A program made the position numbers and the translations under genes. A stretch of 64,000 nt of DNA from assembly GCA_028280415.1 (NCBI GenBank), contig JANQLV010000051.1, positions 124,001-188,000 on the forward strand. The letters run 5' to 3'. The DNA comes from Saprospiraceae bacterium. Lineage in GTDB: Bacteria; Bacteroidota; Bacteroidia; Chitinophagales; Saprospiraceae. How positions within the stretch are numbered: position 1 is the first letter of the stretch; each line of letters opens with the position of its first letter. Of this stretch, positions 1 to 64,000 are shown piece after piece. Below the pieces are notes generated by a model. The model was given only the letters and a program-made list of their open reading frames with translations, ran no database searches and was not told the origin of the DNA.

Positions 1-815
1 GAAATTCGGGGAGCAAAATTATCAATTTTTAAGCCCGCTTTAAGTCCGGCGCGAATGTATTCCAGTCCATCTGCCAAGGTATAAGCCAGTTCTATATCTG
101 CCGGTGCACCCGCTTCATGCATATGATACCCGCTGACACTGATCGAATTAAAACGGGGCATGTTCTTAGCAGTATATTCGAAAATATCCGAAATGATTCT
201 AATAGAGGGTTCCGGAGGGTAGATATAAGTATTCCTGACCATGAATTCTTTAAGGATATCATTTTGGATCGTCCCGCTTAATTGTGCCTGCTCTACTCCT
301 TGCTCTTCGGCGGCTACAATATAAAAAGCCATGATCGGAATAACGGCCCCGTTCATCGTCATCGAAACCGACATTTTATCCAGCGGTATCTGATCGAAAA
401 GAATCTTCATATCTTCCACCGAATCAATCGCAACCCCTGCTTTCCCTACATCTCCCGGCACTCTGGGATGATCACTATCGTAGCCGCGATGAGTGGCCAG
501 ATCAAAAGCAACGGATAAGCCTTTTTGCCCATCCGCCAGATTTCGGCGATAAAAAGCATTACTCTCTTCGGCAGTAGAAAAACCGGCATACTGGCGTATC
601 GTCCAGGGGCGTACCGCGTACATAGAACTGTAAGGACCTCGCAAATAAGGGGGAATACCTGCTACAAAATCGAGATGTTGCAGTTTTTCTATATCCGATT
701 TTGAATACCGGGATTTGATTATAATCTCTTCCGGACTCTGCCAGCTTTTTTTCGGGCTTTCCGGATCGGAAACTGTATTTTTTAGTTTTATTGTTGAAAA
801 GTCAGGACGTTTCAT
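1..815 (-). CDS. mutB: methylmalonyl-CoA mutase large subunit, N-terminal part (runs off window)
   Basis: This is the catalytic large subunit of B12-dependent methylmalonyl-CoA mutase, which interconverts (R)-methylmalonyl-CoA and succinyl-CoA. About 271 of the usual ~700 residues are visible, all from the substrate-binding TIM barrel; the C-terminal cobalamin domain lies outside the window. Diagnostic strings are [36 protein letters not shown] and [12 protein letters not shown]. The ATG at 815 is the first start before the conserved region and gives the usual N-terminus ([11 protein letters not shown]). In many Bacteroidota the small subunit gene mutA lies directly upstream; here a TonB-like gene lies upstream on the same strand about 180 bp away, so mutB appears to be separately transcribed. 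Confidence 0.95.
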
Positions 816-906
816 AGCATAAAGATAAGCAAGAAATATAAATACAGCCAAAGCAGAATTGCTCATTATATAATGATTTTAAATATGCCGTCATCCAATA
901 AGAAAA

Positions 907-934
907 GGACGCCTCTACAGTGAGAGAACGCCCC
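907..934 (-). terminator. candidate terminator after the TonB-like gene
   Basis: On the minus strand an imperfect stem (GGGCG..CTCT paired with AGAG..CGTCC, one internal loop and one G-T pair) is followed by CCTTTTCTT. It lies between the TonB-like stop (997) and the mutB start (815), where a terminator is expected. The stem is imperfect, so support is modest. Confidence 0.4.
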
Positions 935-996
935 TTTCCAGTCGTCGAAAAACTACCGTTGTAATTCTTTATGCAGCTCTAGAATTGCCCCTATAA

Positions 997-1755
997 TTAT
1001 TTGAGTTTGAATTTTACGGGTAGATTAAACTGTACTCGTACATTTCGTCCCTGTTGTCTGCCCGGTATCCAAATCGGCATTTTTTTGACTACCCGCATCA
1101 CTTCTGCACCACAACCACCTCCAATTTCCCGGAGTACTTTCATACTACTTATCGAACCATCTTTTTCTACCACAAAAGACAGGACCACTGTTCCTTCGAT
1201 ATTATTTTCTTTTGCTAAAGCAGGATATCTCACCTCTTTGTAGATAAAATCGAGCATTGCCTTATCAGAACATGCTTTAAGCTCGGTTTCGGTCATTGCA
1301 TTCTCGTCACAGCCAGGAAAACGGGGCATTTCTTCTACTATTAAAAAAAGATCCGGTACTTTCTCTTCCCTTTCTTTGGGTTTAAATACCGGTTTCGGAG
1401 GTTCACTTGGAGCAGTAACAGGTGAAGGTTCTGGTGGGCCGGGATTTAATATCACCGGCTCTTTGATGGGCTCCGGTTTGGGTTCCGGATCAAAAATGAT
1501 ATCATCTTCAACAAAGTTATCGGTTGATTTTAAAACCGGAGGTGGTGGCAATTTTTTCTCCTTATGCACGGTACGTTGCACTTCTTCCAGAATATCTTTT
1601 TCCACTTCTTCTCTCTCGGCGACATAATCTTTATTAAAATCATCATAAACGGTATAGTTAAAAGCCATCACCGTCAGGCCAAGCGAAATAATAAATCCCA
1701 GTTTTAAGTAAATACTTCTGTTTTTGTTTAATCTTGAAATATCCGGTCGATCCAT
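997..1755 (-). CDS. TonB-family energy transducer
   Basis: A TonB-type protein that would carry energy from an ExbB/ExbD motor in the inner membrane to outer-membrane transporters. From the ATG at 1755 it has 252 residues: about 15 cytoplasmic residues, one membrane helix (LKLGFIISLGLTVMAF), a periplasmic proline-rich linker with Pro-Glu/Pro-Lys pairs, and a C-terminal TonB domain (YPALAKENNIEGTVVLSFVV, ending VQFNLPVKFKLK). The frame stays open to ATGs at 1830 and 1905, which would add 25 or 50 basic residues. I prefer 1755 because it puts the helix at the usual distance from the start, but neither alternative is excluded. No exbB or exbD is nearby. Confidence 0.88.
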   Translation of the reverse strand: MDRPDISRLNKNRSIYLKLGFIISLGLTVMAFNYTVYDDFNKDYVAEREEVEKDILEEVQRTVHKEKKLPPPPVLKSTDNFVEDDIIFDPEPKPEPIKEPVILNPGPPEPSPVTAPSEPPKPVFKPKEREEKVPDLFLIVEEMPRFPGCDENAMTETELKACSDKAMLDFIYKEVRYPALAKENNIEGTVVLSFVVEKDGSISSMKVLREIGGGCGAEVMRVVKKMPIWIPGRQQGRNVRVQFNLPVKFKLK

Positions 1756-2010
1756 AATAATTTTTTTATACTGTGAAAAATGCTCCAGGCCGGCAGCGAG
1801 CAAATTGCTGCGGCTAAGAGAGTAAGCCATTATAGTTTTTCGAGAACCTGGTTTGAAAAGCTTTCGAAAATATAGATGTGAATGTTTTCGTTTTTGGTGT
1901 GTCATAAGCAGATATAGAAAAACGGTCTAAAAGAGGGGATGAAGGATTTTGCTTTATATTCTTGAAAAGCCTAATTTTGCATTTCTAATAAAAGAACTAA
2001 AACAATTGCA

Positions 2011-3252
2011 TTGATAGAGTTTTCAAGATTTCAATTAGAGAATGGCTTGCGGGTGCTGATACACGAGGATGATAGCACTCCCATGGCCGCCGTTAATGTA
2101 TTGTATAATGTAGGTGCAAAAGATGAATCACCGGAAAAAACAGGCTTTGCTCATTTGTTCGAGCATTTGATGTTTAGCGGATCGGAAAATATTCCGGATT
2201 TTGATGTACCTATTCAACAGGCAGGCGGAGAAAACAATGCCTTTACCAATAGTGACATTACCAATTTTTACAATATTGTCCCGGTTGATAATCTGGAGAC
2301 CGTACTTTGGCTGGAATCCGACCGAATGATGGATTTGCATATTGACGAACGCAAGCTGGATATCCAGCGCAGGGTTGTCGTGGAGGAATTTAAAGAGACC
2401 TGCCTCAACCAGCCATACGGAGATGTTTGGCATCATCTGGCGGAGTTGGCTTATCAGGTACATCCTTATCGCTGGCCTACCATCGGTAAGGTCCCCGGAC
2501 ATGTTGAGGATGCTACCCTGGAAGATGTAAAAGATTTTTACGAAAAATATTATTGTCCGAGTAATGCTATTCTGGTAATTGCCGGAAAAATAAAAGCCAA
2601 GACCGTCAGGCCACTGGTCGAAAAATGGTTTGCTGACATTCCAGCCGGAAAACCTTACCAGCGTCAATTGCCAATCGAACCTCCACAAAAGGAAATACAC
2701 CAAAAGGTTCATCAATCTAATATTCCTGTGGATGCGCTTTATATTGCATTCCATATTCCAAGCCGGTTGGATAAAGATTATTATGCAGTTGATCTTCTGT
2801 CGGATGTACTTTGCAACGGAAAATCTTCCCGTTTGTATAAGCATTTGCTAAAGGAGCAAAAGCTCTTTTCGCAAATTGATGCCTACGTCACGGGGAATAT
2901 TGATCCGGGATTACTCATTATCGAAGGCCGGACTGCGGAAGGCGTATCTATAGAAAGCGCCGAAGCTGCCGTATGGAAGGAGATTGAAAGCCTTAAAACC
3001 GAAAAGATCAGCGAACAGGAATTGCAAAAATTTAAAAATAAAGTAGAAAGCACACTTGTGTTTTCCGAGTCCAGCATACTCAACAAAGCAATTAACCTTG
3101 CTTTTTTCGAATTACTGGGTGATCCTAATATCATTAATGAAGAAGTCACTTATTACCAAAAGCTGACTACGGATGATATTTATCGTATGGCTAATAAAAT
3201 TCTGATCCGCGAGAATTGTTCGGAACTGTATTATTTGAAGAAGGATAGATAG
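2011..3252 (+). CDS. M16 family zinc metallopeptidase (insulinase/PqqL type)
   Basis: A single-unit M16 peptidase of 413 residues. The inverted zinc motif HxxEH is visible as HLFEH near residues 48-52, with the third zinc ligand expected in VVVEEFKE about 75 residues later. The second half is the inactive-type M16 domain (SSRLYKHLLKEQKLF). No signal peptide is seen, so it may be cytoplasmic or function with a second M16 subunit, which is often adjacent in Bacteroidota but absent here. The only sensible start is TTG at 2011: an in-frame stop lies at 1972-1974, no ATG intervenes, and the N-terminus FQLENGLRVLIHED matches the family start. Confidence 0.93.
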   Translation: MIEFSRFQLENGLRVLIHEDDSTPMAAVNVLYNVGAKDESPEKTGFAHLFEHLMFSGSENIPDFDVPIQQAGGENNAFTNSDITNFYNIVPVDNLETVLWLESDRMMDLHIDERKLDIQRRVVVEEFKETCLNQPYGDVWHHLAELAYQVHPYRWPTIGKVPGHVEDATLEDVKDFYEKYYCPSNAILVIAGKIKAKTVRPLVEKWFADIPAGKPYQRQLPIEPPQKEIHQKVHQSNIPVDALYIAFHIPSRLDKDYYAVDLLSDVLCNGKSSRLYKHLLKEQKLFSQIDAYVTGNIDPGLLIIEGRTAEGVSIESAEAAVWKEIESLKTEKISEQELQKFKNKVESTLVFSESSILNKAINLAFFELLGDPNIINEEVTYYQKLTTDDIYRMANKILIRENCSELYYLKKDR

Positions 3253-3432
3253 TAGATGGAAATGCTTCATCAAGCCTAGGTTCATCATCCCTATGAACAA
3301 CAACGTCTGATTAGGTCAAGGTTCTTCGTATAAGGCAATTATTCAGCGTTAAAACATTTCGGAACTTTATTCGTCTTTTTAGTGAAGGAGTAGTCGGGAG
3401 AATCCTCTTTATTTTATCCAAAATACTACAAT

Positions 3433-4206
3433 ATGGAAGGTTCGATATTGGAAATTGCTAAGGCTATTTTTACGATGAACACCATCCGCTATTTCCTGAT
3501 AGCGACACCTGCTTTTCTAATTTTTTACATTTTTTTAGATAAAAAATGGCGCTTCAAAAAAATCCAGCACAAGCTGCCCAAATCGGGAGATTATAAAAGA
3601 GAAATTATTTATTCCATTCTGACCATCCTGATTTTTACAGGTGTCGGGCTAATCGTTTTTGGAACACCCTTAAAACATTATAATCTCCGTTATGATGAAA
3701 TTGCCGAATACGGCTGGGCTCACTGGTTTATTAGCATACTACTCATGATCCTGCTCCACGACACCTATTTTTACTGGACACACCGGCTAATGCATCAGCC
3801 CAGGATTTTCAAATATTTTCATCTGCTTCATCATAAATCCACCAATCCCTCTCCCTGGGCTGCTTATGCTTTTCATCCACTCGAAGGTATCGTAGAAGCT
3901 TCGGTAATTTTCCCGATTGTTTTTCTGATCCCCTTCCATAAATCGGCACTTCTTGTTTTCTTGCTTTTTATGATGGTTTATAATGTTTATGGACACTTGG
4001 GATACGAATTGTATCCGAAAGGTTTTAACAAACACATCATCGGAAGATGGTTGAATACTTCTGTCAATCACAATCAGCATCACAAACATTTTACCGGTAA
4101 TTATGGCTTATATTTCCTGTTCTGGGACAGATTAATGGGGACGATCCGAGAGGATTATGACGAAAGTTATTTAGCCATAGATCAAAAACGGAGCGCCCAT
4201 AGCTGA
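3433..4206 (+). CDS. sterol desaturase / fatty acid hydroxylase family membrane protein
   Basis: An integral-membrane di-iron oxygenase of the fatty acid hydroxylase superfamily, 257 residues. The histidine boxes are visible: HDTYFYWTHRLMH, HLLHHKS and NHNQHHKHF. Hydrophobic segments flank them, as expected for a four-helix enzyme with its active site on the cytoplasmic side. Family members hydroxylate or desaturate lipids, sterols or carotenoids; the substrate cannot be read from the sequence. It is monocistronic: the M16 gene ends 180 bp upstream and the next gene converges. Confidence 0.92.
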   Translation: MEGSILEIAKAIFTMNTIRYFLIATPAFLIFYIFLDKKWRFKKIQHKLPKSGDYKREIIYSILTILIFTGVGLIVFGTPLKHYNLRYDEIAEYGWAHWFISILLMILLHDTYFYWTHRLMHQPRIFKYFHLLHHKSTNPSPWAAYAFHPLEGIVEASVIFPIVFLIPFHKSALLVFLLFMMVYNVYGHLGYELYPKGFNKHIIGRWLNTSVNHNQHHKHFTGNYGLYFLFWDRLMGTIREDYDESYLAIDQKRSAHS

Positions 4207-4237
4207 ATGATAAGGCAGTTTTATTTATCAGCCTGTA

Positions 4238-7200
4238 TCAAAACTCCAGATTATCTACGATTTTCCAGGGGCTCAGATCATTGAAATCTATACTGAAAGT
4301 GACTCTACCCCAATAACTGTCTTTATCAGCATAGGGTATTTTCATATTGTCAGAATTAATCAATGGAAAGTAAAAGCCTATCTTTTCGTTAAAGAATTCC
4401 AGCATCAACCCGCCGCTCCACAGGAACTGATCCTGAAAAGTCGCATCCGATCCGATGCTAGTCGCATTGTCAAAATATCCAAAATCAAAATAAGGTTTAA
4501 GTGGAATTCCCAGAGGCAGACGCCCCGGTAAATCTGCCTTTAGATTACAGGACAAGATGAAATTATTACTTTGCCCGATCATATAAGGACTGCCAAAAGC
4601 ATTCTTCATGCCTCCTTCTCTGATGTTAACCTGTTGAGACCAGATACCATCCTGTTCACTCCTTCCCAAATATAAATCCTCGTAAGCATAATCATTGAAT
4701 CCCTGATGGGTAAGGGCAAAAGAGCCACGCACACTACGGTTCGAAACACTACCTGCATTCCTGTTAGAGTTTTGTAAAAAAGCGCCTCCAAAAAAGCGAA
4801 AATAAATCGCTCTGCCCGGTTTGTAAATAAAAGCATTTTTAAAGGTAAATGATGCTTTTACATAGTTCTGATCCCCTCTAAAAGATTCATAGCTCTGTTG
4901 TTCCAGCTTAAGCTGTAATCCAAAAGGATTCGGTGCCCTGGAATTCGAAAGCGTATAAGCCAGTTGATAGATTTGCGTTCCTTCGATATCATTCCCCAAA
5001 TAAACACCCATATCATCCCGGTTGGCTACTTCATCATAAATCAAAACCGCCCGGGCTTCAATTCTCTGTTTAATCGGAGAAGCATCTTTACCTCCAAATC
5101 TCAAAATCAGGCCCGGACTAATGCGATTGTATTTTAAATAATAATCGTCAATACTTATGTAATTGTAATTATATCTTTTTATTCCCAAATCAAAACTCAC
5201 CCGGCTCAGCTTATCCGATTTTGTAAAAATATTGTATTTAAAATTAGCAAGCCCTGTAAGATCATTCGTCGTAAAAGAGTACATGGGCGCAAGAGAAAAC
5301 TCAAATTTATTCGCCGGAAGGCTCGTGTTGTACAGGGCCAGGCCGAGCATCGTTTTATCATAATTGTTCCAACTGGCAATAGGCAACCAGTAAAGGCTGG
5401 TCTGCTGGGAGTTTTCGAGTCCGGTTAAAAATTTGAATTTCAAAGGTTCCACGGTTTTAAGCAAACCCCGGGTTTTAATATTATTATTCCGGCGGTCGAC
5501 CTCCAGGGTATACCTCAAGGCATCAATTACGATCTGATCATAATCTCCTTTTTCAAATTCAATGTTCTTCTCACCAGAGAATCCTTCGTACCAGTGCGTC
5601 TTCACCAAAGCTCCGTCTTTTATCCCGGATATCGGAAATGGAGAAGCAATATCTCCTTTGTTTTTAATTGTCAAGGTAAAGTTCCGGCCTTCATTAATCC
5701 CTGTGATCGCATAGTCAATTTTTCCATTAGAATGGATCATCCCATCAAACAACCAGTCCAAATCTTTATCCGTTTCTTTTTCAAAGTAATCGCGAAAATC
5801 TTCCGGTTGGGGGTGCTTGAATTTCCACTTTTGGTAAAATCCTTTCATAATGCGGTCAAACTCTTCCGTACCGAGATATTTCTCCGTCATTCTAAAAAAC
5901 TGCGCCGGTTTCTCATAGCCTCCCAGCCAATAATTGATGGGCTTGAATTCGTCGGAATGCGTCTGCGGCGCCTGATCAAGGTTACGCCTTGCCTGAAAGA
6001 GATAAGCAAGTTCGAGTTGAGATATATCTGTTGTTTTTGCTAAAAAGTCAGGTAAGATTTCAAGGTCATCTGAGTCATAATACTGCTCCGTATAGCGATG
6101 GTCATAATAAGAATTCAATCCTTCATCCATCCATACATGATCTCTTTCATTAAACGCTAAAATGCCATAAAACCAGTTATGCCCAACCTCGTGCGTAATT
6201 ACATTATCTAGTGCCTGGGCATTCCCGGAGAGACCAATTACTGTAATCATTGGATATTCCATCCCGCCTCCGGCGCTGAGTGCACTTTGTACTGCCGTCG
6301 CCTGCGGATAAGGATATTCCCCAACGTGTTCCGAATAGAATTTTACCGAACGATCCACATAATTTATAGCATCTTTCCATAGGTCAATTTCTTCGTTGGT
6401 AAACATCACCCAGGTATCTACTTGCCTTCCGGAAGCTAAAGCGACCTGGCTTTTTTGTACATAAAAGCGTTTATCCGCAAACCAGGCAAAATCGTGTACA
6501 TCTTCGGCCCGGTAATGCAGCGTTTTCATTTCAGAGCTGGACTCCGGGAATATTGATATTCGGGGCAATGTATCTAAATCCTGCAATACTTCATTCGTCC
6601 ATTTTATTTTTTCTTCTAAAAAGGCAAATTCCGCATCCCCCTGCAAAACGCCGGTCGCACCAACTACATAATTTGCAGGCAATGAAATTTTTACATCATA
6701 ATCGCCAAACTCATAGTAAAATTCTCCCATATCGAGATATGGCATCGGATGCCAGCCTTTATTATCGTATACGGCAGGTTTGGGATACCATTGGGTCATC
6801 TGATAAGACTGACCAACATGTCCGAGCCGGGAAAAAGAAGCGGGAATTTTTAGTTTAAAAGGAGTGCTGATAATGATTTTCCCGCCGGGAGGGAGTGTTT
6901 TATCTAATTGCAATAAAGCAATATCCGGATGATCAGGTAAAAAGCCCCAATTTACACTGCTACCGTCAACTCTAAAATCCAATTGGGAGTAGTTCCCCAA
7001 TTCACTATCTTTAGCAAAGTAAAAACGGGTACTCCCCTGGCGAAGCTTCTGTCGGTTGAAAGCAGATCGCCGGTTTTTGAAAGCGTTCGCCCAGAGGTGC
7101 ATATAAATCTCATTCAGTTGGTCGGGAGAGTGGTTAATATATTCCATTTCGATTGTTCCGATGAGTGTATGATCGGTATCGTTAAGATTTGCTTCTATTT

Positions 7201-7294
7201 TGACATTAACTTCCTGCTGAAAATATGGTTTTTGAGCTGTTGTAAGAGTATAGCCAAGTAGAACCAGGAGCAGACAGAGTATGTTTTCTTTCAT
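4238..7294 (-). CDS. M1 family metallopeptidase with barrel-like C-terminal half
   Basis: A secreted 1018-residue protein. The ATG at 7294 yields a clean signal peptide (MKENILCLLLVLLGYTLTTA); an upstream in-frame ATG at 7348 would add 18 residues and overlap the divergent gene. The M1 aminopeptidase core contains GGGMEY (342-347) and HEVGHNW (H368, E369, H372), with E391 in WMDEGLN, an intact HExxH-x18-E zinc site. After about residue 600 the sequence changes to alternating aromatic/polar strands with many Tyr, Phe, Asn and Gly and ends in Phe (WKIVDNLEF), as outer-membrane beta-barrels do. I infer a peptidase displayed on or anchored in the outer membrane. Confidence 0.92.
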   Translation of the reverse strand: MKENILCLLLVLLGYTLTTAQKPYFQQEVNVKIEANLNDTDHTLIGTIEMEYINHSPDQLNEIYMHLWANAFKNRRSAFNRQKLRQGSTRFYFAKDSELGNYSQLDFRVDGSSVNWGFLPDHPDIALLQLDKTLPPGGKIIISTPFKLKIPASFSRLGHVGQSYQMTQWYPKPAVYDNKGWHPMPYLDMGEFYYEFGDYDVKISLPANYVVGATGVLQGDAEFAFLEEKIKWTNEVLQDLDTLPRISIFPESSSEMKTLHYRAEDVHDFAWFADKRFYVQKSQVALASGRQVDTWVMFTNEEIDLWKDAINYVDRSVKFYSEHVGEYPYPQATAVQSALSAGGGMEYPMITVIGLSGNAQALDNVITHEVGHNWFYGILAFNERDHVWMDEGLNSYYDHRYTEQYYDSDDLEILPDFLAKTTDISQLELAYLFQARRNLDQAPQTHSDEFKPINYWLGGYEKPAQFFRMTEKYLGTEEFDRIMKGFYQKWKFKHPQPEDFRDYFEKETDKDLDWLFDGMIHSNGKIDYAITGINEGRNFTLTIKNKGDIASPFPISGIKDGALVKTHWYEGFSGEKNIEFEKGDYDQIVIDALRYTLEVDRRNNNIKTRGLLKTVEPLKFKFLTGLENSQQTSLYWLPIASWNNYDKTMLGLALYNTSLPANKFEFSLAPMYSFTTNDLTGLANFKYNIFTKSDKLSRVSFDLGIKRYNYNYISIDDYYLKYNRISPGLILRFGGKDASPIKQRIEARAVLIYDEVANRDDMGVYLGNDIEGTQIYQLAYTLSNSRAPNPFGLQLKLEQQSYESFRGDQNYVKASFTFKNAFIYKPGRAIYFRFFGGAFLQNSNRNAGSVSNRSVRGSFALTHQGFNDYAYEDLYLGRSEQDGIWSQQVNIREGGMKNAFGSPYMIGQSNNFILSCNLKADLPGRLPLGIPLKPYFDFGYFDNATSIGSDATFQDQFLWSGGLMLEFFNEKIGFYFPLINSDNMKIPYADKDSYWGRVTFSIDFNDLSPWKIVDNLEF

Positions 7295-7310
7295 TTTAAA
7301 AAAATTAGAT

Positions 7311-7901
7311 ATGAAACAATTTACGTTATATATTTTGTTTTGCTTCATTTTAAGTGCATGTTCTCAGATAGAAAGTCCAAGTCTGGAAAAACCTCCTCCT
7401 GCAGCATCTATTTCCGACATGGATTCAATGCCTTTTCCCCAATCCTGGCTCGGGAACTGGGAGGGTACGCTTCTGATTTATAAGGATAATAAAATTGTCC
7501 AGGAAGTTCCAATGGAACTGGAAATGCTCCACATGGATACCTCCGCAAATTATACCTGGGCAATCATCTATGGAGCCGATAAAGAAGCAGGTCGCAGACC
7601 TTATGAACTCGCTGTTATCGATGCCTCAAAAGGCCAGTATTTGCTCGATGAGAAAAACTCTATAAAAATTGAAAGTTATTTATTTGATAATAAACTGATG
7701 AGCTGGTATGAGGTAATGGGAAATCAGATTTTGAGTATTCAGGAAAAGCGAGGAAAACAGATGATTTTTGAAATTATTTTTGGAAGTGCCGAGCCGGTGA
7801 GTACTACTGGAAATCAGCAATTTCAGGGAGAAGATATTCCGGCAGTAAATACTTTTCCAATAAAAGGTTACCAAAAAGCAGTGTTGACAAAAAAGGAATA
7901 A
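7311..7901 (+). CDS. predicted lipoprotein of unknown function
   Basis: A 196-residue protein from the ATG at 7311 with a lipoprotein signal (MKQFTLYILFCFILSAC; lipobox LSAC, lipidated Cys about residue 17). The mature part starts with a short Pro/Ser linker followed by what looks like a small beta-sheet domain (SWLGNWEGTLLIYKDN, VPMELEMLHM), reminiscent of lipocalin-like folds, but no family is recognised. It is divergent from the M1 peptidase with start codons only 16 bp apart. An in-frame ATG at 7281 would spoil the signal peptide and overlap the neighbour. Confidence 0.8.
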   Translation: MKQFTLYILFCFILSACSQIESPSLEKPPPAASISDMDSMPFPQSWLGNWEGTLLIYKDNKIVQEVPMELEMLHMDTSANYTWAIIYGADKEAGRRPYELAVIDASKGQYLLDEKNSIKIESYLFDNKLMSWYEVMGNQILSIQEKRGKQMIFEIIFGSAEPVSTTGNQQFQGEDIPAVNTFPIKGYQKAVLTKKE

Positions 7902-7908
7902 TCTCTAT

Positions 7909-8025
7909 AAAAAAACCTTGTCGAGAGAGTAAACCCGACAAGGCAACAAGACTATGGACACCCTATGACTGTTCTTTTAGAACCTAACCCATAGATTGTT
8001 TAGGACACCGAAATGACCTTAAACA
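7909..8025 (-). ncRNA. candidate small structured RNA with own promoter and terminator
   Basis: A minus-strand unit of about 115 nt in the 434-bp gap between the lipoprotein gene and galE. From the 5' end it can form (i) a stem between 8017-8024 and 7998-8004 (GTTTAAGG with CCTAAAC, one bulge), (ii) an outer stem 7989-7994/7952-7957 (CTATGG with CCATAG) enclosing hairpin 7971-7983 (GTTCT-AAA-AGAAC), and (iii) a terminator hairpin ending in seven U. The word GGTGTCC occurs twice. It has no open frame of note. A promoter lies at the right distance upstream. I do not recognise an RNA family; three tandem hairpins argue against 6S RNA. A long galE 3' end is the alternative. Confidence 0.6.
7916..7943 (-). 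terminator. intrinsic terminator of the candidate sRNA
   Basis: Perfect 8-bp stem CCTTGTCG/CGACAAGG (7916-7923 and 7936-7943) with a 12-nt loop, followed on the minus strand by seven T (7915-7909). It points left, so it ends transcripts coming from the right, not the lipoprotein mRNA. Confidence 0.85.
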
Positions 8026-8031
8026 AAGATG

Positions 8032-8063
8032 CAAAAATTCGTACTATTAAACAAGAAAACAAA
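8032..8063 (-). promoter_or_regulatory. Bacteroidota-type promoter for the candidate sRNA
   Basis: On the minus strand TTTG (8063-8060), 20 nt, then AATTTTTG (8039-8032). This matches the Bacteroidota consensus TTTG-N19-21-TAnnTTTG at all but one fixed base, and places transcription start near 8025. The rest of the gap (8064-8335) is AT-rich and shows nothing I can name. Confidence 0.6.
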
Positions 8064-8335
8064 CTGTTATCCCTTAAAAGCGACCCTTCTTCCAAATTAA
8101 CAAACAGTTATATATAAAAAAACAAAATAATAATTTGTTAACTTGTTCAAAAAATAACTTAAAAAGGTAGCGCATTTTTTGAAAACATACTGTTGTTTCA
8201 GGGACAAAATATCAGCTTTTTAAAGCGAAAGATGACATAAACCAGGGCTTTTAAAAGGTATAAAGTCCAGGACAGAAGGTAAAGGCTTTAGCCTATTTTT
8301 ATCTAAAAGTTACATCTTTTTAAATATCCCGAAAA

Positions 8336-9373
8336 TTATTCTGAAGGAATAGAATTGCGTTTTTCTTCCCAGTTCCAGGCCGTGCGCATGATATCTTCGA
8401 TATTACGATTGGGCTGCCAGCGCAGTAATTGGCGTGCTTTATCATTATTGGCATAAATAGCTACAACGTCTCCTTCCCGACGTGGAGCGATTTTGTAATT
8501 TAGCTTTCTGCCTGAAGTTTTTTCAAAAGCATGAATTGCTTCAAAAACAGTTACCCCTTCTCCAATGCCAAGGTTAAAAATCTCATAATTGGAACTGTTC
8601 CTTTCCTCAAAAAGATACTCAATTGCTTTGGTATGGGCATTCGAAATATCCATTACATGAATGTAATCCCGAATACAGCTACCATCCCGGGTATCATAAT
8701 CATCTCCGAACACCACCATCCCATCTCGTTTACCAATTGCGGTTTCCATAATCACCGGAACCAGGTTCCAGGCAGTTTTACGAGCCTGCTCTCCAATTAA
8801 AGCAGATTCATGTGCTCCGGCAGGATTAAAATAACGCAGCATTACAGAACTAACAGCTGAATTATTCGCTGCAAAATCCTTGACGATTTGCTCTCCCATT
8901 TGCTTGGTTCTCGCATAAGGACTTTCCGCTTCTTCGAATGGCGTGCTTTCGGTTACCGGCAATTCCTCCGCATTTCCATAAACTGAGCAGCTGGATGAAA
9001 ATATGAAACCTCTAACGCCATATATTTTACAGCATTCCAGAATATTAAGTAAAGAGTTCAAATTATTTCGAAAATAATCCAGTGGGCGAGTTACCGATTC
9101 GTTTACGCTTTTCAAAGCAGCAAAGTGAATAACCCCGCCAATATCGCTGTGTTCTTCAAAAATCCGTTTAGTCGCCTTAAAATCACATAAATCCAAAGTA
9201 TAGTTGGGAACATCTTTTCCGGTAATTGCCTTGATCCCATCCATTACACTGGCGTAGGAATTGACATTATTATCAACAGATACAACTTCAAAACCATTAT
9301 CGATCAGGTCAACAATAGTATGACTGCCGATATAACCACAGCCTCCGGTAACCAATACTTTTTTATTTGCCAT
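8336..9373 (-). CDS. galE: UDP-glucose 4-epimerase
   Basis: A cytoplasmic NAD-dependent epimerase interconverting UDP-glucose and UDP-galactose, 345 residues, normal length. The Rossmann motif GGCGYIGS (10-17), the segment SSSCSVYG and the catalytic Tyr153/Lys157 pair (SPYARTK) are all present, as is the C-terminal EGVTVFEAI region of GalE. It supplies UDP-galactose for surface glycans; the glycosyltransferase genes about 1 kb away on the other strand fit that role. It is monocistronic and divergent from cysQ. Confidence 0.95.
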   Translation of the reverse strand: MANKKVLVTGGCGYIGSHTIVDLIDNGFEVVSVDNNVNSYASVMDGIKAITGKDVPNYTLDLCDFKATKRIFEEHSDIGGVIHFAALKSVNESVTRPLDYFRNNLNSLLNILECCKIYGVRGFIFSSSCSVYGNAEELPVTESTPFEEAESPYARTKQMGEQIVKDFAANNSAVSSVMLRYFNPAGAHESALIGEQARKTAWNLVPVIMETAIGKRDGMVVFGDDYDTRDGSCIRDYIHVMDISNAHTKAIEYLFEERNSSNYEIFNLGIGEGVTVFEAIHAFEKTSGRKLNYKIAPRREGDVVAIYANNDKARQLLRWQPNRNIEDIMRTAWNWEEKRNSIPSE

Positions 9374-9511
9374 CTGTATTATTTTAATTAAGTACGAGCA
9401 GCTTCCAATTTTATGTTAAAAAACATCCCCCCAAGCCTTTTTAATATTAGATAATGCCTTTATATCAAAAATTAAGCCTTTTCCTTAATTTTTCGGGATA
9501 GTATATTTTTA

Positions 9512-9519
9512 TACTTTTG
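9512..9519 (+). promoter_or_regulatory. -7 element upstream of cysQ
   Basis: TACTTTTG matches TAnnTTTG exactly and sits 46 bp before the cysQ ATG, with TTTCG about 16 bp further upstream as a poor -33 element. It implies a leader of about 40 nt. Confidence 0.5.
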
Positions 9520-9565
9520 CAAAAGTAAAGAATCAGTCCCTATTTTTGATAAGAAACTAGTTTAT

Positions 9566-10351
9566 ATGGATTTAAAAGAGATGATCGAGCGGGTTGCTAT
9601 TATTGCTGGCAAAGCAGGAGCAGAAATCCTGAAGGTATATGAGACACAGACGGATATTGGAATTGAGTATAAAAAGGATGATTCGCCCCTAACTAAAGCG
9701 GATAGTGCTGCCAACCAAAAAATATGCGAAGAGCTGGATTTGTTAAATCCTAAATTTCCAATCATCTCCGAAGAAAATAAACAGATACCCTATGCCGAGC
9801 GAAGCCAATACGAGTACTACTGGCTGGTCGACCCACTTGATGGCACTAAAGAGTTTATTAAACGCAATGGAGAATTCACGGTAAATATTGCGCTGATCAA
9901 GGATCAGAGGCCACTTGCCGGAGTTGTCTATGTACCTGTTACGGATGAACTTTTCTGGGCCATAAAAGGAGCAGGGGCTCATCATAAAAGAAACGGTGTA
10001 GAACAGAAAATCAGTTGTATGCCTTTTTCAGGTCAGGAAAGTGGCTTGGGTATTGTTTGTTCGCGATCGCATTTAAACGAAGCCACTCAGGCTTTTGTGG
10101 ACCAATTCGAATCTCCCAAATTGCTTGCCAGAGGCAGTTCTTTAAAATTTACCATCATCGCCCGGGGCGAAGCACATATTTACCCCAGACTGGCTCCAAC
10201 GATGGAATGGGACACTGCAGCCGCTCAGATTATCCTGGAAGAAGCGGGAGGAAAAGTGCTGGATGCACATAGTCGTCAGCCCCTGCGTTATAATAAAGAA
10301 GACTTGCTCAATCCTCATTTTATCGCTTACGGAAATATTGTTGAAAATTAA
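9566..10351 (+). CDS. cysQ: 3'(2'),5'-bisphosphate nucleotidase CysQ
   Basis: A Mg-dependent, Li-sensitive phosphatase of the inositol monophosphatase fold, 261 residues. It hydrolyses 3'-phosphoadenosine 5'-phosphate (or PAPS) left by sulfate activation. Metal ligands are seen in IISEEN (about 67-72), DPLDGT (89-94) and WDTAAAQIILEEAGG near the C-terminus; the ending LNPHFIAYG is typical of CysQ. The gene is followed 2 bp later by a glycosyltransferase gene, so the three genes 9566-12203 are probably one transcript. Confidence 0.93.
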   Translation: MDLKEMIERVAIIAGKAGAEILKVYETQTDIGIEYKKDDSPLTKADSAANQKICEELDLLNPKFPIISEENKQIPYAERSQYEYYWLVDPLDGTKEFIKRNGEFTVNIALIKDQRPLAGVVYVPVTDELFWAIKGAGAHHKRNGVEQKISCMPFSGQESGLGIVCSRSHLNEATQAFVDQFESPKLLARGSSLKFTIIARGEAHIYPRLAPTMEWDTAAAQIILEEAGGKVLDAHSRQPLRYNKEDLLNPHFIAYGNIVEN

Positions 10352-10353
10352 AT

Positions 10354-11106
10354 ATGCATGAACTTTCTGCGGTTGTCATCACTTATAATGAAGCTGAAAA
10401 CATTGAGGCTTGTGTCAGTGCTTTATGCCGGGTGGCACAGGAAGTTTTAGTAGTCGACTCACAAAGCACAGATCAGACGCAGGAAATTGCCCGAAAAGCA
10501 GGTGCAAAGGTTCTGGAAACAGACTGGCAGGGCTATTCCAAAACTAAGAATTTTGCCAATCAACAGGCCCGTTTTGACTGGATACTTTCCATCGATGCCG
10601 ATGAGGTACTATCTGAGGAACTTATTTTAAGCCTTTTGAATCTAGAGCCAGACCCTAAAAAAGTTTATGCGCTAGATCGTTTGACCAATTACTGCGGACA
10701 ATGGATTCGGCATAGTGGCTGGTATCCGGAGTGGAAAATTCGACTTTTCAATCGAAAAATCAGTCATTGGGAAGGGGCCTTTGTTCACGAAAAATTACAG
10801 CATCAAAAAGCGGTAACAACAGAAAGGTTGCGCGGAAAGCTCTTTCACTACTCCTATAAAACCTCCGAAGATCATTTGCAACGTATTCGAAAATACGCCC
10901 GGCTTTCCGCTATGGAGCTACAGGCGAAAGGAAAAAAAAGCAACTTCCTAAAGCGCTGGATATCTCCCTCTATTCGGTTTCTGAAAACATTTCTATTCAA
11001 AAAAGCATTTCTGGACGGAAAAAACGGCTGGATTATTAGTAAACGAAATGCCTATCTTGTTCATCTGAAATACACTATCCTTAGCGACCTAAACCGCAAG
11101 CAATGA
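10354..11106 (+). CDS. family 2 glycosyltransferase (WaaE/KdtX-like)
   Basis: A GT-A fold glycosyltransferase of 250 residues. The N-terminus AVVITYNEAENI, the DSQSTDQT nucleotide-binding turn and the DxD metal motif SIDADEV (81-83) are clear. The central part (SGWYPEWKIRLFNRK, HEKL) resembles WaaE/KdtX-like beta-1,4-glucosyltransferases that modify the LPS inner core. The C-terminus is basic and hydrophobic, which suggests peripheral membrane binding. Its stop overlaps the start of the next glycosyltransferase by 4 bp (ATGA type), so translation is probably coupled. Confidence 0.92.
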   Translation: MHELSAVVITYNEAENIEACVSALCRVAQEVLVVDSQSTDQTQEIARKAGAKVLETDWQGYSKTKNFANQQARFDWILSIDADEVLSEELILSLLNLEPDPKKVYALDRLTNYCGQWIRHSGWYPEWKIRLFNRKISHWEGAFVHEKLQHQKAVTTERLRGKLFHYSYKTSEDHLQRIRKYARLSAMELQAKGKKSNFLKRWISPSIRFLKTFLFKKAFLDGKNGWIISKRNAYLVHLKYTILSDLNRKQ

Positions 11107-12203
11107 AAGTACTTCATTTTTCATCAGCCCGAACCTGGAGAGGTGGAGAACAACAGATTGCGTATTTGTTGGAAGAATTGAAGCTCCTGGATGTTGAGCA
11201 AGAAGTTTTATGTGTAACGGGCTCGAAGATGGAAGCATTCTGCCTGAGCCATCATTTTCCTTTTTCTACTTATAAAAAAGGCCCCTCCATTTCTCCCCTG
11301 CCCGGTTTGAAACTGGCTTCGATCCTTAAAAATAAAACATTTGATATCGTCCATTTGCACGATGCCCATTCGCATAGTTTTGCCTGCATTGGTATAACTT
11401 TATTCGGTATCAAAGCGCCTTTGGTACTCAGTAGAAGAGTGGATTTTCCTATCAAAAAAAGCTTTCTGTCCCAGTGGAAATACAATCATTCATCGATTAA
11501 AGCCATCATCTGCGTTTCCCATTTTATTAAAATGGTGATCAAAAACGATATTAAAGAGCAGGCAAAAATCAAAGTAGTCCATTCGGGAATAGATATCGGC
11601 AGGTTTCGTTTTTCAAAAAACGATAAACTCCGCAGTGAATATAATATCCCTTCGCAAACTCCCCTTATTGTAAACGTAGCGGCCATCGCTCCACACAAAG
11701 ACTTATTCACTTTTGTCGATACTGCGGCATTGATCCTGCAAAGTCGTCCGGAAGTAAAATTTATGATCATTGGAGGAGATGGTGGAAAAGAATCGGAAAT
11801 CCGGACTTATATCCGACAGAAAAACTTGCAGGATAATATTATCCTCACCGGATTCCGGCGGGATATTCCCGAAATCCTGCCGGGCATTGATATTTTTCTT
11901 TTTACAAGTAAAACCGAAGGACTGGGAACCAGTCTGCTGGATGCACTGGCCTGCCGTGTCCCGATTGTAGCTACAGCAGCCGGAGGAATCCCCGAGATTG
12001 TTGAACACGAAAAAACGGGCCTCTTAGCCCCAGTGAAAGACGCTGCTCAACTTGCCCGACAAGTTTTGAGATTGCTAAAGGATCAAGCATTGCGCGATCA
12101 GTTAATCGAAAACGGATCAAAAAAACTGGAGTCCTTTTCAAGAACACAAACGGCTAAAGAAACCCTAAAGATTTATCAATTGATCCTCGATATGCGGTCT
12201 TAA
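11103..12203 (+). CDS. family 4 glycosyltransferase
   Basis: A GT-B fold, GT4-type transferase of 366 residues. The acceptor domain starts with LHFSSARTWRGGEQQ; the nucleotide-sugar domain has VNVAAIAPHKD, the motif TEGLGTSLLDAL (canonical second Glu replaced by Asp), and ATAAGGIPEIVEHEKTGLL. It is translationally coupled to the GT2 gene upstream, and the pair likely adds successive sugars to LPS core or another surface glycan. Donor and acceptor cannot be read from the sequence. Confidence 0.92.
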   Translation: MKVLHFSSARTWRGGEQQIAYLLEELKLLDVEQEVLCVTGSKMEAFCLSHHFPFSTYKKGPSISPLPGLKLASILKNKTFDIVHLHDAHSHSFACIGITLFGIKAPLVLSRRVDFPIKKSFLSQWKYNHSSIKAIICVSHFIKMVIKNDIKEQAKIKVVHSGIDIGRFRFSKNDKLRSEYNIPSQTPLIVNVAAIAPHKDLFTFVDTAALILQSRPEVKFMIIGGDGGKESEIRTYIRQKNLQDNIILTGFRRDIPEILPGIDIFLFTSKTEGLGTSLLDALACRVPIVATAAGGIPEIVEHEKTGLLAPVKDAAQLARQVLRLLKDQALRDQLIENGSKKLESFSRTQTAKETLKIYQLILDMRS

Positions 12204-12269
12204 ATGCCCTGTGACTGAACCAAGGCTCAATTTCAGAGTTTTAAAAATAAACCAAATCATTTCCTGTTC

Positions 12270-13034
12270 ATGCAATACCGCAATTCCATTTACCTGTCCC
12301 TGATCTCTACTCTTGTGATGCTCCTACTTTATGGACTAAGTACTTTGGGTTACTTGGGGGATAGTCCGGTTGGACAAACTTCGGTGGATACCGAACCCTT
12401 AATTGTTCCCGCAGGTTATGCTTTCTCCATTTGGGGAATTATTTATACGGGATTGATCCTGTTTCCCATTTTCCAGTTAATAAAAAAAAGGGATAAGCAT
12501 CCTTTGTGGCATCAGGTCCGAATTCTGTTCTCCCTCAATGTAATAGCAAATGGCCTTTGGTTAGCATTTGCTTCTTATAACTGGTTATGGATGACGGTGA
12601 TTGTGATTATTTTTATGTTAATTAGCCTTTACAGAATTAATCTTCTTTTAATTAAAATAGAAGCGGAAGGCGCTGCGATCAATTTTTGGACAGAGCGCCT
12701 TGTTTTCAGTATCTATTTTGCCTGGATTACTCTGGCTACGGTATTGAATATCAGTGCAGCATTAAATTACTACAACTGGACAGGCTTTGGTTTATCCGAA
12801 GTAAGCTGGTCATTGATTATCCTTCCGATAGTAGCAATTATCGCCAGTACCGCAGTATGGAAATATAAGGATAGTGCTTATGCAGGAGTGGTCGTTTGGG
12901 CATTTATTGCTTTGGTCATCAAACATTGGGAACAGATTCCAATTATAGCATATATATCCCTGGCAATTGCCTTGCTTTTCTTTATTTTGATGTTTGCCAC
13001 TAAAAAAGGGAGCCGGGTTTTACAAACTACCTGA
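12270..13034 (+). CDS. TspO/MBR-like tryptophan-rich membrane protein
   Basis: An integral membrane protein of 254 residues with about seven hydrophobic helices. The string VPAGYAFSIWGIIY resembles the TspO/MBR signature, and tryptophans are frequent. Classical TspO has five helices and about 160 residues, so this is a longer relative. TspO proteins bind tetrapyrroles and related ligands; what this subfamily does is unknown to me. Its 3' end overlaps the convergent gene by 15 bp. Confidence 0.72.
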   Translation: MQYRNSIYLSLISTLVMLLLYGLSTLGYLGDSPVGQTSVDTEPLIVPAGYAFSIWGIIYTGLILFPIFQLIKKRDKHPLWHQVRILFSLNVIANGLWLAFASYNWLWMTVIVIIFMLISLYRINLLLIKIEAEGAAINFWTERLVFSIYFAWITLATVLNISAALNYYNWTGFGLSEVSWSLIILPIVAIIASTAVWKYKDSAYAGVVVWAFIALVIKHWEQIPIIAYISLAIALLFFILMFATKKGSRVLQTT

Positions 13035-13529
13035 TTCGTTTTCCATCCGGACCTTCTCAAATTTGTTTTCGAAAATCCGTTTTTCAAAGAAGTTGCGTAT
13101 TTTTTTATAAAAAGGGCGACTTGCTTCAAAGCTTAAAATACCATCGTATAAAGTAAAAATATGCAAAGCAGATTGTAGCGGAAAAGCATAGCTTTGCTTC
13201 ATATGTCCGGAAGACCTTTTTTCCCATTTTTGACCAATTAGCTTGATTTTCAAAATCTCTTGGAGTTGAAAGCCAACATAACGCAACTTCTGGTTGCGAT
13301 TAACCCGAATCAAAAAACCGTTTTTCATCAATTCAAAATTACTGAAAGAAATCTCTCCAATAATCTCATTATCCAATTCGTCAAAATGTGGAATGCCCGT
13401 TTTATAAATAATTTTAGGGGAACCTATTCCCCCCTCACGAATTCTTTCCAGAAAATTATACTTGCCCCCGAAGTAAGCCACATCCCTGGCAAGCATTTGT
13501 CCTTTATTGTTGAGTTTTATAATTTTCAA
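13020..13529 (-). CDS. conserved hypothetical protein
   Basis: A 169-residue protein that I do not recognise. It has no signal peptide or membrane helix and is rich in Lys, Phe and Ile; the segments IYKTGIPHFDELDNEIIGEIS and a basic C-terminus (FFEKRIFENKFEKVRM) give no functional clue. Its ATG lies 1 bp after the stop of the asparaginase-like gene, so the two are co-transcribed and perhaps act together. Confidence 0.7.
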   Translation of the reverse strand: MKIIKLNNKGQMLARDVAYFGGKYNFLERIREGGIGSPKIIYKTGIPHFDELDNEIIGEISFSNFELMKNGFLIRVNRNQKLRYVGFQLQEILKIKLIGQKWEKRSSGHMKQSYAFPLQSALHIFTLYDGILSFEASRPFYKKIRNFFEKRIFENKFEKVRMENESGSL

Positions 13530-13530
13530 A

Positions 13531-14016
13531 CTAATAAAATTTTCCGGTTTGCAGATTGCGGTCTATTTCGTTATAAGGCTTGACGATACCGTGCATAGTG
13601 ATAAACAGCCCCCGATTCGAAAGGTTGGCAGTAGCAATAGCTGCCCCCAGATTAATTGATGCTTCAGAATTGTAAAACCTTTCCGGAAGCATTGCTCCGG
13701 TGAGAACAATTAATTTATCATTAATCCGTTCTGCCAGAAATTTTGCCGTTTGCTGCATAGTATCTGTGCCATGGGTAATGATGATTTTATCATAATCACT
13801 TTTATTAATAAAATCCGCTAATTGCTGGCGGTCATTATCGTCAATTTCTAAACTATCCTTCTGAAAAACAGTTTGAATCTCATATTCAAAAGAAGGGTTC
13901 AATTTTTCCAGAATACGTTCTACTGCCGGTGCTCCAAATTCAAAAGCCCAGCCCTTTGTGGTATGGGGATAATCTTTGTCAATAGTTCCTCCGGTTTGTA
14001 AAAAGAGAATTTTCAT
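13531..14016 (-). CDS. asparaginase domain protein (single-domain)
   Basis: A 161-residue protein made of only the N-terminal, catalytic domain of type I/II L-asparaginase. Both threonine motifs are intact: LQTGGTID (nucleophile Thr near residue 10) and HGTDTM (Thr, Asp about 80-84). Full-length asparaginases have about 330 residues and a second domain. Because the stop is clean and one-domain relatives of this length exist in other bacteria, I treat it as a real small family member and not a truncated pseudogene. Whether it hydrolyses asparagine is uncertain. Confidence 0.85.
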   Translation of the reverse strand: MKILFLQTGGTIDKDYPHTTKGWAFEFGAPAVERILEKLNPSFEYEIQTVFQKDSLEIDDNDRQQLADFINKSDYDKIIITHGTDTMQQTAKFLAERINDKLIVLTGAMLPERFYNSEASINLGAAIATANLSNRGLFITMHGIVKPYNEIDRNLQTGKFY

Positions 14017-14125
14017 AGGCAGGTTCCATTATATAGGTGCAGGTTATTTGTAGCTCAAATTATTCTTTGTTTTAAACAAACAATCCTGACTACTGTTCTA
14101 TTTGAGTCATAAGATACAGATATAA

Positions 14126-14980
14126 TTGAAAACTGAAAATATCATTCGCGGACTTATTGGAGTAGCGATTTTGCTACCTGGTATCTGGTTGCTGAGTAAT
14201 GAATGGGCTTCGCTTTTTCAGAAAAGTATCCTGTTGCTCTCCTTGATCCTGACAGCTTTATGGATTCTGAGCCTGGTCATCAAAGATGCCGGTATCATTG
14301 ATATTTTCTGGGGCACTGGTTTTGTCATCGTTTCCTGGTTATATGCTTTTCAAGGGGGATTGGAAAATCTTGGATTGCGCCACTTTATACTGCTCGCAAT
14401 GATCACCCTATGGGGGCTCCGTCTCAGCATATATCTGGCTATCCGCAATATTGGCAAACCCGAGGATTATCGCTACGCCGCCTGGCGAAAAGAAAATGGA
14501 AAAAACTGGTGGTGGAAATCCCTTTTAAAAGTTTTTTTACTGCAAGGTGTTCTGTTATGGGTCATTTCTGCCACTTATTTACCTGCTCTGAAATCAGGAA
14601 GCAGCCTGCTCATTTGGGATTATGTGGGGATCGTATTCTGGAGTGTGGGCTTTTTCTTTGAAGTTGTCGGGGATTGGCAAATGATGTGTTTTAAGAGCTA
14701 TCCTATCAATAAAGGCAAGGTGATGGATCAGGGGGTCTGGCGCTATACCCGACATCCTAACTATTTTGGTGAGGCGATGATGTGGTGGGGCTTTTTCCTT
14801 TTCAGTCTAGCTCATCCCCAGGGCATTTATTATATTTTCTGCCCCGTAATCATGACTTTTTTACTTCTCAAAGTCTCCGGAGTAGCGATGCTCGAAGAAG
14901 GCTTAAAAGCCAGCAAGCCAGATTATCAGGATTATATGCGAAAGACCTCTGCTTTTATCCCAATGCCTCCGAAGGAGTGA
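14126..14980 (+). CDS. DUF1295 membrane protein (steroid 5-alpha-reductase-like)
   Basis: A polytopic membrane protein of 284 residues in the DUF1295 / steroid 5-alpha-reductase-like group. The C-terminal signature GVWRYTRHPNYFGEAMMWWG (NADPH-binding region in the superfamily) and a Trp-rich centre are clear. The true substrate is unknown. No ATG is available: the frame opens with TTG at 14126 directly after an in-frame TAA (14123-14125), giving MKTENIIRGLIG before the first helix. Confidence 0.87.
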   Translation: MKTENIIRGLIGVAILLPGIWLLSNEWASLFQKSILLLSLILTALWILSLVIKDAGIIDIFWGTGFVIVSWLYAFQGGLENLGLRHFILLAMITLWGLRLSIYLAIRNIGKPEDYRYAAWRKENGKNWWWKSLLKVFLLQGVLLWVISATYLPALKSGSSLLIWDYVGIVFWSVGFFFEVVGDWQMMCFKSYPINKGKVMDQGVWRYTRHPNYFGEAMMWWGFFLFSLAHPQGIYYIFCPVIMTFLLLKVSGVAMLEEGLKASKPDYQDYMRKTSAFIPMPPKE

Positions 14981-15034
14981 ATTCGTGGTTTGTGGTTTAG
15001 AAATTGAATATAAATATTACTTTTATAAGAAAAA

Positions 15035-15637
15035 ATGGACTTCAATTTTCAGGAAGAAATTATCCTTGAAGACGAAAGGGTTTTGATTCGTCCAATGCGA
15101 AATGAAGACAAGGAGCATTTGATGGAATTATTACTCGTTCCGGACTTGAGCACCTATTCTTCTTTACAAATCAAGCGTGCGAAGGATACCCTGCTGTACA
15201 TCGATCAATGCCTGGAAGATTATCGGGCAAAAGTTCGTTATCCATTTACTTTTTATGATAAAAAAAATAAAATCTACGCGGGAACTTCCTGTTTTGGAAA
15301 CATCTCCAATCAACATAAAAGACTCGAAATAGGCTGGACCAAAGTAGCCAAACCATTGCAGGGTACGGGCTTAAATACCCACTGTAAATTTTTACTATTG
15401 CAATACGCATTTGAATACCTCCGCTTCAATCGCGTAGAGTTAAAATCTCACTCGGAAAATATACGTTCCCGAAAAGCAATGGAGAAAATAGGCGCTAAAT
15501 ACGAAGGTATGCTTCGGCACCATATGATTATGCCGGATGGTACGATTCGGGATACTGTTTACTACTCGATTTTACTGGAAGAGTGGTCCACTGTAAAAGC
15601 TTTGCTCAAAAGTTTAATGCAAAAACCGGAATACTAA
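15035..15637 (+). CDS. GNAT family N-acetyltransferase (RimJ/RimL type)
   Basis: A 200-residue acetyl-CoA transferase. RVLIRPMRNEDKEHL at the start, LEIGWTKVAKPLQGTGLN (acetyl-CoA pyrophosphate loop) and FNRVELKSHSENIRSRKAMEKIGA near the C-terminus follow the RimJ/RimL pattern of protein N-terminal or small-molecule acetyltransferases. The substrate is unknown. It converges with modC, with 10 bp between stops. Confidence 0.88.
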   Translation: MDFNFQEEIILEDERVLIRPMRNEDKEHLMELLLVPDLSTYSSLQIKRAKDTLLYIDQCLEDYRAKVRYPFTFYDKKNKIYAGTSCFGNISNQHKRLEIGWTKVAKPLQGTGLNTHCKFLLLQYAFEYLRFNRVELKSHSENIRSRKAMEKIGAKYEGMLRHHMIMPDGTIRDTVYYSILLEEWSTVKALLKSLMQKPEY

Positions 15638-15647
15638 ACTCATTACA

Positions 15648-16439
15648 TTATTCTTCCTCAAACTCAATAGAGGGGATGTTTAGCTGAACTACCTGGCCAT
15701 TGATCAGGATGGATAGATTATAATTTTCCTTAAGTCGCTCTACAGAAAGTAATTTTGCATTTGTCTGCTTTGTAAAAAACCGGGCCGGTGTCTCTTGCCG
15801 GATAATCAGGCCTTTTTCTAACTGAATTAAATAATCGGATAAGCGGAGAATTTCGGGAACATCATGACTAACTAAAATGGTAGTAAGTTTAAATTCCTGA
15901 TGAACTTTTAGGAGATACTCCTGTAGTTTTTGCCGCATTTCTGAATCCAGCGCGGACAATGGTTCATCCAAAAGCAATAGCTTGGGTCTTCTAACCAGTG
16001 CTCTGGCCAGAGCAACCCTCTGTTGTTGTCCGCCCGAAAGTGTTGCCGGTTTAAGTGATTGCAAATCACCCAGTTCAATTACCTCAATTAAATCCTTAAT
16101 TATTTTTCGATCTGCCGTTTTGCTCAGTGCAAATTCAAGATTTTCCAATACCGTCATATTTGGAAACAAGGCATAATCCTGAAAAACCAGTCCCACGTTT
16201 CTTTTTTGTGGCTTGAGATTTATTTTATGCTGGGTATCCAGCCAGGTTTCATCATCCACTATAATCTTTCCCTGGTCGGGTACAAACAAGCCGGCAAGCA
16301 TGCGCAGGATAGATGTTTTTCCCGCTCCTGATTTTCCGTAAAGGGTCACAAAACTTCCCCGCTTGATATCCATTGAGATATCCAGACGCATCGTTCCTCC
16401 AGCGGAATGCAGTTTTTTATTAAGCATTAGCTCAAGCAT
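15648..16439 (-). CDS. modC: molybdate ABC transporter ATP-binding protein
   Basis: The ATPase of a molybdate importer, 263 residues. Walker A GKSGAGKT (35-42), Q-loop VFQDYALFP, signature LSGGQQQR (134-141) and Walker B LLLLDEP (154-160) are intact. It is shorter than the usual ~350-residue ModC: the C-terminal molybdate-binding (Mop/TOBE) domain is reduced to about 30 residues, so feedback sensing by this subunit is probably missing. It lies 43 bp after modB in the order modA-modB-modC. Confidence 0.92.
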   Translation of the reverse strand: MLELMLNKKLHSAGGTMRLDISMDIKRGSFVTLYGKSGAGKTSILRMLAGLFVPDQGKIIVDDETWLDTQHKINLKPQKRNVGLVFQDYALFPNMTVLENLEFALSKTADRKIIKDLIEVIELGDLQSLKPATLSGGQQQRVALARALVRRPKLLLLDEPLSALDSEMRQKLQEYLLKVHQEFKLTTILVSHDVPEILRLSDYLIQLEKGLIIRQETPARFFTKQTNAKLLSVERLKENYNLSILINGQVVQLNIPSIEFEEE

Positions 16440-16482
16440 AAAAGCCTGCGTTTATCCAAAATAGATGAGTTCATTTCTTTCT

Positions 16483-17145
16483 CTATTTAAAGTATCTTTT
16501 ATTAACCGCATAGACCAATAAAAGTATCGTAAAAGTAATAGCAAACAAAATCAGGGAATAGGTATTGGCCGCATCGTAATTAAGGGCTTCTACCTCGTCG
16601 TATATCGTGATAGAAGCTACCTTAGTTTTACCCGGGATGTTTCCACCAATCATCAGAACGACACCAAACTCCCCAATCGTATGTGCAAAAGCCAGGACCG
16701 TTCCGGTTAAAAGAGCAGGTTTGATATTGGGTAATAAAACTCTAAAAATAGTTTCCATACGAGATTTCCCCAATACGTAGGATGCTTCTTTAAGTGAAGC
16801 GGGTAAATTAGCAAATCCGGATTGTATCGGTTGTACCATAAAGGGCAGACTGTAAATAACGGAAGCAATAACGAGCCCGCTGAAAGAAAAAACCAATCTA
16901 ATACCGAACCAGCTATCGAGCCATTGCCCAAAAGCTCCCGAAGGACTGAAGGCAATTAACAAATAAAAACCAAGTACCGTGGGAGGTAATACCAAAGGCA
17001 TCCCAACTAAAGTCTCAACGATCAATTTAGCCCTGGACCTGGAATAGGCCAGCCAATAAGCCAAGGGGATAGCAATCACCAATAAGATCAGCGTCGTGAC
17101 CAAGGCGAGACGGAAAGTCAGTAATAATGGCTCCCAGTCGATCAT
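16483..17145 (-). CDS. modB: molybdate ABC transporter permease
   Basis: The inner-membrane channel of the molybdate importer, 220 residues with five or six helices. Family hallmarks are GMPLVLPPTVLGFYLL and the EAA loop that contacts the ATPase (EASYVLGKSRMETIFRVLLP), followed by HTIGEFGVVLMIGG. Gene order and 34-bp spacing to modA support one operon. Confidence 0.95.
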   Translation of the reverse strand: MIDWEPLLLTFRLALVTTLILLVIAIPLAYWLAYSRSRAKLIVETLVGMPLVLPPTVLGFYLLIAFSPSGAFGQWLDSWFGIRLVFSFSGLVIASVIYSLPFMVQPIQSGFANLPASLKEASYVLGKSRMETIFRVLLPNIKPALLTGTVLAFAHTIGEFGVVLMIGGNIPGKTKVASITIYDEVEALNYDAANTYSLILFAITFTILLLVYAVNKRYFK

Positions 17146-17179
17146 TCTTTTATTCTATTTGAAGCAATTGTCTCCAAGT

Positions 17180-17938
17180 CTATTTTTCAATTGAAGTCGT
17201 ATAGCCAAAGGTATTCAAAATTTCTTTGCCTTTTGCAGAAAAGAGGAAGTCATAAAATTGCCGGGAGGCAGGATTTTCGGAAGATTTAAGTAAAGCGACA
17301 CCCTGACTGATTGGTGCATAGGATTTCGGATCGACTTCCAACCAAAAGCCCCGATTCGCCAAATGAGGTGCTTTAATAGTTGATTTTGCTGTGAATCCGA
17401 GATCAGCGGCTTGAGTAGTGATAAACTGATTGGCCTGTGCAATATTTTCACCATAGACAAGTTTGGGTTCAAGTTTTTTCAATAACCTATAGTATTCCAA
17501 TACTTCTACAGCCGCCCGGCCGTAGGGCGCTGTTTTCGGATTCGCAATTGCAAAGTAGTTTATTTGTTCCAGGTTCAGACTGTCCGGTGAGCGCAACAAT
17601 TCCTTTTTCATACTCCATAAAATCATATGTCCGTAAGCATAAACCTCGGGCGGTCCTTGCAATAGTCCTTCTGTATATAGTTTTTGAGGATATTTCATAT
17701 CCGCCGAAAGGAAAATATCGAAAGGGGCTCCCTGAACGATTTGTGCGGTGAGTTTCCCGGAAGAAGCGATGATTACCTCACAAGCATATCCCGTTTCTAC
17801 TGTAAATGCTTCGCTTAAGGGCTTAATAGCAAATTGCAGATTGGCTGCTGCCGCTATTCTTATTTTCTGTTGTCCTGCTTCATTACAATTCAGGCTTAAT
17901 AAAGCCGATAGAAATAGAAAACAAAAGTAATTCCTCAT
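17180..17938 (-). CDS. modA: molybdate ABC transporter substrate-binding protein
   Basis: The periplasmic molybdate/tungstate-binding protein, 252 residues. IRIAAAANLQFAIKPL and IIASSGKLTAQI are the oxyanion-binding segments and GAPFDIFLSAD is a family marker. The signal region MRNYFCFLFLSALLSLNC suggests a lipoprotein, although the residue before Cys is Asn, which is atypical. It starts 21 bp after a short DUF6090-like ORF, so the mod genes may be co-transcribed with the DUF2157/GDYXXLXY genes upstream. Confidence 0.94.
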   Translation of the reverse strand: MRNYFCFLFLSALLSLNCNEAGQQKIRIAAAANLQFAIKPLSEAFTVETGYACEVIIASSGKLTAQIVQGAPFDIFLSADMKYPQKLYTEGLLQGPPEVYAYGHMILWSMKKELLRSPDSLNLEQINYFAIANPKTAPYGRAAVEVLEYYRLLKKLEPKLVYGENIAQANQFITTQAADLGFTAKSTIKAPHLANRGFWLEVDPKSYAPISQGVALLKSSENPASRQFYDFLFSAKGKEILNTFGYTTSIEK

Positions 17939-17959
17939 TTAGTGTTCGCGCGTAAACCG

Positions 17960-18154
17960 TTATTTGTTAATTTGTAAAAATGCTTCTAAGTCTTTTACAT
18001 TATCCTTAATTTCCAGTCTCATATTGGCCATAATCGTATTAATAAATTTTTGATTATCGCTATTTTCTTTCCAATTGTTAATAAACAAGGCAATCAAAAT
18101 TCCGAGAATTACCGGAATCATTTCGAGGAATATATTTTTGATATACTTTCTCAT
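17960..18154 (-). CDS. short DUF6090-like membrane protein, probably a truncated remnant
   Basis: A 64-residue ORF whose N-terminus (IPVILGILIALFINNWKEN) looks like the membrane segment that opens DUF6090-type proteins, which are normally about 200-250 residues. Here the frame stops soon after the first coiled region, and modA begins 21 bp later. It could be a C-terminally truncated remnant or a real miniature protein. It starts 11 bp after the GDYXXLXY gene, on the same strand. Confidence 0.5.
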   Translation of the reverse strand: MRKYIKNIFLEMIPVILGILIALFINNWKENSDNQKFINTIMANMRLEIKDNVKDLEAFLQINK

Positions 18155-18165
18155 GCAAAGCTATA

Positions 18166-18729
18166 TTATTCGACTATTTCCCCGATTGGTATTTCGTCCA
18201 AAAAAACGTTTTCAATCACTGCCTTTCCATTTTTGATTTTTACCAAAGCATAGGCAATAATATTTTCGTCCCTGCTAGCCTCCCGGTATTTTACTTCTGC
18301 TTCGTATGCCTTGGTTTCTTTCATATAAAAGCGATTAAAAGGATATTCTACTACCAATTGATCGCCCAGAGAATCTTTAAAAAGATGGCTCACTTTGGCC
18401 TCAACAAAATCTTCGCTTTGTTCCGGACGTTTTTTGCTTACCTCTTTGATTGCCGCAAAACCGTTTTCATCTGTTTTGAATTTTACATATATAGGTTCAT
18501 TATATTCCCAATCTTCTTTATCGGCTACGCCAATTTGATTCGCTTCAAAATTCAACCATATATATTTACCTCGAAAAGGATCATAGGGATCAACCGGAGC
18601 TGTTTTAAATTTAAAGGCACTGCCCGTTTTCAAAATATTTTCCTGTTTAAAAATCATACTTGCCGGAACAAAAAGCTGAACAAGTACCATTAAAATAAAA
18701 GCCGGGAAAATGATTTGTTTAACTTTCAT
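18166..18729 (-). CDS. GDYXXLXY domain protein
   Basis: A 187-residue protein with an N-terminal signal anchor (IIFPAFILMVLVQLFVPAS) and the family pattern in VDPYDPFRGKYIWLNF. GDYXXLXY proteins are typically encoded next to DUF2157 membrane proteins, as here. I chose the ATG at 18729, which overlaps the DUF2157 stop by 11 bp and gives a clean anchor; an upstream in-frame ATG at 18783 would add 18 residues. The function of the pair is unknown. Confidence 0.87.
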   Translation of the reverse strand: MKVKQIIFPAFILMVLVQLFVPASMIFKQENILKTGSAFKFKTAPVDPYDPFRGKYIWLNFEANQIGVADKEDWEYNEPIYVKFKTDENGFAAIKEVSKKRPEQSEDFVEAKVSHLFKDSLGDQLVVEYPFNRFYMKETKAYEAEVKYREASRDENIIAYALVKIKNGKAVIENVFLDEIPIGEIVE

Positions 18730-19990
18730 GCGATTTTCTTTTTTGTAACATAAGATAATTAGCAACAAAGAATCCGATCCCAATCAATACAAATAAGATT
18801 CCCCGATGCACAAAGGATAGATTTACATCAAAAAACCGACATACCGTGAGCAAAGTAATGATGATCAGGCCATAATTCAATATTCCCAAATGATCTTCCT
18901 TCGCCCCTTTTCGGATCGTCAAAACACCGATACCAAATATTAATAAGTTTATCAGAACAGCCGCTAGCTTAAGCCCTCCCTGCCAACCAATCAAAAAGAT
19001 CAGGGTAAAGAATAAAAACACCGTAGATAAGGGTTCCAAGGCCTCCCAGGCTTTTTTTCTTATTTGTAAAAACAAAAAAATCAAAGCCAATACTCCCAGT
19101 AATATGCTAAGTATAGCCTCTGAACCAAAAGTAAACGACTCATCTTGCAGCTCTTCCCAGAACCAATAAAAACTTAATGCCAGCAGTATTCCTACGGTTC
19201 CTAAAGCAGCAATCACGCGATAGCCGTTTTTGAGTATACTCTGTTTTTTCAAATATCTCGCATTACCGATCAAATAAAAAACAGCGAATAAATTGATATA
19301 AGCCAGAAACATCAATTCTGCATCTTTATCGGAAAACATCCCTAAAGCAATGGCTAAAGAGCCCGGCACCATCCAGTTGTGAAAAGACATAAAATTGCTG
19401 GTAGCAGAATGGCGATAGAGCTGATAATAATAGGGAAGAGCCCCTAAAAATAATAACCAGTACCAACAGTAATCTAAGGGGGCATAATAATGTTCTTCCG
19501 TTGCATACCAGGTAATTCCCGCCAGGTAGAGCAGGGAAACCATTGAAGAACGCATGACATACATTAGGGGTAGCGCCAGTATTGCCCAGGTGAATAAAAA
19601 GTTTTCTATTGCTCCGGGTAAATGGTAAATCTGGCTGATCAAAGCAATACTTGTACCGATACCGAAAAATACCAGGAGTGCGCTCGTTTCGCGCCAGGCT
19701 TTACTTTCTTTCCGCTTAAGCAAGGTGTAAGCACATAAAGCCTGACCAATCAGTAGTGGGATAAAGGCAAAGATGCTTTTGATATTTCTGGAAAGATTAT
19801 CCCAATTATGTGCTACAATAAGAATGATTCCCAGTCCAACCAGAAGCGCTCCTAAAATTCCAAATGCGATAAAAAGACGATTGGCAGAGTCAGGACGTTG
19901 TGCTTCGTAATAAGCCCGTATTCGTTCGGCAGTCTCAGCCGAGATGACATTTGCTTCCTGTAGCGCTTTTAGATCATTTTGAAGCCTCAT
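18719..19990 (-). CDS. DUF2157 multi-pass membrane protein
   Basis: A 423-residue integral membrane protein. The N-terminal ~40 residues are soluble (LKALQEANVISAETAERIRAYYE, the helical part of DUF2157) and about a dozen hydrophobic helices follow. It is first in a tightly packed minus-strand run: DUF2157, GDYXXLXY, a DUF6090-like fragment, then modABC. No function is established for the family. Confidence 0.9.
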   Translation of the reverse strand: MRLQNDLKALQEANVISAETAERIRAYYEAQRPDSANRLFIAFGILGALLVGLGIILIVAHNWDNLSRNIKSIFAFIPLLIGQALCAYTLLKRKESKAWRETSALLVFFGIGTSIALISQIYHLPGAIENFLFTWAILALPLMYVMRSSMVSLLYLAGITWYATEEHYYAPLDYCWYWLLFLGALPYYYQLYRHSATSNFMSFHNWMVPGSLAIALGMFSDKDAELMFLAYINLFAVFYLIGNARYLKKQSILKNGYRVIAALGTVGILLALSFYWFWEELQDESFTFGSEAILSILLGVLALIFLFLQIRKKAWEALEPLSTVFLFFTLIFLIGWQGGLKLAAVLINLLIFGIGVLTIRKGAKEDHLGILNYGLIIITLLTVCRFFDVNLSFVHRGILFVLIGIGFFVANYLMLQKRKSHES

Positions 19991-20045
19991 GAACAGCAGA
20001 TATTAGATGCATTGATACAATACGCGATGAACACATCTAAAGTAG

Positions 20046-20065
20046 CGCTTTTTTAACGAAAAGCG
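20046..20065. repeat. small inverted repeat between two minus-strand genes
   Basis: CGCTTTT and AAAAGCG form a 7-bp stem with a 6-nt loop between the 20122 stop and the 19990 start. It could be a weak terminator for the upstream lipoprotein gene, but no clear T-run follows. Confidence 0.3.
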
Positions 20066-20121
20066 ACAGGCCGCAAAATAAAATTGACAGTCAGGTTTGC
20101 TCCTGAAAGCTCATAATCAGG

Positions 20122-20559
20122 CTAATCGATAATATCGTGCATATCTACATAAAGTATTTCCTGCTTTCCATCGATTGTCTGAATCTCCCATTTCAGATCG
20201 TATAACTCTTTGGGGTAGGCTTTTCCATTTACACGTCTCATGCCTTCGAGCTTCGACCAGTCGCGTACCAGAATTTTTCCAGTGAAGCATTCATTCTCGT
20301 TTCTAAACTCCGTCATCATATAGGTCTTTGCTCCTTCATCCATAAAAGTATCAAAGAAATAACGAAAGTCTTCCGCTTTTTTGTCCGCCAAAAAAACTCT
20401 TACTTTTGACTGATAAGCCAGGGAGGCAGGCATTGCGGCTCCAATGAAAGCGGATGGATGGCATTCCGGACTTTCGCTCCAGTAATGCTCCGGTAAATCA
20501 CAAGCCAGATAAAAAATAAGCAGACCGGTCAGGAGAAAAAAATAGTTGATCTTCTTCAT
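20122..20559 (-). CDS. small predicted lipoprotein of unknown function
   Basis: A 145-residue protein with signal MKKINYFFLLTGLLIFYLAC (lipobox YLAC, Cys20). The mature domain is mixed alpha/beta with Cys33 and one further Cys (NENECFTGK); no family is recognised. It stands alone, with gaps of 131 bp downstream and 85 bp upstream. Confidence 0.7.
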   Translation of the reverse strand: MKKINYFFLLTGLLIFYLACDLPEHYWSESPECHPSAFIGAAMPASLAYQSKVRVFLADKKAEDFRYFFDTFMDEGAKTYMMTEFRNENECFTGKILVRDWSKLEGMRRVNGKAYPKELYDLKWEIQTIDGKQEILYVDMHDIID

Positions 20560-20604
20560 AATGCTTTATTTCAATTTTTGCTATTCGCCGTTTACGATGT
20601 ACGA

Positions 20605-20624
20605 TTTGCTTTTCGAAAAGCAAA
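20605..20624. repeat. 20-bp perfect palindrome
   Basis: TTTGCTTTTCGAAAAGCAAA is a perfect palindrome between the alpha/beta hydrolase stop (20645) and the lipoprotein start (20559). It could end the glsB-glsA-hydrolase transcript as a hairpin or be a binding site for a dimeric regulator. Confidence 0.5.
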
Positions 20625-20644
20625 CGGTGTATAACAAAAAAGTA

Positions 20645-21535
20645 TCAAGTAATATTCGATAATAATTCTAAAATTTCCTTTTTAATAAGGGCCATTTCGG
20701 TCCAGAGAATAAAATGATCGCCTTTTTCCACCATAGTTGTTTTGATACATAAATCATCTGTAATCATTGCCTTTGCAAAATCTGCATTAGCCTTTGGAAC
20801 AAGTACATCTTCTGTGCCTTGTACAACAGTAATGGGTACAGAGATATCAGCCCATCCATCCATCATTGCATCGAGTTCTCTGCGTAGCGGGATAATTTCC
20901 TGATTACAAACCCGAAGTGCCGAGGGTGTCAGCCAGCGAATGGGTGGAAAATCGATTACCTTTCGCCAGGCATTGGAGGGTTCCAGGCTCGGGCTGATCG
21001 AAGGAGCCACCATGACCAATCCATCGACCAGCTCCGGATGATCCATAACCAGGCGTGCAATCACCGGGCCACCCATTGAATGACCAACGAGTATTTTTTT
21101 CCTTCGGGGAAAATCTTCCAGGATACTGGCTATTAGTTCAGCTTGTATAAGCAGAGAAGAAACACTTTTTCCAAAATCCGAATAACCAAAACCAAGTCGA
21201 TCCACTGCTATCATATCCGAGTACTTGCTCAGTATCGTATCGGAAAAATATTCTTCGTAAGCATTCAGAGCACCGGGTGATCCGTGTACAAAAACGATCA
21301 GGGGTAATGAGGACCGGTTACCGATTTGCAAATAATGTAGTTCCCTTCCAAGTTTTTTTTTGGTTTTGAAAACCGGACTCATTTGTCCCTGCTCAATAAG
21401 CCACTGACTGAGTACCTGAGGATTATAGCGCATCTTTGCCCATTCCATCTTACTTACAAAAAAGAACAGGACTAAAAGGCCCAAGAACCAGAAGCGCTTC
21501 TTCTTATACCACTGCCTTTTTTTCTTCTTCATCAT
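20645..21535 (-). CDS. alpha/beta hydrolase, membrane-anchored
   Basis: A 296-residue alpha/beta-fold hydrolase anchored by one N-terminal helix after a Lys-rich start. The catalytic triad is visible: Ser153 in GHSMGG, Asp243 in GTEDVLVP and His274 in GDHFILW; HGSPG (84-88) forms the oxyanion hole. It starts 4 bp after the stop of the acyltransferase gene, so it belongs to the acyl-lipid operon and may be a lipase or thioesterase in the same pathway. The substrate is inferred only from context. Confidence 0.88.
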   Translation of the reverse strand: MMKKKKRQWYKKKRFWFLGLLVLFFFVSKMEWAKMRYNPQVLSQWLIEQGQMSPVFKTKKKLGRELHYLQIGNRSSLPLIVFVHGSPGALNAYEEYFSDTILSKYSDMIAVDRLGFGYSDFGKSVSSLLIQAELIASILEDFPRRKKILVGHSMGGPVIARLVMDHPELVDGLVMVAPSISPSLEPSNAWRKVIDFPPIRWLTPSALRVCNQEIIPLRRELDAMMDGWADISVPITVVQGTEDVLVPKANADFAKAMITDDLCIKTTMVEKGDHFILWTEMALIKKEILELLSNIT

Positions 21536-21539
21536 GTCC

Positions 21540-22295
21540 TTATACCTTTCCTTGTTCGGATAAATGCCAGCCTTTTCTCAATCTCAACAACTCTGCATCT
21601 ATCCACTGTTTGGATTTTTGCAAAAGTTGCTCGGGATCATCTCCCTGGATTTTTGGACCGTAACTCATTCGTACATAAATATTTTTATTGCTAAAACACT
21701 CAAAAAAATGTCGGAAGAAAGTATCGTCTCCAATCCAGGCATTGCTATCGCTCTGATACTCATGGACCAGTGGATAAAGAATAAATTGTTCCTTTGCCGC
21801 ATCTCTGAACAATCCTCTTTTAAACTCTATCGTTTGAGGTTCGATATGTGTTGTTCCTTCCGGATAATTAATAACAAAATAGCCTTTTTTCAGCATCTTC
21901 AATATTTCCTTCCTCGCCTGATCCCGACCTTCCCTGGTTTTACGATCCACAAACACTGCACCCGAAACCATAGCAGCATAACCAATAACCGGCCAGCTTT
22001 GTATTTCTGTCTTGCCAACTGGCAAGGCTAATATTTGGCTCAAAGTCAGTAAAGGATCGTAATAAGACCGATGGTTACAAACCAATAAGCCGGCTTCGAC
22101 AGGTTGCTCTCCATAAGTTGTAATATGCACGCCTAAAAATCTATGTACTTTACGAAACCACTCTTTCCTGAGCCGTAGCGCTCTGTCCAAATCATTTCCG
22201 ACAACAATCGCCTTCGCTAAATACCTGCTTACATAGAAGAGTGTACCGGTTATGAAGAATGTCAGCCGGGAAAATGCTCTTACAAAACCAATCAT
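21540..22295 (-). CDS. glsA: PlsC-like O-acyltransferase, probably GlsA of glycine-lipid synthesis
   Basis: A membrane-associated acyltransferase of 251 residues. Motif I NHRSYYD (H75, D80), FVDRKTREG and the PEGT motif (145-148) are intact. On its own it would be called a 1-acylglycerol-3-phosphate acyltransferase. Because a GlsB-like N-acyltransferase precedes it on the same strand, as in Bacteroides, I infer that it O-acylates the N-acyl-3-hydroxy-acyl glycine to give a glycine lipid. A heptamer repeat array occupies most of the 102-bp spacer and ends 7 bp before the ATG. Confidence 0.75.
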   Translation of the reverse strand: MIGFVRAFSRLTFFITGTLFYVSRYLAKAIVVGNDLDRALRLRKEWFRKVHRFLGVHITTYGEQPVEAGLLVCNHRSYYDPLLTLSQILALPVGKTEIQSWPVIGYAAMVSGAVFVDRKTREGRDQARKEILKMLKKGYFVINYPEGTTHIEPQTIEFKRGLFRDAAKEQFILYPLVHEYQSDSNAWIGDDTFFRHFFECFSNKNIYVRMSYGPKIQGDDPEQLLQKSKQWIDAELLRLRKGWHLSEQGKV

Positions 22296-22301
22296 AGAAA
22301 G

Positions 22302-22380
22302 CGTTTTTCGTTTTTCGTTTTTCGTTTTTCGTTTTTCGTTTTTCGTTTTTCGTTTTTCGTTTTTCGTTTTTCGTTTTTCG
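22302..22380. repeat. tandem heptamer repeat, 11 copies
   Basis: Eleven uninterrupted copies of CGTTTTT (AAAAACG on the transcribed minus strand) plus a partial CG. The array lies between the glsB-like stop (22398) and the glsA-like start (22295), inside the presumed mRNA leader of the second gene. Perfect copies suggest recent slippage. A unit of 7 does not preserve frame, but the array lies outside coding sequence. Confidence 0.95.
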
Positions 22381-22397
22381 AGGATTAAGATAAAAAA

Positions 22398-23318
22398 TCA
22401 CTTTTCATTTAAAAGCTGAATAATCGAGTCGGGTAAATGTTTTATATCCAAAATCATTAAACCATCCAGTGCATCCGAAAAATTGGGATCAATATTAAAA
22501 CTGATAAACTTCGCATTGAGTTTTGTATACTGCTTGAGTAAAACAGGTACTTTGACATGATCCGGTTCGATCGATTTTAAAAAAAACTCCAGATCCCTTA
22601 AGCGATCGCCCTTGATGGTATTAAGCATTTCTTCCAGATTCACTTGTTCCAAATCAGGCTTGAAAGGTGTCCTTGGTCTGAAGTGTACAGCCATTTTTTT
22701 ATCATAAAAATGGCGTTTGACAAATGCAACAATTAAACTTTTGGATATTCCGGAATAAAACTTACTAATGCTGACCGGGCCAATAAGATATTGATAATAG
22801 TCATTTTTAACGAGTACAGTTAGGATACCCTGCCAAAGCAAGAAAAAAGGTAAATAAGTTTTTTGATAAGCAGGTACGATATAGGAACGCCCCAGTTCTA
22901 TTGATCTTTCCAAAACCGGTAAGACGACATTATCTATTTCGAATAAGCTATTAATATAGAAACGTTCGAAACCGACGGCATGGCTAATCGTATCTCCCAT
23001 TCCCATTCGATAACCTCCTACTACACATTGTTGCTTCCGATCCCAGATAAAAAGGTTGAGATAATAATCATCGTACTCATCAATGTCTAAAGCCTTTCCT
23101 GTTCCTTCTCCGACCGAACGAAAAGTCAGCTCTCGCAAGCGACCGATCTCTCTTAACAAATGTGGTATCTCATAAGCTTTGGCCAGATATACGTCGAAGT
23201 TTCGTCTGGAAATCAAAAGGTGTTCCCTGCCAAGGTTTTTGATATCCCTGCATAAATCGCGTTTGGGGACAGGTCTTATCAATTTTTCCCTATAATCTAT
23301 TTTTTCGAATACTGACAT
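22398..23318 (-). CDS. glsB: GNAT-type N-acyltransferase, probably GlsB of glycine-lipid synthesis
   Basis: A 306-residue protein of the OlsB/GlsB acyl-ACP N-acyltransferase type. RELTFRSVGEGTGKALDID, YYLNLFIWD, VGGYRMGMG and ELGRSYIVPAYQK are family segments. In Bacteroides, GlsB transfers a 3-hydroxy-acyl chain to glycine and an adjacent O-acyltransferase completes the lipid. The adjacent PlsC-like gene supports that assignment; ornithine or another amino acid as acceptor is possible. It is first of three genes on this strand. Confidence 0.78.
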   Translation of the reverse strand: MSVFEKIDYREKLIRPVPKRDLCRDIKNLGREHLLISRRNFDVYLAKAYEIPHLLREIGRLRELTFRSVGEGTGKALDIDEYDDYYLNLFIWDRKQQCVVGGYRMGMGDTISHAVGFERFYINSLFEIDNVVLPVLERSIELGRSYIVPAYQKTYLPFFLLWQGILTVLVKNDYYQYLIGPVSISKFYSGISKSLIVAFVKRHFYDKKMAVHFRPRTPFKPDLEQVNLEEMLNTIKGDRLRDLEFFLKSIEPDHVKVPVLLKQYTKLNAKFISFNIDPNFSDALDGLMILDIKHLPDSIIQLLNEK

Positions 23319-23714
23319 ATATTTTGGAGTTGGTTTTGTCCCTAAATAAAAGCAATCAAGATTACCTGATTCTTACTTTTTTGTAAAAGTTTTATTATCA
23401 AGAACAGTTCTGTTCACTTATCCAACCTTACATTTCCGGGCCATTACCTACCTGTTTATTCACACCTTCTAACTTGAATTTAAAACTAATTCCTTAAAGT
23501 TTGGTATTTTTTCTACAAACATTAAAATCCGATAGCCACGCCTAGAATAACATAAATCAGGCTTTAAAATTCCCTCAACGCTTATTTTTCATTTCAAAAG
23601 GTATTGACTGCGACTACCTTAAAGGCTTTCTTTTAAAATAACCGGAATGTTTTCTTCATTTAATCTAGAATCTCATTACTTTTAATCTGAAACTATAAAT
23701 CACCAAAATAACTA
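23319..23714. other. 396-bp divergent intergenic region
   Basis: It separates the minus-strand acyl-lipid operon from the plus-strand Rieske operon and must hold both promoters. I see two small inverted repeats, ACTTTT/AAAAGT (23375-23390) and GAACA/TGTTC (23402-23415), but no convincing TAnnTTTG box and no small gene. Confidence 0.6.
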
Positions 23715-25322
23715 ATGAAGAAAATCCAGCTTTGCAGCTTTGATGCGCTGCAGGAAAAAGAACCAAGCCACTATCAGGTCAATGGTCTCGATCTGGTGGT
23801 TATCCGCTACAATAATCAAGTTTCTGTACTATACGGCAGGTGCCTGCATCGGGGAGCTTTGCTTGCCGATGGATATATTGATGGGCAGAATCTGATCTGC
23901 GGTTTGCACAATTGGGATTATCGATACGATACCGGAGTCAGTGAATACAATAATGAAGAAGCACTGTATAAGTTTTATGCGGAAATTCAGGACGGCCAGG
24001 TTTGGATCAATGAAGAAGAGATCAATCAATATCTCGTAGATCATCCGCAGCCATTCAAAAGGGATCAATACCAGGGACAGTACGCGGACACTCATCCGGA
24101 GGATACCGAACCTTATACCCGGTATATTAAAGAACTGGCTCAAAATGGGCTCAAAAATTTTGGCCACCATGGCCCCTCTGCCTCAATGGGCGTCGATCGA
24201 AACACATTGCCCAAATGGGAAAACATTCAGTTTCTTCCGGCACAATTAGCCCGCAGGCCGCTACTGGATCACGAGGCAGTATCTACTCATGTCGTAATCG
24301 GCCCAAATGCAAAAAAACCTTTAAGGCTGGAGCTTCCTCTCTTTGTTTCAGATATGAGCTTTGGCGCTTTATCCCGCGAAGCTAAAATTGCACTTTCAAT
24401 GGGGGCCGAAATGGCTGGTACCGGGATTTGTAGTGGCGAAGGAGGAATGCTTCCCGAAGAGCAGGCCAACAACTCCAGGTATTTTTATGAATTAGCATCC
24501 GGCAAATTTGGTTTTTCTTTCGAAAAGGTAGCCAAAGCACAAGCCTTCCATTTCAAAGGCGGACAAGGCGCCAAGACCGGAACCGGTGGTCACTTGCCCG
24601 GGCATAAAGTGACCGAAGAAATTGCTGCGGTCCGTGGTTTACAAGTTGGTCAAGCCGCTATTTCTCCTGCTGCTTTTCCGGATTTATTCAGCGCCGATGA
24701 TTTTAAAGGGTTAGCAGAAGAGATTCGGGTCTTAACCGGCGGAATTCCCATTGGTTTCAAAATCGCAGCCAGTCATATCGAAGCGGATATCGACTTTGCG
24801 CTGTCCGTAGGAGTGGATTACCTTATCCTGGATGGCCGGGGAGGCGGTACAGGATCGGCCCCGACAATTTTGCGAAACAATATCAATGTTCCAACTATTC
24901 CTGCCCTGGCCAGAGCACGCAGGCATCTGGATAAAGTTGGTGCCAAAGGTATTTCTCTAGTCATCACCGGAGGTCTGCGGGTAGCCGAGGATTTTGCCAA
25001 AGCACTCATGCTGGGAGCTGATGCCATAGCTATTTCCAATTCCGCATTACAAGCTATCGGCTGCCTTGGTATGCGAGCCTGTGGTTCGAATAACTGTCCG
25101 GTCGGGATTGCAACACAGAAAGAAAACTTACGCCAAAGATTAATCATTGAAGCCTCCGCTCAGCAATTAAATAATTTTCTGACTGCAAGTAATGATCTGA
25201 TCAAAGTAATTGCAAGAGCCTGTGGTTATGATGATATCCGAAAATTCAACCATGAGGACCTAAGCACGATGGATTATGATATGCATCGACTGACGGGCAT
25301 TGCTTATGCCGGAATTTTGTAA
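23715..25322 (+). CDS. Rieske domain fused to glutamate-synthase-type FMN/Fe-S domain
   Basis: A 535-residue fusion. Residues 1-105 are a Rieske [2Fe-2S] domain with ligands Cys43, His45 (CLH) and Cys62, His65 (CGLH). Residues from about 160 on are the FMN-binding TIM barrel of glutamate synthase (LFVSDMSFGALSREAKIAL, FHFKGGQGAKTGTGG, DGRGGGTGSAPTI, VITGGLRVAEDF) with the Cys450/456/461 cluster in CLGMRACGSNNCPVG that binds [3Fe-4S] in GltB. The glutaminase domain is absent, so ammonia would have to come from elsewhere, or the reaction is different. It is first gene of a six-gene operon; the next starts 10 bp downstream. Confidence 0.9.
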   Translation: MKKIQLCSFDALQEKEPSHYQVNGLDLVVIRYNNQVSVLYGRCLHRGALLADGYIDGQNLICGLHNWDYRYDTGVSEYNNEEALYKFYAEIQDGQVWINEEEINQYLVDHPQPFKRDQYQGQYADTHPEDTEPYTRYIKELAQNGLKNFGHHGPSASMGVDRNTLPKWENIQFLPAQLARRPLLDHEAVSTHVVIGPNAKKPLRLELPLFVSDMSFGALSREAKIALSMGAEMAGTGICSGEGGMLPEEQANNSRYFYELASGKFGFSFEKVAKAQAFHFKGGQGAKTGTGGHLPGHKVTEEIAAVRGLQVGQAAISPAAFPDLFSADDFKGLAEEIRVLTGGIPIGFKIAASHIEADIDFALSVGVDYLILDGRGGGTGSAPTILRNNINVPTIPALARARRHLDKVGAKGISLVITGGLRVAEDFAKALMLGADAIAISNSALQAIGCLGMRACGSNNCPVGIATQKENLRQRLIIEASAQQLNNFLTASNDLIKVIARACGYDDIRKFNHEDLSTMDYDMHRLTGIAYAGIL

Positions 25323-25332
25323 AAAACATGTC

Positions 25333-25548
25333 ATGGAATCGGCAATCAATATTTTATTATCAATCGCCGGGATATATCTTTTGGCCGGTGTACTATTCTC
25401 GATATTTTTTCTTTGGAAAGGACTAGTCAATGTTGATCCCGCTGCCAAAGGCAGTGGTTGGTTTTTTAAAGTATTAATATTTCCGGGTTTATGTTTTTTC
25501 TGGATTTTATTTTTAAAAAAATGGATTAAAAGTAATTCCAAAAACTGA
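25333..25548 (+). CDS. small two-helix membrane protein
   Basis: A 71-residue protein with two hydrophobic helices (INILLSIAGIYLLAGVLFSI and FKVLIFPGLCFFWILFL) joined by a short loop with VDPAAKGSGW, and a basic C-terminus. I chose ATG 25333; an in-frame ATG at 25300 would overlap the upstream gene and add a charged tail. It is unrecognised by family, but its place in the Rieske operon suggests a small subunit of the membrane complex. Confidence 0.75.
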   Translation: MESAINILLSIAGIYLLAGVLFSIFFLWKGLVNVDPAAKGSGWFFKVLIFPGLCFFWILFLKKWIKSNSKN

Positions 25549-25554
25549 TCAGTT

Positions 25555-25644
25555 ATGAAGCCATCGTTAAGAGTACGGCATTTTAACATCTGGATAATTA
25601 TCGTACTTTTTGTCTCTTTAATTTTAATGCTTGCTATACAATGA
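25555..25644 (+). CDS. 29-residue single-helix membrane peptide
   Basis: A tiny ORF: MKPSLRVRHFNIW, then a helix of about 16 hydrophobic residues ending MLAIQ. It starts 6 bp after the previous stop and its TGA overlaps the next ATG (ATGA at 25641-25644), so it fills the gap between two operon genes exactly and would couple their translation. The positive-inside N-terminus suggests a single-pass protein like the small subunits of membrane redox complexes. The alternative is a chance ORF, but the spacing makes that less likely. Confidence 0.6.
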   Translation: MKPSLRVRHFNIWIIIVLFVSLILMLAIQ

Positions 25645-26678
25645 GCGCCAATTACACTTCCATTCTGTGGAATAAGCAAAAGAAAAAATACGATCTCCTG
25701 CTTTGGGCAGGTATTTTTCTGATGCTCGTTTCATTTTCTGCTTTCCAGCTTTTATTGCATCCGGAGAGTACAGCAGAAACATTAATTATTCGGGCAACAG
25801 CTTTGACCGCGTTGGTGCTTCTTCATTTGATTTTAGCCATTGGCCCGCTCGCCAGACTCAATCCCAAGTTTTTGCCTTTACTTTATAACCGCAGGCATCT
25901 TGGTGTTTCCATGTTTTTCATTGCTCTAGTACACAGCGTTTTTTGTATCATCCAGTTCCATGTACTTGGAGATAAGAACCCCATTGTAAGTATTTTTATT
26001 TCCAACCAAAAATACCTGGCAATTAGTGCTTTCCCTTTCCAGACACTTGGTTTTACCGCTTTGATTATCTTTTTTCTGATGGCAGCTACCAGTCATGATT
26101 TTTGGTTAAAAAACCTCAGTCCGAAAGTTTGGAAAGGGCTACATATAATGGTCTATTTTGCCTATGCTTTGATCATTCTTCACGTTGCATTGGGTGCTTT
26201 GCAATATGATGGACATCCCTTTTACTGGACTTTGCTCTTTCTTGGTTTTTTCGGCATCAGTGCTTTACATCTTTACACTGGAATAAAAGAGCGCAAAAGG
26301 CTTCGAGCTGACCGATCGCTACTCAAAGAAAATGGTTTTTATAAAGTCTGTACAATCGAAGACATTGAAGAAAACTGTGCAAAAACCGTTTTTATTGATG
26401 GAGAGAATATCGCCATTTTCAAATACGATGGAAAGGTATCCGCTGTACACAATGTTTGTAAACATCAAATGGGTCCCCTCGGAGAAGGTAAAATTATTGA
26501 AGGTTGTATTACCTGTCCCTGGCATGGCTATCAGTACTTGCCTGAAAATGGTCAGTCGCCTCCGCCTTTCGAAGAGAAAGTTAAAACCTATGAGGTCAAA
26601 GTTTTAAATAAAGAAATATGGGTCAATCCCGAGCCTCATGCAGAAGGTACTTTTATTGAACCTGCAAAATTGCTTTAA
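25641..26678 (+). CDS. ferric-reductase-like membrane domain fused to a Rieske domain
   Basis: A 345-residue fusion. Residues about 15-215 hold six hydrophobic helices of the ferric-reductase/MsrQ type, with candidate haem ligands His86, His98, His168 and His181 in helices. Residues 230-330 are a Rieske domain with Cys273/His275 (CKH) and Cys292/His295 (CPWH). Such a protein could pass electrons between quinol or a soluble donor and a partner enzyme across or along the membrane. Its start overlaps the upstream mini-ORF and its stop is 1 bp before the next gene. Confidence 0.88.
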   Translation: MSANYTSILWNKQKKKYDLLLWAGIFLMLVSFSAFQLLLHPESTAETLIIRATALTALVLLHLILAIGPLARLNPKFLPLLYNRRHLGVSMFFIALVHSVFCIIQFHVLGDKNPIVSIFISNQKYLAISAFPFQTLGFTALIIFFLMAATSHDFWLKNLSPKVWKGLHIMVYFAYALIILHVALGALQYDGHPFYWTLLFLGFFGISALHLYTGIKERKRLRADRSLLKENGFYKVCTIEDIEENCAKTVFIDGENIAIFKYDGKVSAVHNVCKHQMGPLGEGKIIEGCITCPWHGYQYLPENGQSPPPFEEKVKTYEVKVLNKEIWVNPEPHAEGTFIEPAKLL

Positions 26679-26679
26679 T

Positions 26680-27477
26680 ATGAAAGAGCAAAATGATTTT
26701 TATATTGGCTGGAAAGATGACATGCCTCCGGATAACAAAAGGTTTTTAAAAAAAATTCTAATCCCTTTATTCATCCTGATCCCTGTTCTGTTATTTGCTA
26801 TAGTTTTTTTTCAAAAACCTTTCAATAATCATCAATTCGAATTCGGAAATATTAAAACGATCAGCGGTATTTATTATGATATGCCTGTACCTATGCTTAT
26901 TGCAGATAAAGGAACGATTCCGGATTCTCTTTCTCACGATATTATTTTAGTAGGTTATGGTAAGTTTGGAGCAAAAGGAATAATGTCAGAAATTGAAAAA
27001 GAAAAGGGTAGATTAAATGGTAAAAAAATAAGTTTGTCCGGCACCTTAATCTATGGCGATGGCAAGACCCTTCTCGAACTTACCGAAGAAAAAGCTTCCT
27101 TAAAAGCAGTCGCTAATGACCGCCCCAGGCAAAATCCTACGCTTTCCGGTCTGAAAGATATAAGTCTCTATGGAGAAGTGATCGATCCGAAATGTTACTT
27201 CGGTGTGATGAAACCCGGAGAAGGTAAAACCCACAAAAGCTGTGCAATCAGATGTATCAGTGGTGGCATCCCCCCGGTTTTTAAACATAAAAAAAAGGAG
27301 GCTGGTAAAAATGCGGAGTATTATCTCATCCTCAACCGCGATGGTAAAGCTATCAATAAAGAAATTCTCCCATTAGTCGCCGAGCAAATAACTTTAAAAG
27401 GAAAGACGCATCGCTTTTTAAGCTGGAATTTACTTTACCTGGATACCCAGGCTATCAAGGATGCAATGGCTCAATAA
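26680..27477 (+). CDS. membrane-anchored Cys/His protein of the Rieske operon
   Basis: A 265-residue protein with a cytoplasmic N-terminus, one membrane helix (about 25-44) and a soluble domain. The notable part is KCYFGVMKPGEGKTHKSCA followed by IRC, giving Cys172, His185, Cys188 and Cys192, arranged like a haem, copper or Fe-S site. The surrounding GEVIDPKC and CISGGIPP segments look conserved but I cannot name the family. I chose ATG 26680, 1 bp after the upstream stop, over an in-frame ATG at 26638 inside the previous gene. Confidence 0.8.
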   Translation: MKEQNDFYIGWKDDMPPDNKRFLKKILIPLFILIPVLLFAIVFFQKPFNNHQFEFGNIKTISGIYYDMPVPMLIADKGTIPDSLSHDIILVGYGKFGAKGIMSEIEKEKGRLNGKKISLSGTLIYGDGKTLLELTEEKASLKAVANDRPRQNPTLSGLKDISLYGEVIDPKCYFGVMKPGEGKTHKSCAIRCISGGIPPVFKHKKKEAGKNAEYYLILNRDGKAINKEILPLVAEQITLKGKTHRFLSWNLLYLDTQAIKDAMAQ

Positions 27478-27507
27478 TCCCTTTTTACTAAAATTAAAAT
27501 CAATAAC

Positions 27508-29457
27508 ATGGAAAAAGATAAGCAGGTCTGGTACAAGGTTCTGGATAATAAAAAAGAATTGTTGGAAGGCAGAGTAATGACCGTTACCGCCGGTCACAAA
27601 ACGCTTTGCCTCACTCATTTTGAAGGTAAGTATTGTGCGCTGGATAACAAATGCCCGCATCAGGGAGGCCCGCTGGGTGAAGGGTCAATAGAAAATGGCC
27701 TGCTTCGCTGCCCCTGGCACGGTTGGGACTTTCATCCCTGCACCGGTCTTGCTCCCGGTTTTGATGACGGGGTAGAAACTTTTCCAGTAAAAATAGAAGG
27801 AGATCAGATATACGTAAGTCTCGAAGAAGAAGCGCCGCATCAAACCAATATTTCGGATATTATGGCAGAGACGATGGTTAACTGGGGCGTCAATCGGGTT
27901 TTCGGAATGGTTGGGCACTCCAATTTAGGTTTAGCTGATGCGCTTCGGCGACAGGAGGAAAAAGGCAATTTAAAGTTCATCGGAATTCGTCATGAAGGAG
28001 CCGCTTCCTTTGCTGCTTCTGCCTACGGCAAACTTACCGGGAGACCTGCAGCCTGCTTTGCCATAGCCGGACCGGGAGCGACCAATATGTTTACCGGTTT
28101 ATGGGATGCCAAAGTTGACCGAGCGCCTATCCTCGCTTTAACCGGACAAGTCGCCACACAGGTTGTAGGAACCGGTAACTTCCAGGAACTCGATCTGATC
28201 AAAGCTTTTAACACCGTTGCAGAATTCAACCATCGGGTACAATACAAAAGCAGGCATAGCGAGTTGATGTCCCTTGCAATTAAACATGCCATCCTTAAAA
28301 GAGATGTTTCGCATCTTAGCTTCCCGGATGAGGTGCAAACAATTCCGGTCAAGGCACATAAAAAAGCACAGACTCCGGAAGGAAGAATTACCCCAATGAC
28401 AATTATGCCACCCCGGGAATCATTTGAGCAGGCATTAAACTTACTTAATGAATCTGAAAGACCTGCAATCATTGTAGGGCACGGCGCACGTTTTCATATG
28501 GAAGGAGTGATTAAACTTGCCGAAAAACTGAATTGTCCCGTTATGACCACTTTTAAAGGAAAGGGGCTAATTGCAGATAATCATCCCCTGGGTTGTGGTG
28601 TATTGGGAAGAAGTGGTACTCCCATCGCGTCCTGGTTTATGAATGAAGCTGACTTATTATTAGTTATAGGAGCATCCTTTTCCAAACATACGGGAATCAC
28701 CCCCAAGATCAGAACTATCCAAATCGACTTCGATCCACTGGCTTTGAGCAAATTCCATAAAGTGGATGCAGCCGTTTGGGGAGAAATATCTGTCACTGTC
28801 GAAATGCTCAATCAACAGCTCTCAAATTTTGGCAATAAGCAAAACCACCTTGAAGAAATTGCTAATCGCTGGGCAATCTGGAAAGCCGAAAAGAGCAAAC
28901 GCTTATTGGAAGATCGCGGTAAAGGTATCAGCTCCATCGCAGTATTTGATGCACTTAATCAGTATGCTCCTGAAGATGCGGTCATGTGTGTAGACGTTGG
29001 CAATAATGCCTATTCTTTTGGCCGCTATTTTGAAACGAAAAAACACAGCTTTCTCATGTCCGGTTATCTTGGCTCTATTGGTTTTGCATTACCCGCAGCA
29101 ATGGGCGCCTGGGCCGCAGTAGATAGAGAAAGGCCAGTCATTGCAGTGGCTGGAGATGGTGGTTTTTGTCAATACCTGGCAGAAGTTACTACTGTCGCTA
29201 AATACGACATGCCCATTAAGATCATTGTGCTGAATAATAATGAACTTGGGAAAATTTCAAAAGAACAACGGGCCGGAGAATTTGATATATGGGCAACTTC
29301 CCTCGTAAATCCGGACTTTGCGAACTATGCCGAAAGCTGTGGTATACTGGGAATACAGGTCAAGGAAAAAGATCAGTTATATCCCGCAATGGAAAAGTTG
29401 ATGCAGCATGATGGTCCAGGTTTACTGGAAGTTAAAACCGATGTAGCATTATTATAA
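27508..29457 (+). CDS. Rieske domain fused to thiamine-diphosphate-dependent enzyme
   Basis: A 649-residue fusion. Residues 1-105 are a Rieske domain (Cys49/His51 in CPH, Cys68/His71 in CPWH). From about 112 on it is a complete three-domain ThDP enzyme of the acetolactate synthase/pyruvate oxidase type: catalytic Glu163 in IRHEGAASFAA, AIAGPGATNMFTGL, and the ThDP-Mg motif GDGG (549-552) ending in NNN (576-578). Pyruvate oxidases decarboxylate a 2-oxoacid and pass electrons to quinone through FAD; here a fused [2Fe-2S] centre suggests electron transfer to the other Rieske proteins. It is the last gene of the operon and is followed by a terminator. Confidence 0.9.
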   Translation: MEKDKQVWYKVLDNKKELLEGRVMTVTAGHKTLCLTHFEGKYCALDNKCPHQGGPLGEGSIENGLLRCPWHGWDFHPCTGLAPGFDDGVETFPVKIEGDQIYVSLEEEAPHQTNISDIMAETMVNWGVNRVFGMVGHSNLGLADALRRQEEKGNLKFIGIRHEGAASFAASAYGKLTGRPAACFAIAGPGATNMFTGLWDAKVDRAPILALTGQVATQVVGTGNFQELDLIKAFNTVAEFNHRVQYKSRHSELMSLAIKHAILKRDVSHLSFPDEVQTIPVKAHKKAQTPEGRITPMTIMPPRESFEQALNLLNESERPAIIVGHGARFHMEGVIKLAEKLNCPVMTTFKGKGLIADNHPLGCGVLGRSGTPIASWFMNEADLLLVIGASFSKHTGITPKIRTIQIDFDPLALSKFHKVDAAVWGEISVTVEMLNQQLSNFGNKQNHLEEIANRWAIWKAEKSKRLLEDRGKGISSIAVFDALNQYAPEDAVMCVDVGNNAYSFGRYFETKKHSFLMSGYLGSIGFALPAAMGAWAAVDRERPVIAVAGDGGFCQYLAEVTTVAKYDMPIKIIVLNNNELGKISKEQRAGEFDIWATSLVNPDFANYAESCGILGIQVKEKDQLYPAMEKLMQHDGPGLLEVKTDVALL

Positions 29458-29492
29458 AAACACTATTGATACACTCGTTTTTCAAAATTCAC

Positions 29493-29513
29493 GGCGCAGG
29501 ATTAGCCTGCGCC
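29493..29513 (+). terminator. terminator of the Rieske operon
   Basis: Perfect 8-bp GC-rich stem GGCGCAGG/CCTGCGCC with a 5-nt loop, 35 bp after the last stop and followed by a T-rich stretch (CTTTACTATTTTATTCTTTG). Confidence 0.85.
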
Positions 29514-29542
29514 CTTTACTATTTTATTCTTTGTTCCTTCTC

Positions 29543-29589
29543 TGTCCGAAAAAGCATCACATCCGAACAAGCCTGCCCGATATCGGACA
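29543..29589 (+). promoter_or_regulatory. inverted half sites, candidate enhancer for the sigma-54 regulator
   Basis: TGTCCGA (29543-29549) and TCGGACA (29583-29589) are exact inverted copies, with a related ATCCGAACA between them (29561-29569). They lie 50-100 bp upstream of a sigma-54-like promoter, the usual place for binding sites of NtrC-type activators. Confidence 0.4.
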
Positions 29590-29640
29590 CTTTTAAAATT
29601 AAAAAATTACATAACTAACTGACAATCAGTGAATTCATTT

Positions 29641-29657
29641 TTGGCATATCCGTTGGC
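29641..29657 (+). promoter_or_regulatory. sigma-54-like promoter for the efflux operon
   Basis: TTGGCATATCCGTTGGC resembles the RpoN consensus TTGGCACRNNNNTTGCW: the -24 half is nearly perfect, and the -12 half has TTG with GC one base late. It sits 25 bp before the adaptor ATG. The same operon encodes a sigma-54 activator. Confidence 0.45.
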
Positions 29658-29681
29658 TTCATAAAAGCAAAGAAAAATATA

Positions 29682-30935
29682 ATGGATACGCCTATTTCAT
29701 CTTTAGAAAAACGAAAGTACAATCTCAGACAATGGTTTAAGTACTTGTTTATTCTAGCACTGATAATAGCTGGAATTTTCTTACTGAGAAATTTATTAAA
29801 AACAGAAGTCAAAAAAGAAGATTTCATCTTCGCCTATGTCGAAAGAGGAGATATGGAAAATACGATCTCTGCATCCGGAATGGTTATCCCTTCTTTCGAA
29901 CAGCAAATTAATGCTCCGGTAAGTACCGAAATCAAACAGATACATCTCAATTCGGGAACCAGAGTCGAGCCAAATGATCTGATCCTTAGTCTGGATGATG
30001 AATATATCAATCTGGAATTCGCATCTCTCAAAGATCAATTAGAACTCAAAAAAAATAATATTACCAAACTAAAGCTGGAATACCACAAAGACCTTAAAGA
30101 ACTGGATTACGAAGATCAGATTAAAGGACTTCGTTTAAGTAGTCTGGAGGCCAGTTTGACCGATATGCAAAGGTTAAAAACCATAGGCAGTGCTACCCAG
30201 GAAGAAGTTGAGCAGGCAGCATTAAATGTCCAAATTGAGAAGCTGGAAAAGAAGAAACTGGAGAATCAACTCAATTTCAGAAAAAAAGTGATCAGTAGTG
30301 ATGAACGCAATCTGGAGCTGGAAGTATTGATCCAGGACAAGAAGTTACGCGAGCTTTCCCGCAAACTCCAGGAAACCGCTGTAAGAGCTCCACGTGGAGG
30401 AGTGATTACCTGGGTCAACGAAAATATTGGTCAAAAAGTCAATGAAGGAGACCCTCTGGTTCGCATCGCCAATCTGGAAAGTTTTAGAATTGAAGCTACC
30501 TGCTCAGATCGCTATTCAAATTTGATCAAGGTTGGCATGCCTGTAAAAGTCAGAGTAAATCGAACCATGATCGAAGGAGTAATCAATTCCATCCTCCCCG
30601 CAGTAGAAAATAATACCATCGCTTTTGTAGTCCTGCTCAATGAATCCAATCATCAGGACTTGCGACCTAATATGCGGGTAGAGGTATTCATCATTTCCGA
30701 TAAAAAAGAAGATGTTGTAAAAGTGAGAAACGGATCGGCATTTACAGGCGGCGTCGAGCAGGAGGTATTCGTCGTCGAAGGTTCAAAAGCCATAAAGCGA
30801 AAAGTAAAAATCGGCCTGACTAATACAGAGTTTGTAGAGCTCCGTGGAGAAAATATTCAGCCGGGAGAACAAATCATTATTTCCGATATGCAGGACTTTA
30901 TCCATCTGGATATAATCAACCTGATACAGGATTAA
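29682..30935 (+). CDS. HlyD/MacA-type periplasmic adaptor of an efflux pump
   Basis: A 417-residue membrane-fusion protein: short cytoplasmic tail, one helix (about 20-40), split lipoyl/barrel-sandwich domain (NAPVSTEIKQIHLNSGTRV and VRAPRGGVITWVNENIGQKV), a long coiled-coil hairpin (about 110-230, Lys/Glu/Leu-rich) and beta-barrel plus membrane-proximal domains. It would bridge the ABC permeases and the TolC-like channel encoded downstream. It is the first gene of a seven-gene run. Confidence 0.92.
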   Translation: MDTPISSLEKRKYNLRQWFKYLFILALIIAGIFLLRNLLKTEVKKEDFIFAYVERGDMENTISASGMVIPSFEQQINAPVSTEIKQIHLNSGTRVEPNDLILSLDDEYINLEFASLKDQLELKKNNITKLKLEYHKDLKELDYEDQIKGLRLSSLEASLTDMQRLKTIGSATQEEVEQAALNVQIEKLEKKKLENQLNFRKKVISSDERNLELEVLIQDKKLRELSRKLQETAVRAPRGGVITWVNENIGQKVNEGDPLVRIANLESFRIEATCSDRYSNLIKVGMPVKVRVNRTMIEGVINSILPAVENNTIAFVVLLNESNHQDLRPNMRVEVFIISDKKEDVVKVRNGSAFTGGVEQEVFVVEGSKAIKRKVKIGLTNTEFVELRGENIQPGEQIIISDMQDFIHLDIINLIQD

Positions 30936-30964
30936 TTTTTATTTGAAAATCGATAGCGACAATA

Positions 30965-32425
30965 ATGAAAAATATTTATCAAAACATCATCTTTTGTTTG
31001 GTCATAGCATGTCCGGTAATGCTCTTTGGACAATCACTGGACACGCTATCTTTAGAGCAATTAATTGCTCTGGCAGAAAAGCGGTCGCTCGTTAGTGCCG
31101 AGGCAAAATTTGATATGGAATCTGCTACTTATACTTTTTCTATCTTTAAATCCGGATTAAAACCTCAGATCAGTGGAACGGCCAGGCTACCCAATTACGC
31201 TAAAACTTCCAGTGAAATTATTCAGCCGGACGGAACAGTTCTATTTCAACCAATTACAAATAATAATTCATCAATTGGCATACAGGCCATTCAAAATATA
31301 GTCAGTACCGGTGGAGCGATTTTTCTGGAATCCAACCTACAGCGCTTCGATAATCTGGAAAGCAAGGAAAAATTTTATAATGGCGCCCCTTTCCGTCTGG
31401 GGATCATTCAGCCGCTTTTTCAATTCAATCCATTAAAATGGGATAAAAAAATCGAACCGATCAGATATCTCGAAGCAGAAAAGAAGTTCGACGCGGATAT
31501 GGAGCAGATTAAACTCGAAGCTACCGCACTTTTTTTTAACTTATTAATCGCCAGAGAAGATTTGAATATTGCCATTTCAAATCGTGAAAATAATCAGACG
31601 ATTTTCGATGTTGCAAAAGAGCGGTTCGAATTGGGAAAAATTTCAGAAAATGACCTAATGGCTCTAAGGCTGGAACTAGTTTCTGCCAGCCGAAATGCCA
31701 AGAGAGCAGAGCAAGCTGTCCGGATGGCTTCTGCCCGGATTTTCACTTTCCTGGGAATCAGCTATGATCATCAAATGATCTGGCCAGGCATCCCGGAGGT
31801 CAAGGAAGAATTTACAGTAGAGGCCGAATTTGCAATTAAGCAGGCTTTGGAAAATCGCCCCGAAGTCGAAAGTCTAAAACGCCGGATTCTGGAAGCGGAA
31901 CGAAATCTGGCGGAAATCAAAGGTCAAAGTGGCCTTAATGCCGACCTGACCGCATCCATTGGTTTTTCAAGAGGCGCTACAGCCCTGGAAGATATTTATA
32001 TCGATCCCCGACAGGAACAATTTGTCAGCATCAGTCTAAGTCTTCCGATTGTCGATTGGGGCCGGCAAAAAAATCAAATTGCTTTATCCAAAGCTACCAG
32101 GGATTTAACTCAAAAAAGAATGCAACAGGAACGGCTGCAATTAGAAACGGATATCAAACAGATGGTCGATCAATTCAAAAATATCCAACAAGAGTTAGCT
32201 CTGGTGAAAGAGCTAAAAAAAATCGCACAAGACCGATTTGAAATCACGAAGCAAAGTTACCTGCTCAGTGCAATCAGTCTGACGGAACTGACCCTGGCCC
32301 AGAGAGAAAAGGATCAAGCTGCCAGAGAATATATTGCAACACTCAGCCAGTTTTGGACAAGCTATTATGGCTTACAGGTACTGACCATTTACGATTTTAA
32401 TAAAAACAAAAAAATAAATCACTAA
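30965..32425 (+). CDS. TolC-family outer-membrane efflux protein
   Basis: A 486-residue outer-membrane channel subunit with signal peptide (MKNIYQNIIFCLVIACPVMLFG) and two long alpha-helical/coiled repeats as in TolC (for example ARREDLNIAISNRENNQT-like and LALVKELKKIAQDRFEITKQ segments). The usual SLEQLIALAEK start of TolC-like proteins is seen after the signal. It starts 29 bp after the adaptor gene. Confidence 0.9.
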   Translation: MKNIYQNIIFCLVIACPVMLFGQSLDTLSLEQLIALAEKRSLVSAEAKFDMESATYTFSIFKSGLKPQISGTARLPNYAKTSSEIIQPDGTVLFQPITNNNSSIGIQAIQNIVSTGGAIFLESNLQRFDNLESKEKFYNGAPFRLGIIQPLFQFNPLKWDKKIEPIRYLEAEKKFDADMEQIKLEATALFFNLLIAREDLNIAISNRENNQTIFDVAKERFELGKISENDLMALRLELVSASRNAKRAEQAVRMASARIFTFLGISYDHQMIWPGIPEVKEEFTVEAEFAIKQALENRPEVESLKRRILEAERNLAEIKGQSGLNADLTASIGFSRGATALEDIYIDPRQEQFVSISLSLPIVDWGRQKNQIALSKATRDLTQKRMQQERLQLETDIKQMVDQFKNIQQELALVKELKKIAQDRFEITKQSYLLSAISLTELTLAQREKDQAAREYIATLSQFWTSYYGLQVLTIYDFNKNKKINH

Positions 32426-32483
32426 TTCGCAAACTAATCGATTATCAGAAAGTGAAAATCAATTCCAATAAAAATTTAAAATC

Positions 32484-33149
32484 ATGATAAAACTCAATAA
32501 CGTAAACAAAATTTACAAGACAAAAAGTGTCGAGACCCTGGCACTCAACAATATCAATTTGAATATCAATGAAGGAGAATTCCTCTCGATAATGGGACCT
32601 TCGGGTTGTGGAAAAAGTACTCTGCTAAATATCATGGGACTTATCGACGAACCATCTCAGGGTGAAGTCTCAATTAGTGGCTATCGCATCGACGATTATA
32701 CGGGAAAATCGGTCGCCAAATTTCGCAATGAACACCTCGGTTTTATTTTTCAAAGTTTCCATCTCATTAACGATTTGTCGGTGATCGATAACGTAGAGTT
32801 GCCGCTGCTTTATCGCAAAGTAAGTTCCAAAATGCGTCGGCAGCTAGCCGAAGAAGCTTTGATTAAAGTCGGTTTAAAAAATCGAATGAAGCATTTTCCA
32901 AGTCAACTTTCCGGCGGACAAAAACAAAGAGTGGCTATCGCCAGAGCCATCGTTGGCAAACCCAATATCATTCTGGCAGATGAACCAACAGGTAATCTCG
33001 ACAGTGCAATGGGTAATGAAGTTATGGATATCCTGCTCGGTCTGAACCAGGAGGAAAAAACGACTATTGTTATGGTCACTCACGATGAACTCATGGCCAA
33101 AAAAACGAATCGATTAATACGTTTGTTCGATGGAAGTCAGGTGCAGTAG
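32484..33149 (+). CDS. MacB/LolD-type ABC transporter ATPase
   Basis: A 221-residue ATPase with Walker A GPSGCGKS (38-45), Q-loop IFQSFHLI, signature LSGGQKQR and Walker B ILADEPTGNLD, the last typical of the MacB/LolD/FtsE subfamily that works with FtsX-like permeases and transmits force to a periplasmic adaptor instead of moving substrate through the membrane. Two such permeases follow. Confidence 0.93.
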   Translation: MIKLNNVNKIYKTKSVETLALNNINLNINEGEFLSIMGPSGCGKSTLLNIMGLIDEPSQGEVSISGYRIDDYTGKSVAKFRNEHLGFIFQSFHLINDLSVIDNVELPLLYRKVSSKMRRQLAEEALIKVGLKNRMKHFPSQLSGGQKQRVAIARAIVGKPNIILADEPTGNLDSAMGNEVMDILLGLNQEEKTTIVMVTHDELMAKKTNRLIRLFDGSQVQ

Positions 33150-33263
33150 TTAGAAAAGAAGGGTAACTAATCTGGAAAAGGTTCTGGGAGGATCACGATC
33201 GAATGATAGTTATTAATTGGAAGCCGAACCTCAAATTCATGAATATCGAAAATCAAAAATATT

Positions 33264-34601
33264 ATGCTTAAAAATTATTTCAAAATAGCCATTAAAGTAC
33301 TGGGGCGAAGAAAGTTTTTTACCGCTATCAGCTTGTTTGGTATCAGTTTCACTTTGATGATTCTAATGATTGCTACTGCTTTTTTCGAATCAGAGTTGGG
33401 TAATGATGCGCCACTCAAAAATCGTGATTATCTGGTTTATGTTCCAATGGTAAGCATTTCGAAGGATTATCAGGATACCATTATTCAAGTTGATACGCAT
33501 TTCATCGATAATATTGCCAAATACGATACGACCTTAAGTTTTGAGCCTGCAGGACGATCCATGTCCAGATCAAGTCCCAGTTATACTTTTTTAAGAAACA
33601 ATTTGTCGGATATCCCTTTTGTCGATAAGATGAGCATTTTTAGCAGAGGTGTGAGTTACGATATTTTTATCAATAGTAAAAAAGTAAACTTTGGAGCCGT
33701 CTTCGTCGATGAGAATTACTGGGATATTTACAATTTTACATTTATCGATGGTCAGGCTTTTGGTAAAACAGCTATTGATAATCAGGAACAAGTAGCGATA
33801 ATCAGCAAAAAGGCCAGTCTCGATTATTTTGGTACTGTTGAAAATGTCATCGACAAGGAAGTAATGCTCGACGGAAAGCATTATACGGTCAAAGGAGTTA
33901 TTGATTCCGGCATTTCTTCTGCCTCTGAAATCAATGCAGAAATTTATCTGCCTTATACACATGTTAAACCCAGTGATCTCAAAGACAAAAGTTTTTTGGG
34001 ATCATTTGCCGCAATCTTTCTGGCCAAGGATAAAAAATCGGTACAGAAGATCAAAAATGAGATTAACCAAAAGGAAAAACGTATTGAAATTCCCACTGAC
34101 CTCTATGATTATGATAAGATCGACATCGAGGTGATGACCTTTTTCGAAAGGTATGCAAAAGGGATTATTTCTTCAGACAAGCCGGAAGAGAGTTTTAGAA
34201 TATTGTTCGGAGTAATACTCTTTTTCCTACTGCTTTTTTTTCTGCTTCCGACCTTAAACCTAATCAATATTAACGTAAGTCGAATTCTGGAACGATCCTC
34301 CGAAATTGGAGTCCGCAAAGCTTTTGGAGCTAATTCCCAGAATATTCTCTTGCAGTTTATTTTTGAAAATATCATCCTCACTTTTATCGGAGGGGTACTC
34401 GGTTTTCTGTTTGCACTCATCGTTATTTATCTGGTCAACGATAGCCAAATCCTGGGAGATACCACTTTACATTTTAACTATAAGGTCTCTATCTATAGTT
34501 TTTTCCTTTGTCTGATTTTCGGTATCGTTTCCGGTTATATTCCCGCCTGGAGAATGTCCAGAGTTCATATTGTCAACGCTTTAAAACAAAACCAATTATG
34601 A
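33264..34601 (+). CDS. FtsX-type ABC permease (first of two)
   Basis: A 445-residue MacB-like permease: N-terminal helix, large periplasmic domain (about 45-310) and three C-terminal helices with the conserved RSSEIGVRKAFGA cytoplasmic loop. The genes encode separate half transporters which should pair with each other. Its stop overlaps the start of the second permease gene (ATGA). Confidence 0.92.
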   Translation: MLKNYFKIAIKVLGRRKFFTAISLFGISFTLMILMIATAFFESELGNDAPLKNRDYLVYVPMVSISKDYQDTIIQVDTHFIDNIAKYDTTLSFEPAGRSMSRSSPSYTFLRNNLSDIPFVDKMSIFSRGVSYDIFINSKKVNFGAVFVDENYWDIYNFTFIDGQAFGKTAIDNQEQVAIISKKASLDYFGTVENVIDKEVMLDGKHYTVKGVIDSGISSASEINAEIYLPYTHVKPSDLKDKSFLGSFAAIFLAKDKKSVQKIKNEINQKEKRIEIPTDLYDYDKIDIEVMTFFERYAKGIISSDKPEESFRILFGVILFFLLLFFLLPTLNLININVSRILERSSEIGVRKAFGANSQNILLQFIFENIILTFIGGVLGFLFALIVIYLVNDSQILGDTTLHFNYKVSIYSFFLCLIFGIVSGYIPAWRMSRVHIVNALKQNQL

Positions 34602-35782
34602 CTAAGCATATTTTCACACTAATCTGGAATAAAAAGAAGAAAAATTTCCTGCTTTTGCTAGAGATATTTTTTGCTTTTCTCATTCTTTTCGGAGTATTTA
34701 CATTTGTGATCAGTAATCTGCGCAATTACATAACTCCACTGGGTTTCGATACGGAAAATGTCTGGCTGGCCAGAATGGAAGTACCTCAAGATGTCGATTC
34801 CGCAGATTTTGCTCAGATGCGCCAGTTGCTTAGAACAGAACTTGAGGCTATACCGGAAGTTGAGCAAGTATCTTATACCATTAACATTACCCCTTTTTCC
34901 AACTCTGCCTGGCAAAACGGAACGGATGAAAATGGTTTTGATCTCAATGCCCGAATAATTCAGAATGATGAATACTATGAAGAAACCGGAGGGCTCAATA
35001 TCATTGAAGGACGATGGTTTATCAAAGATGATGTTCATTCGAAATATAAACCAGTGGTTATCTCCAAAATGTTACGAGATCTCGGCTGGCGAGGAAAACC
35101 GGTAATTGACAGCCTTTTTATATTCAATTATGATGACGGCCCCGATAACCAGGTAAAAATAGTAGGTGTAGTGGATCATTATAAATACATGGGAGAGTTT
35201 ACGGAAGAATATAATATGATTTTTATATACGAACCGACCACCTCTACTAACCTGGATTGTATGTATATACGGGTAAAAGACAATGCCAGCCCGACTCTGG
35301 AAGAGCAAATCAATAAAACCATCGCTGCGATTACTAAGCGCAATGATTTTATTATACAGACGCTAGAAAGTCAGCGCAAAAGAAAAAGCAGGCAAACCTG
35401 GATTCCCATTGGTATCCTGTTGGGTATCGGTAGTTTTCTGATTATCAATGTTGCACTTGGCTTATTCGGCGTACTCTGGTACAATATCAACAAGCGGCGG
35501 CCAGAGATTGGCTTGCGCAGAACACTAGGAGCTACAAAATCTGATATAGCCCGACAGTTCATCGGTGAGATTCTCATGGTTGCTTTTTTCGGAATAATAC
35601 TCGCAGCCTTTTTTACAATGCAATTTCCAATGATGAAGTTATTCGATATAGAAAACATTAACTATTATTACGCCATGTTAATCTCGGCAGGTGTTATTAT
35701 TTTACTGGTTTTGCTTTGTTCTTTCTATCCAAGTCGACAAGCGGCCTTAATTAATCCGGCAATTGCATTGCACGAAGATTAA
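34598..35782 (+). CDS. FtsX-type ABC permease (second of two)
   Basis: A 394-residue partner permease with the same layout: one helix, periplasmic domain, three C-terminal helices, and the loop NKRRPEIGLRRTLGATKSD. I chose ATG 34598 (4-bp overlap with the upstream stop), which puts the first helix 15 residues in; an in-frame ATG at 34508 would lie inside the upstream gene. It is less similar to the first permease outside the helices, which suggests a heterodimer. Confidence 0.92.
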   Translation: MTKHIFTLIWNKKKKNFLLLLEIFFAFLILFGVFTFVISNLRNYITPLGFDTENVWLARMEVPQDVDSADFAQMRQLLRTELEAIPEVEQVSYTINITPFSNSAWQNGTDENGFDLNARIIQNDEYYEETGGLNIIEGRWFIKDDVHSKYKPVVISKMLRDLGWRGKPVIDSLFIFNYDDGPDNQVKIVGVVDHYKYMGEFTEEYNMIFIYEPTTSTNLDCMYIRVKDNASPTLEEQINKTIAAITKRNDFIIQTLESQRKRKSRQTWIPIGILLGIGSFLIINVALGLFGVLWYNINKRRPEIGLRRTLGATKSDIARQFIGEILMVAFFGIILAAFFTMQFPMMKLFDIENINYYYAMLISAGVIILLVLLCSFYPSRQAALINPAIALHED

Positions 35783-35783
35783 A

Positions 35784-37160
35784 ATGATTATGACTCAAGC
35801 AACCCATATACTGATTATCGACGATGATATGGCGGTTCGCTCTTCCATAAAATTACTTTTGAAAAAAGCGAACTATACAGTAGATATGATCGGTCACCCC
35901 CGCAGTTTGCTTCAACAAATTGAAAGACAAAAGCCCGATCTTATTCTTTTGGATATGAACTTTGCAGTTGATACTTCGGGAAAAGGTGGTTTGCAAGCGC
36001 TCAAAGAAATTCGGAACACACATCCGGATATTCCGGTCATTTTGATGACGGGCTGGGCAACGGTTCAATTAGCTGTAGAAGGTATGAAGCTGGGAGCTAA
36101 AGACTTTATTGCAAAGCCCTGGGACAATAAAAAACTGTTGTCATCCATCAAAACGATCCTTGATCTGGGGCCCCGTAAATCTGCTCCGGCCCATCGTAAA
36201 GCGATCACGGATTTTGATCATATCATTGGGCAGGATCCCGTTTTTAAGCAGATGTTACAACTTGCACGCCGGGTAAGTAAAACAGATGCCAGTGTGCTGA
36301 TCATGGGAGAAAGTGGTACCGGAAAAGAACTGATTGCCGAGGCGATCCATTACGAAAGCCTCCGGGCAAGCAAACCTTTTGTAAAAGTCAACCTGGGAGG
36401 TATCTCTTCCAGCCTTTTTGAAAGTGAGATGTTCGGCCATAAAAAAGGAGCTTTTACCGATGCTTCAGCCGATCGAAAAGGACGTTTTGAAATGGCAGAT
36501 ACGGGGACTATTTTTCTCGACGAGATTGGCGACCTGGAACTAAATAGTCAGGTAAAATTGCTCCGAGTTTTACAGGAGCAAATTTTTGAGGTCCTGGGTA
36601 GTAGTCAGTCCAAACGCATTGATGTCCGGGTAATCAGTGCCACGAATAAGAACCTGGAGGCTATGGTGGGAGAAGGTACTTTCCGCGAAGATCTTTTTTA
36701 CAGAATCAATTTGATAAAAATCGAAATCCCTCCGCTCCGCAAACGTCGTGAAGACATCCCCCTACTTGTCAATTTTTATTTGAATAATTTAAAAACCATC
36801 TATAATCGCCCGGATTTACGAATTGACCGGGAAGCAATGAACTGGATCAGTATGCAGGAGTTCCAGGGTAATGTACGCCAGTTGAAAAATCTGGTAGAAA
36901 GGGTAATCCTGATCAGCTCCGGCAATAAGATTGGCTTAAAAGATTTTCAAAACCAGTATCGAAACAGTACTCTGACCGGAGCTACAGACCGGCTCCCAAG
37001 TGTGGGCAGCATTTCGCTGGAAGAAATGGAAGTAAAGATGATTAAAAAAGCACTGGCTTTCCACAATCATCAAATTAGTGCTACGGCCAAATCTCTCGGA
37101 ATAACGCGAAGTGCGCTGTACCGTCGCCTCGAAAAATACAATATTCCTCATGAGCCTTAA
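35784..37160 (+). CDS. sigma-54-dependent response regulator (NtrC/ZraR type)
   Basis: A 458-residue activator. Receiver: acidic DDD (13-15), phospho-acceptor Asp57, Lys111. AAA+ domain: Walker A GESGTGKE (175-182), sigma-54 contact loop GAFTDA (222-227; canonical GAFTGA), Walker B GTIFLDEIGD (241-250). C-terminus: Fis-type helix-turn-helix (ATAKSLGITRSALYRRL). It starts 1 bp after the permease stop (ATG 35784; a second ATG at 35790 is possible) and overlaps the kinase gene. It probably activates this operon from the sigma-54-like site upstream of the adaptor gene. Confidence 0.93.
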   Translation: MIMTQATHILIIDDDMAVRSSIKLLLKKANYTVDMIGHPRSLLQQIERQKPDLILLDMNFAVDTSGKGGLQALKEIRNTHPDIPVILMTGWATVQLAVEGMKLGAKDFIAKPWDNKKLLSSIKTILDLGPRKSAPAHRKAITDFDHIIGQDPVFKQMLQLARRVSKTDASVLIMGESGTGKELIAEAIHYESLRASKPFVKVNLGGISSSLFESEMFGHKKGAFTDASADRKGRFEMADTGTIFLDEIGDLELNSQVKLLRVLQEQIFEVLGSSQSKRIDVRVISATNKNLEAMVGEGTFREDLFYRINLIKIEIPPLRKRREDIPLLVNFYLNNLKTIYNRPDLRIDREAMNWISMQEFQGNVRQLKNLVERVILISSGNKIGLKDFQNQYRNSTLTGATDRLPSVGSISLEEMEVKMIKKALAFHNHQISATAKSLGITRSALYRRLEKYNIPHEP

Positions 37161-38433
37161 AACGAAATATGCGCTTTTCATCACTGTGATTCACCTGATT
37201 GTCGCAATACTGGCTTATCAATTGCTGAAAGATCAAAAGGTTTTTTTCTTCCTTGCAGAAATCGGCATCATCCTTTCCCTGATTATTGCTTATGCTTTAT
37301 ATCGCTCTTTTATTCGTCCTTTGCAATTTTTGTATACCGGAACAGATGCTATTCTGGATAAAGATTTTAATGTAAAATTTATAAAAGTTGGCTCCAGAGA
37401 GATGGATCGGCTGATTGATGTGTACAATGAAATGATCGATAACATCCGCATCGAAAGAACACAGGTTCAGCAGCAGCATTATTTCCTGATGAAGTTGATT
37501 AATGCCTCTCCGGCCGGAATCATCATTCTTGATTACGATGATCATATTACGGATGTCAATCCAAAGGCACTCCAATTATTAAACCTTCCTGAAACCTGTC
37601 TCCATAAAGCGCTGGACAAATTGGATCATCCAATTCTTAATCAGATTTCTAAAATGAAAACAGACAGTTCCAAAGTACTGTCCAGCGATGGTTTCGAAAA
37701 ATTCAAATGCCAGGTCTCGCATTTTATCCATAAAGGTTTTAATAGAAAATTCATTCTGATCCAGGAGTTGTCCAGGGAAATTTTGGAAGCTGAAAAAAGG
37801 GCTTATGGCAAAATAATCCGAATGATGGCACATGAAGTCAACAACTCGGTTGGAGCGATAAATTCTATTTTAAACACAATGGTAGATTTTTATGAAACCG
37901 AAGAGAATGAATGGAAAGAGCCCTTGAAAATTGCCATTCAAAGAAATGATCGAATGAACCAGTTTATGGCCAATTTTGCCAAGGTCGTGCGCTTACCTGC
38001 TCCGAATTTTGAAGCCATCAATATCAATAGTTTGGTAGAAAGTATTGGAAAACTCATGGAAGAACAAGCGCGCCTGCAGGATATCAGGATCGATTTCCAA
38101 TTATATCCAGAGCCTGTTTATGTTAATCTGGATATCCGGCAAATGGAACAGGTATTGGTAAACATTATAAAAAATGCCATTGAATCTATTGGACAAAACG
38201 GAACCATCTGCTTGTTGACTTCTGCTAGCCCCGGTACGATCATCATACGGGATAATGGTCCGGGCATCAAAGCAGAAAATGCAGAAAAGATTTTCTCTCC
38301 TTTTTTTAGTACCAAGAAAAACGGCCAGGGGGTTGGCCTTACTCTGATCCGCGAAATCCTGTTGAATCACAAAGCACAATTTCACTTAAAGACAGAAAGC
38401 GATGGCTGGACGGAATTCAGGATTAGTTTTTAA
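37150..38433 (+). CDS. sensor histidine kinase of the NtrB type
   Basis: A 427-residue kinase: two N-terminal helices (5-24 and 33-52) with almost no periplasmic loop, HAMP-like region, PAS domain (about 110-200), H box with His228 in MAHEVNNSVGAI, N box NIIKNAIESI, and G boxes IRDNGPGI and GVGLTLI. The very short loop argues for sensing inside or within the membrane. It is coupled to its regulator gene by an 11-bp overlap (ATG 37150) and stops 3 bp before a convergent gene. Confidence 0.92.
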   Translation: MSLKTKYALFITVIHLIVAILAYQLLKDQKVFFFLAEIGIILSLIIAYALYRSFIRPLQFLYTGTDAILDKDFNVKFIKVGSREMDRLIDVYNEMIDNIRIERTQVQQQHYFLMKLINASPAGIIILDYDDHITDVNPKALQLLNLPETCLHKALDKLDHPILNQISKMKTDSSKVLSSDGFEKFKCQVSHFIHKGFNRKFILIQELSREILEAEKRAYGKIIRMMAHEVNNSVGAINSILNTMVDFYETEENEWKEPLKIAIQRNDRMNQFMANFAKVVRLPAPNFEAININSLVESIGKLMEEQARLQDIRIDFQLYPEPVYVNLDIRQMEQVLVNIIKNAIESIGQNGTICLLTSASPGTIIIRDNGPGIKAENAEKIFSPFFSTKKNGQGVGLTLIREILLNHKAQFHLKTESDGWTEFRISF

Positions 38434-38436
38434 GAT

Positions 38437-38961
38437 TCACTGATGAAGTACCTTGAGATATTTCAGCCAGGGACCAACCGCCGCCTTTTGGTTTTTAGCC
38501 ATCACTCTTGTAATTTGATGGATATGTCCCAGATCATGTACCACCCAGGCGGCCAGTAACTGTTCCAGGCTCACTGCTCCAAATTCGGGATGAATACCTT
38601 CCTTTTTCAAAGCATCCGCATCAATATGCAGCTCTTTTAGAAGCTGTATATTTTCAGCTCTGCGTCTGGCAAATTCCTCCAGCAATTCATCCAGCGTTTT
38701 ACCTTTACTATTTTCAAACTGAGCAAAGCGATCGAAGGGAATAAAGTTTTTATCCCGGTGCTCATCCAAGATAATTTTAGCTCGTGGAATCCAGTCGGTG
38801 TTTTCTCCGTGAATTAAATGTCCAAGGATATCAAATGGACTCCAGGTATCCGCTCCTTCATTCGTATAAACCCAGTCATCAGGAAGTCCCCGGAGAAGTG
38901 TACGCAAGGTCTGCGGAACTCGTTCCAGGATCAGAATAGCCTCGTTTAGTTTAAAGTCCAT
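38437..38961 (-). CDS. DinB family protein
   Basis: A 174-residue four-helix protein of the DinB/YfiT superfamily. Histidines that can bind the metal ion are seen in ILGHLIHGE (H48, H51) and in VHDLGHIHQ (H142, H146, H148). Family members include thiol-dependent transferases and proteins of unknown role. It is monocistronic, and its stop faces the kinase stop. Confidence 0.88.
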   Translation of the reverse strand: MDFKLNEAILILERVPQTLRTLLRGLPDDWVYTNEGADTWSPFDILGHLIHGENTDWIPRAKIILDEHRDKNFIPFDRFAQFENSKGKTLDELLEEFARRRAENIQLLKELHIDADALKKEGIHPEFGAVSLEQLLAAWVVHDLGHIHQITRVMAKNQKAAVGPWLKYLKVLHQ

Positions 38962-39349
38962 ACAAATATTTTGAGTAAATAATTTTAAAGCCTCTTCACT
39001 TAAAGTTACATTTTTAAAAATGAAGTATGTTAAATAAATGAGTCATTCCGAATTTTAGCACCTCAAAAGAGATTTATAGAATATTAAGAAACAGGTCTTA
39101 GGTTTTGGGGCTCCGGTTTTCCGGGATGACTCATATAAGTACAAGCATCGCATCTGCCCTGGCAGAAAGACGCTGGTTACTCTCCGTTTTAGAATAAAAA
39201 CAATCGCTAGCTCAAAATTCTTCGATAATATTAATGAATTTACTAATTTTACAGCTATTATTCCATGCCGGTTTTTCCATTAAACAGATACGAATTCTAA
39301 CAATACAAACGTTAAACTTAATCTTTTACAAAATCTTTAAACCTTTAGT
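38962..39349. other. 388-bp divergent intergenic region
   Basis: It lies between the DinB gene (minus) and the coiled-coil gene (plus). There are two short hairpin-like words, CCGGTTTTCCGG near 39115 and TCTGCCCTGGCAGA near 39150, but no promoter box I trust and no ORF. Confidence 0.55.
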
Positions 39350-40276
39350 ATGAATAATACGGTCAGAAACGTTGCCATCGCCATTGCTGTTATTCTGGGC
39401 CTTTTACTGGCCTGGTCCTTATGGTCAGGAATGAATAAATCAAAAGAAATTACCAGACTGTCTTCTGAAAATTCTAGCCTGAATTCAGAAATGTCTGAAC
39501 TCGAAAAGTTAAAGGCAAGTCTGGAAGAAGAAGTAACTGCTCTTCAGGCTAATTATGAAGATTTAGCGGTCATTAACGATTCTTTGGCCAACTCTCTGGC
39601 TGCCGAGAAGTCCAGAGTAACCAGAAGAAACAGAACGATTTCCAAACTCAAAGCGGATGCCGAAGCCGAAGATTTAAAAGTAGAAAGCCTGACCGTGCAA
39701 ATCTCTCAACTCATGGAGCAAAAGTCTGAGCTGGAATCTCAAATCTCTTCCTTGCAGCAAGAGAATGCTGAGCTACGCGAAAGAGCCGGCATCCTGGAAG
39801 AAGACCTGGGCAAAGCTCGTGATGATAATGCTGCTCTTGCCAACCTCAATCGCACGATGCAGGGAGAGATCGATAATTTGACCCTGGCCAACTTCAAAGC
39901 GACTGCTTTTCAAGTCGAACTGGAAAAGAAAAATAAAAAGGCTACTGCCAAAAGTCGCCGAGCCCGCAGGATGAAGGCAAGTTTTGATCTAACCAATGTT
40001 CCCGAAAAATATCAAGGGGTTCGACCAATTTATCTCGTTATTACGGATGAGACCTCTACTCCTATTAAATTGGATAATCCAATCAAAGCACAGGTAATGG
40101 TCAATGATCAACAAACAGATATCATTGCTGCTGAAATGAAGGAAGTAAGCATCGAAACCAATCAGCGTATCTCTTTTACCCATGACCTTAGCAAGCGATT
40201 GAAAAAAGGATACTATCGCGTAATTGCATATACCGATATCGGAATTCTGGGAACCAGCAACTTCCGGCTAAGATAA
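39350..40276 (+). CDS. membrane-anchored coiled-coil protein of unknown function
   Basis: A 308-residue protein: one N-terminal helix (VAIAIAVILGLLLAWSLW), then a long heptad-rich coiled coil (about 30-200, Leu/Glu/Ser/Lys) and a compact C-terminal domain of about 95 residues (VRPIYLVITDETSTPI to the end) that looks like a beta-sandwich. It is probably a periplasmic, oligomeric envelope protein. A strong terminator follows, so the OmpA-like gene downstream seems to be a separate unit despite the similar coiled-coil design. Confidence 0.8.
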   Translation: MNNTVRNVAIAIAVILGLLLAWSLWSGMNKSKEITRLSSENSSLNSEMSELEKLKASLEEEVTALQANYEDLAVINDSLANSLAAEKSRVTRRNRTISKLKADAEAEDLKVESLTVQISQLMEQKSELESQISSLQQENAELRERAGILEEDLGKARDDNAALANLNRTMQGEIDNLTLANFKATAFQVELEKKNKKATAKSRRARRMKASFDLTNVPEKYQGVRPIYLVITDETSTPIKLDNPIKAQVMVNDQQTDIIAAEMKEVSIETNQRISFTHDLSKRLKKGYYRVIAYTDIGILGTSNFRLR

Positions 40277-40282
40277 ATGAAT

Positions 40283-40324
40283 GTAAAGGGATGACTTGCT
40301 ACTAATACAATGTCATCCCTTTGC
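40283..40324 (+). terminator. strong terminator between the coiled-coil gene and the OmpA-like gene
   Basis: An 11-bp perfect stem AAAGGGATGAC/GTCATCCCTTT (40285-40295 and 40312-40322), extendable to 13 bp, with a 16-nt loop and a pyrimidine-rich tail (TTTGCACTCTCTTTTCCCTT). It begins 6 bp after the upstream stop. Confidence 0.8.
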
Positions 40325-40372
40325 ACTCTCTTTTCCCTTGTAACCTTTATAACTCCTGTAACTCTTTTCACC

Positions 40373-41263
40373 TTGAGACTATATCTACTTTTTCTGGCAT
40401 TTCCCCTTTTTCTCCAGTCCTGCATCAGTAATAAAAAACATCAGGCCGCTATTGATTTAATGAATACCCAGCATCAAAAGGAAATCGTCCAGATGCAGGA
40501 AAAAATAGATACCGCGAATCGGTCGATCAAAGATTTGGAACTGAATCTCGCCGAAAGAATCGGAGAAAATAATATCCTCCTGATGCTTCGGGATGAACTA
40601 CAAATAGAGATTCTCAACCTGGAATCCAATATTGAAAACCTGAGTAGCTCTTCTTCTTCTGCTCAGAAAAACCTCAGCGCGAATCTCGCTAAGAAGGATC
40701 TTCAGATTAAGCAATTGAATGCTTATCTCAAAGAAGTGGAAACTACCATCGCAGCGCACGAGGATATAATCAAAAAAATTACCGGAGACTTGAATTATAT
40801 CGCTCAGGACTATCCGGAAGATATTGAAGTCAATCCGGGATTTAATTATGCCAAAATAGACATCAAAGAAGCTTTTCTTTTTAAGAAAAACAGTACCACG
40901 CGACTTCAGGACAATGGTTTTGTTATATTGGAAAAGTTTTCGGAAATTTTTCAGAAATTTCCGAATGTAAAAGTACAGGTCATTGGGCATACAGACACCG
41001 CCCCGCCCCGGGATAAAAAACGCTATGGGGATAATTGGAATTATAGCGCATTACAATCAGCTACAGTAGTCAGAACTTTGATTGACGATTATGATGTAAG
41101 CGCTAATCAGCTGACGCTTTCTGCCAAAGCGGAATTTGCACCCAAAGCTTCAAATGCTACAAGTGAAGGAAAATTAACCAATCGCCGTGTAGAGCTTCTC
41201 ATCTTACTTGAAACAGAAAACCTGGCAAAGAAAATCAGAGCAGTTCTCGCCAAAATACAGTAG
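40373..41263 (+). CDS. OmpA-family lipoprotein with coiled coil
   Basis: A 296-residue lipoprotein: signal MRLYLLFLAFPLFLQSC (Cys17), coiled coil (about 30-150) and C-terminal OmpA/MotB peptidoglycan-binding domain (VKVQVIGHTDTAPP, NRRVELLI). I chose the TTG at 40373: it yields a textbook lipoprotein signal, whereas the first in-frame ATG (40310) lies in the stem-loop of the preceding terminator and would add 21 residues before the signal. The protein probably tethers the outer membrane to peptidoglycan. Confidence 0.85.
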   Translation: MRLYLLFLAFPLFLQSCISNKKHQAAIDLMNTQHQKEIVQMQEKIDTANRSIKDLELNLAERIGENNILLMLRDELQIEILNLESNIENLSSSSSSAQKNLSANLAKKDLQIKQLNAYLKEVETTIAAHEDIIKKITGDLNYIAQDYPEDIEVNPGFNYAKIDIKEAFLFKKNSTTRLQDNGFVILEKFSEIFQKFPNVKVQVIGHTDTAPPRDKKRYGDNWNYSALQSATVVRTLIDDYDVSANQLTLSAKAEFAPKASNATSEGKLTNRRVELLILLETENLAKKIRAVLAKIQ

Positions 41264-41487
41264 ACAGATATTATAATTTTTCTGCTTTTCTCTTGATCAC
41301 AGCAATTATTAATATCCGATAATTTTAAATATAATAAAATCGACATTTCCTCAAAAGTACTACCGGCATCGATCTATCTTTGAATCGAAGACAGATTCAA
41401 AATGACAAGTACCTTAAATTAATCACCTATTAAGGAGTTGATTTGATAAACTTGTATATTCCAAACATTAATCCAAAATAAAGGTAT

Positions 41488-41916
41488 ATGAAAAAGTATT
41501 TTTTGTTTATTCTTCTGGCAGCAAGCATACAATTTCAAGCAAAAGCACAAGTAGACATACAAGTTAATCCAATCGCACTTTTATTTGAGGCAGTTCAGGT
41601 TTCTGCTGATTTTGGGATTGGTCAAAACGGTAGTATTGCTCTTGATGCGATAGGCATCGACGGCGATCTTGCTTTATTCGGAATTGGCAAGTATTATATG
41701 AATCCCAATTTGGGGGCCGACCGATTCTACATTGGAGGTTTTTTAGGTGCTATTGCTGATGAGGGTGCAGCAATTGGTTTCCTGGCCGGATATAAATGGG
41801 TCTCAAGACAAGGCATAAATTTCGAATTTGCACTGGGAGTCGGTCGAGGTGGAGGCGATATTGAAGTAGTGCCCTATGGTAAACTCACGGTGGGCTATCG
41901 ATTTAGTAAAAAATAA
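41488..41916 (+). CDS. small secreted, probably outer-membrane beta protein
   Basis: A 142-residue protein with signal peptide (MKKYFLFILLAASIQFQAKAQ) and a glycine-rich mature part of alternating strands (DRFYIGGFLGAIADEG, INFEFALGVGRGGG, PYGKLTVGYRF), ending like a small barrel protein (YRFSKK). It resembles DUF3575-type proteins loosely; no firm assignment. It has its own leader and converges with the LytTR gene. Confidence 0.78.
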   Translation: MKKYFLFILLAASIQFQAKAQVDIQVNPIALLFEAVQVSADFGIGQNGSIALDAIGIDGDLALFGIGKYYMNPNLGADRFYIGGFLGAIADEGAAIGFLAGYKWVSRQGINFEFALGVGRGGGDIEVVPYGKLTVGYRFSKK

Positions 41917-41926
41917 TAAAATATAA

Positions 41927-42811
41927 CTAATGTTTCGGGCTACTCTTAAAGTCCGTCATTTTTTCCATGACTGCTTTCTTATAAGTCCTGGAAACAGGAA
42001 TCCTGGATGCGGCCTGGTTAAGCACCAATCTTAGCTCCTGAGCGTTTCCCGAAACATTAATAACATGTCTTAGATTTACCAGGTACGAACGATGGCATTG
42101 AACAATAAAAGGATCATTCAGTTGTTTTTTGGTATTGATCAGGGAGATGCGTAACAGCATTTGCTTGATCTTTCCATTTTCATTAAGAAACACATTGATG
42201 TAATTCTTTTCTGCTTTAATGTATAGGAGTTCTTCATTATTGGTTTCCAATAATTCATTAACAATATTTGATTTAATCAAAATAGGGGCTCTTGTATCAA
42301 CATCCAATTCTTTTTTATCATCAATTAAAAGATTAAGTTTTTCCGCTTCCTTCAAACGCTTTTTCAATAACATATTATTAATGCTCAGGTTTCTGTAAAA
42401 AAGAGGAATGATCGCAATTAAAAATGTATAAAAAACGAATTTAAAGGCGAGATAAGAATCAAACTTATTTCCTAAGGTCTGTGCATACCATAATAAAAAC
42501 AATGCATTAACAATTATAAATAGAAGAGACCTCAGGATATCCTTAAAAATGGTCCACTTCTCCGTGTTAATAAACTGCACCACTAGAAAATGCGCAATCG
42601 ACCAATTAACTAGAGCAGAAAGAAAAGCAACCATTCCATAGATAATAAGATGCTTTGTGGATGCACATTGAATACCAAAAGGTTCTACCCAATAAAAAAG
42701 AAAAGCGATCACAATGCACAGTCTTAAAGCAGCCATCATTTCAATCAGGAAACCTCTGGTATAGGGAAAAGGATCGTGTAGTTTTTTATACGCTTCTCTT
42801 ATAGTATTCAT
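41927..42811 (-). CDS. LytTR-type DNA-binding regulator with membrane domain
   Basis: A 294-residue regulator: an N-terminal membrane domain of four helices (about 25-145), a linker coiled region, and a C-terminal LytTR domain (about 190-285) with LLYIKAEKNYINVFL, FIVQCHRSYLVNLRHV and IPVSRTYKKAV. Such one-component proteins often sit where a histidine kinase would be; a partner kinase is not next to it. It is divergent from the NTF2-like/serine hydrolase genes, which are its obvious candidate targets. Confidence 0.9.
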   Translation of the reverse strand: MNTIREAYKKLHDPFPYTRGFLIEMMAALRLCIVIAFLFYWVEPFGIQCASTKHLIIYGMVAFLSALVNWSIAHFLVVQFINTEKWTIFKDILRSLLFIIVNALFLLWYAQTLGNKFDSYLAFKFVFYTFLIAIIPLFYRNLSINNMLLKKRLKEAEKLNLLIDDKKELDVDTRAPILIKSNIVNELLETNNEELLYIKAEKNYINVFLNENGKIKQMLLRISLINTKKQLNDPFIVQCHRSYLVNLRHVINVSGNAQELRLVLNQAASRIPVSRTYKKAVMEKMTDFKSSPKH

Positions 42812-42860
42812 AGATGTTTTGTAATCGTTAAAAGATTAACCGCATATTCCCTGTTTGCTG

Positions 42861-42874
42861 TGACATTGGTGTCA
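42861..42874. promoter_or_regulatory. inverted repeat in the LytTR/NTF2-like divergent region
   Basis: TGACATTGGTGTCA is a 5+5 inverted repeat with a 4-nt centre, 50 bp upstream of the LytTR start and 108 bp before the divergent gene. It could be an operator; LytTR proteins more often bind direct repeats, so the link is weak. Confidence 0.35.
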
Positions 42875-42981
42875 TAATCCGGTATTTTGTAACATTTGGG
42901 AAACCTTTAATAATCTTACATAAAAATAATAAGAATATTTGTTTCCAATTAAAATGACAAAGAAGTTTCAAAACAATAAAT

Positions 42982-43434
42982 ATGAGATCTAATTATTTTA
43001 AAAAAATTCAAATCCTATGTTTTATTTTTTATCTTACAGGTCTGCAATTCACATTACATTCCCAGATACAAAAAGATAGTATTGACATTGAAAGGACCAT
43101 CGAGAATTTCATAGAGGGCTGGTATGAAGGCGATGCTGAAAGGATGGAAGCCAGCTTGCATGAGGACTTAGTTTCCAAAATCGTAATTCCCACCGATGAA
43201 GGAGGACGCTTGGGTCGTTTTACCGCAGCCCGCTTGATAGAGTTGACAAAGCGTGGAGGAGGGAACCAGGTACCAGAGAAAGAACAACGAAAAGAAATTA
43301 AAATCCTGGAAATCTATCAAAACGCAGCAACGGCAAGAGTCTTGGCTTATGATGCTATGGAGTTTCTTCATTTAGCCAAATGGAAAGGCGAATGGAAGAT
43401 CATCAACATCTTGTTTGAGAGAACCAAAAAATGA
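42982..43434 (+). CDS. secreted NTF2-like (lumazine-binding-like) protein
   Basis: A 150-residue protein with signal-type N-terminus (IQILCFIFYLTGLQFTLHSQ) and an NTF2-like fold: IERTIENFIEGWYEGDAERMEASLHEDLVSK at the start and FLHLAKWKGEWKIINILFE at the end, as in putative lumazine-binding proteins. It precedes two serine hydrolase genes, and its stop overlaps a possible ATG of the first (ATGA at 43431), so it is likely co-transcribed. Confidence 0.85.
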   Translation: MRSNYFKKIQILCFIFYLTGLQFTLHSQIQKDSIDIERTIENFIEGWYEGDAERMEASLHEDLVSKIVIPTDEGGRLGRFTAARLIELTKRGGGNQVPEKEQRKEIKILEIYQNAATARVLAYDAMEFLHLAKWKGEWKIINILFERTKK

Positions 43435-43475
43435 ATGCTTGTATTCAGGAATTTCAAAAATCATTAATTGCTTTT

Positions 43476-44939
43476 ATGAAAAATACTATTTCAAAACTCC
43501 AGAAGCTGTTCCTCTTTACAAGTCTTTTAGGTTTTGCCATTTCTTGTGTCGGGCAAAAAGATAAGCTTGGAACAGCAAATGCCATTCCAGGGAATCGCTA
43601 CTTGGATTCTTTACGAGTAGCTAAAGCAAGTCCGGGAATCTCCGCGGCCATTGCGGTTAAGGGGAAAACGATCTGGGAATACGGATCGGGATTTTCCAAT
43701 ATTGGTGAAAAGAAAAAAGCAAGCCCTAATACCGTATACAGAATTGCCTCTGTATCAAAATTGATTACTACGGCAGCAATTGCTAAAATGGTACAAAATA
43801 AGAGACTGGATTTTTCTGATGATGTAAATGCTTTTTTTAAACTTTCAGATCAAAAAATAAGTATAGAACAGGTTCTTTCCCATACCTCAGGAATAAGACA
43901 TTACAGATACAATGAGAAGGTAGAGAATTATCCACATTATGATAATGTTGTTGATGCAACAGCAGTTTTTATAAACGATCCTTTAGAGTTTAATCCGGGG
44001 GAAAAGTTTGGGTATTCAAGTTATGGAATTGATTTACTTGGAGCCATCATTGAAAAAGTATCGAAGCAATCCTTCGAGCAATATGTGCAGGATCATGTTC
44101 TGAAACCTTTAAAAATGGAAAGCACCTTTTTAAGGCCTCCTCAAAGCAGTCATCAGCACTTGTCTGAATTTTATGCTAATGAGCAAAATTTGGTTCCCGA
44201 TATTGATTTAAGTTATAACATTCCGGGCGGAGGTATGTATTCCACGGTAAAGGACTTAGTAGCATTTGGAAATGCTTTTTTATCAGATGATTATATAAGT
44301 AAGCCCATCAAAGAAAAGTTATTTACCAAAGCAAAGCTCAATAATGGCAATGAGGTAAACTACGGTTTAGGCTGGATTGTACAAGAAATGGATGATGGTT
44401 CGGAAGTGTATTATCATGACGGTCATATGGACGGTACACATTCAATACTAGCTATTTACCCCAAATATCATTTAAGCATTGCCATGATTTCCAACAGGGG
44501 AAGTAATTGGGGACTACCTGAGGCACTGGACTTATCCTGCAGGGTTTATGGAATTGAAAAATGTCCTGAAATAATTGCAGAACAGGAAAAAGACCCTCAG
44601 TTTATCATGCAAATGTTTCAAAACTTGAGTGCGAATTTTGATGACTTCAGAAATGCGATAAGCAATGGAAATCAAGTTAAACTGGAGCAGTTACTCGCTT
44701 CAAACTTTAAAAGTGATTCGTGGCCGGATAAAAAAGCATTCATTGCCTTTTTAATGACCCTTGGAAATAAGCATGAAGTATATGATGTTGATATTAGTGT
44801 AAAGGGAATGAACAATGGCGATAAAGCTTTCATCAAAAACCTAAGATTTCAAGAACATTATAAGGATAAAAGCTGGTATTTGATTTATACCTTATCTGAA
44901 GATCAATGGTTAATAAGCTCTATAGAGGTTTTTGAATGA
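43476..44939 (+). CDS. beta-lactamase-fold serine hydrolase (lipoprotein)
   Basis: A 487-residue class-C-type serine hydrolase. Signal and lipobox: LLGFAISC (Cys24). Nucleophile motif SVSK (92-95), Tyr motif YSSYG, and HDGHMDG as the third element. The C-terminal ~120 residues form an extra NTF2-like domain (FRNAISNGNQVKLEQLLASNF to the end), related in type to the preceding gene. I chose ATG 43476, which starts the signal peptide; an ATG at 43431 overlapping the upstream stop adds 15 residues. Family members are D-amino-acid peptidases or esterases. Confidence 0.88.
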   Translation: MKNTISKLQKLFLFTSLLGFAISCVGQKDKLGTANAIPGNRYLDSLRVAKASPGISAAIAVKGKTIWEYGSGFSNIGEKKKASPNTVYRIASVSKLITTAAIAKMVQNKRLDFSDDVNAFFKLSDQKISIEQVLSHTSGIRHYRYNEKVENYPHYDNVVDATAVFINDPLEFNPGEKFGYSSYGIDLLGAIIEKVSKQSFEQYVQDHVLKPLKMESTFLRPPQSSHQHLSEFYANEQNLVPDIDLSYNIPGGGMYSTVKDLVAFGNAFLSDDYISKPIKEKLFTKAKLNNGNEVNYGLGWIVQEMDDGSEVYYHDGHMDGTHSILAIYPKYHLSIAMISNRGSNWGLPEALDLSCRVYGIEKCPEIIAEQEKDPQFIMQMFQNLSANFDDFRNAISNGNQVKLEQLLASNFKSDSWPDKKAFIAFLMTLGNKHEVYDVDISVKGMNNGDKAFIKNLRFQEHYKDKSWYLIYTLSEDQWLISSIEVFE

Positions 44940-45121
44940 AATTTGTAAAATTGCAAGGCTGCAGAATATGACGTTTTTCCAGAAGCAAGGAATTATTAAT
45001 GCCACATCCCTGGAAGTTTAAGATGCTGTTTTCAAATTAATGAAGCTATTCGCTGGTTTGTCTAAGGAATTAAAAACAACTTCAGACTATATATTTTCAA
45101 TCATATTAAAACCACCAGTCA

Positions 45122-46930
45122 ATGAAAAAAGCACTTAACATCTGTCTAATAGCTGTATTATTCTTTGTTAGTTGCAGCAAACCCGATCAGAAAGATTATA
45201 GTGTAAAAAAACGCAATTCCATCTCCAAGATACCAACAGATAATGGGGACTCCATTTCCATTCAGGATTTAATGAAACAGAGAGGTCTTAAAGGGTTAAG
45301 TGTTGCTGTTTTTGAAGATTATAATATTATATGGTCAGACACCTGGGGCCTTAAACACGATTCTGTACCACTAGATAAAAATACGGCCTTTTCCACTGCC
45401 TCAATATCAAAACCAATTACCGCTACATTATTCGCAATACTGGAGGAAAAAGGGCAAATAGATTTAAAGGTCCCGGTTAATAATTATCTCAAGCGATGGA
45501 AAATACCTGAAAATACGTATACAAAAGAAGTGGATATTACTTTAGAACATTTATTGAGCCATACAGCAGGCACTACACAACACGGTTTTACAGATTTTTA
45601 TGAAGGGGATGTAGTTCCATCAATCCTGGAATCGGTCCAGGGTAAACTACCTGCTTATAATAATAAAGAGATTGATATTCTATTTAAGCCAGGATCAAAT
45701 TGGAAATATAGTGGTGGTGGTTATACCATAGCCATGATGGCATTAGAGGATCACCTTGGAAAGTCATTAGCTGATTTAGCTCAGGAATATATTTTCGCAC
45801 CTTTGAATTTGCAAAACACTACTATGAAGCAACCTAATGAACCGGGGTTCCTGGAAAACGTGGCAAAAGCACATAATGATCAGGGAAAAATAATAAGTAC
45901 CGGAATTCCCATTACTCCCCAGGTTTCGGCTTCAGGTTTATGGTCTACCCCATCAGATATGGCTATGATATTAATCGAAATCCAAAAAGCTTTAAATGGA
46001 CTAGAGTCAAAAATAATTTCAAAGAATGTAGCAAAAAGAATGACCGATATTGTCACTTTAAAAGTGATGCGGGGATGGAGCCTGGGCTGGGACCGCAGAG
46101 CTGCATATGGAAATCTGGATTGGTTTTCCCACGGAGGGGCCAATACGGGAATTGGCGGACATGTGTATGCAACGATGAAAGGAGGGAAAGGAATAGCCCT
46201 ATTTGGCAATGGTCCAAATTCAATCCGTATACCAATCTTAGATCAGTTAAGAGATAATATCATAAAAAGCCATCAATGGACTTTGCCACTAGACACAAGC
46301 AATAAAAAAGAACTACCCGCTTCTTTAATTTCAAAAATTAAAGGCCGTTATCAGGATTTGAATTTTGGGGAACTATTTGAACTTAAAGAGGAAAATGGGG
46401 AAATGTATATTCCAGTCTTTTTTGGAGGCAAAAGAAACAAATTAGTTTACGTTGGTGATAACTCGTTTATTACTAATGAAGTTTCCGGCAAATTAAAATT
46501 TATTGATAGAAATAATACCATTGAGATTGAATATTCCAGGGGTCCGCAAGTACCTTCTGTGATATTGTTTGAAATGATAAAAGGAAAAACACCTAGTGAA
46601 TTAGCACTTGAAAACAAATGCGAGGAAGCATTAGCTGCTTATAAAGAGCTTAAAAGCAAAATCCCTCAAAATATGATCGTTCAGGAATCAACTATTAATA
46701 GTTTTGGCTACCAACAGCTAAATCAGGAAAAGTATGATATCGCCCTGTGTATTTTCAAAATCAATACAGAATTATACCCTAATAGTGCAAACGTTTTCGA
46801 TAGCTTGGCCGAAGCTTATATGCTTTCAGGGGATAAGACCAATGCTATTAAGTTTTATAAAAAATCATTAGAGTTAAATCCGAAGAACAGCAATGCTATT
46901 GACATGATTAATAAAATGTCTGAGCAATAA
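45122..46930 (+). CDS. beta-lactamase-fold serine hydrolase with TPR tail (lipoprotein)
   Basis: A 602-residue lipoprotein (LIAVLFFVSC, Cys18). The serine hydrolase core has SISK (94-97), YSGGGY as the second motif and SHGGANTGIGG as the third. A beta-rich linker (about 395-490) is followed by C-terminal TPR repeats (YDIALCIFKINTELYPNSAN, DKTNAIKFYKKSLELNPKNS). It is separated from the first hydrolase by 182 bp with no obvious terminator. It probably acts on peptidoglycan fragments or esters in the periplasm. Confidence 0.88.
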   Translation: MKKALNICLIAVLFFVSCSKPDQKDYSVKKRNSISKIPTDNGDSISIQDLMKQRGLKGLSVAVFEDYNIIWSDTWGLKHDSVPLDKNTAFSTASISKPITATLFAILEEKGQIDLKVPVNNYLKRWKIPENTYTKEVDITLEHLLSHTAGTTQHGFTDFYEGDVVPSILESVQGKLPAYNNKEIDILFKPGSNWKYSGGGYTIAMMALEDHLGKSLADLAQEYIFAPLNLQNTTMKQPNEPGFLENVAKAHNDQGKIISTGIPITPQVSASGLWSTPSDMAMILIEIQKALNGLESKIISKNVAKRMTDIVTLKVMRGWSLGWDRRAAYGNLDWFSHGGANTGIGGHVYATMKGGKGIALFGNGPNSIRIPILDQLRDNIIKSHQWTLPLDTSNKKELPASLISKIKGRYQDLNFGELFELKEENGEMYIPVFFGGKRNKLVYVGDNSFITNEVSGKLKFIDRNNTIEIEYSRGPQVPSVILFEMIKGKTPSELALENKCEEALAAYKELKSKIPQNMIVQESTINSFGYQQLNQEKYDIALCIFKINTELYPNSANVFDSLAEAYMLSGDKTNAIKFYKKSLELNPKNSNAIDMINKMSEQ

Positions 46931-47002
46931 AATGTTAATCGTTTTTTAGTCAAAATCAGGAAAAAGACAAAGGCTGAGGATTTGGCCTACGAGTAGTTTC
47001 TT

Positions 47003-47024
47003 ATATCCATTTGAAAATGGATAT
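47003..47024 (+). terminator. hairpin after the TPR serine hydrolase gene
   Basis: ATATCCATTT/AAATGGATAT are exact inverted 10-bp arms around GA, 72 bp after the stop. The tail (TCGGTTCCTTCC) is only partly T-rich, so it is a weak terminator or a binding site. Confidence 0.4.
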
Positions 47025-47078
47025 TCGGTTCCTTCCTGCGATTAATTAAGGCAGTTTACTATTTAAAATTCTAACACC

Positions 47079-47861
47079 ATGAAAATTAAACCAATAGGAA
47101 AAATCCTCTTCACTTTGGCTATCGCCTATCTTGGATTAGGTGCACTTATTGAAGTCCAAAACACCACACTATCTGATGAGTTCAATGATCCCAAGTCATT
47201 ATCCCAATGGGAACGCTTTTACCAGACTGAGCAATGGCCGGATATGATGAAACGCATTGAAATAAAAGACGGAATGCTCATCATGGAACCCAATACCTGT
47301 GGTTGGTATGCGGATTATCATGCACCCTTTATTTTCAAAGAAGTCACAGGAAACTTTACCGCAATCACCCGGTTAAAAGTGAGTGGACTCACTTCTGCTG
47401 TTCCCAAAACCACCTGGTCCCTTTCCGGGATTATGATAAGAGCTCCCAGAAATATTACCAGTAAAACCTGGAGCGCAAATGGTGAAAACTGGATGTTCTT
47501 AACTACCGGTTTTGCGGATGATCTAAAGCAACCCGTTTTTGAAACCAAAACAACGGCTAATAGTAAATCAAAGCTTAAACTACATCCCAATAAATTGGAT
47601 TGGGTAAGTTTAAAGATTGATAGAAAAGGAGGAGTGTTTACCTTATTTTACAGATACGATGAACAAGACGAGTGGACACAAATTGAAACATTTGTGAGAA
47701 ATGACCTGCCCCAAACACTACAGGTTGGCTTAAATGCTTATACAGATTTTTATTCCGCAGGGAAAGAATTGATGAGCGATTATTTCAAATATAATACTAC
47801 AGTAGTCAACTATGGGAAACCAGATTTGCGGGTCAAAGTAGATTATTTCAGAATACAATAA
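47079..47861 (+). CDS. secreted DUF1349-like (concanavalin-fold) protein
   Basis: A 260-residue exported protein with an uncleaved or weakly cleaved signal (ILFTLAIAYLGLGALIEV). The mature part follows the DUF1349/laminin-G-like pattern: LSDEFNDPKSLSQWERF, GWYADYHAPFIFKEVTGNFTA, SGIMIRAP, FTLFYRYDEQDEWTQIE, VGLNAYTDF. Such domains bind or are attached to carbohydrate-active enzymes; catalysis is not evident. Confidence 0.75.
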   Translation: MKIKPIGKILFTLAIAYLGLGALIEVQNTTLSDEFNDPKSLSQWERFYQTEQWPDMMKRIEIKDGMLIMEPNTCGWYADYHAPFIFKEVTGNFTAITRLKVSGLTSAVPKTTWSLSGIMIRAPRNITSKTWSANGENWMFLTTGFADDLKQPVFETKTTANSKSKLKLHPNKLDWVSLKIDRKGGVFTLFYRYDEQDEWTQIETFVRNDLPQTLQVGLNAYTDFYSAGKELMSDYFKYNTTVVNYGKPDLRVKVDYFRIQ

Positions 47862-48512
47862 AAACTAAATTACCGGTTGGTCTAATTCGTGTAAGATTGT
47901 CGCATTTTCAAATCCAAATGCAAGGCCTGTTCTAATCAAGGCAAAGCAAAGGGAAGGCTAATTCTACCTGATCCTGTTTCGCTTTTGCCCGCACAGCTAT
48001 ATGCAATCTCCAAGAACAACAAATCCCTTCACTGAAAAAATCGAAAGCCGGCTATTCGTCGATGAAATCATCATTGATCAATATTCTGTGTCATTTTCCT
48101 GATTTTATTACCTACACAAACTACTTTTTTCTATTTTTACACCGCGAAGTAGTTTTGACTATTGTCAAAGGCTTAACCCGAAGTCCAAATGAAGTTTATA
48201 TTGAACTCAAAAAACAATAACTGGTTTAGTCAAACCCTATTTTAAAGCACTTTTACAGCACTATTTTGAAGACAGTAAAACTACTTTGCACTCACTCCCA
48301 CAAATTATCAAAGTGCTGTATACTCGATGCATCTTCTTCATAAGCAAGAAGATGCATTCGTGTTTTAAAAGTATTATCTTCTCTGTCAGATACGAAAAAC
48401 AATTCTTCATCGGAGACGTTTTTTATTAATTAGCCCAAATTTCAAAGCGACTTAGAGATACGGTCCGTTTTGTAAATTAGGGGCTTGTATCAGGCTTGAT
48501 AATAGTTCAAAT
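47862..48512. other. 651-bp intergenic region with several inverted repeats
   Basis: No credible ORF on either strand. It contains CAAACTACTT with AAGTAGTTTTG (48117-48126 and 48147-48157, one bulge), TACAGCACT with AGTGCTGTA (48254-48262 and 48312-48320), and the terminator-like hairpin at 48325-48360. It may hold a non-coding RNA ending near 48360, a decayed gene, or a long leader of the ABC gene. Confidence 0.5.
48325..48360 (+). terminator. strong hairpin, terminator-like
   Basis: A perfect 12-bp stem ATGCATCTTCTT/AAGAAGATGCAT (48327-48338, 48346-48357) with a 7-nt loop, extendable by two pairs across one bulge, then TGTTTTAAAAG. It is 460 bp after the nearest plus-strand stop and 150 bp before the ABC gene. 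Confidence 0.55.
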
Positions 48513-50327
48513 ATGGCAACATCAGACAAGATTGACTGGAAATCCAACTTTCTGGCTTTAAAATATATCCCCCGGTTTTTTAAATTAATCTGGCAAACTA
48601 ATAGGCGCCTGTTTTTACTCAACGTCAGTGTAAGGATCGTAAAATCCATATTACCGGTACTATTATTATGGGTTGGCAAACTGATCATTGATGAAGTCAT
48701 TCTACAGGCCTCGGCCAGTGTAAAAGATTATTCGCACATTTGGTTTCTCCTTGGAGTCGAGCTGGCACTTGCCGTTTTATCCAACTTGTTGAGTCGTGTA
48801 ATCGGCCTGACCGATGGTTTACTGGGGGATTTGTATTCCAATAAATCTTCAGTAGAACTAATTCAGAAATCAGCGACTATGCAACTCAGTCAATTGGAAG
48901 ATGCTAATTTTTATGACAAACTCGAACGGGCCCGGCGTCAGACAACCAATCGCGTCACCCTAATGTCCACAGTGCTTAGTCAGGCTCAGGATATTATTAC
49001 GGTTATTTCGCTCATCACCGGTTTGATCGTTTTTCAGCCCTTTCTGATTTTACTACTGCTAATCGCCATTATCCCATCATTTTTAAATGAAATCAAGTTT
49101 AGCCGCTATAGTTATTCCCTGGTGCGGTCCTGGACCCCTGAGCGCCGGGAACTCGATTATCTTAGGTATATCGGTGCAAGTGATGTAACGGCAAAGGAAA
49201 TTAAACTATTCAGTCTGGCAGACTTCATCAGTAATCGCTTTTCCAAACTGGCGAATAAATATTATCTGGCTAACCGGGCGCTAGCGATCAAACGGGCCGT
49301 TTGGGGAAGCATTTTTAACATTATTGGTGACATCTCTTATTATGCAGCTTATGTCATCATTGTGATCAGAACGGTTACCGGTATTATCACGATCGGGGAC
49401 CTGACTTTCCTCGCAGGTTCATTCAGAAGTCTGCGCAACCAGCTTCAAACCATCTTCCAGCGGTTTACCCGGATTACCGAAAGCGCGCTTTATTTAAAGG
49501 ACTATTTTGATTTCATGGACATTGAGCATGAACAAGCTCCGGACACTGCAAATACAGCCCCGAGCCTGCCTATCAAAGAAGGCTTCGTTTTCGAAAATTT
49601 ATCCTTTAAATATCCGGAATCTGATCAATATGTTTTAAAAAATATCAGTTTCACTTTAAGAGCCGGAGAAAAGATGGCTTTGGTTGGTGAAAACGGAGCG
49701 GGTAAAACTACCTTGATCAAATTACTACTCCGGATGTATGAACCAACGGAAGGCAGAATCTTACTGGATGGCCAGGACATCCGCAATTTTGATCCCGGAA
49801 AATATCAAAAAGTCTTTGGCGTCATTTTTCAGGATTTTGTACGATATCATTTTACTGCTAAGGAAAATATTGCTGTAGGAAAGATTGATGAACTTAGCAA
49901 TCAGGAACAAATAGAATACGCTGCTCATAAAAGTCTTGCCAATCAAGTAATCGAAACTTTACCCGACAGATACGAACAACAATTGGGAAAACGTTTTCAT
50001 CAGGGGAAGGAACTTTCCGGCGGACAATGGCAGAAGGTTGCACTTGCCAGAGCTTATATGAAAAATGCAGAAGTAATCGTACTGGATGAGCCAACCGCCG
50101 CATTGGATGCCCGCGCCGAATTCGAAGCCTTTCAAAGATTCACAGAACTCTCCGAAGGTAAAACGGCAGTACTGATTTCCCACCGTTTTAGTACCGTCCG
50201 GATGGCCGACCGTATTCTTGTATTGAAAAACGGAGGTATTCTCGAGCTTGGCACCCATGAAGAACTGATATCGAATCAAGGTTTATATGCCGAACTTTTT
50301 AACTACCAGGCACAGGGCTATCGCTAA
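48513..50327 (+). CDS. ABC exporter with fused permease and ATPase (MsbA/HlyB type)
   Basis: A 604-residue half exporter. Residues about 35-320 hold the six-helix membrane domain; the ATPase follows with Walker A GENGAGKTT (392-400), Q-loop IFQDFV, signature LSGGQWQK, Walker B VIVLDEPTAALD and H-loop LISHRFSTVR. The signature QWQ variant is common in this group of unassigned exporters. It would work as a homodimer; the substrate is unknown. It is monocistronic. Confidence 0.93.
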   Translation: MATSDKIDWKSNFLALKYIPRFFKLIWQTNRRLFLLNVSVRIVKSILPVLLLWVGKLIIDEVILQASASVKDYSHIWFLLGVELALAVLSNLLSRVIGLTDGLLGDLYSNKSSVELIQKSATMQLSQLEDANFYDKLERARRQTTNRVTLMSTVLSQAQDIITVISLITGLIVFQPFLILLLLIAIIPSFLNEIKFSRYSYSLVRSWTPERRELDYLRYIGASDVTAKEIKLFSLADFISNRFSKLANKYYLANRALAIKRAVWGSIFNIIGDISYYAAYVIIVIRTVTGIITIGDLTFLAGSFRSLRNQLQTIFQRFTRITESALYLKDYFDFMDIEHEQAPDTANTAPSLPIKEGFVFENLSFKYPESDQYVLKNISFTLRAGEKMALVGENGAGKTTLIKLLLRMYEPTEGRILLDGQDIRNFDPGKYQKVFGVIFQDFVRYHFTAKENIAVGKIDELSNQEQIEYAAHKSLANQVIETLPDRYEQQLGKRFHQGKELSGGQWQKVALARAYMKNAEVIVLDEPTAALDARAEFEAFQRFTELSEGKTAVLISHRFSTVRMADRILVLKNGGILELGTHEELISNQGLYAELFNYQAQGYR

Positions 50328-50477
50328 ATTCAAGAATAAACTTTTTGTTAAATTTTAAAAATATTTTGTTTTAAATATATATTTTTCTACATTCGCTCAA
50401 GCTTATAACGCTACTCACATACATGCATCCGCATAACATATTCGGTAATCAATTTTTAAACTATAAAACTTTTTAAC

Positions 50478-50855
50478 ATGAGTTATCTCAAAAAAGCACA
50501 AGACTTTCAGCAAATGCAAGGTCAAGGGCAAACAATGGAAGCCTTTGAAAAATATTACGCGGAAGATTGTAGAGTCATTGAAATGCCTACAGGTGAAATT
50601 CGGGAAGGCAAAGCAGCTCAACGAACAGCAATTAACGAATGGTTCGCAATGGTCAAAGAATTTCACGGGGGAGGTGTAACTTCGATTACTTCGAACGAAG
50701 AGGATGGTATTACCTGTTGTGAATCCTGGTTCGATATCACCTTCCAGGACGGTAACCGTCGAAAGATGCAGGAGGTAGGAGTACAAAAATGGAGAGGAGA
50801 TCAGATCATTGAAGAGAAATTTTACTACCATATGCCTGCAATGCCTGAGCAATAG
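50478..50855 (+). CDS. SnoaL/NTF2-like small protein
   Basis: A 125-residue cytoplasmic NTF2-like protein: FEKYYAEDCRVIEMPTGEIREGKAA, then strands CESWFDITFQDGNRRKM and VQKWRGDQIIEEKFYYHM, the SnoaL pattern. The family includes isomerases and hydrolases, but many members have no known activity. It has its own terminator. Confidence 0.85.
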   Translation: MSYLKKAQDFQQMQGQGQTMEAFEKYYAEDCRVIEMPTGEIREGKAAQRTAINEWFAMVKEFHGGGVTSITSNEEDGITCCESWFDITFQDGNRRKMQEVGVQKWRGDQIIEEKFYYHMPAMPEQ

Positions 50856-50888
50856 TTTTACAGACCAAAGAACTCCAAAAAACCTTAT

Positions 50889-50928
50889 ATGCGGTCTTGT
50901 CTCTTCTGCCTGACCGCATTCTTTTTCT
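50889..50928 (+). terminator. intrinsic terminator after the SnoaL-like gene
   Basis: Perfect 8-bp stem ATGCGGTC/GACCGCAT (50889-50896, 50912-50919), 15-nt loop, then TCTTTTTCT. The rest of the 347-bp gap to 51202 holds only one further hairpin (51149-51172). Confidence 0.85.
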
Positions 50929-51148
50929 AATCCGATCAAACCGAAGTTTTATCCATCTCTGGAATCCCGCCTAATCGCCGCATTATTCTCGTTTCAAATG
51001 TTTTGGTATCATTACTTTCCCGGTACATTTAGCCGAATACAGCACAAGAATTCAGCATTTATGCCTATTTTAATACAATAACCTTGATGAATCTGTAAAT
51101 CAACACATTACAGCAAGCATTTCCATCGGTGAAATACCCGAAACAAAC

Positions 51149-51172
51149 CCTGGTTTTGGCGGAAAAACCAGG
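51149..51172. repeat. hairpin in the leader of the GNAT gene
   Basis: CCTGGTTTT/AAAACCAGG, a perfect 9-bp stem with a 6-nt loop, ending 30 bp before the ATG at 51203. It is probably a leader stem or weak terminator; no T-run follows. Confidence 0.5.
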
Positions 51173-51202
51173 AAAATACGCTCTGGAGAATCAACTGGTT
51201 CT

Positions 51203-51658
51203 ATGAAAATACAAATTATTAAAACAGATACTTCGGATGAAAGATTTCTGGTGCTCGAACGCTTACTTGATGTCGAGCTTTTAGAAGAATTTCCGGAATC
51301 CATGCATCAATATGCCCCTCATAATAAATTCAAAGCACCTATCAAGACCATTTTATTATGTACTGAAAATAACCGTCCCGTAGCTTGTGGTGCATTCAAA
51401 GAACTCGGTGATCATGTTGAAATTAAACGAATGTTTGTACATCCTGCATATCGGGGCAAAGGGTACAGTAAAATAGTGCTTGAAGAACTCGAACAATGGG
51501 CCCGATCCAATAATTATGATTATGCAAAACTGGAAACAGGAGATAAATTAAAACCAGCCATTCAGCTTTATCAGTCCGCAGGCTATCGCATTATGCCTAA
51601 CTATGGCCCTTACGTTGATCTGGATACGAGTATTTGCATGAAAAAGAATTTAAAATAA
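51203..51658 (+). CDS. GNAT family N-acetyltransferase
   Basis: A 151-residue acetyltransferase. CGAFKELGDHVEIKRMFVHP leads to the acetyl-CoA loop AYRGKGYSKIVLEELE, and AKLETGDKLKPAIQLYQSAGY is the usual C-terminal segment. The combination resembles small cytoplasmic GNATs that modify amino acids or amines; the substrate is unknown. It stands alone. Confidence 0.9.
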   Translation: MKIQIIKTDTSDERFLVLERLLDVELLEEFPESMHQYAPHNKFKAPIKTILLCTENNRPVACGAFKELGDHVEIKRMFVHPAYRGKGYSKIVLEELEQWARSNNYDYAKLETGDKLKPAIQLYQSAGYRIMPNYGPYVDLDTSICMKKNLK

Positions 51659-51666
51659 CATATTCT

Positions 51667-51689
51667 GTTTTTATTATAAAAATAAAAAC
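51667..51689 (+). terminator. AT-only hairpin after the GNAT gene
   Basis: GTTTTTATT/AATAAAAAC form a 9-bp stem with a 5-nt loop, 8 bp after the stop, followed by ATTTTGTTT. It is weak in energy but well placed. TATATTTG (51698-51705), an exact -7 match, follows and may start the next gene's transcript. Confidence 0.5.
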
Positions 51690-51774
51690 ATTTTGTTTAT
51701 ATTTGGATAGTCGTTATTGTGTCAGAGCCTCTAAAGAAATCTTTTTTACGAAAACTCAATTTTTAACTATAGTA

Positions 51775-51808
51775 CCTGTCAAGAATGAATTTACCATTCT
51801 GGGACAGG
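51775..51808 (+). promoter_or_regulatory. leader hairpin before the DUF1761 gene
   Basis: CCTGTC-A-AGAATG (51775-51787) pairs with CATTCT-GG-GACAGG (51795-51808): 12 bp with one A/GG internal loop and a 7-nt loop. It lies 25 bp before the ATG in the presumed leader. It could control translation or protect the 5' end; it matches no riboswitch I know. Confidence 0.5.
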
Positions 51809-51833
51809 GCTAAACAAACAAAAATCATATATA

Positions 51834-52328
51834 ATGAATTTTATTGTCATCTTCCTAGCTGCACTTATTCCTCTGGCTGTTGGTGCATTTTATTACAGTC
51901 CTGCTCTTTTCCAGAATGCCTGGATGAAAGCCTCAGGTATGACTGAGGAAAAAATGAAAGGCGGAAATATGCTCCTGATCTTTGGATTGACTTATTTGTT
52001 TAGCTTGTTTTTAGCTGGCGCTTTAATAACTTTCACGATTCATCAGGCAGATGTTCCTTCAATCTTCGTAGGGGCCGAAAAATACGGCATTACTGCTGCC
52101 GAAGGAGAAGCTTTTATAAAAGAATTTATGGAAAAATACGGTCATCTCCACCGTAACTTCACACATGGCTTAGTACATGGAATAATTGCTACTATCTTTT
52201 TCATATTTCCGATTATCGCAATCAATTCTCTTTTCGAAAGAAGAAGCTGGAAGTATATACTAATTCACACTGGTTACTGGCTAATTTCTGCATCTCTTAT
52301 GGGAGGTGTCCTATGTCAGTTTTTATAA
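51834..52328 (+). CDS. DUF1761 membrane protein
   Basis: A 164-residue membrane protein with four hydrophobic helices. LAALIPLAVGAFYYSPALFQNAWMKASGMT at the start is the DUF1761 pattern, followed by a helix, a longer soluble loop with KEFMEKYGHLHRNFTHG, and two C-terminal helices. No function is known. Confidence 0.85.
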   Translation: MNFIVIFLAALIPLAVGAFYYSPALFQNAWMKASGMTEEKMKGGNMLLIFGLTYLFSLFLAGALITFTIHQADVPSIFVGAEKYGITAAEGEAFIKEFMEKYGHLHRNFTHGLVHGIIATIFFIFPIIAINSLFERRSWKYILIHTGYWLISASLMGGVLCQFL

Positions 52329-52352
52329 AAATTAATTAGACCGTTTTTAAAT

Positions 52353-52391
52353 CGGGTGGAGGATTGTGTTTTAAACAGACTCCTCCACTCG
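52353..52391 (+). terminator. GC-rich hairpin after the DUF1761 gene
   Basis: CGGGTGGAGGA (52353-52363) pairs with TCCTCCACTCG (52381-52391), 11 bp with one G-T, 17-nt loop, 24 bp after the stop. No T-run follows on either side, so it may need Rho or protect the 3' end. Confidence 0.5.
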
Positions 52392-52491
52392 AAAAGTATT
52401 CGATCATCCTGTTTCCTTTCTCCTTTGCGTCTCTTGTTAAACTCAACGAAATAATCAATTTACTGTTTATTAAACGTAAAATAGTACAAAT

Positions 52492-53706
52492 TTGAATCAC
52501 GCAGATTTACCGCTACATTATGGGAGGGTCCCCCAATGGCTGGCTTCAAGAATGAAAACACTGGGACGGGCGATTGTTGAATCTATTGTCCTGGAATACG
52601 GGCGCGATGAAGTGATCCGCAGAATCAGTGATCCACTCTGGTTTCAATCTTTTGGAGCTGTATTGGGAATGGATTGGCATTCTTCCGGAATTACGACCTC
52701 TGTTATCAGCGCACTCAAAAGAGGCTTGAATCCTATTGCACATGAATTGGGTATCTATGTTTGCGGAGGCCGTGGTAAACAGAGCCGGGCCACCCCCAGA
52801 GAACTCTACGAAGTAGGGAATAAAACAGGATTGGATGGTGCATCGTTAGCGCGTAACAGTCGCCTGACGGCTAAAATTGACAATACCGCCATTCAGGATG
52901 GCTTTCAGATTTACCTGCATTCTTTTATTGTCACTGCCGATGGCAATTGGACAGTCATCCAGCAGGGAATGAATGATGCGAATGCTTATGCACGCAGGTA
53001 CCACTGGCATTCCAGAGACTTTGAATCCTTTATCAGCGATCCACACACGTCAATCTGTGGCCAGAACCAAGGACTGATCCTTAATCTTACAGATAAAACA
53101 GCCGGCAGCACACAACAAGGGGTTTTGAATATTTCCAACCAGCATCCAACCAAGATGATTCAGGAAATTGCCAAAATAAAAATGCCGGCTCACCATGATG
53201 TCAAAGCGAAAGATATCGATCTCAAGCGACTGGGAAGCGTCATTGCCCTGGCCTACGAAAAAGACCTGCAGGATTTCGAATCACTTTTACTGCTAGAAGG
53301 ATTAGGTCCGCGTACGCTCCAGTCATTGACCCTAGTGAGTGAAGTGATTTACGGGACACCATCCCGATTCGAAGATCCAGCTCGTTATTCTTTTGCCCAT
53401 GGAGGAAAAGACGGGCATCCCTTTCCCGTACCAACCAAAGTCTATGATGAAACTATTGCTACGCTCAGGCATGCAGTTAACCGGGCCAAAATTGGTCATC
53501 ATGAAAAGCAAAAAGCTCTGAAAAGTTTACATGAAAATGCCAGGAAGATCGAAAAGACATTTGTCCCCAATAATAATTTCGAAGAACTTATCGAAAAAGA
53601 ATGGGCGGAATCAAATCTCTTGGGCGGACGCACCGTTTTTGATAGTCTTAGCAAGAAGGAAAGACAAAAGAAAAGAAAGAAGAATAATCAGCTCAGACTA
53701 TTTTAA
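52492..53706 (+). CDS. DUF763 family protein
   Basis: A 404-residue protein of the DUF763 family, which is spread thinly across archaea and bacteria. HADLPLHYGRVPQWLASRM at the N-terminus, LKRGLNPIAHELGIYVCGGRGKQSRATP, and FSFAHGGKDGHPFPVP-type segments (YSFAHGGKDGHPFPVP) are characteristic. The middle has LLLLEGLGPRTLQSL, which resembles a helix-hairpin-helix and suggests DNA binding. The C-terminus is strongly basic (SKKERQKKRKKNNQLRLF). The start is TTG at 52492, since no ATG precedes the conserved N-terminus. Function unknown. Confidence 0.9.
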   Translation: MNHADLPLHYGRVPQWLASRMKTLGRAIVESIVLEYGRDEVIRRISDPLWFQSFGAVLGMDWHSSGITTSVISALKRGLNPIAHELGIYVCGGRGKQSRATPRELYEVGNKTGLDGASLARNSRLTAKIDNTAIQDGFQIYLHSFIVTADGNWTVIQQGMNDANAYARRYHWHSRDFESFISDPHTSICGQNQGLILNLTDKTAGSTQQGVLNISNQHPTKMIQEIAKIKMPAHHDVKAKDIDLKRLGSVIALAYEKDLQDFESLLLLEGLGPRTLQSLTLVSEVIYGTPSRFEDPARYSFAHGGKDGHPFPVPTKVYDETIATLRHAVNRAKIGHHEKQKALKSLHENARKIEKTFVPNNNFEELIEKEWAESNLLGGRTVFDSLSKKERQKKRKKNNQLRLF

Positions 53707-53891
53707 CGACGTTCTTCATCATCCAACATTACTATATCTTCCTGAATTACATCAGTATCAATGTAGTAAATCCCTGTATAAATAAAATTAAACAATAATT
53801 GCTCCCGCATCACTTCAAACTGCCCTTCATTTTCGGCACGAGCAGCAATCCAGTCTGTTGCTTCCAACCTGGTTTGAAATACTTTTTTCAT
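53703..53891 (-). CDS. small acidic hypothetical protein
   Basis: A 62-residue ORF (MKKVFQTRLEATDWIAARAE...) with an acidic C-terminus. It has a leader with AT-rich sequence directly before ATG, an amphipathic helix (ATDWIAARAENEGQFEVMRE) and a strand-like region with Tyr and Ile. Its stop overlaps the DUF763 stop by 4 bp (tail to tail). No family is recognised, but codon use and the good start region favour a real gene. Confidence 0.55.
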   Translation of the reverse strand: MKKVFQTRLEATDWIAARAENEGQFEVMREQLLFNFIYTGIYYIDTDVIQEDIVMLDDEERR

Positions 53892-54071
53892 GGCAGTTGT
53901 TTTTAATTTATAATTTATTTGTTAAAAGTGTCAAAGCCACTTTTTCTATACCAATAAGATGGTTTTTTCGCCAAAAGGTTCAAAGACATTTTTTTGTTTA
54001 ACAAAACATTAATGTTTTCACTATTTGACCTTGAAAACTCGACGTAGGATTATGAAATGAAGACCTACAAG

Positions 54072-54103
54072 TTTCGAATTATGGCCTTCGGAATTTATCT
54101 TTG
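54072..54103 (+). promoter_or_regulatory. promoter of the HupE-yidD-hemB operon
   Basis: TTTCG (54072-54076), 19 bp, then TATCTTTG (54096-54103), an exact TAnnTTTG match, with the start codon 14 bp later. Transcription start would be near 54109, so the leader would be very short. Confidence 0.55.
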
Positions 54104-54117
54104 ATTAAAAAAGCAGT

Positions 54118-54717
54118 ATGTCTTCATTGTTTGAAATCAACCTAAAACTAGGCTTTACCCATATTCTTGATCCCAATGCCTATGATCATCTATTATTCAT
54201 TGTAGCGCTTATTGCTATTTATCAGTTAAAACAATGGAAAAAAGTAGTTATTCTGGTTACAGCTTTTACTATTGGTCATAGTATTACCCTTGCTTTATCC
54301 GTTTTTGATATTCTGACCTTCCCTCAAAGAACAATCGAAATTCTTATCCCCATTACTATTTTGCTTACCGCTTTTTTCAATTTGATCCTGGCCTGGCGAA
54401 AATATCCTTTGGCCATGCCGAAAAATATGAGCTTTAATTACAGCATGGCACTTTTTTTTGGTTTGATCCACGGAATGGCTTTCTCCAATCAGCTAAAAGC
54501 AAGCTTATTTCCGGGGGAGGAAAACAGCGTTTTTACTCAATTGTTAGGTTTTAATATCGGGATTGAACTTGGTCAGCTATTAATTGTTCTGGGTATATTA
54601 ATCATATCATTTATTGCGTTCAATATATTGAAACTTAATCAGCGATGGTGGATTATCGTTCTTTCCCTTATCGTTATTATCTTTGCAGGAGAGCTTTTAG
54701 TTGATTTATTATGGTAA
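54118..54717 (+). CDS. HupE/UreJ-like membrane protein
   Basis: A 199-residue protein with six hydrophobic helices in the HupE/UreJ_2 family. KLGFTHILDPNAYDHLLFI, TAFTIGHSITLAL and GLIHGMAFSNQL carry the conserved histidines thought to bind nickel or another metal ion. In Bacteroidota this gene is commonly followed by a DUF6702 gene, as here (7-bp overlap). Transport of a metal is inferred from the family. Confidence 0.9.
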   Translation: MSSLFEINLKLGFTHILDPNAYDHLLFIVALIAIYQLKQWKKVVILVTAFTIGHSITLALSVFDILTFPQRTIEILIPITILLTAFFNLILAWRKYPLAMPKNMSFNYSMALFFGLIHGMAFSNQLKASLFPGEENSVFTQLLGFNIGIELGQLLIVLGILIISFIAFNILKLNQRWWIIVLSLIVIIFAGELLVDLLW

Positions 54718-55220
54718 AAATATTCTTATTAAGCTTGGTAACGCTTTTAACAACTGCAAATAAACCAGTACACGACTTTCATCTTAGCAAATGCCTGATC
54801 GAATATAGCGTAGCCGATCAGGCTGTGCAGATTACGATGTACATGTTTTTGGACGATCTGGAAGAAGCACTTAGGCAACAGGGAAAGGATAAATTGTTTA
54901 TCTGTTCCGGAAAAGAGCATCCAGAAGCCGAAAATTACCTCTTTCAATATATCCAACAACAGTTTAAAATAGCAGTTAATGAAGAAAGTGTAAATTTTGA
55001 ATTCGTTGGAAAGGAACAATCCGAAGACTTACAAGCTGTTTGGTGCTATCTGGAAGTACTTGATATTTCCAATTTCAAGAGTATTGAGGTTCACAATAGT
55101 ATTTTAATGGAAATTTTTGATGATCAGCAAAATATTGTGCAAATCTCAGCACCGGATAAAAAGCAGGGATATTTCTTATTTCAAAAGGGACAGGAAAGTG
55201 ATAAAGTAAGTTTCAAGTAA
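54711..55220 (+). CDS. DUF6702 family secreted protein
   Basis: A 169-residue exported protein (signal [16 protein letters not shown]) of the DUF6702 family; [27 protein letters not shown] is the typical N-terminal segment with a conserved His. It is translationally coupled to the HupE-like gene, so it may work with it, for instance as a periplasmic metal-handling partner. Function unproven. Confidence 0.87.
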
Positions 55221-55233
55221 ACTTTATAAAGTA

Positions 55234-55488
55234 GTGCATACGATTTTAAAAAAGATATTCATTCTTCCGATTCGCTTTTATCAAGTGGCAATCTCTCCCT
55301 TACTTGGACCAAAATGCCGATTCCAGCCCACATGTTCTCATTATATGGTAGAATCTATTATGGAATGGGGCATTTTAAAAGGGTTCTGGTTGGGTATCAA
55401 GCGTATAGGAAAATGTCATCCCTGGGGTCCGCACGGCCATGATCCTGTTCCCAAAAATCCTAAAAAGAAAAAAACGAACACTAAATAA
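55234..55488 (+). CDS. yidD: membrane protein insertion efficiency factor
   Basis: An 84-residue YidD homologue that assists membrane protein insertion together with Yid[29 protein letters not shown] and [15 protein letters not shown] are the conserved parts, with three cysteines. The start is GTG at 55234, 13 bp after the DUF6702 stop; the stop overlaps the hemB ATG by 1 bp. Unlike the usual rnpA-yidD-yidC context it sits next to hemB. Confidence 0.93.
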
Positions 55489-56474
55489 TGCTAAGACGCC
55501 CACGACGCAATCGTCAATCACAAGCAATTCGCAATCTAAGTACGGAAACCCATCTCAACCTTGATCATTTGGTATACCCTCTTTTTGTAGTAAATGGCAA
55601 TAATATAAAAGAAGAGGTTTCCTCCCTTCCGGGAAATTTTCGCATGTCTGCGGATCACCTGCTTCGGGAAATTGAAGACTGTATGCAATTAGGCTTAAAC
55701 AGTTTTATCCTCTTCCCCGCCATTGATGAAGAATACAAGGATAAAACCGGAACTTATGCTTATCATCCCGACAATTTTTATCTGGACATCGCCAGAAAAA
55801 TCAAAAAAGAATTTCCCGAAAGTTGCCTTATTAGTGATGTAGCCCTTGACCCTTATAATGTTGACGGACACGATGGCATTGTCAAAGGCGGACGAATCCT
55901 GAACGATGAAACCCTGGTTCAATTATGTAAAATGAGTATTGCCCAGGCGGAAGCAGGTTTTGACATTCTAGGACCATCCGATATGATGGACGGACGGGTA
56001 CAAGCTATTCGGGAAGCGCTGGATCAAAAAGGATTCCACAATACGGGTATTATGTCATATACGGCTAAATATGCCAGTGCCTTTTATGGCCCTTTCAGAG
56101 ATGCACTTGATAGTGCCCCCGTGGAAGGAGAGAACATTCCAAAGGATAAAAAGACCTATCAAATGAACCCTGCCAATAAACGAGAAGCACTCATTGAGGC
56201 AGAACTGGATACAACAGAAGGAGCTGATTTTTTGATGGTCAAACCGGCACTCAACTACCTTGATGTCATCCATCTTCTAAAAGATAATTTCGAACTTCCA
56301 ATTGCCGCCTACCATGTAAGCGGGGAATGTGCAATGCTCATTGCTGCATGTCAGAAAGGCTGGTTGAATTACGAGCAGGCAATGCCCGAAACGCTCCTGA
56401 GTATTCACCGGGCCGGAGCAGATGTAATTCTAACTTACTTCGCAAAGGATTTTGCTAAAATGACAAAAAAATAG
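55488..56474 (+). CDS. hemB: porphobilinogen synthase (delta-aminolevulinate dehydratase)
   Basis: This enzyme condenses two 5-aminolevulinate molecules to porphobilinogen in haem synthesis; 328 residues, normal length. Schiff-base lysines are seen in SYTAKYASAF and MVKPALNYLD. The metal loop reads DVALDPYNVDGHDG, with Asp where the zinc enzymes have Cys, so this is the Mg-type enzyme. It is the last gene of the operon starting at 54118. Confidence 0.96.
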   Translation: MLRRPRRNRQSQAIRNLSTETHLNLDHLVYPLFVVNGNNIKEEVSSLPGNFRMSADHLLREIEDCMQLGLNSFILFPAIDEEYKDKTGTYAYHPDNFYLDIARKIKKEFPESCLISDVALDPYNVDGHDGIVKGGRILNDETLVQLCKMSIAQAEAGFDILGPSDMMDGRVQAIREALDQKGFHNTGIMSYTAKYASAFYGPFRDALDSAPVEGENIPKDKKTYQMNPANKREALIEAELDTTEGADFLMVKPALNYLDVIHLLKDNFELPIAAYHVSGECAMLIAACQKGWLNYEQAMPETLLSIHRAGADVILTYFAKDFAKMTKK

Positions 56475-56500
56475 TGCCCCGATATTATCAAGGCACTATT
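56470..56500 (-). terminator. terminator for the ECF sigma gene (and hemB end)
   Basis: AATAGTGCC/GGCACTATT (56470-56478, 56492-56500), 13-nt loop. On the minus strand it is followed by a run of T, so it best serves the sigma factor gene that ends at 56550. On the plus strand it overlaps the hemB stop and may also stop that transcript. Confidence 0.8.
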
Positions 56501-56549
56501 CCGTTTAGAGATTTATATAGACGCGTTGTTGGGTCAACGCTGTAATTTA

Positions 56550-57131
56550 TTATTGCAGGATAACTTCTTTCTCTTCTACCATTTTGCGAATATTGATCAG
56601 CGCATAGCGCATTCTACCCAATGCCGTATTGATGCTTACTCTCGTCAGCTGCGCAATTTCCTTAAAGCTCATATCTGCATAATGTCTCAGAATGACGACT
56701 TCTCTTTGTTCAGGAGGTAACTGATCGACTAATTTTCTAATCTTCTCGTGCGTTTGACTTTTAATCATTCTCTGCTCGGCATTATCATCGGAAACTTTCA
56801 GTACATCAAAAATGTCAAAAGTCTCAGTCGGTGCAACCTTGGGTCTGCGTTTAGCTCTTCTGAAATAATCCACACACATATTATAAGAAATACGCATAGC
56901 CCACTGCACGAATTTGCCTTCGTGGTTATACTTCCCTTTGCGAAGTGTATCAATTATTTTGATAAAAACTTCCTGAAATATGTCTTCAGCTAAAGCTTGA
57001 TCTTTTACAAAGAGATAAATTGATGTGTAAATTTTTTGGCGGTGACGGCTTAGAAGAACTTCGAATGAACGTTCATCACCTTCCAAATAAAGAGCAATAA
57101 GCTGCTGATCGCTAACTGGCATAACTTGCAT
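56550..57131 (-). CDS. ECF-type RNA polymerase sigma factor
   Basis: A 193-residue sigma-70 factor of the ECF group. Region 2 (FEVLLSRHRQKIYTSIYLFVKD, AEDIFQEVFIKII, WAMRISYNMCVDYFRRAKR) and region 4 (LPPEQREVVILRHYADMSFKEIA, SINTALGRMRYALINIRK) are complete. No anti-sigma gene is adjacent, in contrast to most ECF loci. It has a 640-bp upstream gap and its own terminator. Confidence 0.94.
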   Translation of the reverse strand: MQVMPVSDQQLIALYLEGDERSFEVLLSRHRQKIYTSIYLFVKDQALAEDIFQEVFIKIIDTLRKGKYNHEGKFVQWAMRISYNMCVDYFRRAKRRPKVAPTETFDIFDVLKVSDDNAEQRMIKSQTHEKIRKLVDQLPPEQREVVILRHYADMSFKEIAQLTRVSINTALGRMRYALINIRKMVEEKEVILQ

Positions 57132-57309
57132 AACTATCCTATTTTTCGCTTTTAGAAAAAATACTTAGTGTAGAAGTTTACCGTCTATAGCTTACAGTTT
57201 TATTGATTAATGAAATGAATGAGATTGTTATTCTCTCTTGATCAAAGATAAATCCAAAATTTACAGATTCCTAAGTTATCGCGCATTTTAAACTTACCTT
57301 AACAGAAAC

Positions 57310-57325
57310 TTAACGAGTTCGTTAA
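57310..57325. promoter_or_regulatory. palindrome upstream of the ECF sigma gene
   Basis: TTAACGA-GT-TCGTTAA, exact 7-bp arms. Its position between divergent promoters fits an operator for a dimeric regulator; nothing else supports this. Confidence 0.35.
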
Positions 57326-57504
57326 TTCTCTATCCAAGTCAAAAATGGGAATGTTTTATCAAAAAATCAAATTTTACTTTCATAAAATTTGTTAAAATTA
57401 ATTTTTCGCAAAATTCATGCAAAAACATAATTTTGCGTGAAGTACATATTCCCAATATAATTTCGAATCAAGTATCTATCCCTTTGTTTGGCAATATTAA
57501 ATAC

Positions 57505-57550
57505 TCATTTTTGAAAAAAATCTATATTTTGGTCATTTTTGAAAAAAATC
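57505..57550 (+). repeat. 18-bp direct repeat, two copies
   Basis: TCATTTTTGAAAAAAATC occurs at 57505-57522 and 57533-57550, 28 bp apart start to start, about 220 bp before uvrA. Each copy contains TTTTTGAAAAA, nearly palindromic. Confidence 0.85.
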
Positions 57551-57771
57551 ACTTCAGTATTCCCAATCCCAAGTTAAGCAGCAGACATTCCTCCATAAGT
57601 TTATTCCTGAGGCTTAACAATACCACTGCTTTGTACTTCAATTTCAAACCTTGAAAATCCAGTCCTGAGCAAAGAACCGATAAGATAAATTAATTAACTT
57701 TTCCACTTTTGTTAATTGCTTGAAAAACTCTATTTTCACTTTCTTGTTTTGAATGATAAAAAGGAAAGAAA

Positions 57772-60621
57772 ATGCCCAGGAAAAAAGATGCTGCTGTATT
57801 GGAACGACCTGCATTAGATAAAAGCAATAAATACATTTCTATAAAAGGCGCCCGAGCAAACAACCTTAAAAATATTGACCTGCAGATTCCCAAAAACAAA
57901 CTCGTCGTAGTTACGGGCGTCTCCGGCTCCGGAAAATCATCGATTACAATGGACACGCTTTATGCGGAAGGTCAACGCAGATACGTAGAAAGCCTTAGCT
58001 CCTACGCGCGTCAATTCCTTATGCGAATGAAGAAGCCGGATGTGGATTACATCAAAGGCATTTGCCCGGCAATTGCTATTGAGCAAAAAGTGAGTACCAG
58101 TAATGCTCGTTCTACCGTCGGGTCCTTGACTGAAATCTACGATTTTTTGAGATTGCTCTACGCCAGGATAGGAAAAACTTACTCCCCTATCTCCGGAAAA
58201 CTGGTGAAAAAGCATGAGGTATCTGATGTAGTAGACTATATTAACGGCTGCAAAGAGGGCTCAAAGGTTCAATTATTTATTCCGCTTCAACACAAATACG
58301 CAGATCGAAAACTTGAGCAGGAACTCAATCTATTACTCCAGAAGGGCTATTCCAGAGTACAAATAGACAAGGAACTATATCGCATTGAAGAGGTTTTGGA
58401 AGATGCGAATATTGATACAGAATTATCGCTTTCGGAGCTGGAAAAAGATCGTTTCAGGATTCTAATCGATCGTTTCGTGGTGCGCAAAGAAGATGAGGAA
58501 AACGCAAAACGCATTGCTGATTCAGTACAAACGGCCTTTTACGAAAGTGAAGGAGAATGTATTGTCGAAGTAAGTACCAGACGAACCTTGGGCCGCTTCA
58601 ACAATCGTTTTGAGCTGGACGGAATGGAATTTATCGAACCCAGCCCTCAATTATTTAATTATAATAATCCTTATGGAGCTTGTCCAAAATGTGAAGGCTA
58701 TGGAAAAGTCATGGGAATCGATGAGCACAAAGTAGTTCCTATCCAATCAAAATCCGTATACGATGGGGCCATCGCTTGCTGGCGCGGAGAAAAATTCGGC
58801 CGATGGCTACAGGAATTCCTGAATGTAGCTCACAAATTTGACTTTCCTGTTCACCGTCCTTATCAGGAACTAAGCAAAGCTCAGAAGAAGTTGCTCTGGA
58901 CCGGAAATCAATATTTTTACGGCATTAATGACTTCTTTTCTGAACTCGAAGAAAAGACTTATAAAATTCAGAACCGGGTCATGCTGGCGCGTTATCGCGG
59001 GAAAACGACTTGTCCGGAATGTGAAGGCGGCAGGTTGAGGAAAGAAGCTACATATATCAAAATAGACGGAAAACCTATTACTGATCTCGTACACATTCCG
59101 ATCGATGAACTCCTTGATTTTTTTGAAAGTATCCGGCTTTCCGAGCATGATCGAACGATTGCCAAGAGAATTCTGCTTGAAGTCACTAACCGCCTGAACT
59201 TTATGTGTGATGTTGGTTTGAGTTATCTGACCATCGGAAGACTTTCAGCTACCTTGAGCGGTGGCGAAACACAACGGATTAATCTAACCCGAACCCTGGG
59301 CAGCAATTTAACCAGTTCGTTGTATATTCTCGATGAGCCCAGTGTGGGCCTGCATCCCAGAGATACCAATCGTCTGGTCCAGGTTTTAAAAACTTTACGC
59401 GATCTCGGCAATACTGTCGTTGTAGTTGAACATGAAGAGGATATTATTAAAAATGCTGATTACCTGATCGATATCGGACCGGCTGCCGGAATTCACGGCG
59501 GTGAAGTCGTTTTTGCTGGTCCTTATAAAGAAATTTACGAAAAAGCCAATGACAGCCTTACCCCTCAATACATGAGTGGTCGTATGGAAATTCCTCTACC
59601 GGAAACCAGAAGAAAATATGTCAATAAAATCCAGATTAAAGGTGCAAATCAGCATAATCTTAATCATATTGATGCTACTATACCTTTGAATACATTAACC
59701 GTAGTAAGCGGTGTCTCGGGTAGTGGAAAAACAAGCCTCGTAAAACATATTTTATATCCAGCGCTCAAGAAACATTTTGGAGAACCGGTCAAAGTAGCTC
59801 CCGGACAACACTCAAGCCTTGAAGGCGATCTGGATCAATTGACTCAGGTTGAAATGGTTAATCAAAAGCCGATTGGAAAATCAAGCCGCTCCAATCCCGT
59901 TACTTATGTGAAAGCTTATGACGCTATCCGTAGTCTGATGACCAATCAGCAACTTTCCAAGATAAGAGGTTTTAAGCCTAAGCATTTTTCTTTCAATGTA
60001 GATGGTGGTCGTTGCGAGACCTGTAAAGGAGAAGGTGAGCAGGTAATCGAGATGCAGTTTCTGGCCGATGTTCGACTGGAATGTGAAGATTGTAAGGGCC
60101 AAAGATTCAAGCAAGAAGTACTGGATGTCCGCTATAAGGGCAAAAACGTATACGAAATTCTGGATTTGAGTGTAGATGAAGCTATTGATTTTTTTGCGGA
60201 GGTAAAAGAGGTGGTTAATAAAATAAAACCGCTAAGTGCCGTTGGTTTGGGTTATATCAAACTAGGTCAGTCTTCAAGTACATTATCCGGGGGAGAGGCT
60301 CAACGCGTAAAATTGGCCAGCTTTTTAAATAAAGAAAAAGTTAGCGAAAAGATTCTTTTCATTTTTGATGAACCAACCACCGGTTTACACTTCCACGACA
60401 TTCAAAAATTGCTAATTGCCCTTAATGCACTGGTAGAAAAAGGGCATACCGTACTGGTAGTTGAACATAATATGGAAGTGATCAAATGTGCAGATTGGAT
60501 TATTGACCTTGGTCCCGGCGGTGGTAAGGAAGGCGGAAATCTGGTATTCCAAGGACGTCCGGAAGATTTGGCAAAAGTCAAAACCTCTTTTACCGGTAAG
60601 TTCTTGCAGGAGAAACTGTAA
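57772..60621 (+). CDS. uvrA: excinuclease ABC subunit A
   Basis: The damage-recognition ATPase of nucleotide excision repair, 949 residues. Two ABC modules are present: Walker [10 protein letters not shown] (49-57) and GVSGSGKTS in the second half, signatures LSGGETQR and LSGGEAQR, and Walker [13 protein letters not shown] and [12 protein letters not shown]. Zinc sites are seen as [15 protein letters not shown] and [10 protein letters not shown] with CEDCKGQRF. UvrB and UvrC are not in the window. Monocistronic. Confidence 0.97.
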
Positions 60622-60791
60622 TAGTTGAATGTAAACACCTAGGAATTTAGCGACAAGAATCGGCTATCGATTTTCGAAATTCGGGTTTTGGAAATCGGCG
60701 AAAGACGAAAAGCAAAATATCTAAAAGCTCGATTATTATTGGTCCCAAACTGATTTGCCAATAGAGTTGAAGCTTAAGTCAGTTTTAAAAG

Positions 60792-62246
60792 TTATTTTAC
60801 CACAAATTGCGGTATTCCATTTTCTTCCCGTATTTCTGTTTTCGCTCCAAGCATCCAGTCTTCCAGAGGAATTAATGCCCCATTTTGTATATGTTTTTCA
60901 AAATAGGAATCGATTGGTTTTTCTAAATACTGATTAACTGTTTTCAAAAACAACTCATCTGTTAATCTTTGTTTTCCGTGCCGGCAGACGTTTAGAAATT
61001 CCTGCATTACATCTTTAAGCCTATGCTCACCTTTTGAATCCAGGCGAATTCTCCAGTCTGTATACATAGCAAAAACACAGCCTCGGTTATAAGCCAGTTT
61101 CCCGTAGTTCGAATAATCCGTAAAAAAATTAGCTGCCAATTCTTCGTTAGTTGCCTCCCGAACTGCTGACTTATAGTATTTTTTTACCACATTATTGATT
61201 TGCCACAAATAGCCTTCCTCACTAATAAGGCCACATTCGCGCATATTAATATAAGTGAAGTAATCGGTAAAACCTTCAGAGAACCAATAACGATAAGCTT
61301 CGGGATCGGCTGTCTTAATTTGCAATCCAATCCACTCATGCATCAATTCATGACTAAAAAGATATTCAAAGTTTTTCAGGCCAACTTTTGGAGTAGCATT
61401 TAGCGCAAAAGAATTTCGCAGCCCTGTTCCCTGATAAGAACCATAGTTTTGTCCTTCCATAAATGGCGCCAGGGTCACCGTGAAATAATCAAAGTCATAG
61501 TCATTCCAGAATTTGCGCTGTTGAGTAATTACTTTTTTTAATAAATCCAGATATTCATCATCCGAAAAACGCCACTCTTTTCCACGCATTGCAACGTATA
61601 CCGGATCATCCGCAATTTTAATTTTATGTATCCGATAATCCCCACCGACAAAGATAGACTCTAACCAAAGACTGTCCCGCCAACGAAAGGACTGCTTTCT
61701 TTGATTGCTCCCGTAACTATTATGAATTACCCAGTCTTCAGGAAAACCTTCCCAATAAATATTTACCGGACGCTCTATTTTATTTAAGTCGGCCGGATAA
61801 AAAAAGACTCCGTTTCCATAAAACTGAAAGAAATCCTTTTGCAGAATAGGATGAAACATTTCATCGGGATTATCTACCGGATACTTTGGAAGGGATTGTA
61901 CAGTATAATTCACAGAGATGCTTGCCCTTGGTGCATGACGAAGTAATAAGTACCGGTCCGTTTGCTCTTCAATACTTGCATTTTTCACCTTGACCTTTTT
62001 AATATTTTCATTTAAACCAGTTGCCGGACCCCATTCACTTGGTGTATAAACTTTTGTAAGTCCACTAAAATCTCCCTGTAGTCTGAAATTCACTTTGAAT
62101 TGATAAACCCCTTCTGTTGAATCAAGTGCGATCGTATAGTCCAACTTTTGCTCTGACTCTTTTATAAGAAAACGCTGAGGCGGACAGGACATCACAAAAA
62201 GAACAATCAAAGGGAACAGAAGTACAACTGCTTTTTTCATAGCCAA
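60792..62246 (-). CDS. M61/M1-like metallopeptidase, lipoprotein
   Basis: A 484-residue exported peptidase (lipobox FVMSC, Cys21). The zinc site HELMHEW (H299, E300, H303) and the second Glu in WFSEGFTDYF (E324) give HExxH-x20-E, spaced as in M61 glycyl aminopeptidases and near the M1 pattern. The N-terminal half is a beta-rich M1/M61 type domain. There is no PDZ domain, which M61 members usually have. It follows the VOC gene with 12 bp between them. Confidence 0.87.
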   Translation of the reverse strand: MAMKKAVVLLFPLIVLFVMSCPPQRFLIKESEQKLDYTIALDSTEGVYQFKVNFRLQGDFSGLTKVYTPSEWGPATGLNENIKKVKVKNASIEEQTDRYLLLRHAPRASISVNYTVQSLPKYPVDNPDEMFHPILQKDFFQFYGNGVFFYPADLNKIERPVNIYWEGFPEDWVIHNSYGSNQRKQSFRWRDSLWLESIFVGGDYRIHKIKIADDPVYVAMRGKEWRFSDDEYLDLLKKVITQQRKFWNDYDFDYFTVTLAPFMEGQNYGSYQGTGLRNSFALNATPKVGLKNFEYLFSHELMHEWIGLQIKTADPEAYRYWFSEGFTDYFTYINMRECGLISEEGYLWQINNVVKKYYKSAVREATNEELAANFFTDYSNYGKLAYNRGCVFAMYTDWRIRLDSKGEHRLKDVMQEFLNVCRHGKQRLTDELFLKTVNQYLEKPIDSYFEKHIQNGALIPLEDWMLGAKTEIREENGIPQFVVK

Positions 62247-62258
62247 ATATAAATTAGA

Positions 62259-62672
62259 TCAGGTTACAAAGATCATTTCAAAATCCTTAAATGATTTGAA
62301 CTCAATAGCGTTCCCTGAAGGATCCAAAAAAAACATGGTCGCCTGTTCTCCAGTCTCGCCTTTAAATCGAACATAGGGTTCAACAACAAATTCAATCCCG
62401 TAATTTTTTAATTTTTCAGCCAATCGTTCCCATTCTGTCCATTCGAGAATTGCTCCAAAATGTCGTACGGGCACATGCTTTCCATCTACCTGATTGGTAG
62501 GTTCTGTATCTTCATCGCTATCTACCAAATGCGCTGTAATCTGGCTGCCCCAAAAATTAAAATCGATCCAGCGATCATCCGTTCTACCAATGCTACAACC
62601 AAGTAAATCTTCATAAAAAGCTCTGGTTGCCTGTAAATCTTTTACCGGGAAAGCTAAATGAAAAGGTTGCAT
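62259..62672 (-). CDS. VOC (glyoxalase/dioxygenase-like) family protein
   Basis: A 137-residue protein of two beta-alpha-beta-beta-beta motifs: [23 protein letters not shown] at the start and [16 protein letters not shown] at the end. Possible metal residues are His4, a central His (VRHFGAILE) and Glu in NAIEF. Glyoxalase, fosfomycin-type and dioxygenase activities share this fold; I cannot choose. It is co-transcribed with the downstream peptidase gene. Confidence 0.88.
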
Positions 62673-62674
62673 AC

Positions 62675-62716
62675 TTGAATGATTGAATGATTGAATGATT
62701 GAATGATTGAATGATT
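62675..62716. repeat. tandem octamer repeat, 5 copies, forming the VOC leader
   Basis: Five perfect copies of TTGAATGA plus TT, ending 2 bp before the VOC start codon (62672). On the transcribed strand the unit reads TCATTCAA. With the -7 element just upstream, almost the entire 5' leader would be repeat. Confidence 0.95.
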
Positions 62717-62718
62717 AG

Positions 62719-62726
62719 CAAAAGTA
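62719..62726 (-). promoter_or_regulatory. -7 element of the VOC-peptidase operon
   Basis: On the minus strand TACTTTTG matches TAnnTTTG exactly. It predicts transcription start near 62712, inside the octamer array. A clear -33 TTTG is not seen. Confidence 0.5.
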
Positions 62727-62875
62727 TTTTATCCTTAGTACGTTAAAACATTCTTGCATTAAAACACAGACAGTTTTGCAACAAAATAAGCATTTCTATC
62801 AACAGCGGGGTCTTTGCCAATCATTTTTAACGATAATTAAGATAAAGACTTTTCCTGTCGGCATCGCGATAACTT

Positions 62876-62883
62876 TATTTTTG
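62876..62883 (+). promoter_or_regulatory. -7 element of the DUF3179 gene
   Basis: TATTTTTG matches TAnnTTTG exactly, 31 bp before the ATG at 62915. No good -33 element is seen. Confidence 0.45.
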
Positions 62884-62914
62884 GATTAATTATATTTTTT
62901 ATAAAAAACTGAAA

Positions 62915-63841
62915 ATGATACTCAGGTATACATTCCTATTCTTGCTATTCTTTAGTAGTGGTTTTAGCCAGGATCCTCCTTCTATTCACGGGTTTGAAAT
63001 GAGTAATTTGCGTATCCCTTATCAGGAAATAAAAAGAGGCGGACCTCCTAAAGATGGTATCCCATCAATTGATCAGCCAAAATTTGTCAAAGTACATGAA
63101 GCTGAAGATTTTTTATACAATAAGGATTATGTAATTGGCCTTGAGATTGATGGGGTCGCCAAAGCTTATCCGGTTAGGATTTTAAATTATCACGAAGTTG
63201 TAAATGATCAAATCGGAAGTCAGCCTGTTGTCGTTACCTATTGTCCCTTATGTGGAAGCGGAGCAGTATTCTCTGCGATAGTAGAGGGCAAACATTATAC
63301 TTTCGGAGTCTCCGGTTTACTGTATAACTCCGATGTTTTATTATACGACCGGGAAAGTGAGTCGCTGTGGTCGCAGCTCCAAAGTGAAGCAATAAGCGGC
63401 GCAGCTTCTTCTAAAAAACTGGAACTGATTGCCAGTACCTTTACGACGTTTAAGAACTGGAAAAATCAATACCCCAATAGCTTAGTACTTTCTACGGATA
63501 CAGGTGCAAATCGAAATTATGATACTTCTCCTTATCATACTTACAATCCTTCTGAGAAATTACTTTTCCCGGTCAGTCAGACCTCAAAGAAAATGCACCG
63601 CGGAGCAAAAGTAATCGGGATTGAGTTAGGCGGTCAATTCAAAGCCTATTCTCTTAAAAAGCTCAAAAAACTCAAAGCTCCACTACAGGATGTATTCAAT
63701 AATAAAAAACTGATTATTGAGTATGATCGTTCTTCCCGTAGTGCAACTATAAAAGATGAATCCGGCAAACTCCTGCCGAGTATTACCTTGTACTGGTTCG
63801 CCTGGTACACATTCCATCCGGAGACACAGGTTTGGCCCTGA
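62915..63841 (+). CDS. DUF3179 family secreted protein
   Basis: A 308-residue exported protein (signal MILRYTFLFLLFFSSGFSQ) of the DUF3179 family. The marker VVTYCPLCGSGAVF with its CxxC, the following VSGLLYNSDVLLYDRESESLW, and HRGAKVIGIELGGQFKAYSL are typical. Its biochemical function is unknown; the conserved CxxC suggests metal or thiol chemistry in the periplasm. Confidence 0.92.
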   Translation: MILRYTFLFLLFFSSGFSQDPPSIHGFEMSNLRIPYQEIKRGGPPKDGIPSIDQPKFVKVHEAEDFLYNKDYVIGLEIDGVAKAYPVRILNYHEVVNDQIGSQPVVVTYCPLCGSGAVFSAIVEGKHYTFGVSGLLYNSDVLLYDRESESLWSQLQSEAISGAASSKKLELIASTFTTFKNWKNQYPNSLVLSTDTGANRNYDTSPYHTYNPSEKLLFPVSQTSKKMHRGAKVIGIELGGQFKAYSLKKLKKLKAPLQDVFNNKKLIIEYDRSSRSATIKDESGKLLPSITLYWFAWYTFHPETQVWP

Positions 63842-63863
63842 TTGCATGCCAAGCTTTGACTTG

Positions 63864-64000
63864 TTAATCCACTGGTTCAAGGTTTAAATGTACAAACATC
63901 TGGCGGTTATAGTTTTTAACATACTTAAAGATTTGGGTATAAGTAGCATCGGGTATAAGTTTTTTATACTCTTCATAAAGTTGATACTTATGATGCTCGT
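63864..64000 (-). CDS. C-terminal end of an unidentified gene (partial)
   Basis: A minus-strand frame entering from the right edge with a stop at 63864-63866, 44 residues: EHHKYQLYEEYKKLIPDATY, then TQIFKYVKNYNRQMFVHLNL, ending EPVD. Composition is protein-like (Lys, Tyr, helix-forming residues) while the other two frames are broken. The protein is not recognised from this piece. Confidence 0.65.
   Translation of the reverse strand, partial: EHHKYQLYEEYKKLIPDATYTQIFKYVKNYNRQMFVHLNLEPVD

Follow-up and report, generated by a model that had tools for sequence, protein, structure and literature searches.

Why should a single operon carry three Rieske [2Fe-2S] domains, each on a different protein? 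In the window, that is, the whole stretch of 64,000 nucleotides of Saprospiraceae DNA that was analysed, six genes lie on the + strand at 23715-29457, with intergenic gaps of 10, 6, -4, 1 and 30 bp from gene 1 to gene 6. They encode, in order, a Rieske-glutamate-synthase core (Rieske-GltS), two small membrane proteins, a YedZ/MsrQ-type protein with a Rieske domain, an anchored Cys/His protein and a Rieske-ThDP enzyme. Three of the four Rieske matches at E <= 0.001 in the source genome (7.1 Mb, completeness rating 99.4%) fall within this operon. The sequence-only reading had described six packed genes with these gaps, and the ORF positions bear this out; its three Rieske domains with four Cys/His ligands each are confirmed by Pfam and alignments, and the fusion of each to a different module (GltS core, ferric reductase or ThDP enzyme) by Pfam. 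The operon comprises:

23715..25322, + strand: P0001, 535 aa, Rieske domain and FMN/[3Fe-4S] glutamate-synthase core (Pfam)
23724..23936, + strand: Rieske domain of P0001, aa 4-74 (Pfam Rieske, 3.6e-12)
24252..25229, + strand: Glu_synthase FMN core of P0001, aa 180-505 (Pfam Glu_synthase, 8e-85)
25333..25548, + strand: P0002, 71 aa, two predicted transmembrane segments
25555..25644, + strand: P0003, 29 aa, apparent transmembrane stub
25641..26678, + strand: P0004, 345 aa, YedZ/MsrQ-type ferric-reductase membrane domain and C-terminal Rieske domain
26337..26558, + strand: Rieske domain of P0004, aa 233-306 (Pfam)
26680..27477, + strand: P0005, 265 aa, one N-terminal transmembrane helix and two OB-like domains
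27193..27255, + strand: Cys/His motif of P0005, aa 172-192 (C172/H185/C188/C192, invariant in 18 rows)
27508..29457, + strand: P0006, 649 aa, Rieske domain and pyruvate-oxidase-like ThDP enzyme
27529..27747, + strand: Rieske domain of P0006, aa 8-80 (Pfam Rieske, 1.7e-14)
27847..29433, + strand: ThDP 2-oxoacid enzyme body of P0006, aa 114-642 (TPP_enzyme N, M and C)
29493..29513, no strand assigned: bidirectional terminator-like hairpin 3' of the operon, 8 pairs, 7 of them G-C

The count of terminator-like hairpins in the region is at chance level, as is the result of a promoter scan of the region.

We propose, with about an even chance of being right, that these genes form a modular redox system in which the Rieske [2Fe-2S] domain is a built-in electron port on three bodies, wiring together an oxidase of 2-oxoacids, a glutamate-synthase-like enzyme and a haem-based conduit through the membrane. 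P0001 offers a view of such a port. Its Rieske ligands (C43, H45, C62 and H65, as CxH/CxxH) and the [3Fe-4S] cysteines (C450-x5-C456-x4-C461) are kept, and Rieske and Glu_synthase are the only domains above Pfam cut-offs. With the large chain of ferredoxin-dependent or NADPH glutamate synthase (PDB 1OFE/1LLW, 1EA0) it shares the FMN core, the [3Fe-4S] cysteines and the motif QGAK..G.GG.LPG.KV, but it lacks the glutaminase, central and GXGXG domains, has gained the Rieske domain and has KTGTGGH in place of KPGEGGQ. Glu_syn_central, the central domain of classical GltB, has no match anywhere in the source genome, whose own YerD-type GltS shares 34% identity with the P0001 core. The nearest GltS sister found has 61-63% core identity and carries tandem CDGSH [2Fe-2S] domains, motifs that are absent from P0001, where the Rieske domain occupies that place. 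Because CDGSH takes the place of Rieske in this sister, the N-terminal slot of the GltS core is, on sequence comparison, probably an electron port. Tandem CDGSH joined to the glutamate synthase FMN domain constitutes the type 5 CISD of Lin et al. (2011, PMC3174974), and the architecture is also found in PMC5859297. Type 5 CISD thus resembles P0001 in its close GltS core and N-terminal histidine-ligated [2Fe-2S] module, but its two CDGSH motifs (3Cys-1His) stand in the position of the Rieske domain (2Cys-2His). In P0001 that domain would replace free ferredoxin (or the CDGSH of the sister family) as electron input to the FMN/[3Fe-4S] core, which would probably use free ammonia to aminate 2-oxoglutarate, or a 2-oxoacid related to it, reductively. 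Phage records gave weak matches to the GltS core, none of them spanning 80% of P0001.

P0006 has its Rieske ligands (C49, H51, C68 and H71) ahead of a body whose best NCBIfam model is pyruvate oxidase PRK08611, at 415 bits against a cut-off of 742. It shares with PoxB and the Bacillus-type pyruvate oxidases the three TPP domains and E163, which aligns with the RHE-motif Glu of POX sequences and which we take to be the catalytic Glu position. It differs in its N-terminal Rieske domain, in the family-specific signatures G-H137-S and G-K582-I-S, and in lacking the C-terminal extension of PoxB (the match ends at 525/572 in PoxB and 642/649 in P0006), the tail by which PoxB binds the membrane. P0006 may carry out the oxidative decarboxylation of a 2-oxoacid (pyruvate or related, perhaps more anionic), its electrons passing from ThDP, presumably through FAD, to its own Rieske domain and not to quinone. 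Pyruvate is not secure as the substrate, because the pocket is altered at two invariant positions: His137 and Lys582 are invariant in the P0006 family rows, whereas the corresponding residues are Asp and Met/Phe in PoxB and in two pyruvate oxidases of Bacillus type. At the Lys582 position the residue is Met in the two Bacillus-type enzymes, Gln in a Sinorhizobium relative and Phe in PoxB, presumably Phe465 of the hydrophobic pocket. A Rhizobium plasmid match over 99% of P0006 was rejected as a Rieske fusion, since it has two stops and no Rieske motif.

Between the two soluble fusions lies the membrane module. P0004 joins Ferric_reduct (residues 55-178, 4.4e-14) to Rieske (233-306, 5.6e-17; ligands C273, H275, C292 and H295). 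Its structure model has six long helices, and R84, H98, H168 and H181 are invariant in 18 aligned rows, R84 being equated with the canonical Arg of YedZ/MsrQ on a 14-residue spacing. This is the pattern given for the YedZ/MsrQ type in PMC3591440, with Arg for the first haem His and three further His in TM3 and TM5; a Rieske extension is already listed there among FRD architectures. The likeness to YedZ/MsrQ and other FRD proteins therefore extends to the six helices, the Arg at the first haem His and the three canonical His, but the partners of P0004 are Rieske-GltS, Rieske-ThDP and P0005, and no MsrP-type molybdoenzyme is found among the six operon genes. Against the PDB, the P0004 model matches best the Rieske ferredoxins of dioxygenase systems, all 50 matches listed falling on the Rieske part and none of those listed on the membrane part. 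P0005 has no Pfam match and, as an AlphaFold2 model of mean pLDDT 83.9, no PDB match at E <= 0.001; it is fused to P0004 as a single ORF in three genomes (L046, the same as L107; L221; and Nitrospirales L145). The Rieske domain of P0004, which would be cytosolic, may exchange electrons with the soluble fusions, and its putative haems may connect to the quinone pool and/or to P0005, a presumed periplasmic Cys/His protein.

P0002 and P0003 probably act as small subunits. A relative of P0002 is present at 15 of 80 named ThDP-fusion loci, these being the best 80 of 573 relatives of the fusion, the set to which all counts of named loci below refer. The 29-residue membrane protein reported earlier exists as an ORF, but its description needs correcting: P0003 is similar to the N-terminal part of an anchored protein of 120-163 aa, which was detected at 13 named loci, and looks like a stub of that longer protein. 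ORFs under 55 aa were unlisted at those loci, where shorter forms may be missed; short forms do occur in L039 (29 aa) and Rhizobium (53 aa).

Are the three Rieske domains copies of one another? Those of P0004 and P0006 share 37% identity, whereas P0001 shares 22-26% with either, so that their earlier description as similar suits the first two better than the third. In a tree limited by few columns and long branches they form separate lineages, the P0001 clade with support of 100/98, the P0004 group weakly supported and the P0006 group broken by five long outgroup rows; recent duplication of one domain is not supported by these separate groups. The domains resemble the Rieske ferredoxins of aromatic dioxygenases (BphA3, CarAc) in sequence and, for P0004, also in predicted fold, but are fused to other enzymes, with no oxygenase among the six genes.

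A search for conserved neighbourhoods, proposed by the sequence-only reading, found such gene sets again in distantly related bacteria and, in part, in archaea. Rieske-GltS is present at 45 of the 80 named loci, in Bacteroidota, Acidobacteriota, Nitrospirota, Planctomycetota, Cyanobacteria and Gammaproteobacteria; at the well-flanked loci (9 kb or more of upstream and 7 kb or more of downstream sequence) it is found in 26/39 and missing in 13/39. A P0004-type gene occurs at 19/80 loci, a P0005-type gene at 17/80 and a Na+/H+ antiporter, absent from this operon, at 25/80, while 28/80 fetched pieces, many of them short contigs, have none of Rieske-GltS, P0004 or antiporter. No P0006 ORF was obtained at L139 and L146, and the neighbour-protein comparison took in all but 8 of 156 proteins. 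Gene 1, genes 2-3-4-5, gene 6 and the antiporter behave as blocks, with twelve arrangements of at least two blocks and the 2-3-4-5 order kept; this count is of plus-strand chains, leaving out the other-strand partners at L097 and L143, and includes as '1-6' the weak GltS match of L138 (172 bits), which stands outside the locus counts. Both soluble fusions occur together on three haloarchaeal plasmids. Acetyl-CoA synthetase was set aside as a partner (4/80 loci, three on the other strand).

The same association is seen across genomes, in a same-family set (n=150) and a phylum set (n=395) whose members are related to each other and whose counts carry no phylogenetic correction. Of the genomes that carry the ThDP fusion, 17/18 (family) and 10/11 (phylum) have Rieske-GltS as well, and 15/18 and 6/11 have P0004; of the genomes with P0004, 19/26 and 12/13 have Rieske-GltS. 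Among the 18 family stretches, 7 are contigs that already figure as named loci, so the two surveys are not independent. The family count of Rieske-GltS is 48, reduced from 51 by removal of G117 and G087 (CDGSH-GltS only) and G043 (partial match); the 48 phylum genomes were counted without checking Rieske ligands one by one, and one of these genomes (L160, G327) has an additional copy that has lost them. Chance neighbourhood is rejected by the locus conservation, the block arrangements and the co-occurrence. The cluster is modular, not fixed: Rieske-GltS alone, without ThDP fusion or P0004, is the commonest state, the antiporter is a common extra member, and the membrane module can be found apart from the other fusions, 7/26 family genomes with P0004 having no Rieske-GltS and the module adjoining an SDR in three of these seven and in Rhizobium.

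Such modularity might instead mark a co-regulated stress gene set, transcribed jointly under salt, pH or oxidative stress, with general ferredoxin reductases reducing each Rieske domain and no direct relay. The frequent partners, namely the antiporter, DUF2721 (22 of the 80 loci), DUF427 (11), an ion channel (7), YHS (7) and EgtD (6), the DsrE, redoxin and sulfite-exporter genes of the haloarchaeal stretches, and the occurrence of Rieske-GltS without the other fusions all speak for it. We nevertheless find it rather doubtful, for it does not explain why one and the same cofactor domain was recruited separately by three bodies that co-occur, and the source genome has only one further Rieske match. 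A different question is the direction of flow. Clusters of P0001-P0002-P0004-P0005 in genomes with no P0006 match (L165, L176) imply that P0001 can be the only fusion that the membrane unit serves, and a quinol or periplasmic donor at P0005 might then feed P0004 and the P0001 Rieske domain for amino-acid synthesis, with P0006 a second, independent donor. We consider this reversal quite unlikely, since inward electron movement opposes the membrane potential and the flow through MsrQ is outward, with periplasmic MsrP as the acceptor. In PMC8238504 the models of MsrQ-like systems place the electron donors in the cytosol.

P0006 might also serve a specialised catabolism, its substrate being not pyruvate but, say, 2-oxoglutarate or a 2-oxoacid that bears sulfur or a phosphonate. 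This is compatible with the relay, so that its likelihood overlaps with that of the proposed system; we regard it as the lesser possibility. His137 and Lys582 favour it, as do TauE/SafE-type sulfite exporter genes on four haloarchaeal plasmids (no more than 8 kb from the ThDP gene on three of them, some 34 kb from it on the other), while the top NCBIfam model and a pyruvate-forming malic enzyme at 5/80 named loci point back to pyruvate.

We conclude that the Rieske-port system is the best-fitting reading, with electrons most likely flowing from the 2-oxoacid to P0001 and to the membrane. This agrees with the earlier suggestion of a relay joining 2-oxoacid oxidation, reductive amination and a membrane haem protein, of which the composition proves to be conserved, the electron transfers and substrates being those that we infer. 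No paper on a Rieske-ThDP fusion, a Rieske-GltS fusion or this cluster was found in the literature searched (subscription papers and preprints lay outside it), including the available parts of PMC5676040 and PMC6037941; the FRD-Rieske and CDGSH-GltS architectures are already in print. The sequence-only reading, which knew of no described system, had allowed that the genes might be only occasionally adjacent or might match a characterised pathway; neither proved to be so, because the same composition recurs well outside this genome and the literature searched holds no description of it.

More tentatively, Rieske may be a common plug across several bacterial phyla and haloarchaea, 2-oxoacid oxidation by Rieske-ThDP passing electrons straight from one Rieske domain to the next, with neither NAD(P)H nor free ferredoxin between them, and so driving Rieske-GltS to make amino acids, and the Rieske-haem membrane unit providing an overflow or alternative connection. 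If true, this would be a carrier-free link from keto-acid oxidation to nitrogen assimilation and the membrane, here in a genome without a match to the central domain of classical glutamate synthase. It would provide candidate functions for plasmid-annotated 'thiamine pyrophosphate-binding protein' and 'glutamate synthase-related protein' genes, as well as for the conserved, anchored P0005. The exchange of Rieske for CDGSH on a single enzyme core is itself a natural experiment on the roles of histidine-ligated [2Fe-2S] domains.

The six genes at 23715-29457 run in one direction with intergenic gaps of 10, 6, -4, 1 and 30 bp, as the sequence-only reading had described, and Pfam bears out its three Rieske fusions on different bodies: P0001 matches Rieske and Glu_synthase (Rieske-GltS), P0004 Ferric_reduct and Rieske, and P0006 Rieske and all three TPP_enzyme domains (the ThDP fusion). 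P0002, P0003 and P0005 match no Pfam family at E ≤ 0.1. Four Rieske matches occur in the 7.1 Mb genome, three of them within the operon. Its immediate surroundings are:

20645-23318, opposite strand: genes 5' of the operon
29493-29513: hairpin, 3' of the operon
from 29682: separate gene set 3' of the operon, with HlyD-type, TolC-type and ABC exporter components and a response regulator (names read from sequence)

The number of terminator-like sites in the region is not, as such, above chance. On the operon strand, the sequence of 29682-37160 resembles that of an HlyD/TolC/ABC efflux system that includes FtsX-type permeases and a response regulator of the sigma-54 type.

P0006 is encoded in 18 of 150 same-family genomes, its own included, at 67-100% identity (this count omits G083, where a fragment of 109 residues has 58% identity); for other full-length ThDP enzymes in the set identity drops to 33% or less. 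In the stretches around P0006 from the 17 other genomes, Rieske-GltS lies beside it in eight and P0004 in seven. Within a GTDB genome scan we examined the best 80 of 573 relatives (identity 62% or more), and these loci share contigs with seven of the 18 family stretches. The 80 span Bacteroidota, Chlorobiota, Rhodothermota, Acidobacteriota, Nitrospirales, Planctomycetota, Calditrichota, KSB1, Gemmatimonadetes, Cyanobacteria (Xenococcus, Leptothoe, Geitlerinema) and Gammaproteobacteria (Shewanella hanedai, Thiodiazotropha, Parabeggiatoa). The genes are thus more than occasional neighbours, Rieske-GltS being present at 45 of these best 80 loci, with P0004-type genes at 19, P0005-type at 17 and NhaP-type antiporters at 25; for the 39 loci flanked by 9 kb or more upstream and 7 kb or more downstream the counts are 26, 12, 11 and 19. 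Beyond Bacteroidota, Rieske-GltS accompanies the ThDP gene in Acidobacteriota (L102, L139), Planctomycetota (L142), Nitrospirales (L145, L152), Gammaproteobacteria (L151, L156) and a cyanobacterium (L154), and P0004 does so at L102, L143 and L145.

Block order is variable. With digits for relatives of P0001 to P0006 and N for the antiporter, the twelve arrangements of two or more blocks include 1-6, 1-6-N, 1-2-3-4-5-6, 1-6-2-3-4-5, 1-N-6-2-3-4-5 and 6-N-1-2-4-5, the order of the 2-3-4-5 genes being constant throughout. That whole blocks have been rearranged so often is easier to reconcile with selection for a joint function than with descent from a single ancient operon.

Co-occurrence was also counted across whole genomes; as these are related, the p-values are only a guide. 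In the family set the ThDP fusion and Rieske-GltS occur together in 17 of 18 genomes (expected 5.8; Fisher 5.5e-9), P0004 and Rieske-GltS in 19 of 26 (expected 8.3), and the ThDP fusion and P0004 in 15 of 18 (expected 3.1); in the phylum set of 395 genomes the counts are 10/11, 12/13 and 6/11. The ThDP fusion lacks Rieske-GltS in 1/18 and 1/11 genomes, and P0004 lacks it in 7/26 and 1/13. Rieske-GltS, the commonest fusion (48 in either set), often occurs without the other two, and so looks like the hub of the system. Loci L165 and L176 carry a P0001-P0002-P0004-P0005 cluster without P0006. The P0002-P0003-P0004-P0005 module is also found without Rieske-GltS (L214-L220, L071-L073), with P0004-P0005 adjoining an SDR-like gene at L215-L217, as on Rhizobium plasmids where the gene is annotated SDR, or a LysE-like gene at L219 and L220.

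The P0001 core aligns with glutamate synthases across the FMN and [3Fe-4S] sites, with KTGTGGH where they have KPGEGGQ. Outside the Rieske group, the closest relatives found (61-63% core identity) carry two CDGSH-type motifs at the N-terminus, and come from two Vibrio plasmids (Pfam zf-CDGSH 3.1e-20 and 6.2e-21) and four family genomes, the loci of both sources being L229-L232, L177 and L178. Proteins built in this way are known as type 5 CISDs (PMC3174974), which share a like core with P0001 but have two CDGSH motifs in place of Rieske. One core thus bears, at the same place, two unrelated histidine-ligated [2Fe-2S] modules, the best hint that this N-terminal slot may be an electron entry port. 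Family genomes G091 and G121 have both kinds of core, and a second Rieske-GltS paralogue in G327 (L160:5105-6739, minus strand) keeps the Rieske shape with its Cys/His ligands lost. The GltB central domain (PF04898) has no match in our genome, rated 99.4% complete, and matches in 13 of 14 control genomes. Besides P0001, this genome has one other full Glu_synthase match, in a 559-aa frame that includes P0009 (34% identity to the P0001 core). An uncharacterised protein of ~245-290 aa often directly follows Rieske-GltS (L085:7717-8520 and 33 other loci); it resembles DUF5996 by eye, the one scanned has no Pfam match, and a single copy lies on a different contig of our genome (L209).

The P0004 model has six long helices and the YedZ/STEAP haem signature, with R84 for the first His, a criterion taken from PMC3591440, and H98, H168 and H181 invariant in 18 rows. 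N-terminal charge and helix number suggest a cytosolic location for its Rieske domain, on the same side as P0001 and P0006, in which no TM segment was found. P0005 comprises one N-terminal helix, two OB-like domains and an invariant C-x12-H-x2-C-x3-C motif; its model (mean pLDDT 83.9) has no significant PDB match. P0004 and P0005 are fused as a single ORF in three genomes (L046, the same as L107; L221; Nitrospirales L145). At the position of P0003, 13 named loci encode a protein of 120-163 aa; its first ~25 residues are similar to those of P0003 in the three loci compared by eye, and P0003 thus looks like a stub. In a tree of 83 Rieske domains those of P0001 form one clade (100/98), and those of P0004 and P0006, closer to one another (37% identity between the window's two copies), fall in separate groups, that of P0004 weakly supported (63/55) and that of P0006 beside five long outgroup rows. 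The domains were probably added in separate old events.

The ThDP body of P0006 is nearest the pyruvate oxidase model PRK08611 (415 bits, below the cut-off of 742), and its best PDB match is PoxB. The C-terminal tail of PoxB, which binds the membrane, is absent from P0006, which ends 7 residues past the match. G-H137-S replaces the G-D-S of pyruvate oxidases, and Lys582 takes the place of Phe in PoxB and of Met in two Bacillus-type oxidases; both residues are invariant in 13 family rows and two further alignments. These changes suggest that the substrate may be pyruvate or a more anionic 2-oxoacid, and malic enzyme genes at 5 of the best 80 of 573 loci (Roseivirga, Cyclobacteriaceae, Dokdonia) weakly favour pyruvate.

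Potentials lie near -0.7 V for pyruvate/acetate + CO2, -0.15 V for Rieske ferredoxins and -0.12 V for 2-oxoglutarate + NH4+/glutamate, so that transfer from P0006 to P0001 would be downhill, and transfer to haem and menaquinone is also permitted. We therefore favour a flow in which electrons from a 2-oxoacid would pass through P0006 to its Rieske domain, and from there to P0001 in one branch and through P0004 to quinone/P0005 in the other.

Halorarius, Halorubrum and Salinirubellus plasmids carry both soluble fusions (~58% and ~56% identity), with an antiporter adjoining the ThDP gene in Halorarius; a Haloferax plasmid with the ThDP fusion has no Rieske-GltS match at E ≤ 1e-100, and a Mycobacteroides plasmid has a ThDP fusion (52% identity) ~3 kb from a cation:proton antiporter. 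The haloarchaeal ThDP stretches L074, L075, L179 and L180 encode sulfite exporters of the TauE/SafE type, ~34 kb from the ThDP gene in L179 and no more than 8 kb from it in the other three, and all except L075 have DsrE or redoxin genes. The NhaP-type Na+/H+ antiporter, frequent among the best 80 loci (L077-L156) and beside the ThDP gene in haloarchaeal L075 too, is absent from the operon at 23715-29457. Where P0006 is missing from the genome, none of 20 Rieske-GltS neighbourhoods has this antiporter, but a further such locus, L225, does.

No description of this system was found in the literature searched, nor any characterised pathway that the cluster matches. The individual parts are all variants of known families; the novelty lies in their combination and in the shared port. 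We conclude that the system is real and that its conservation extends across several phyla and into both bacteria and archaea; it may serve physiologically in the response to salt or pH, since antiporters and ion channels recur beside P0006.
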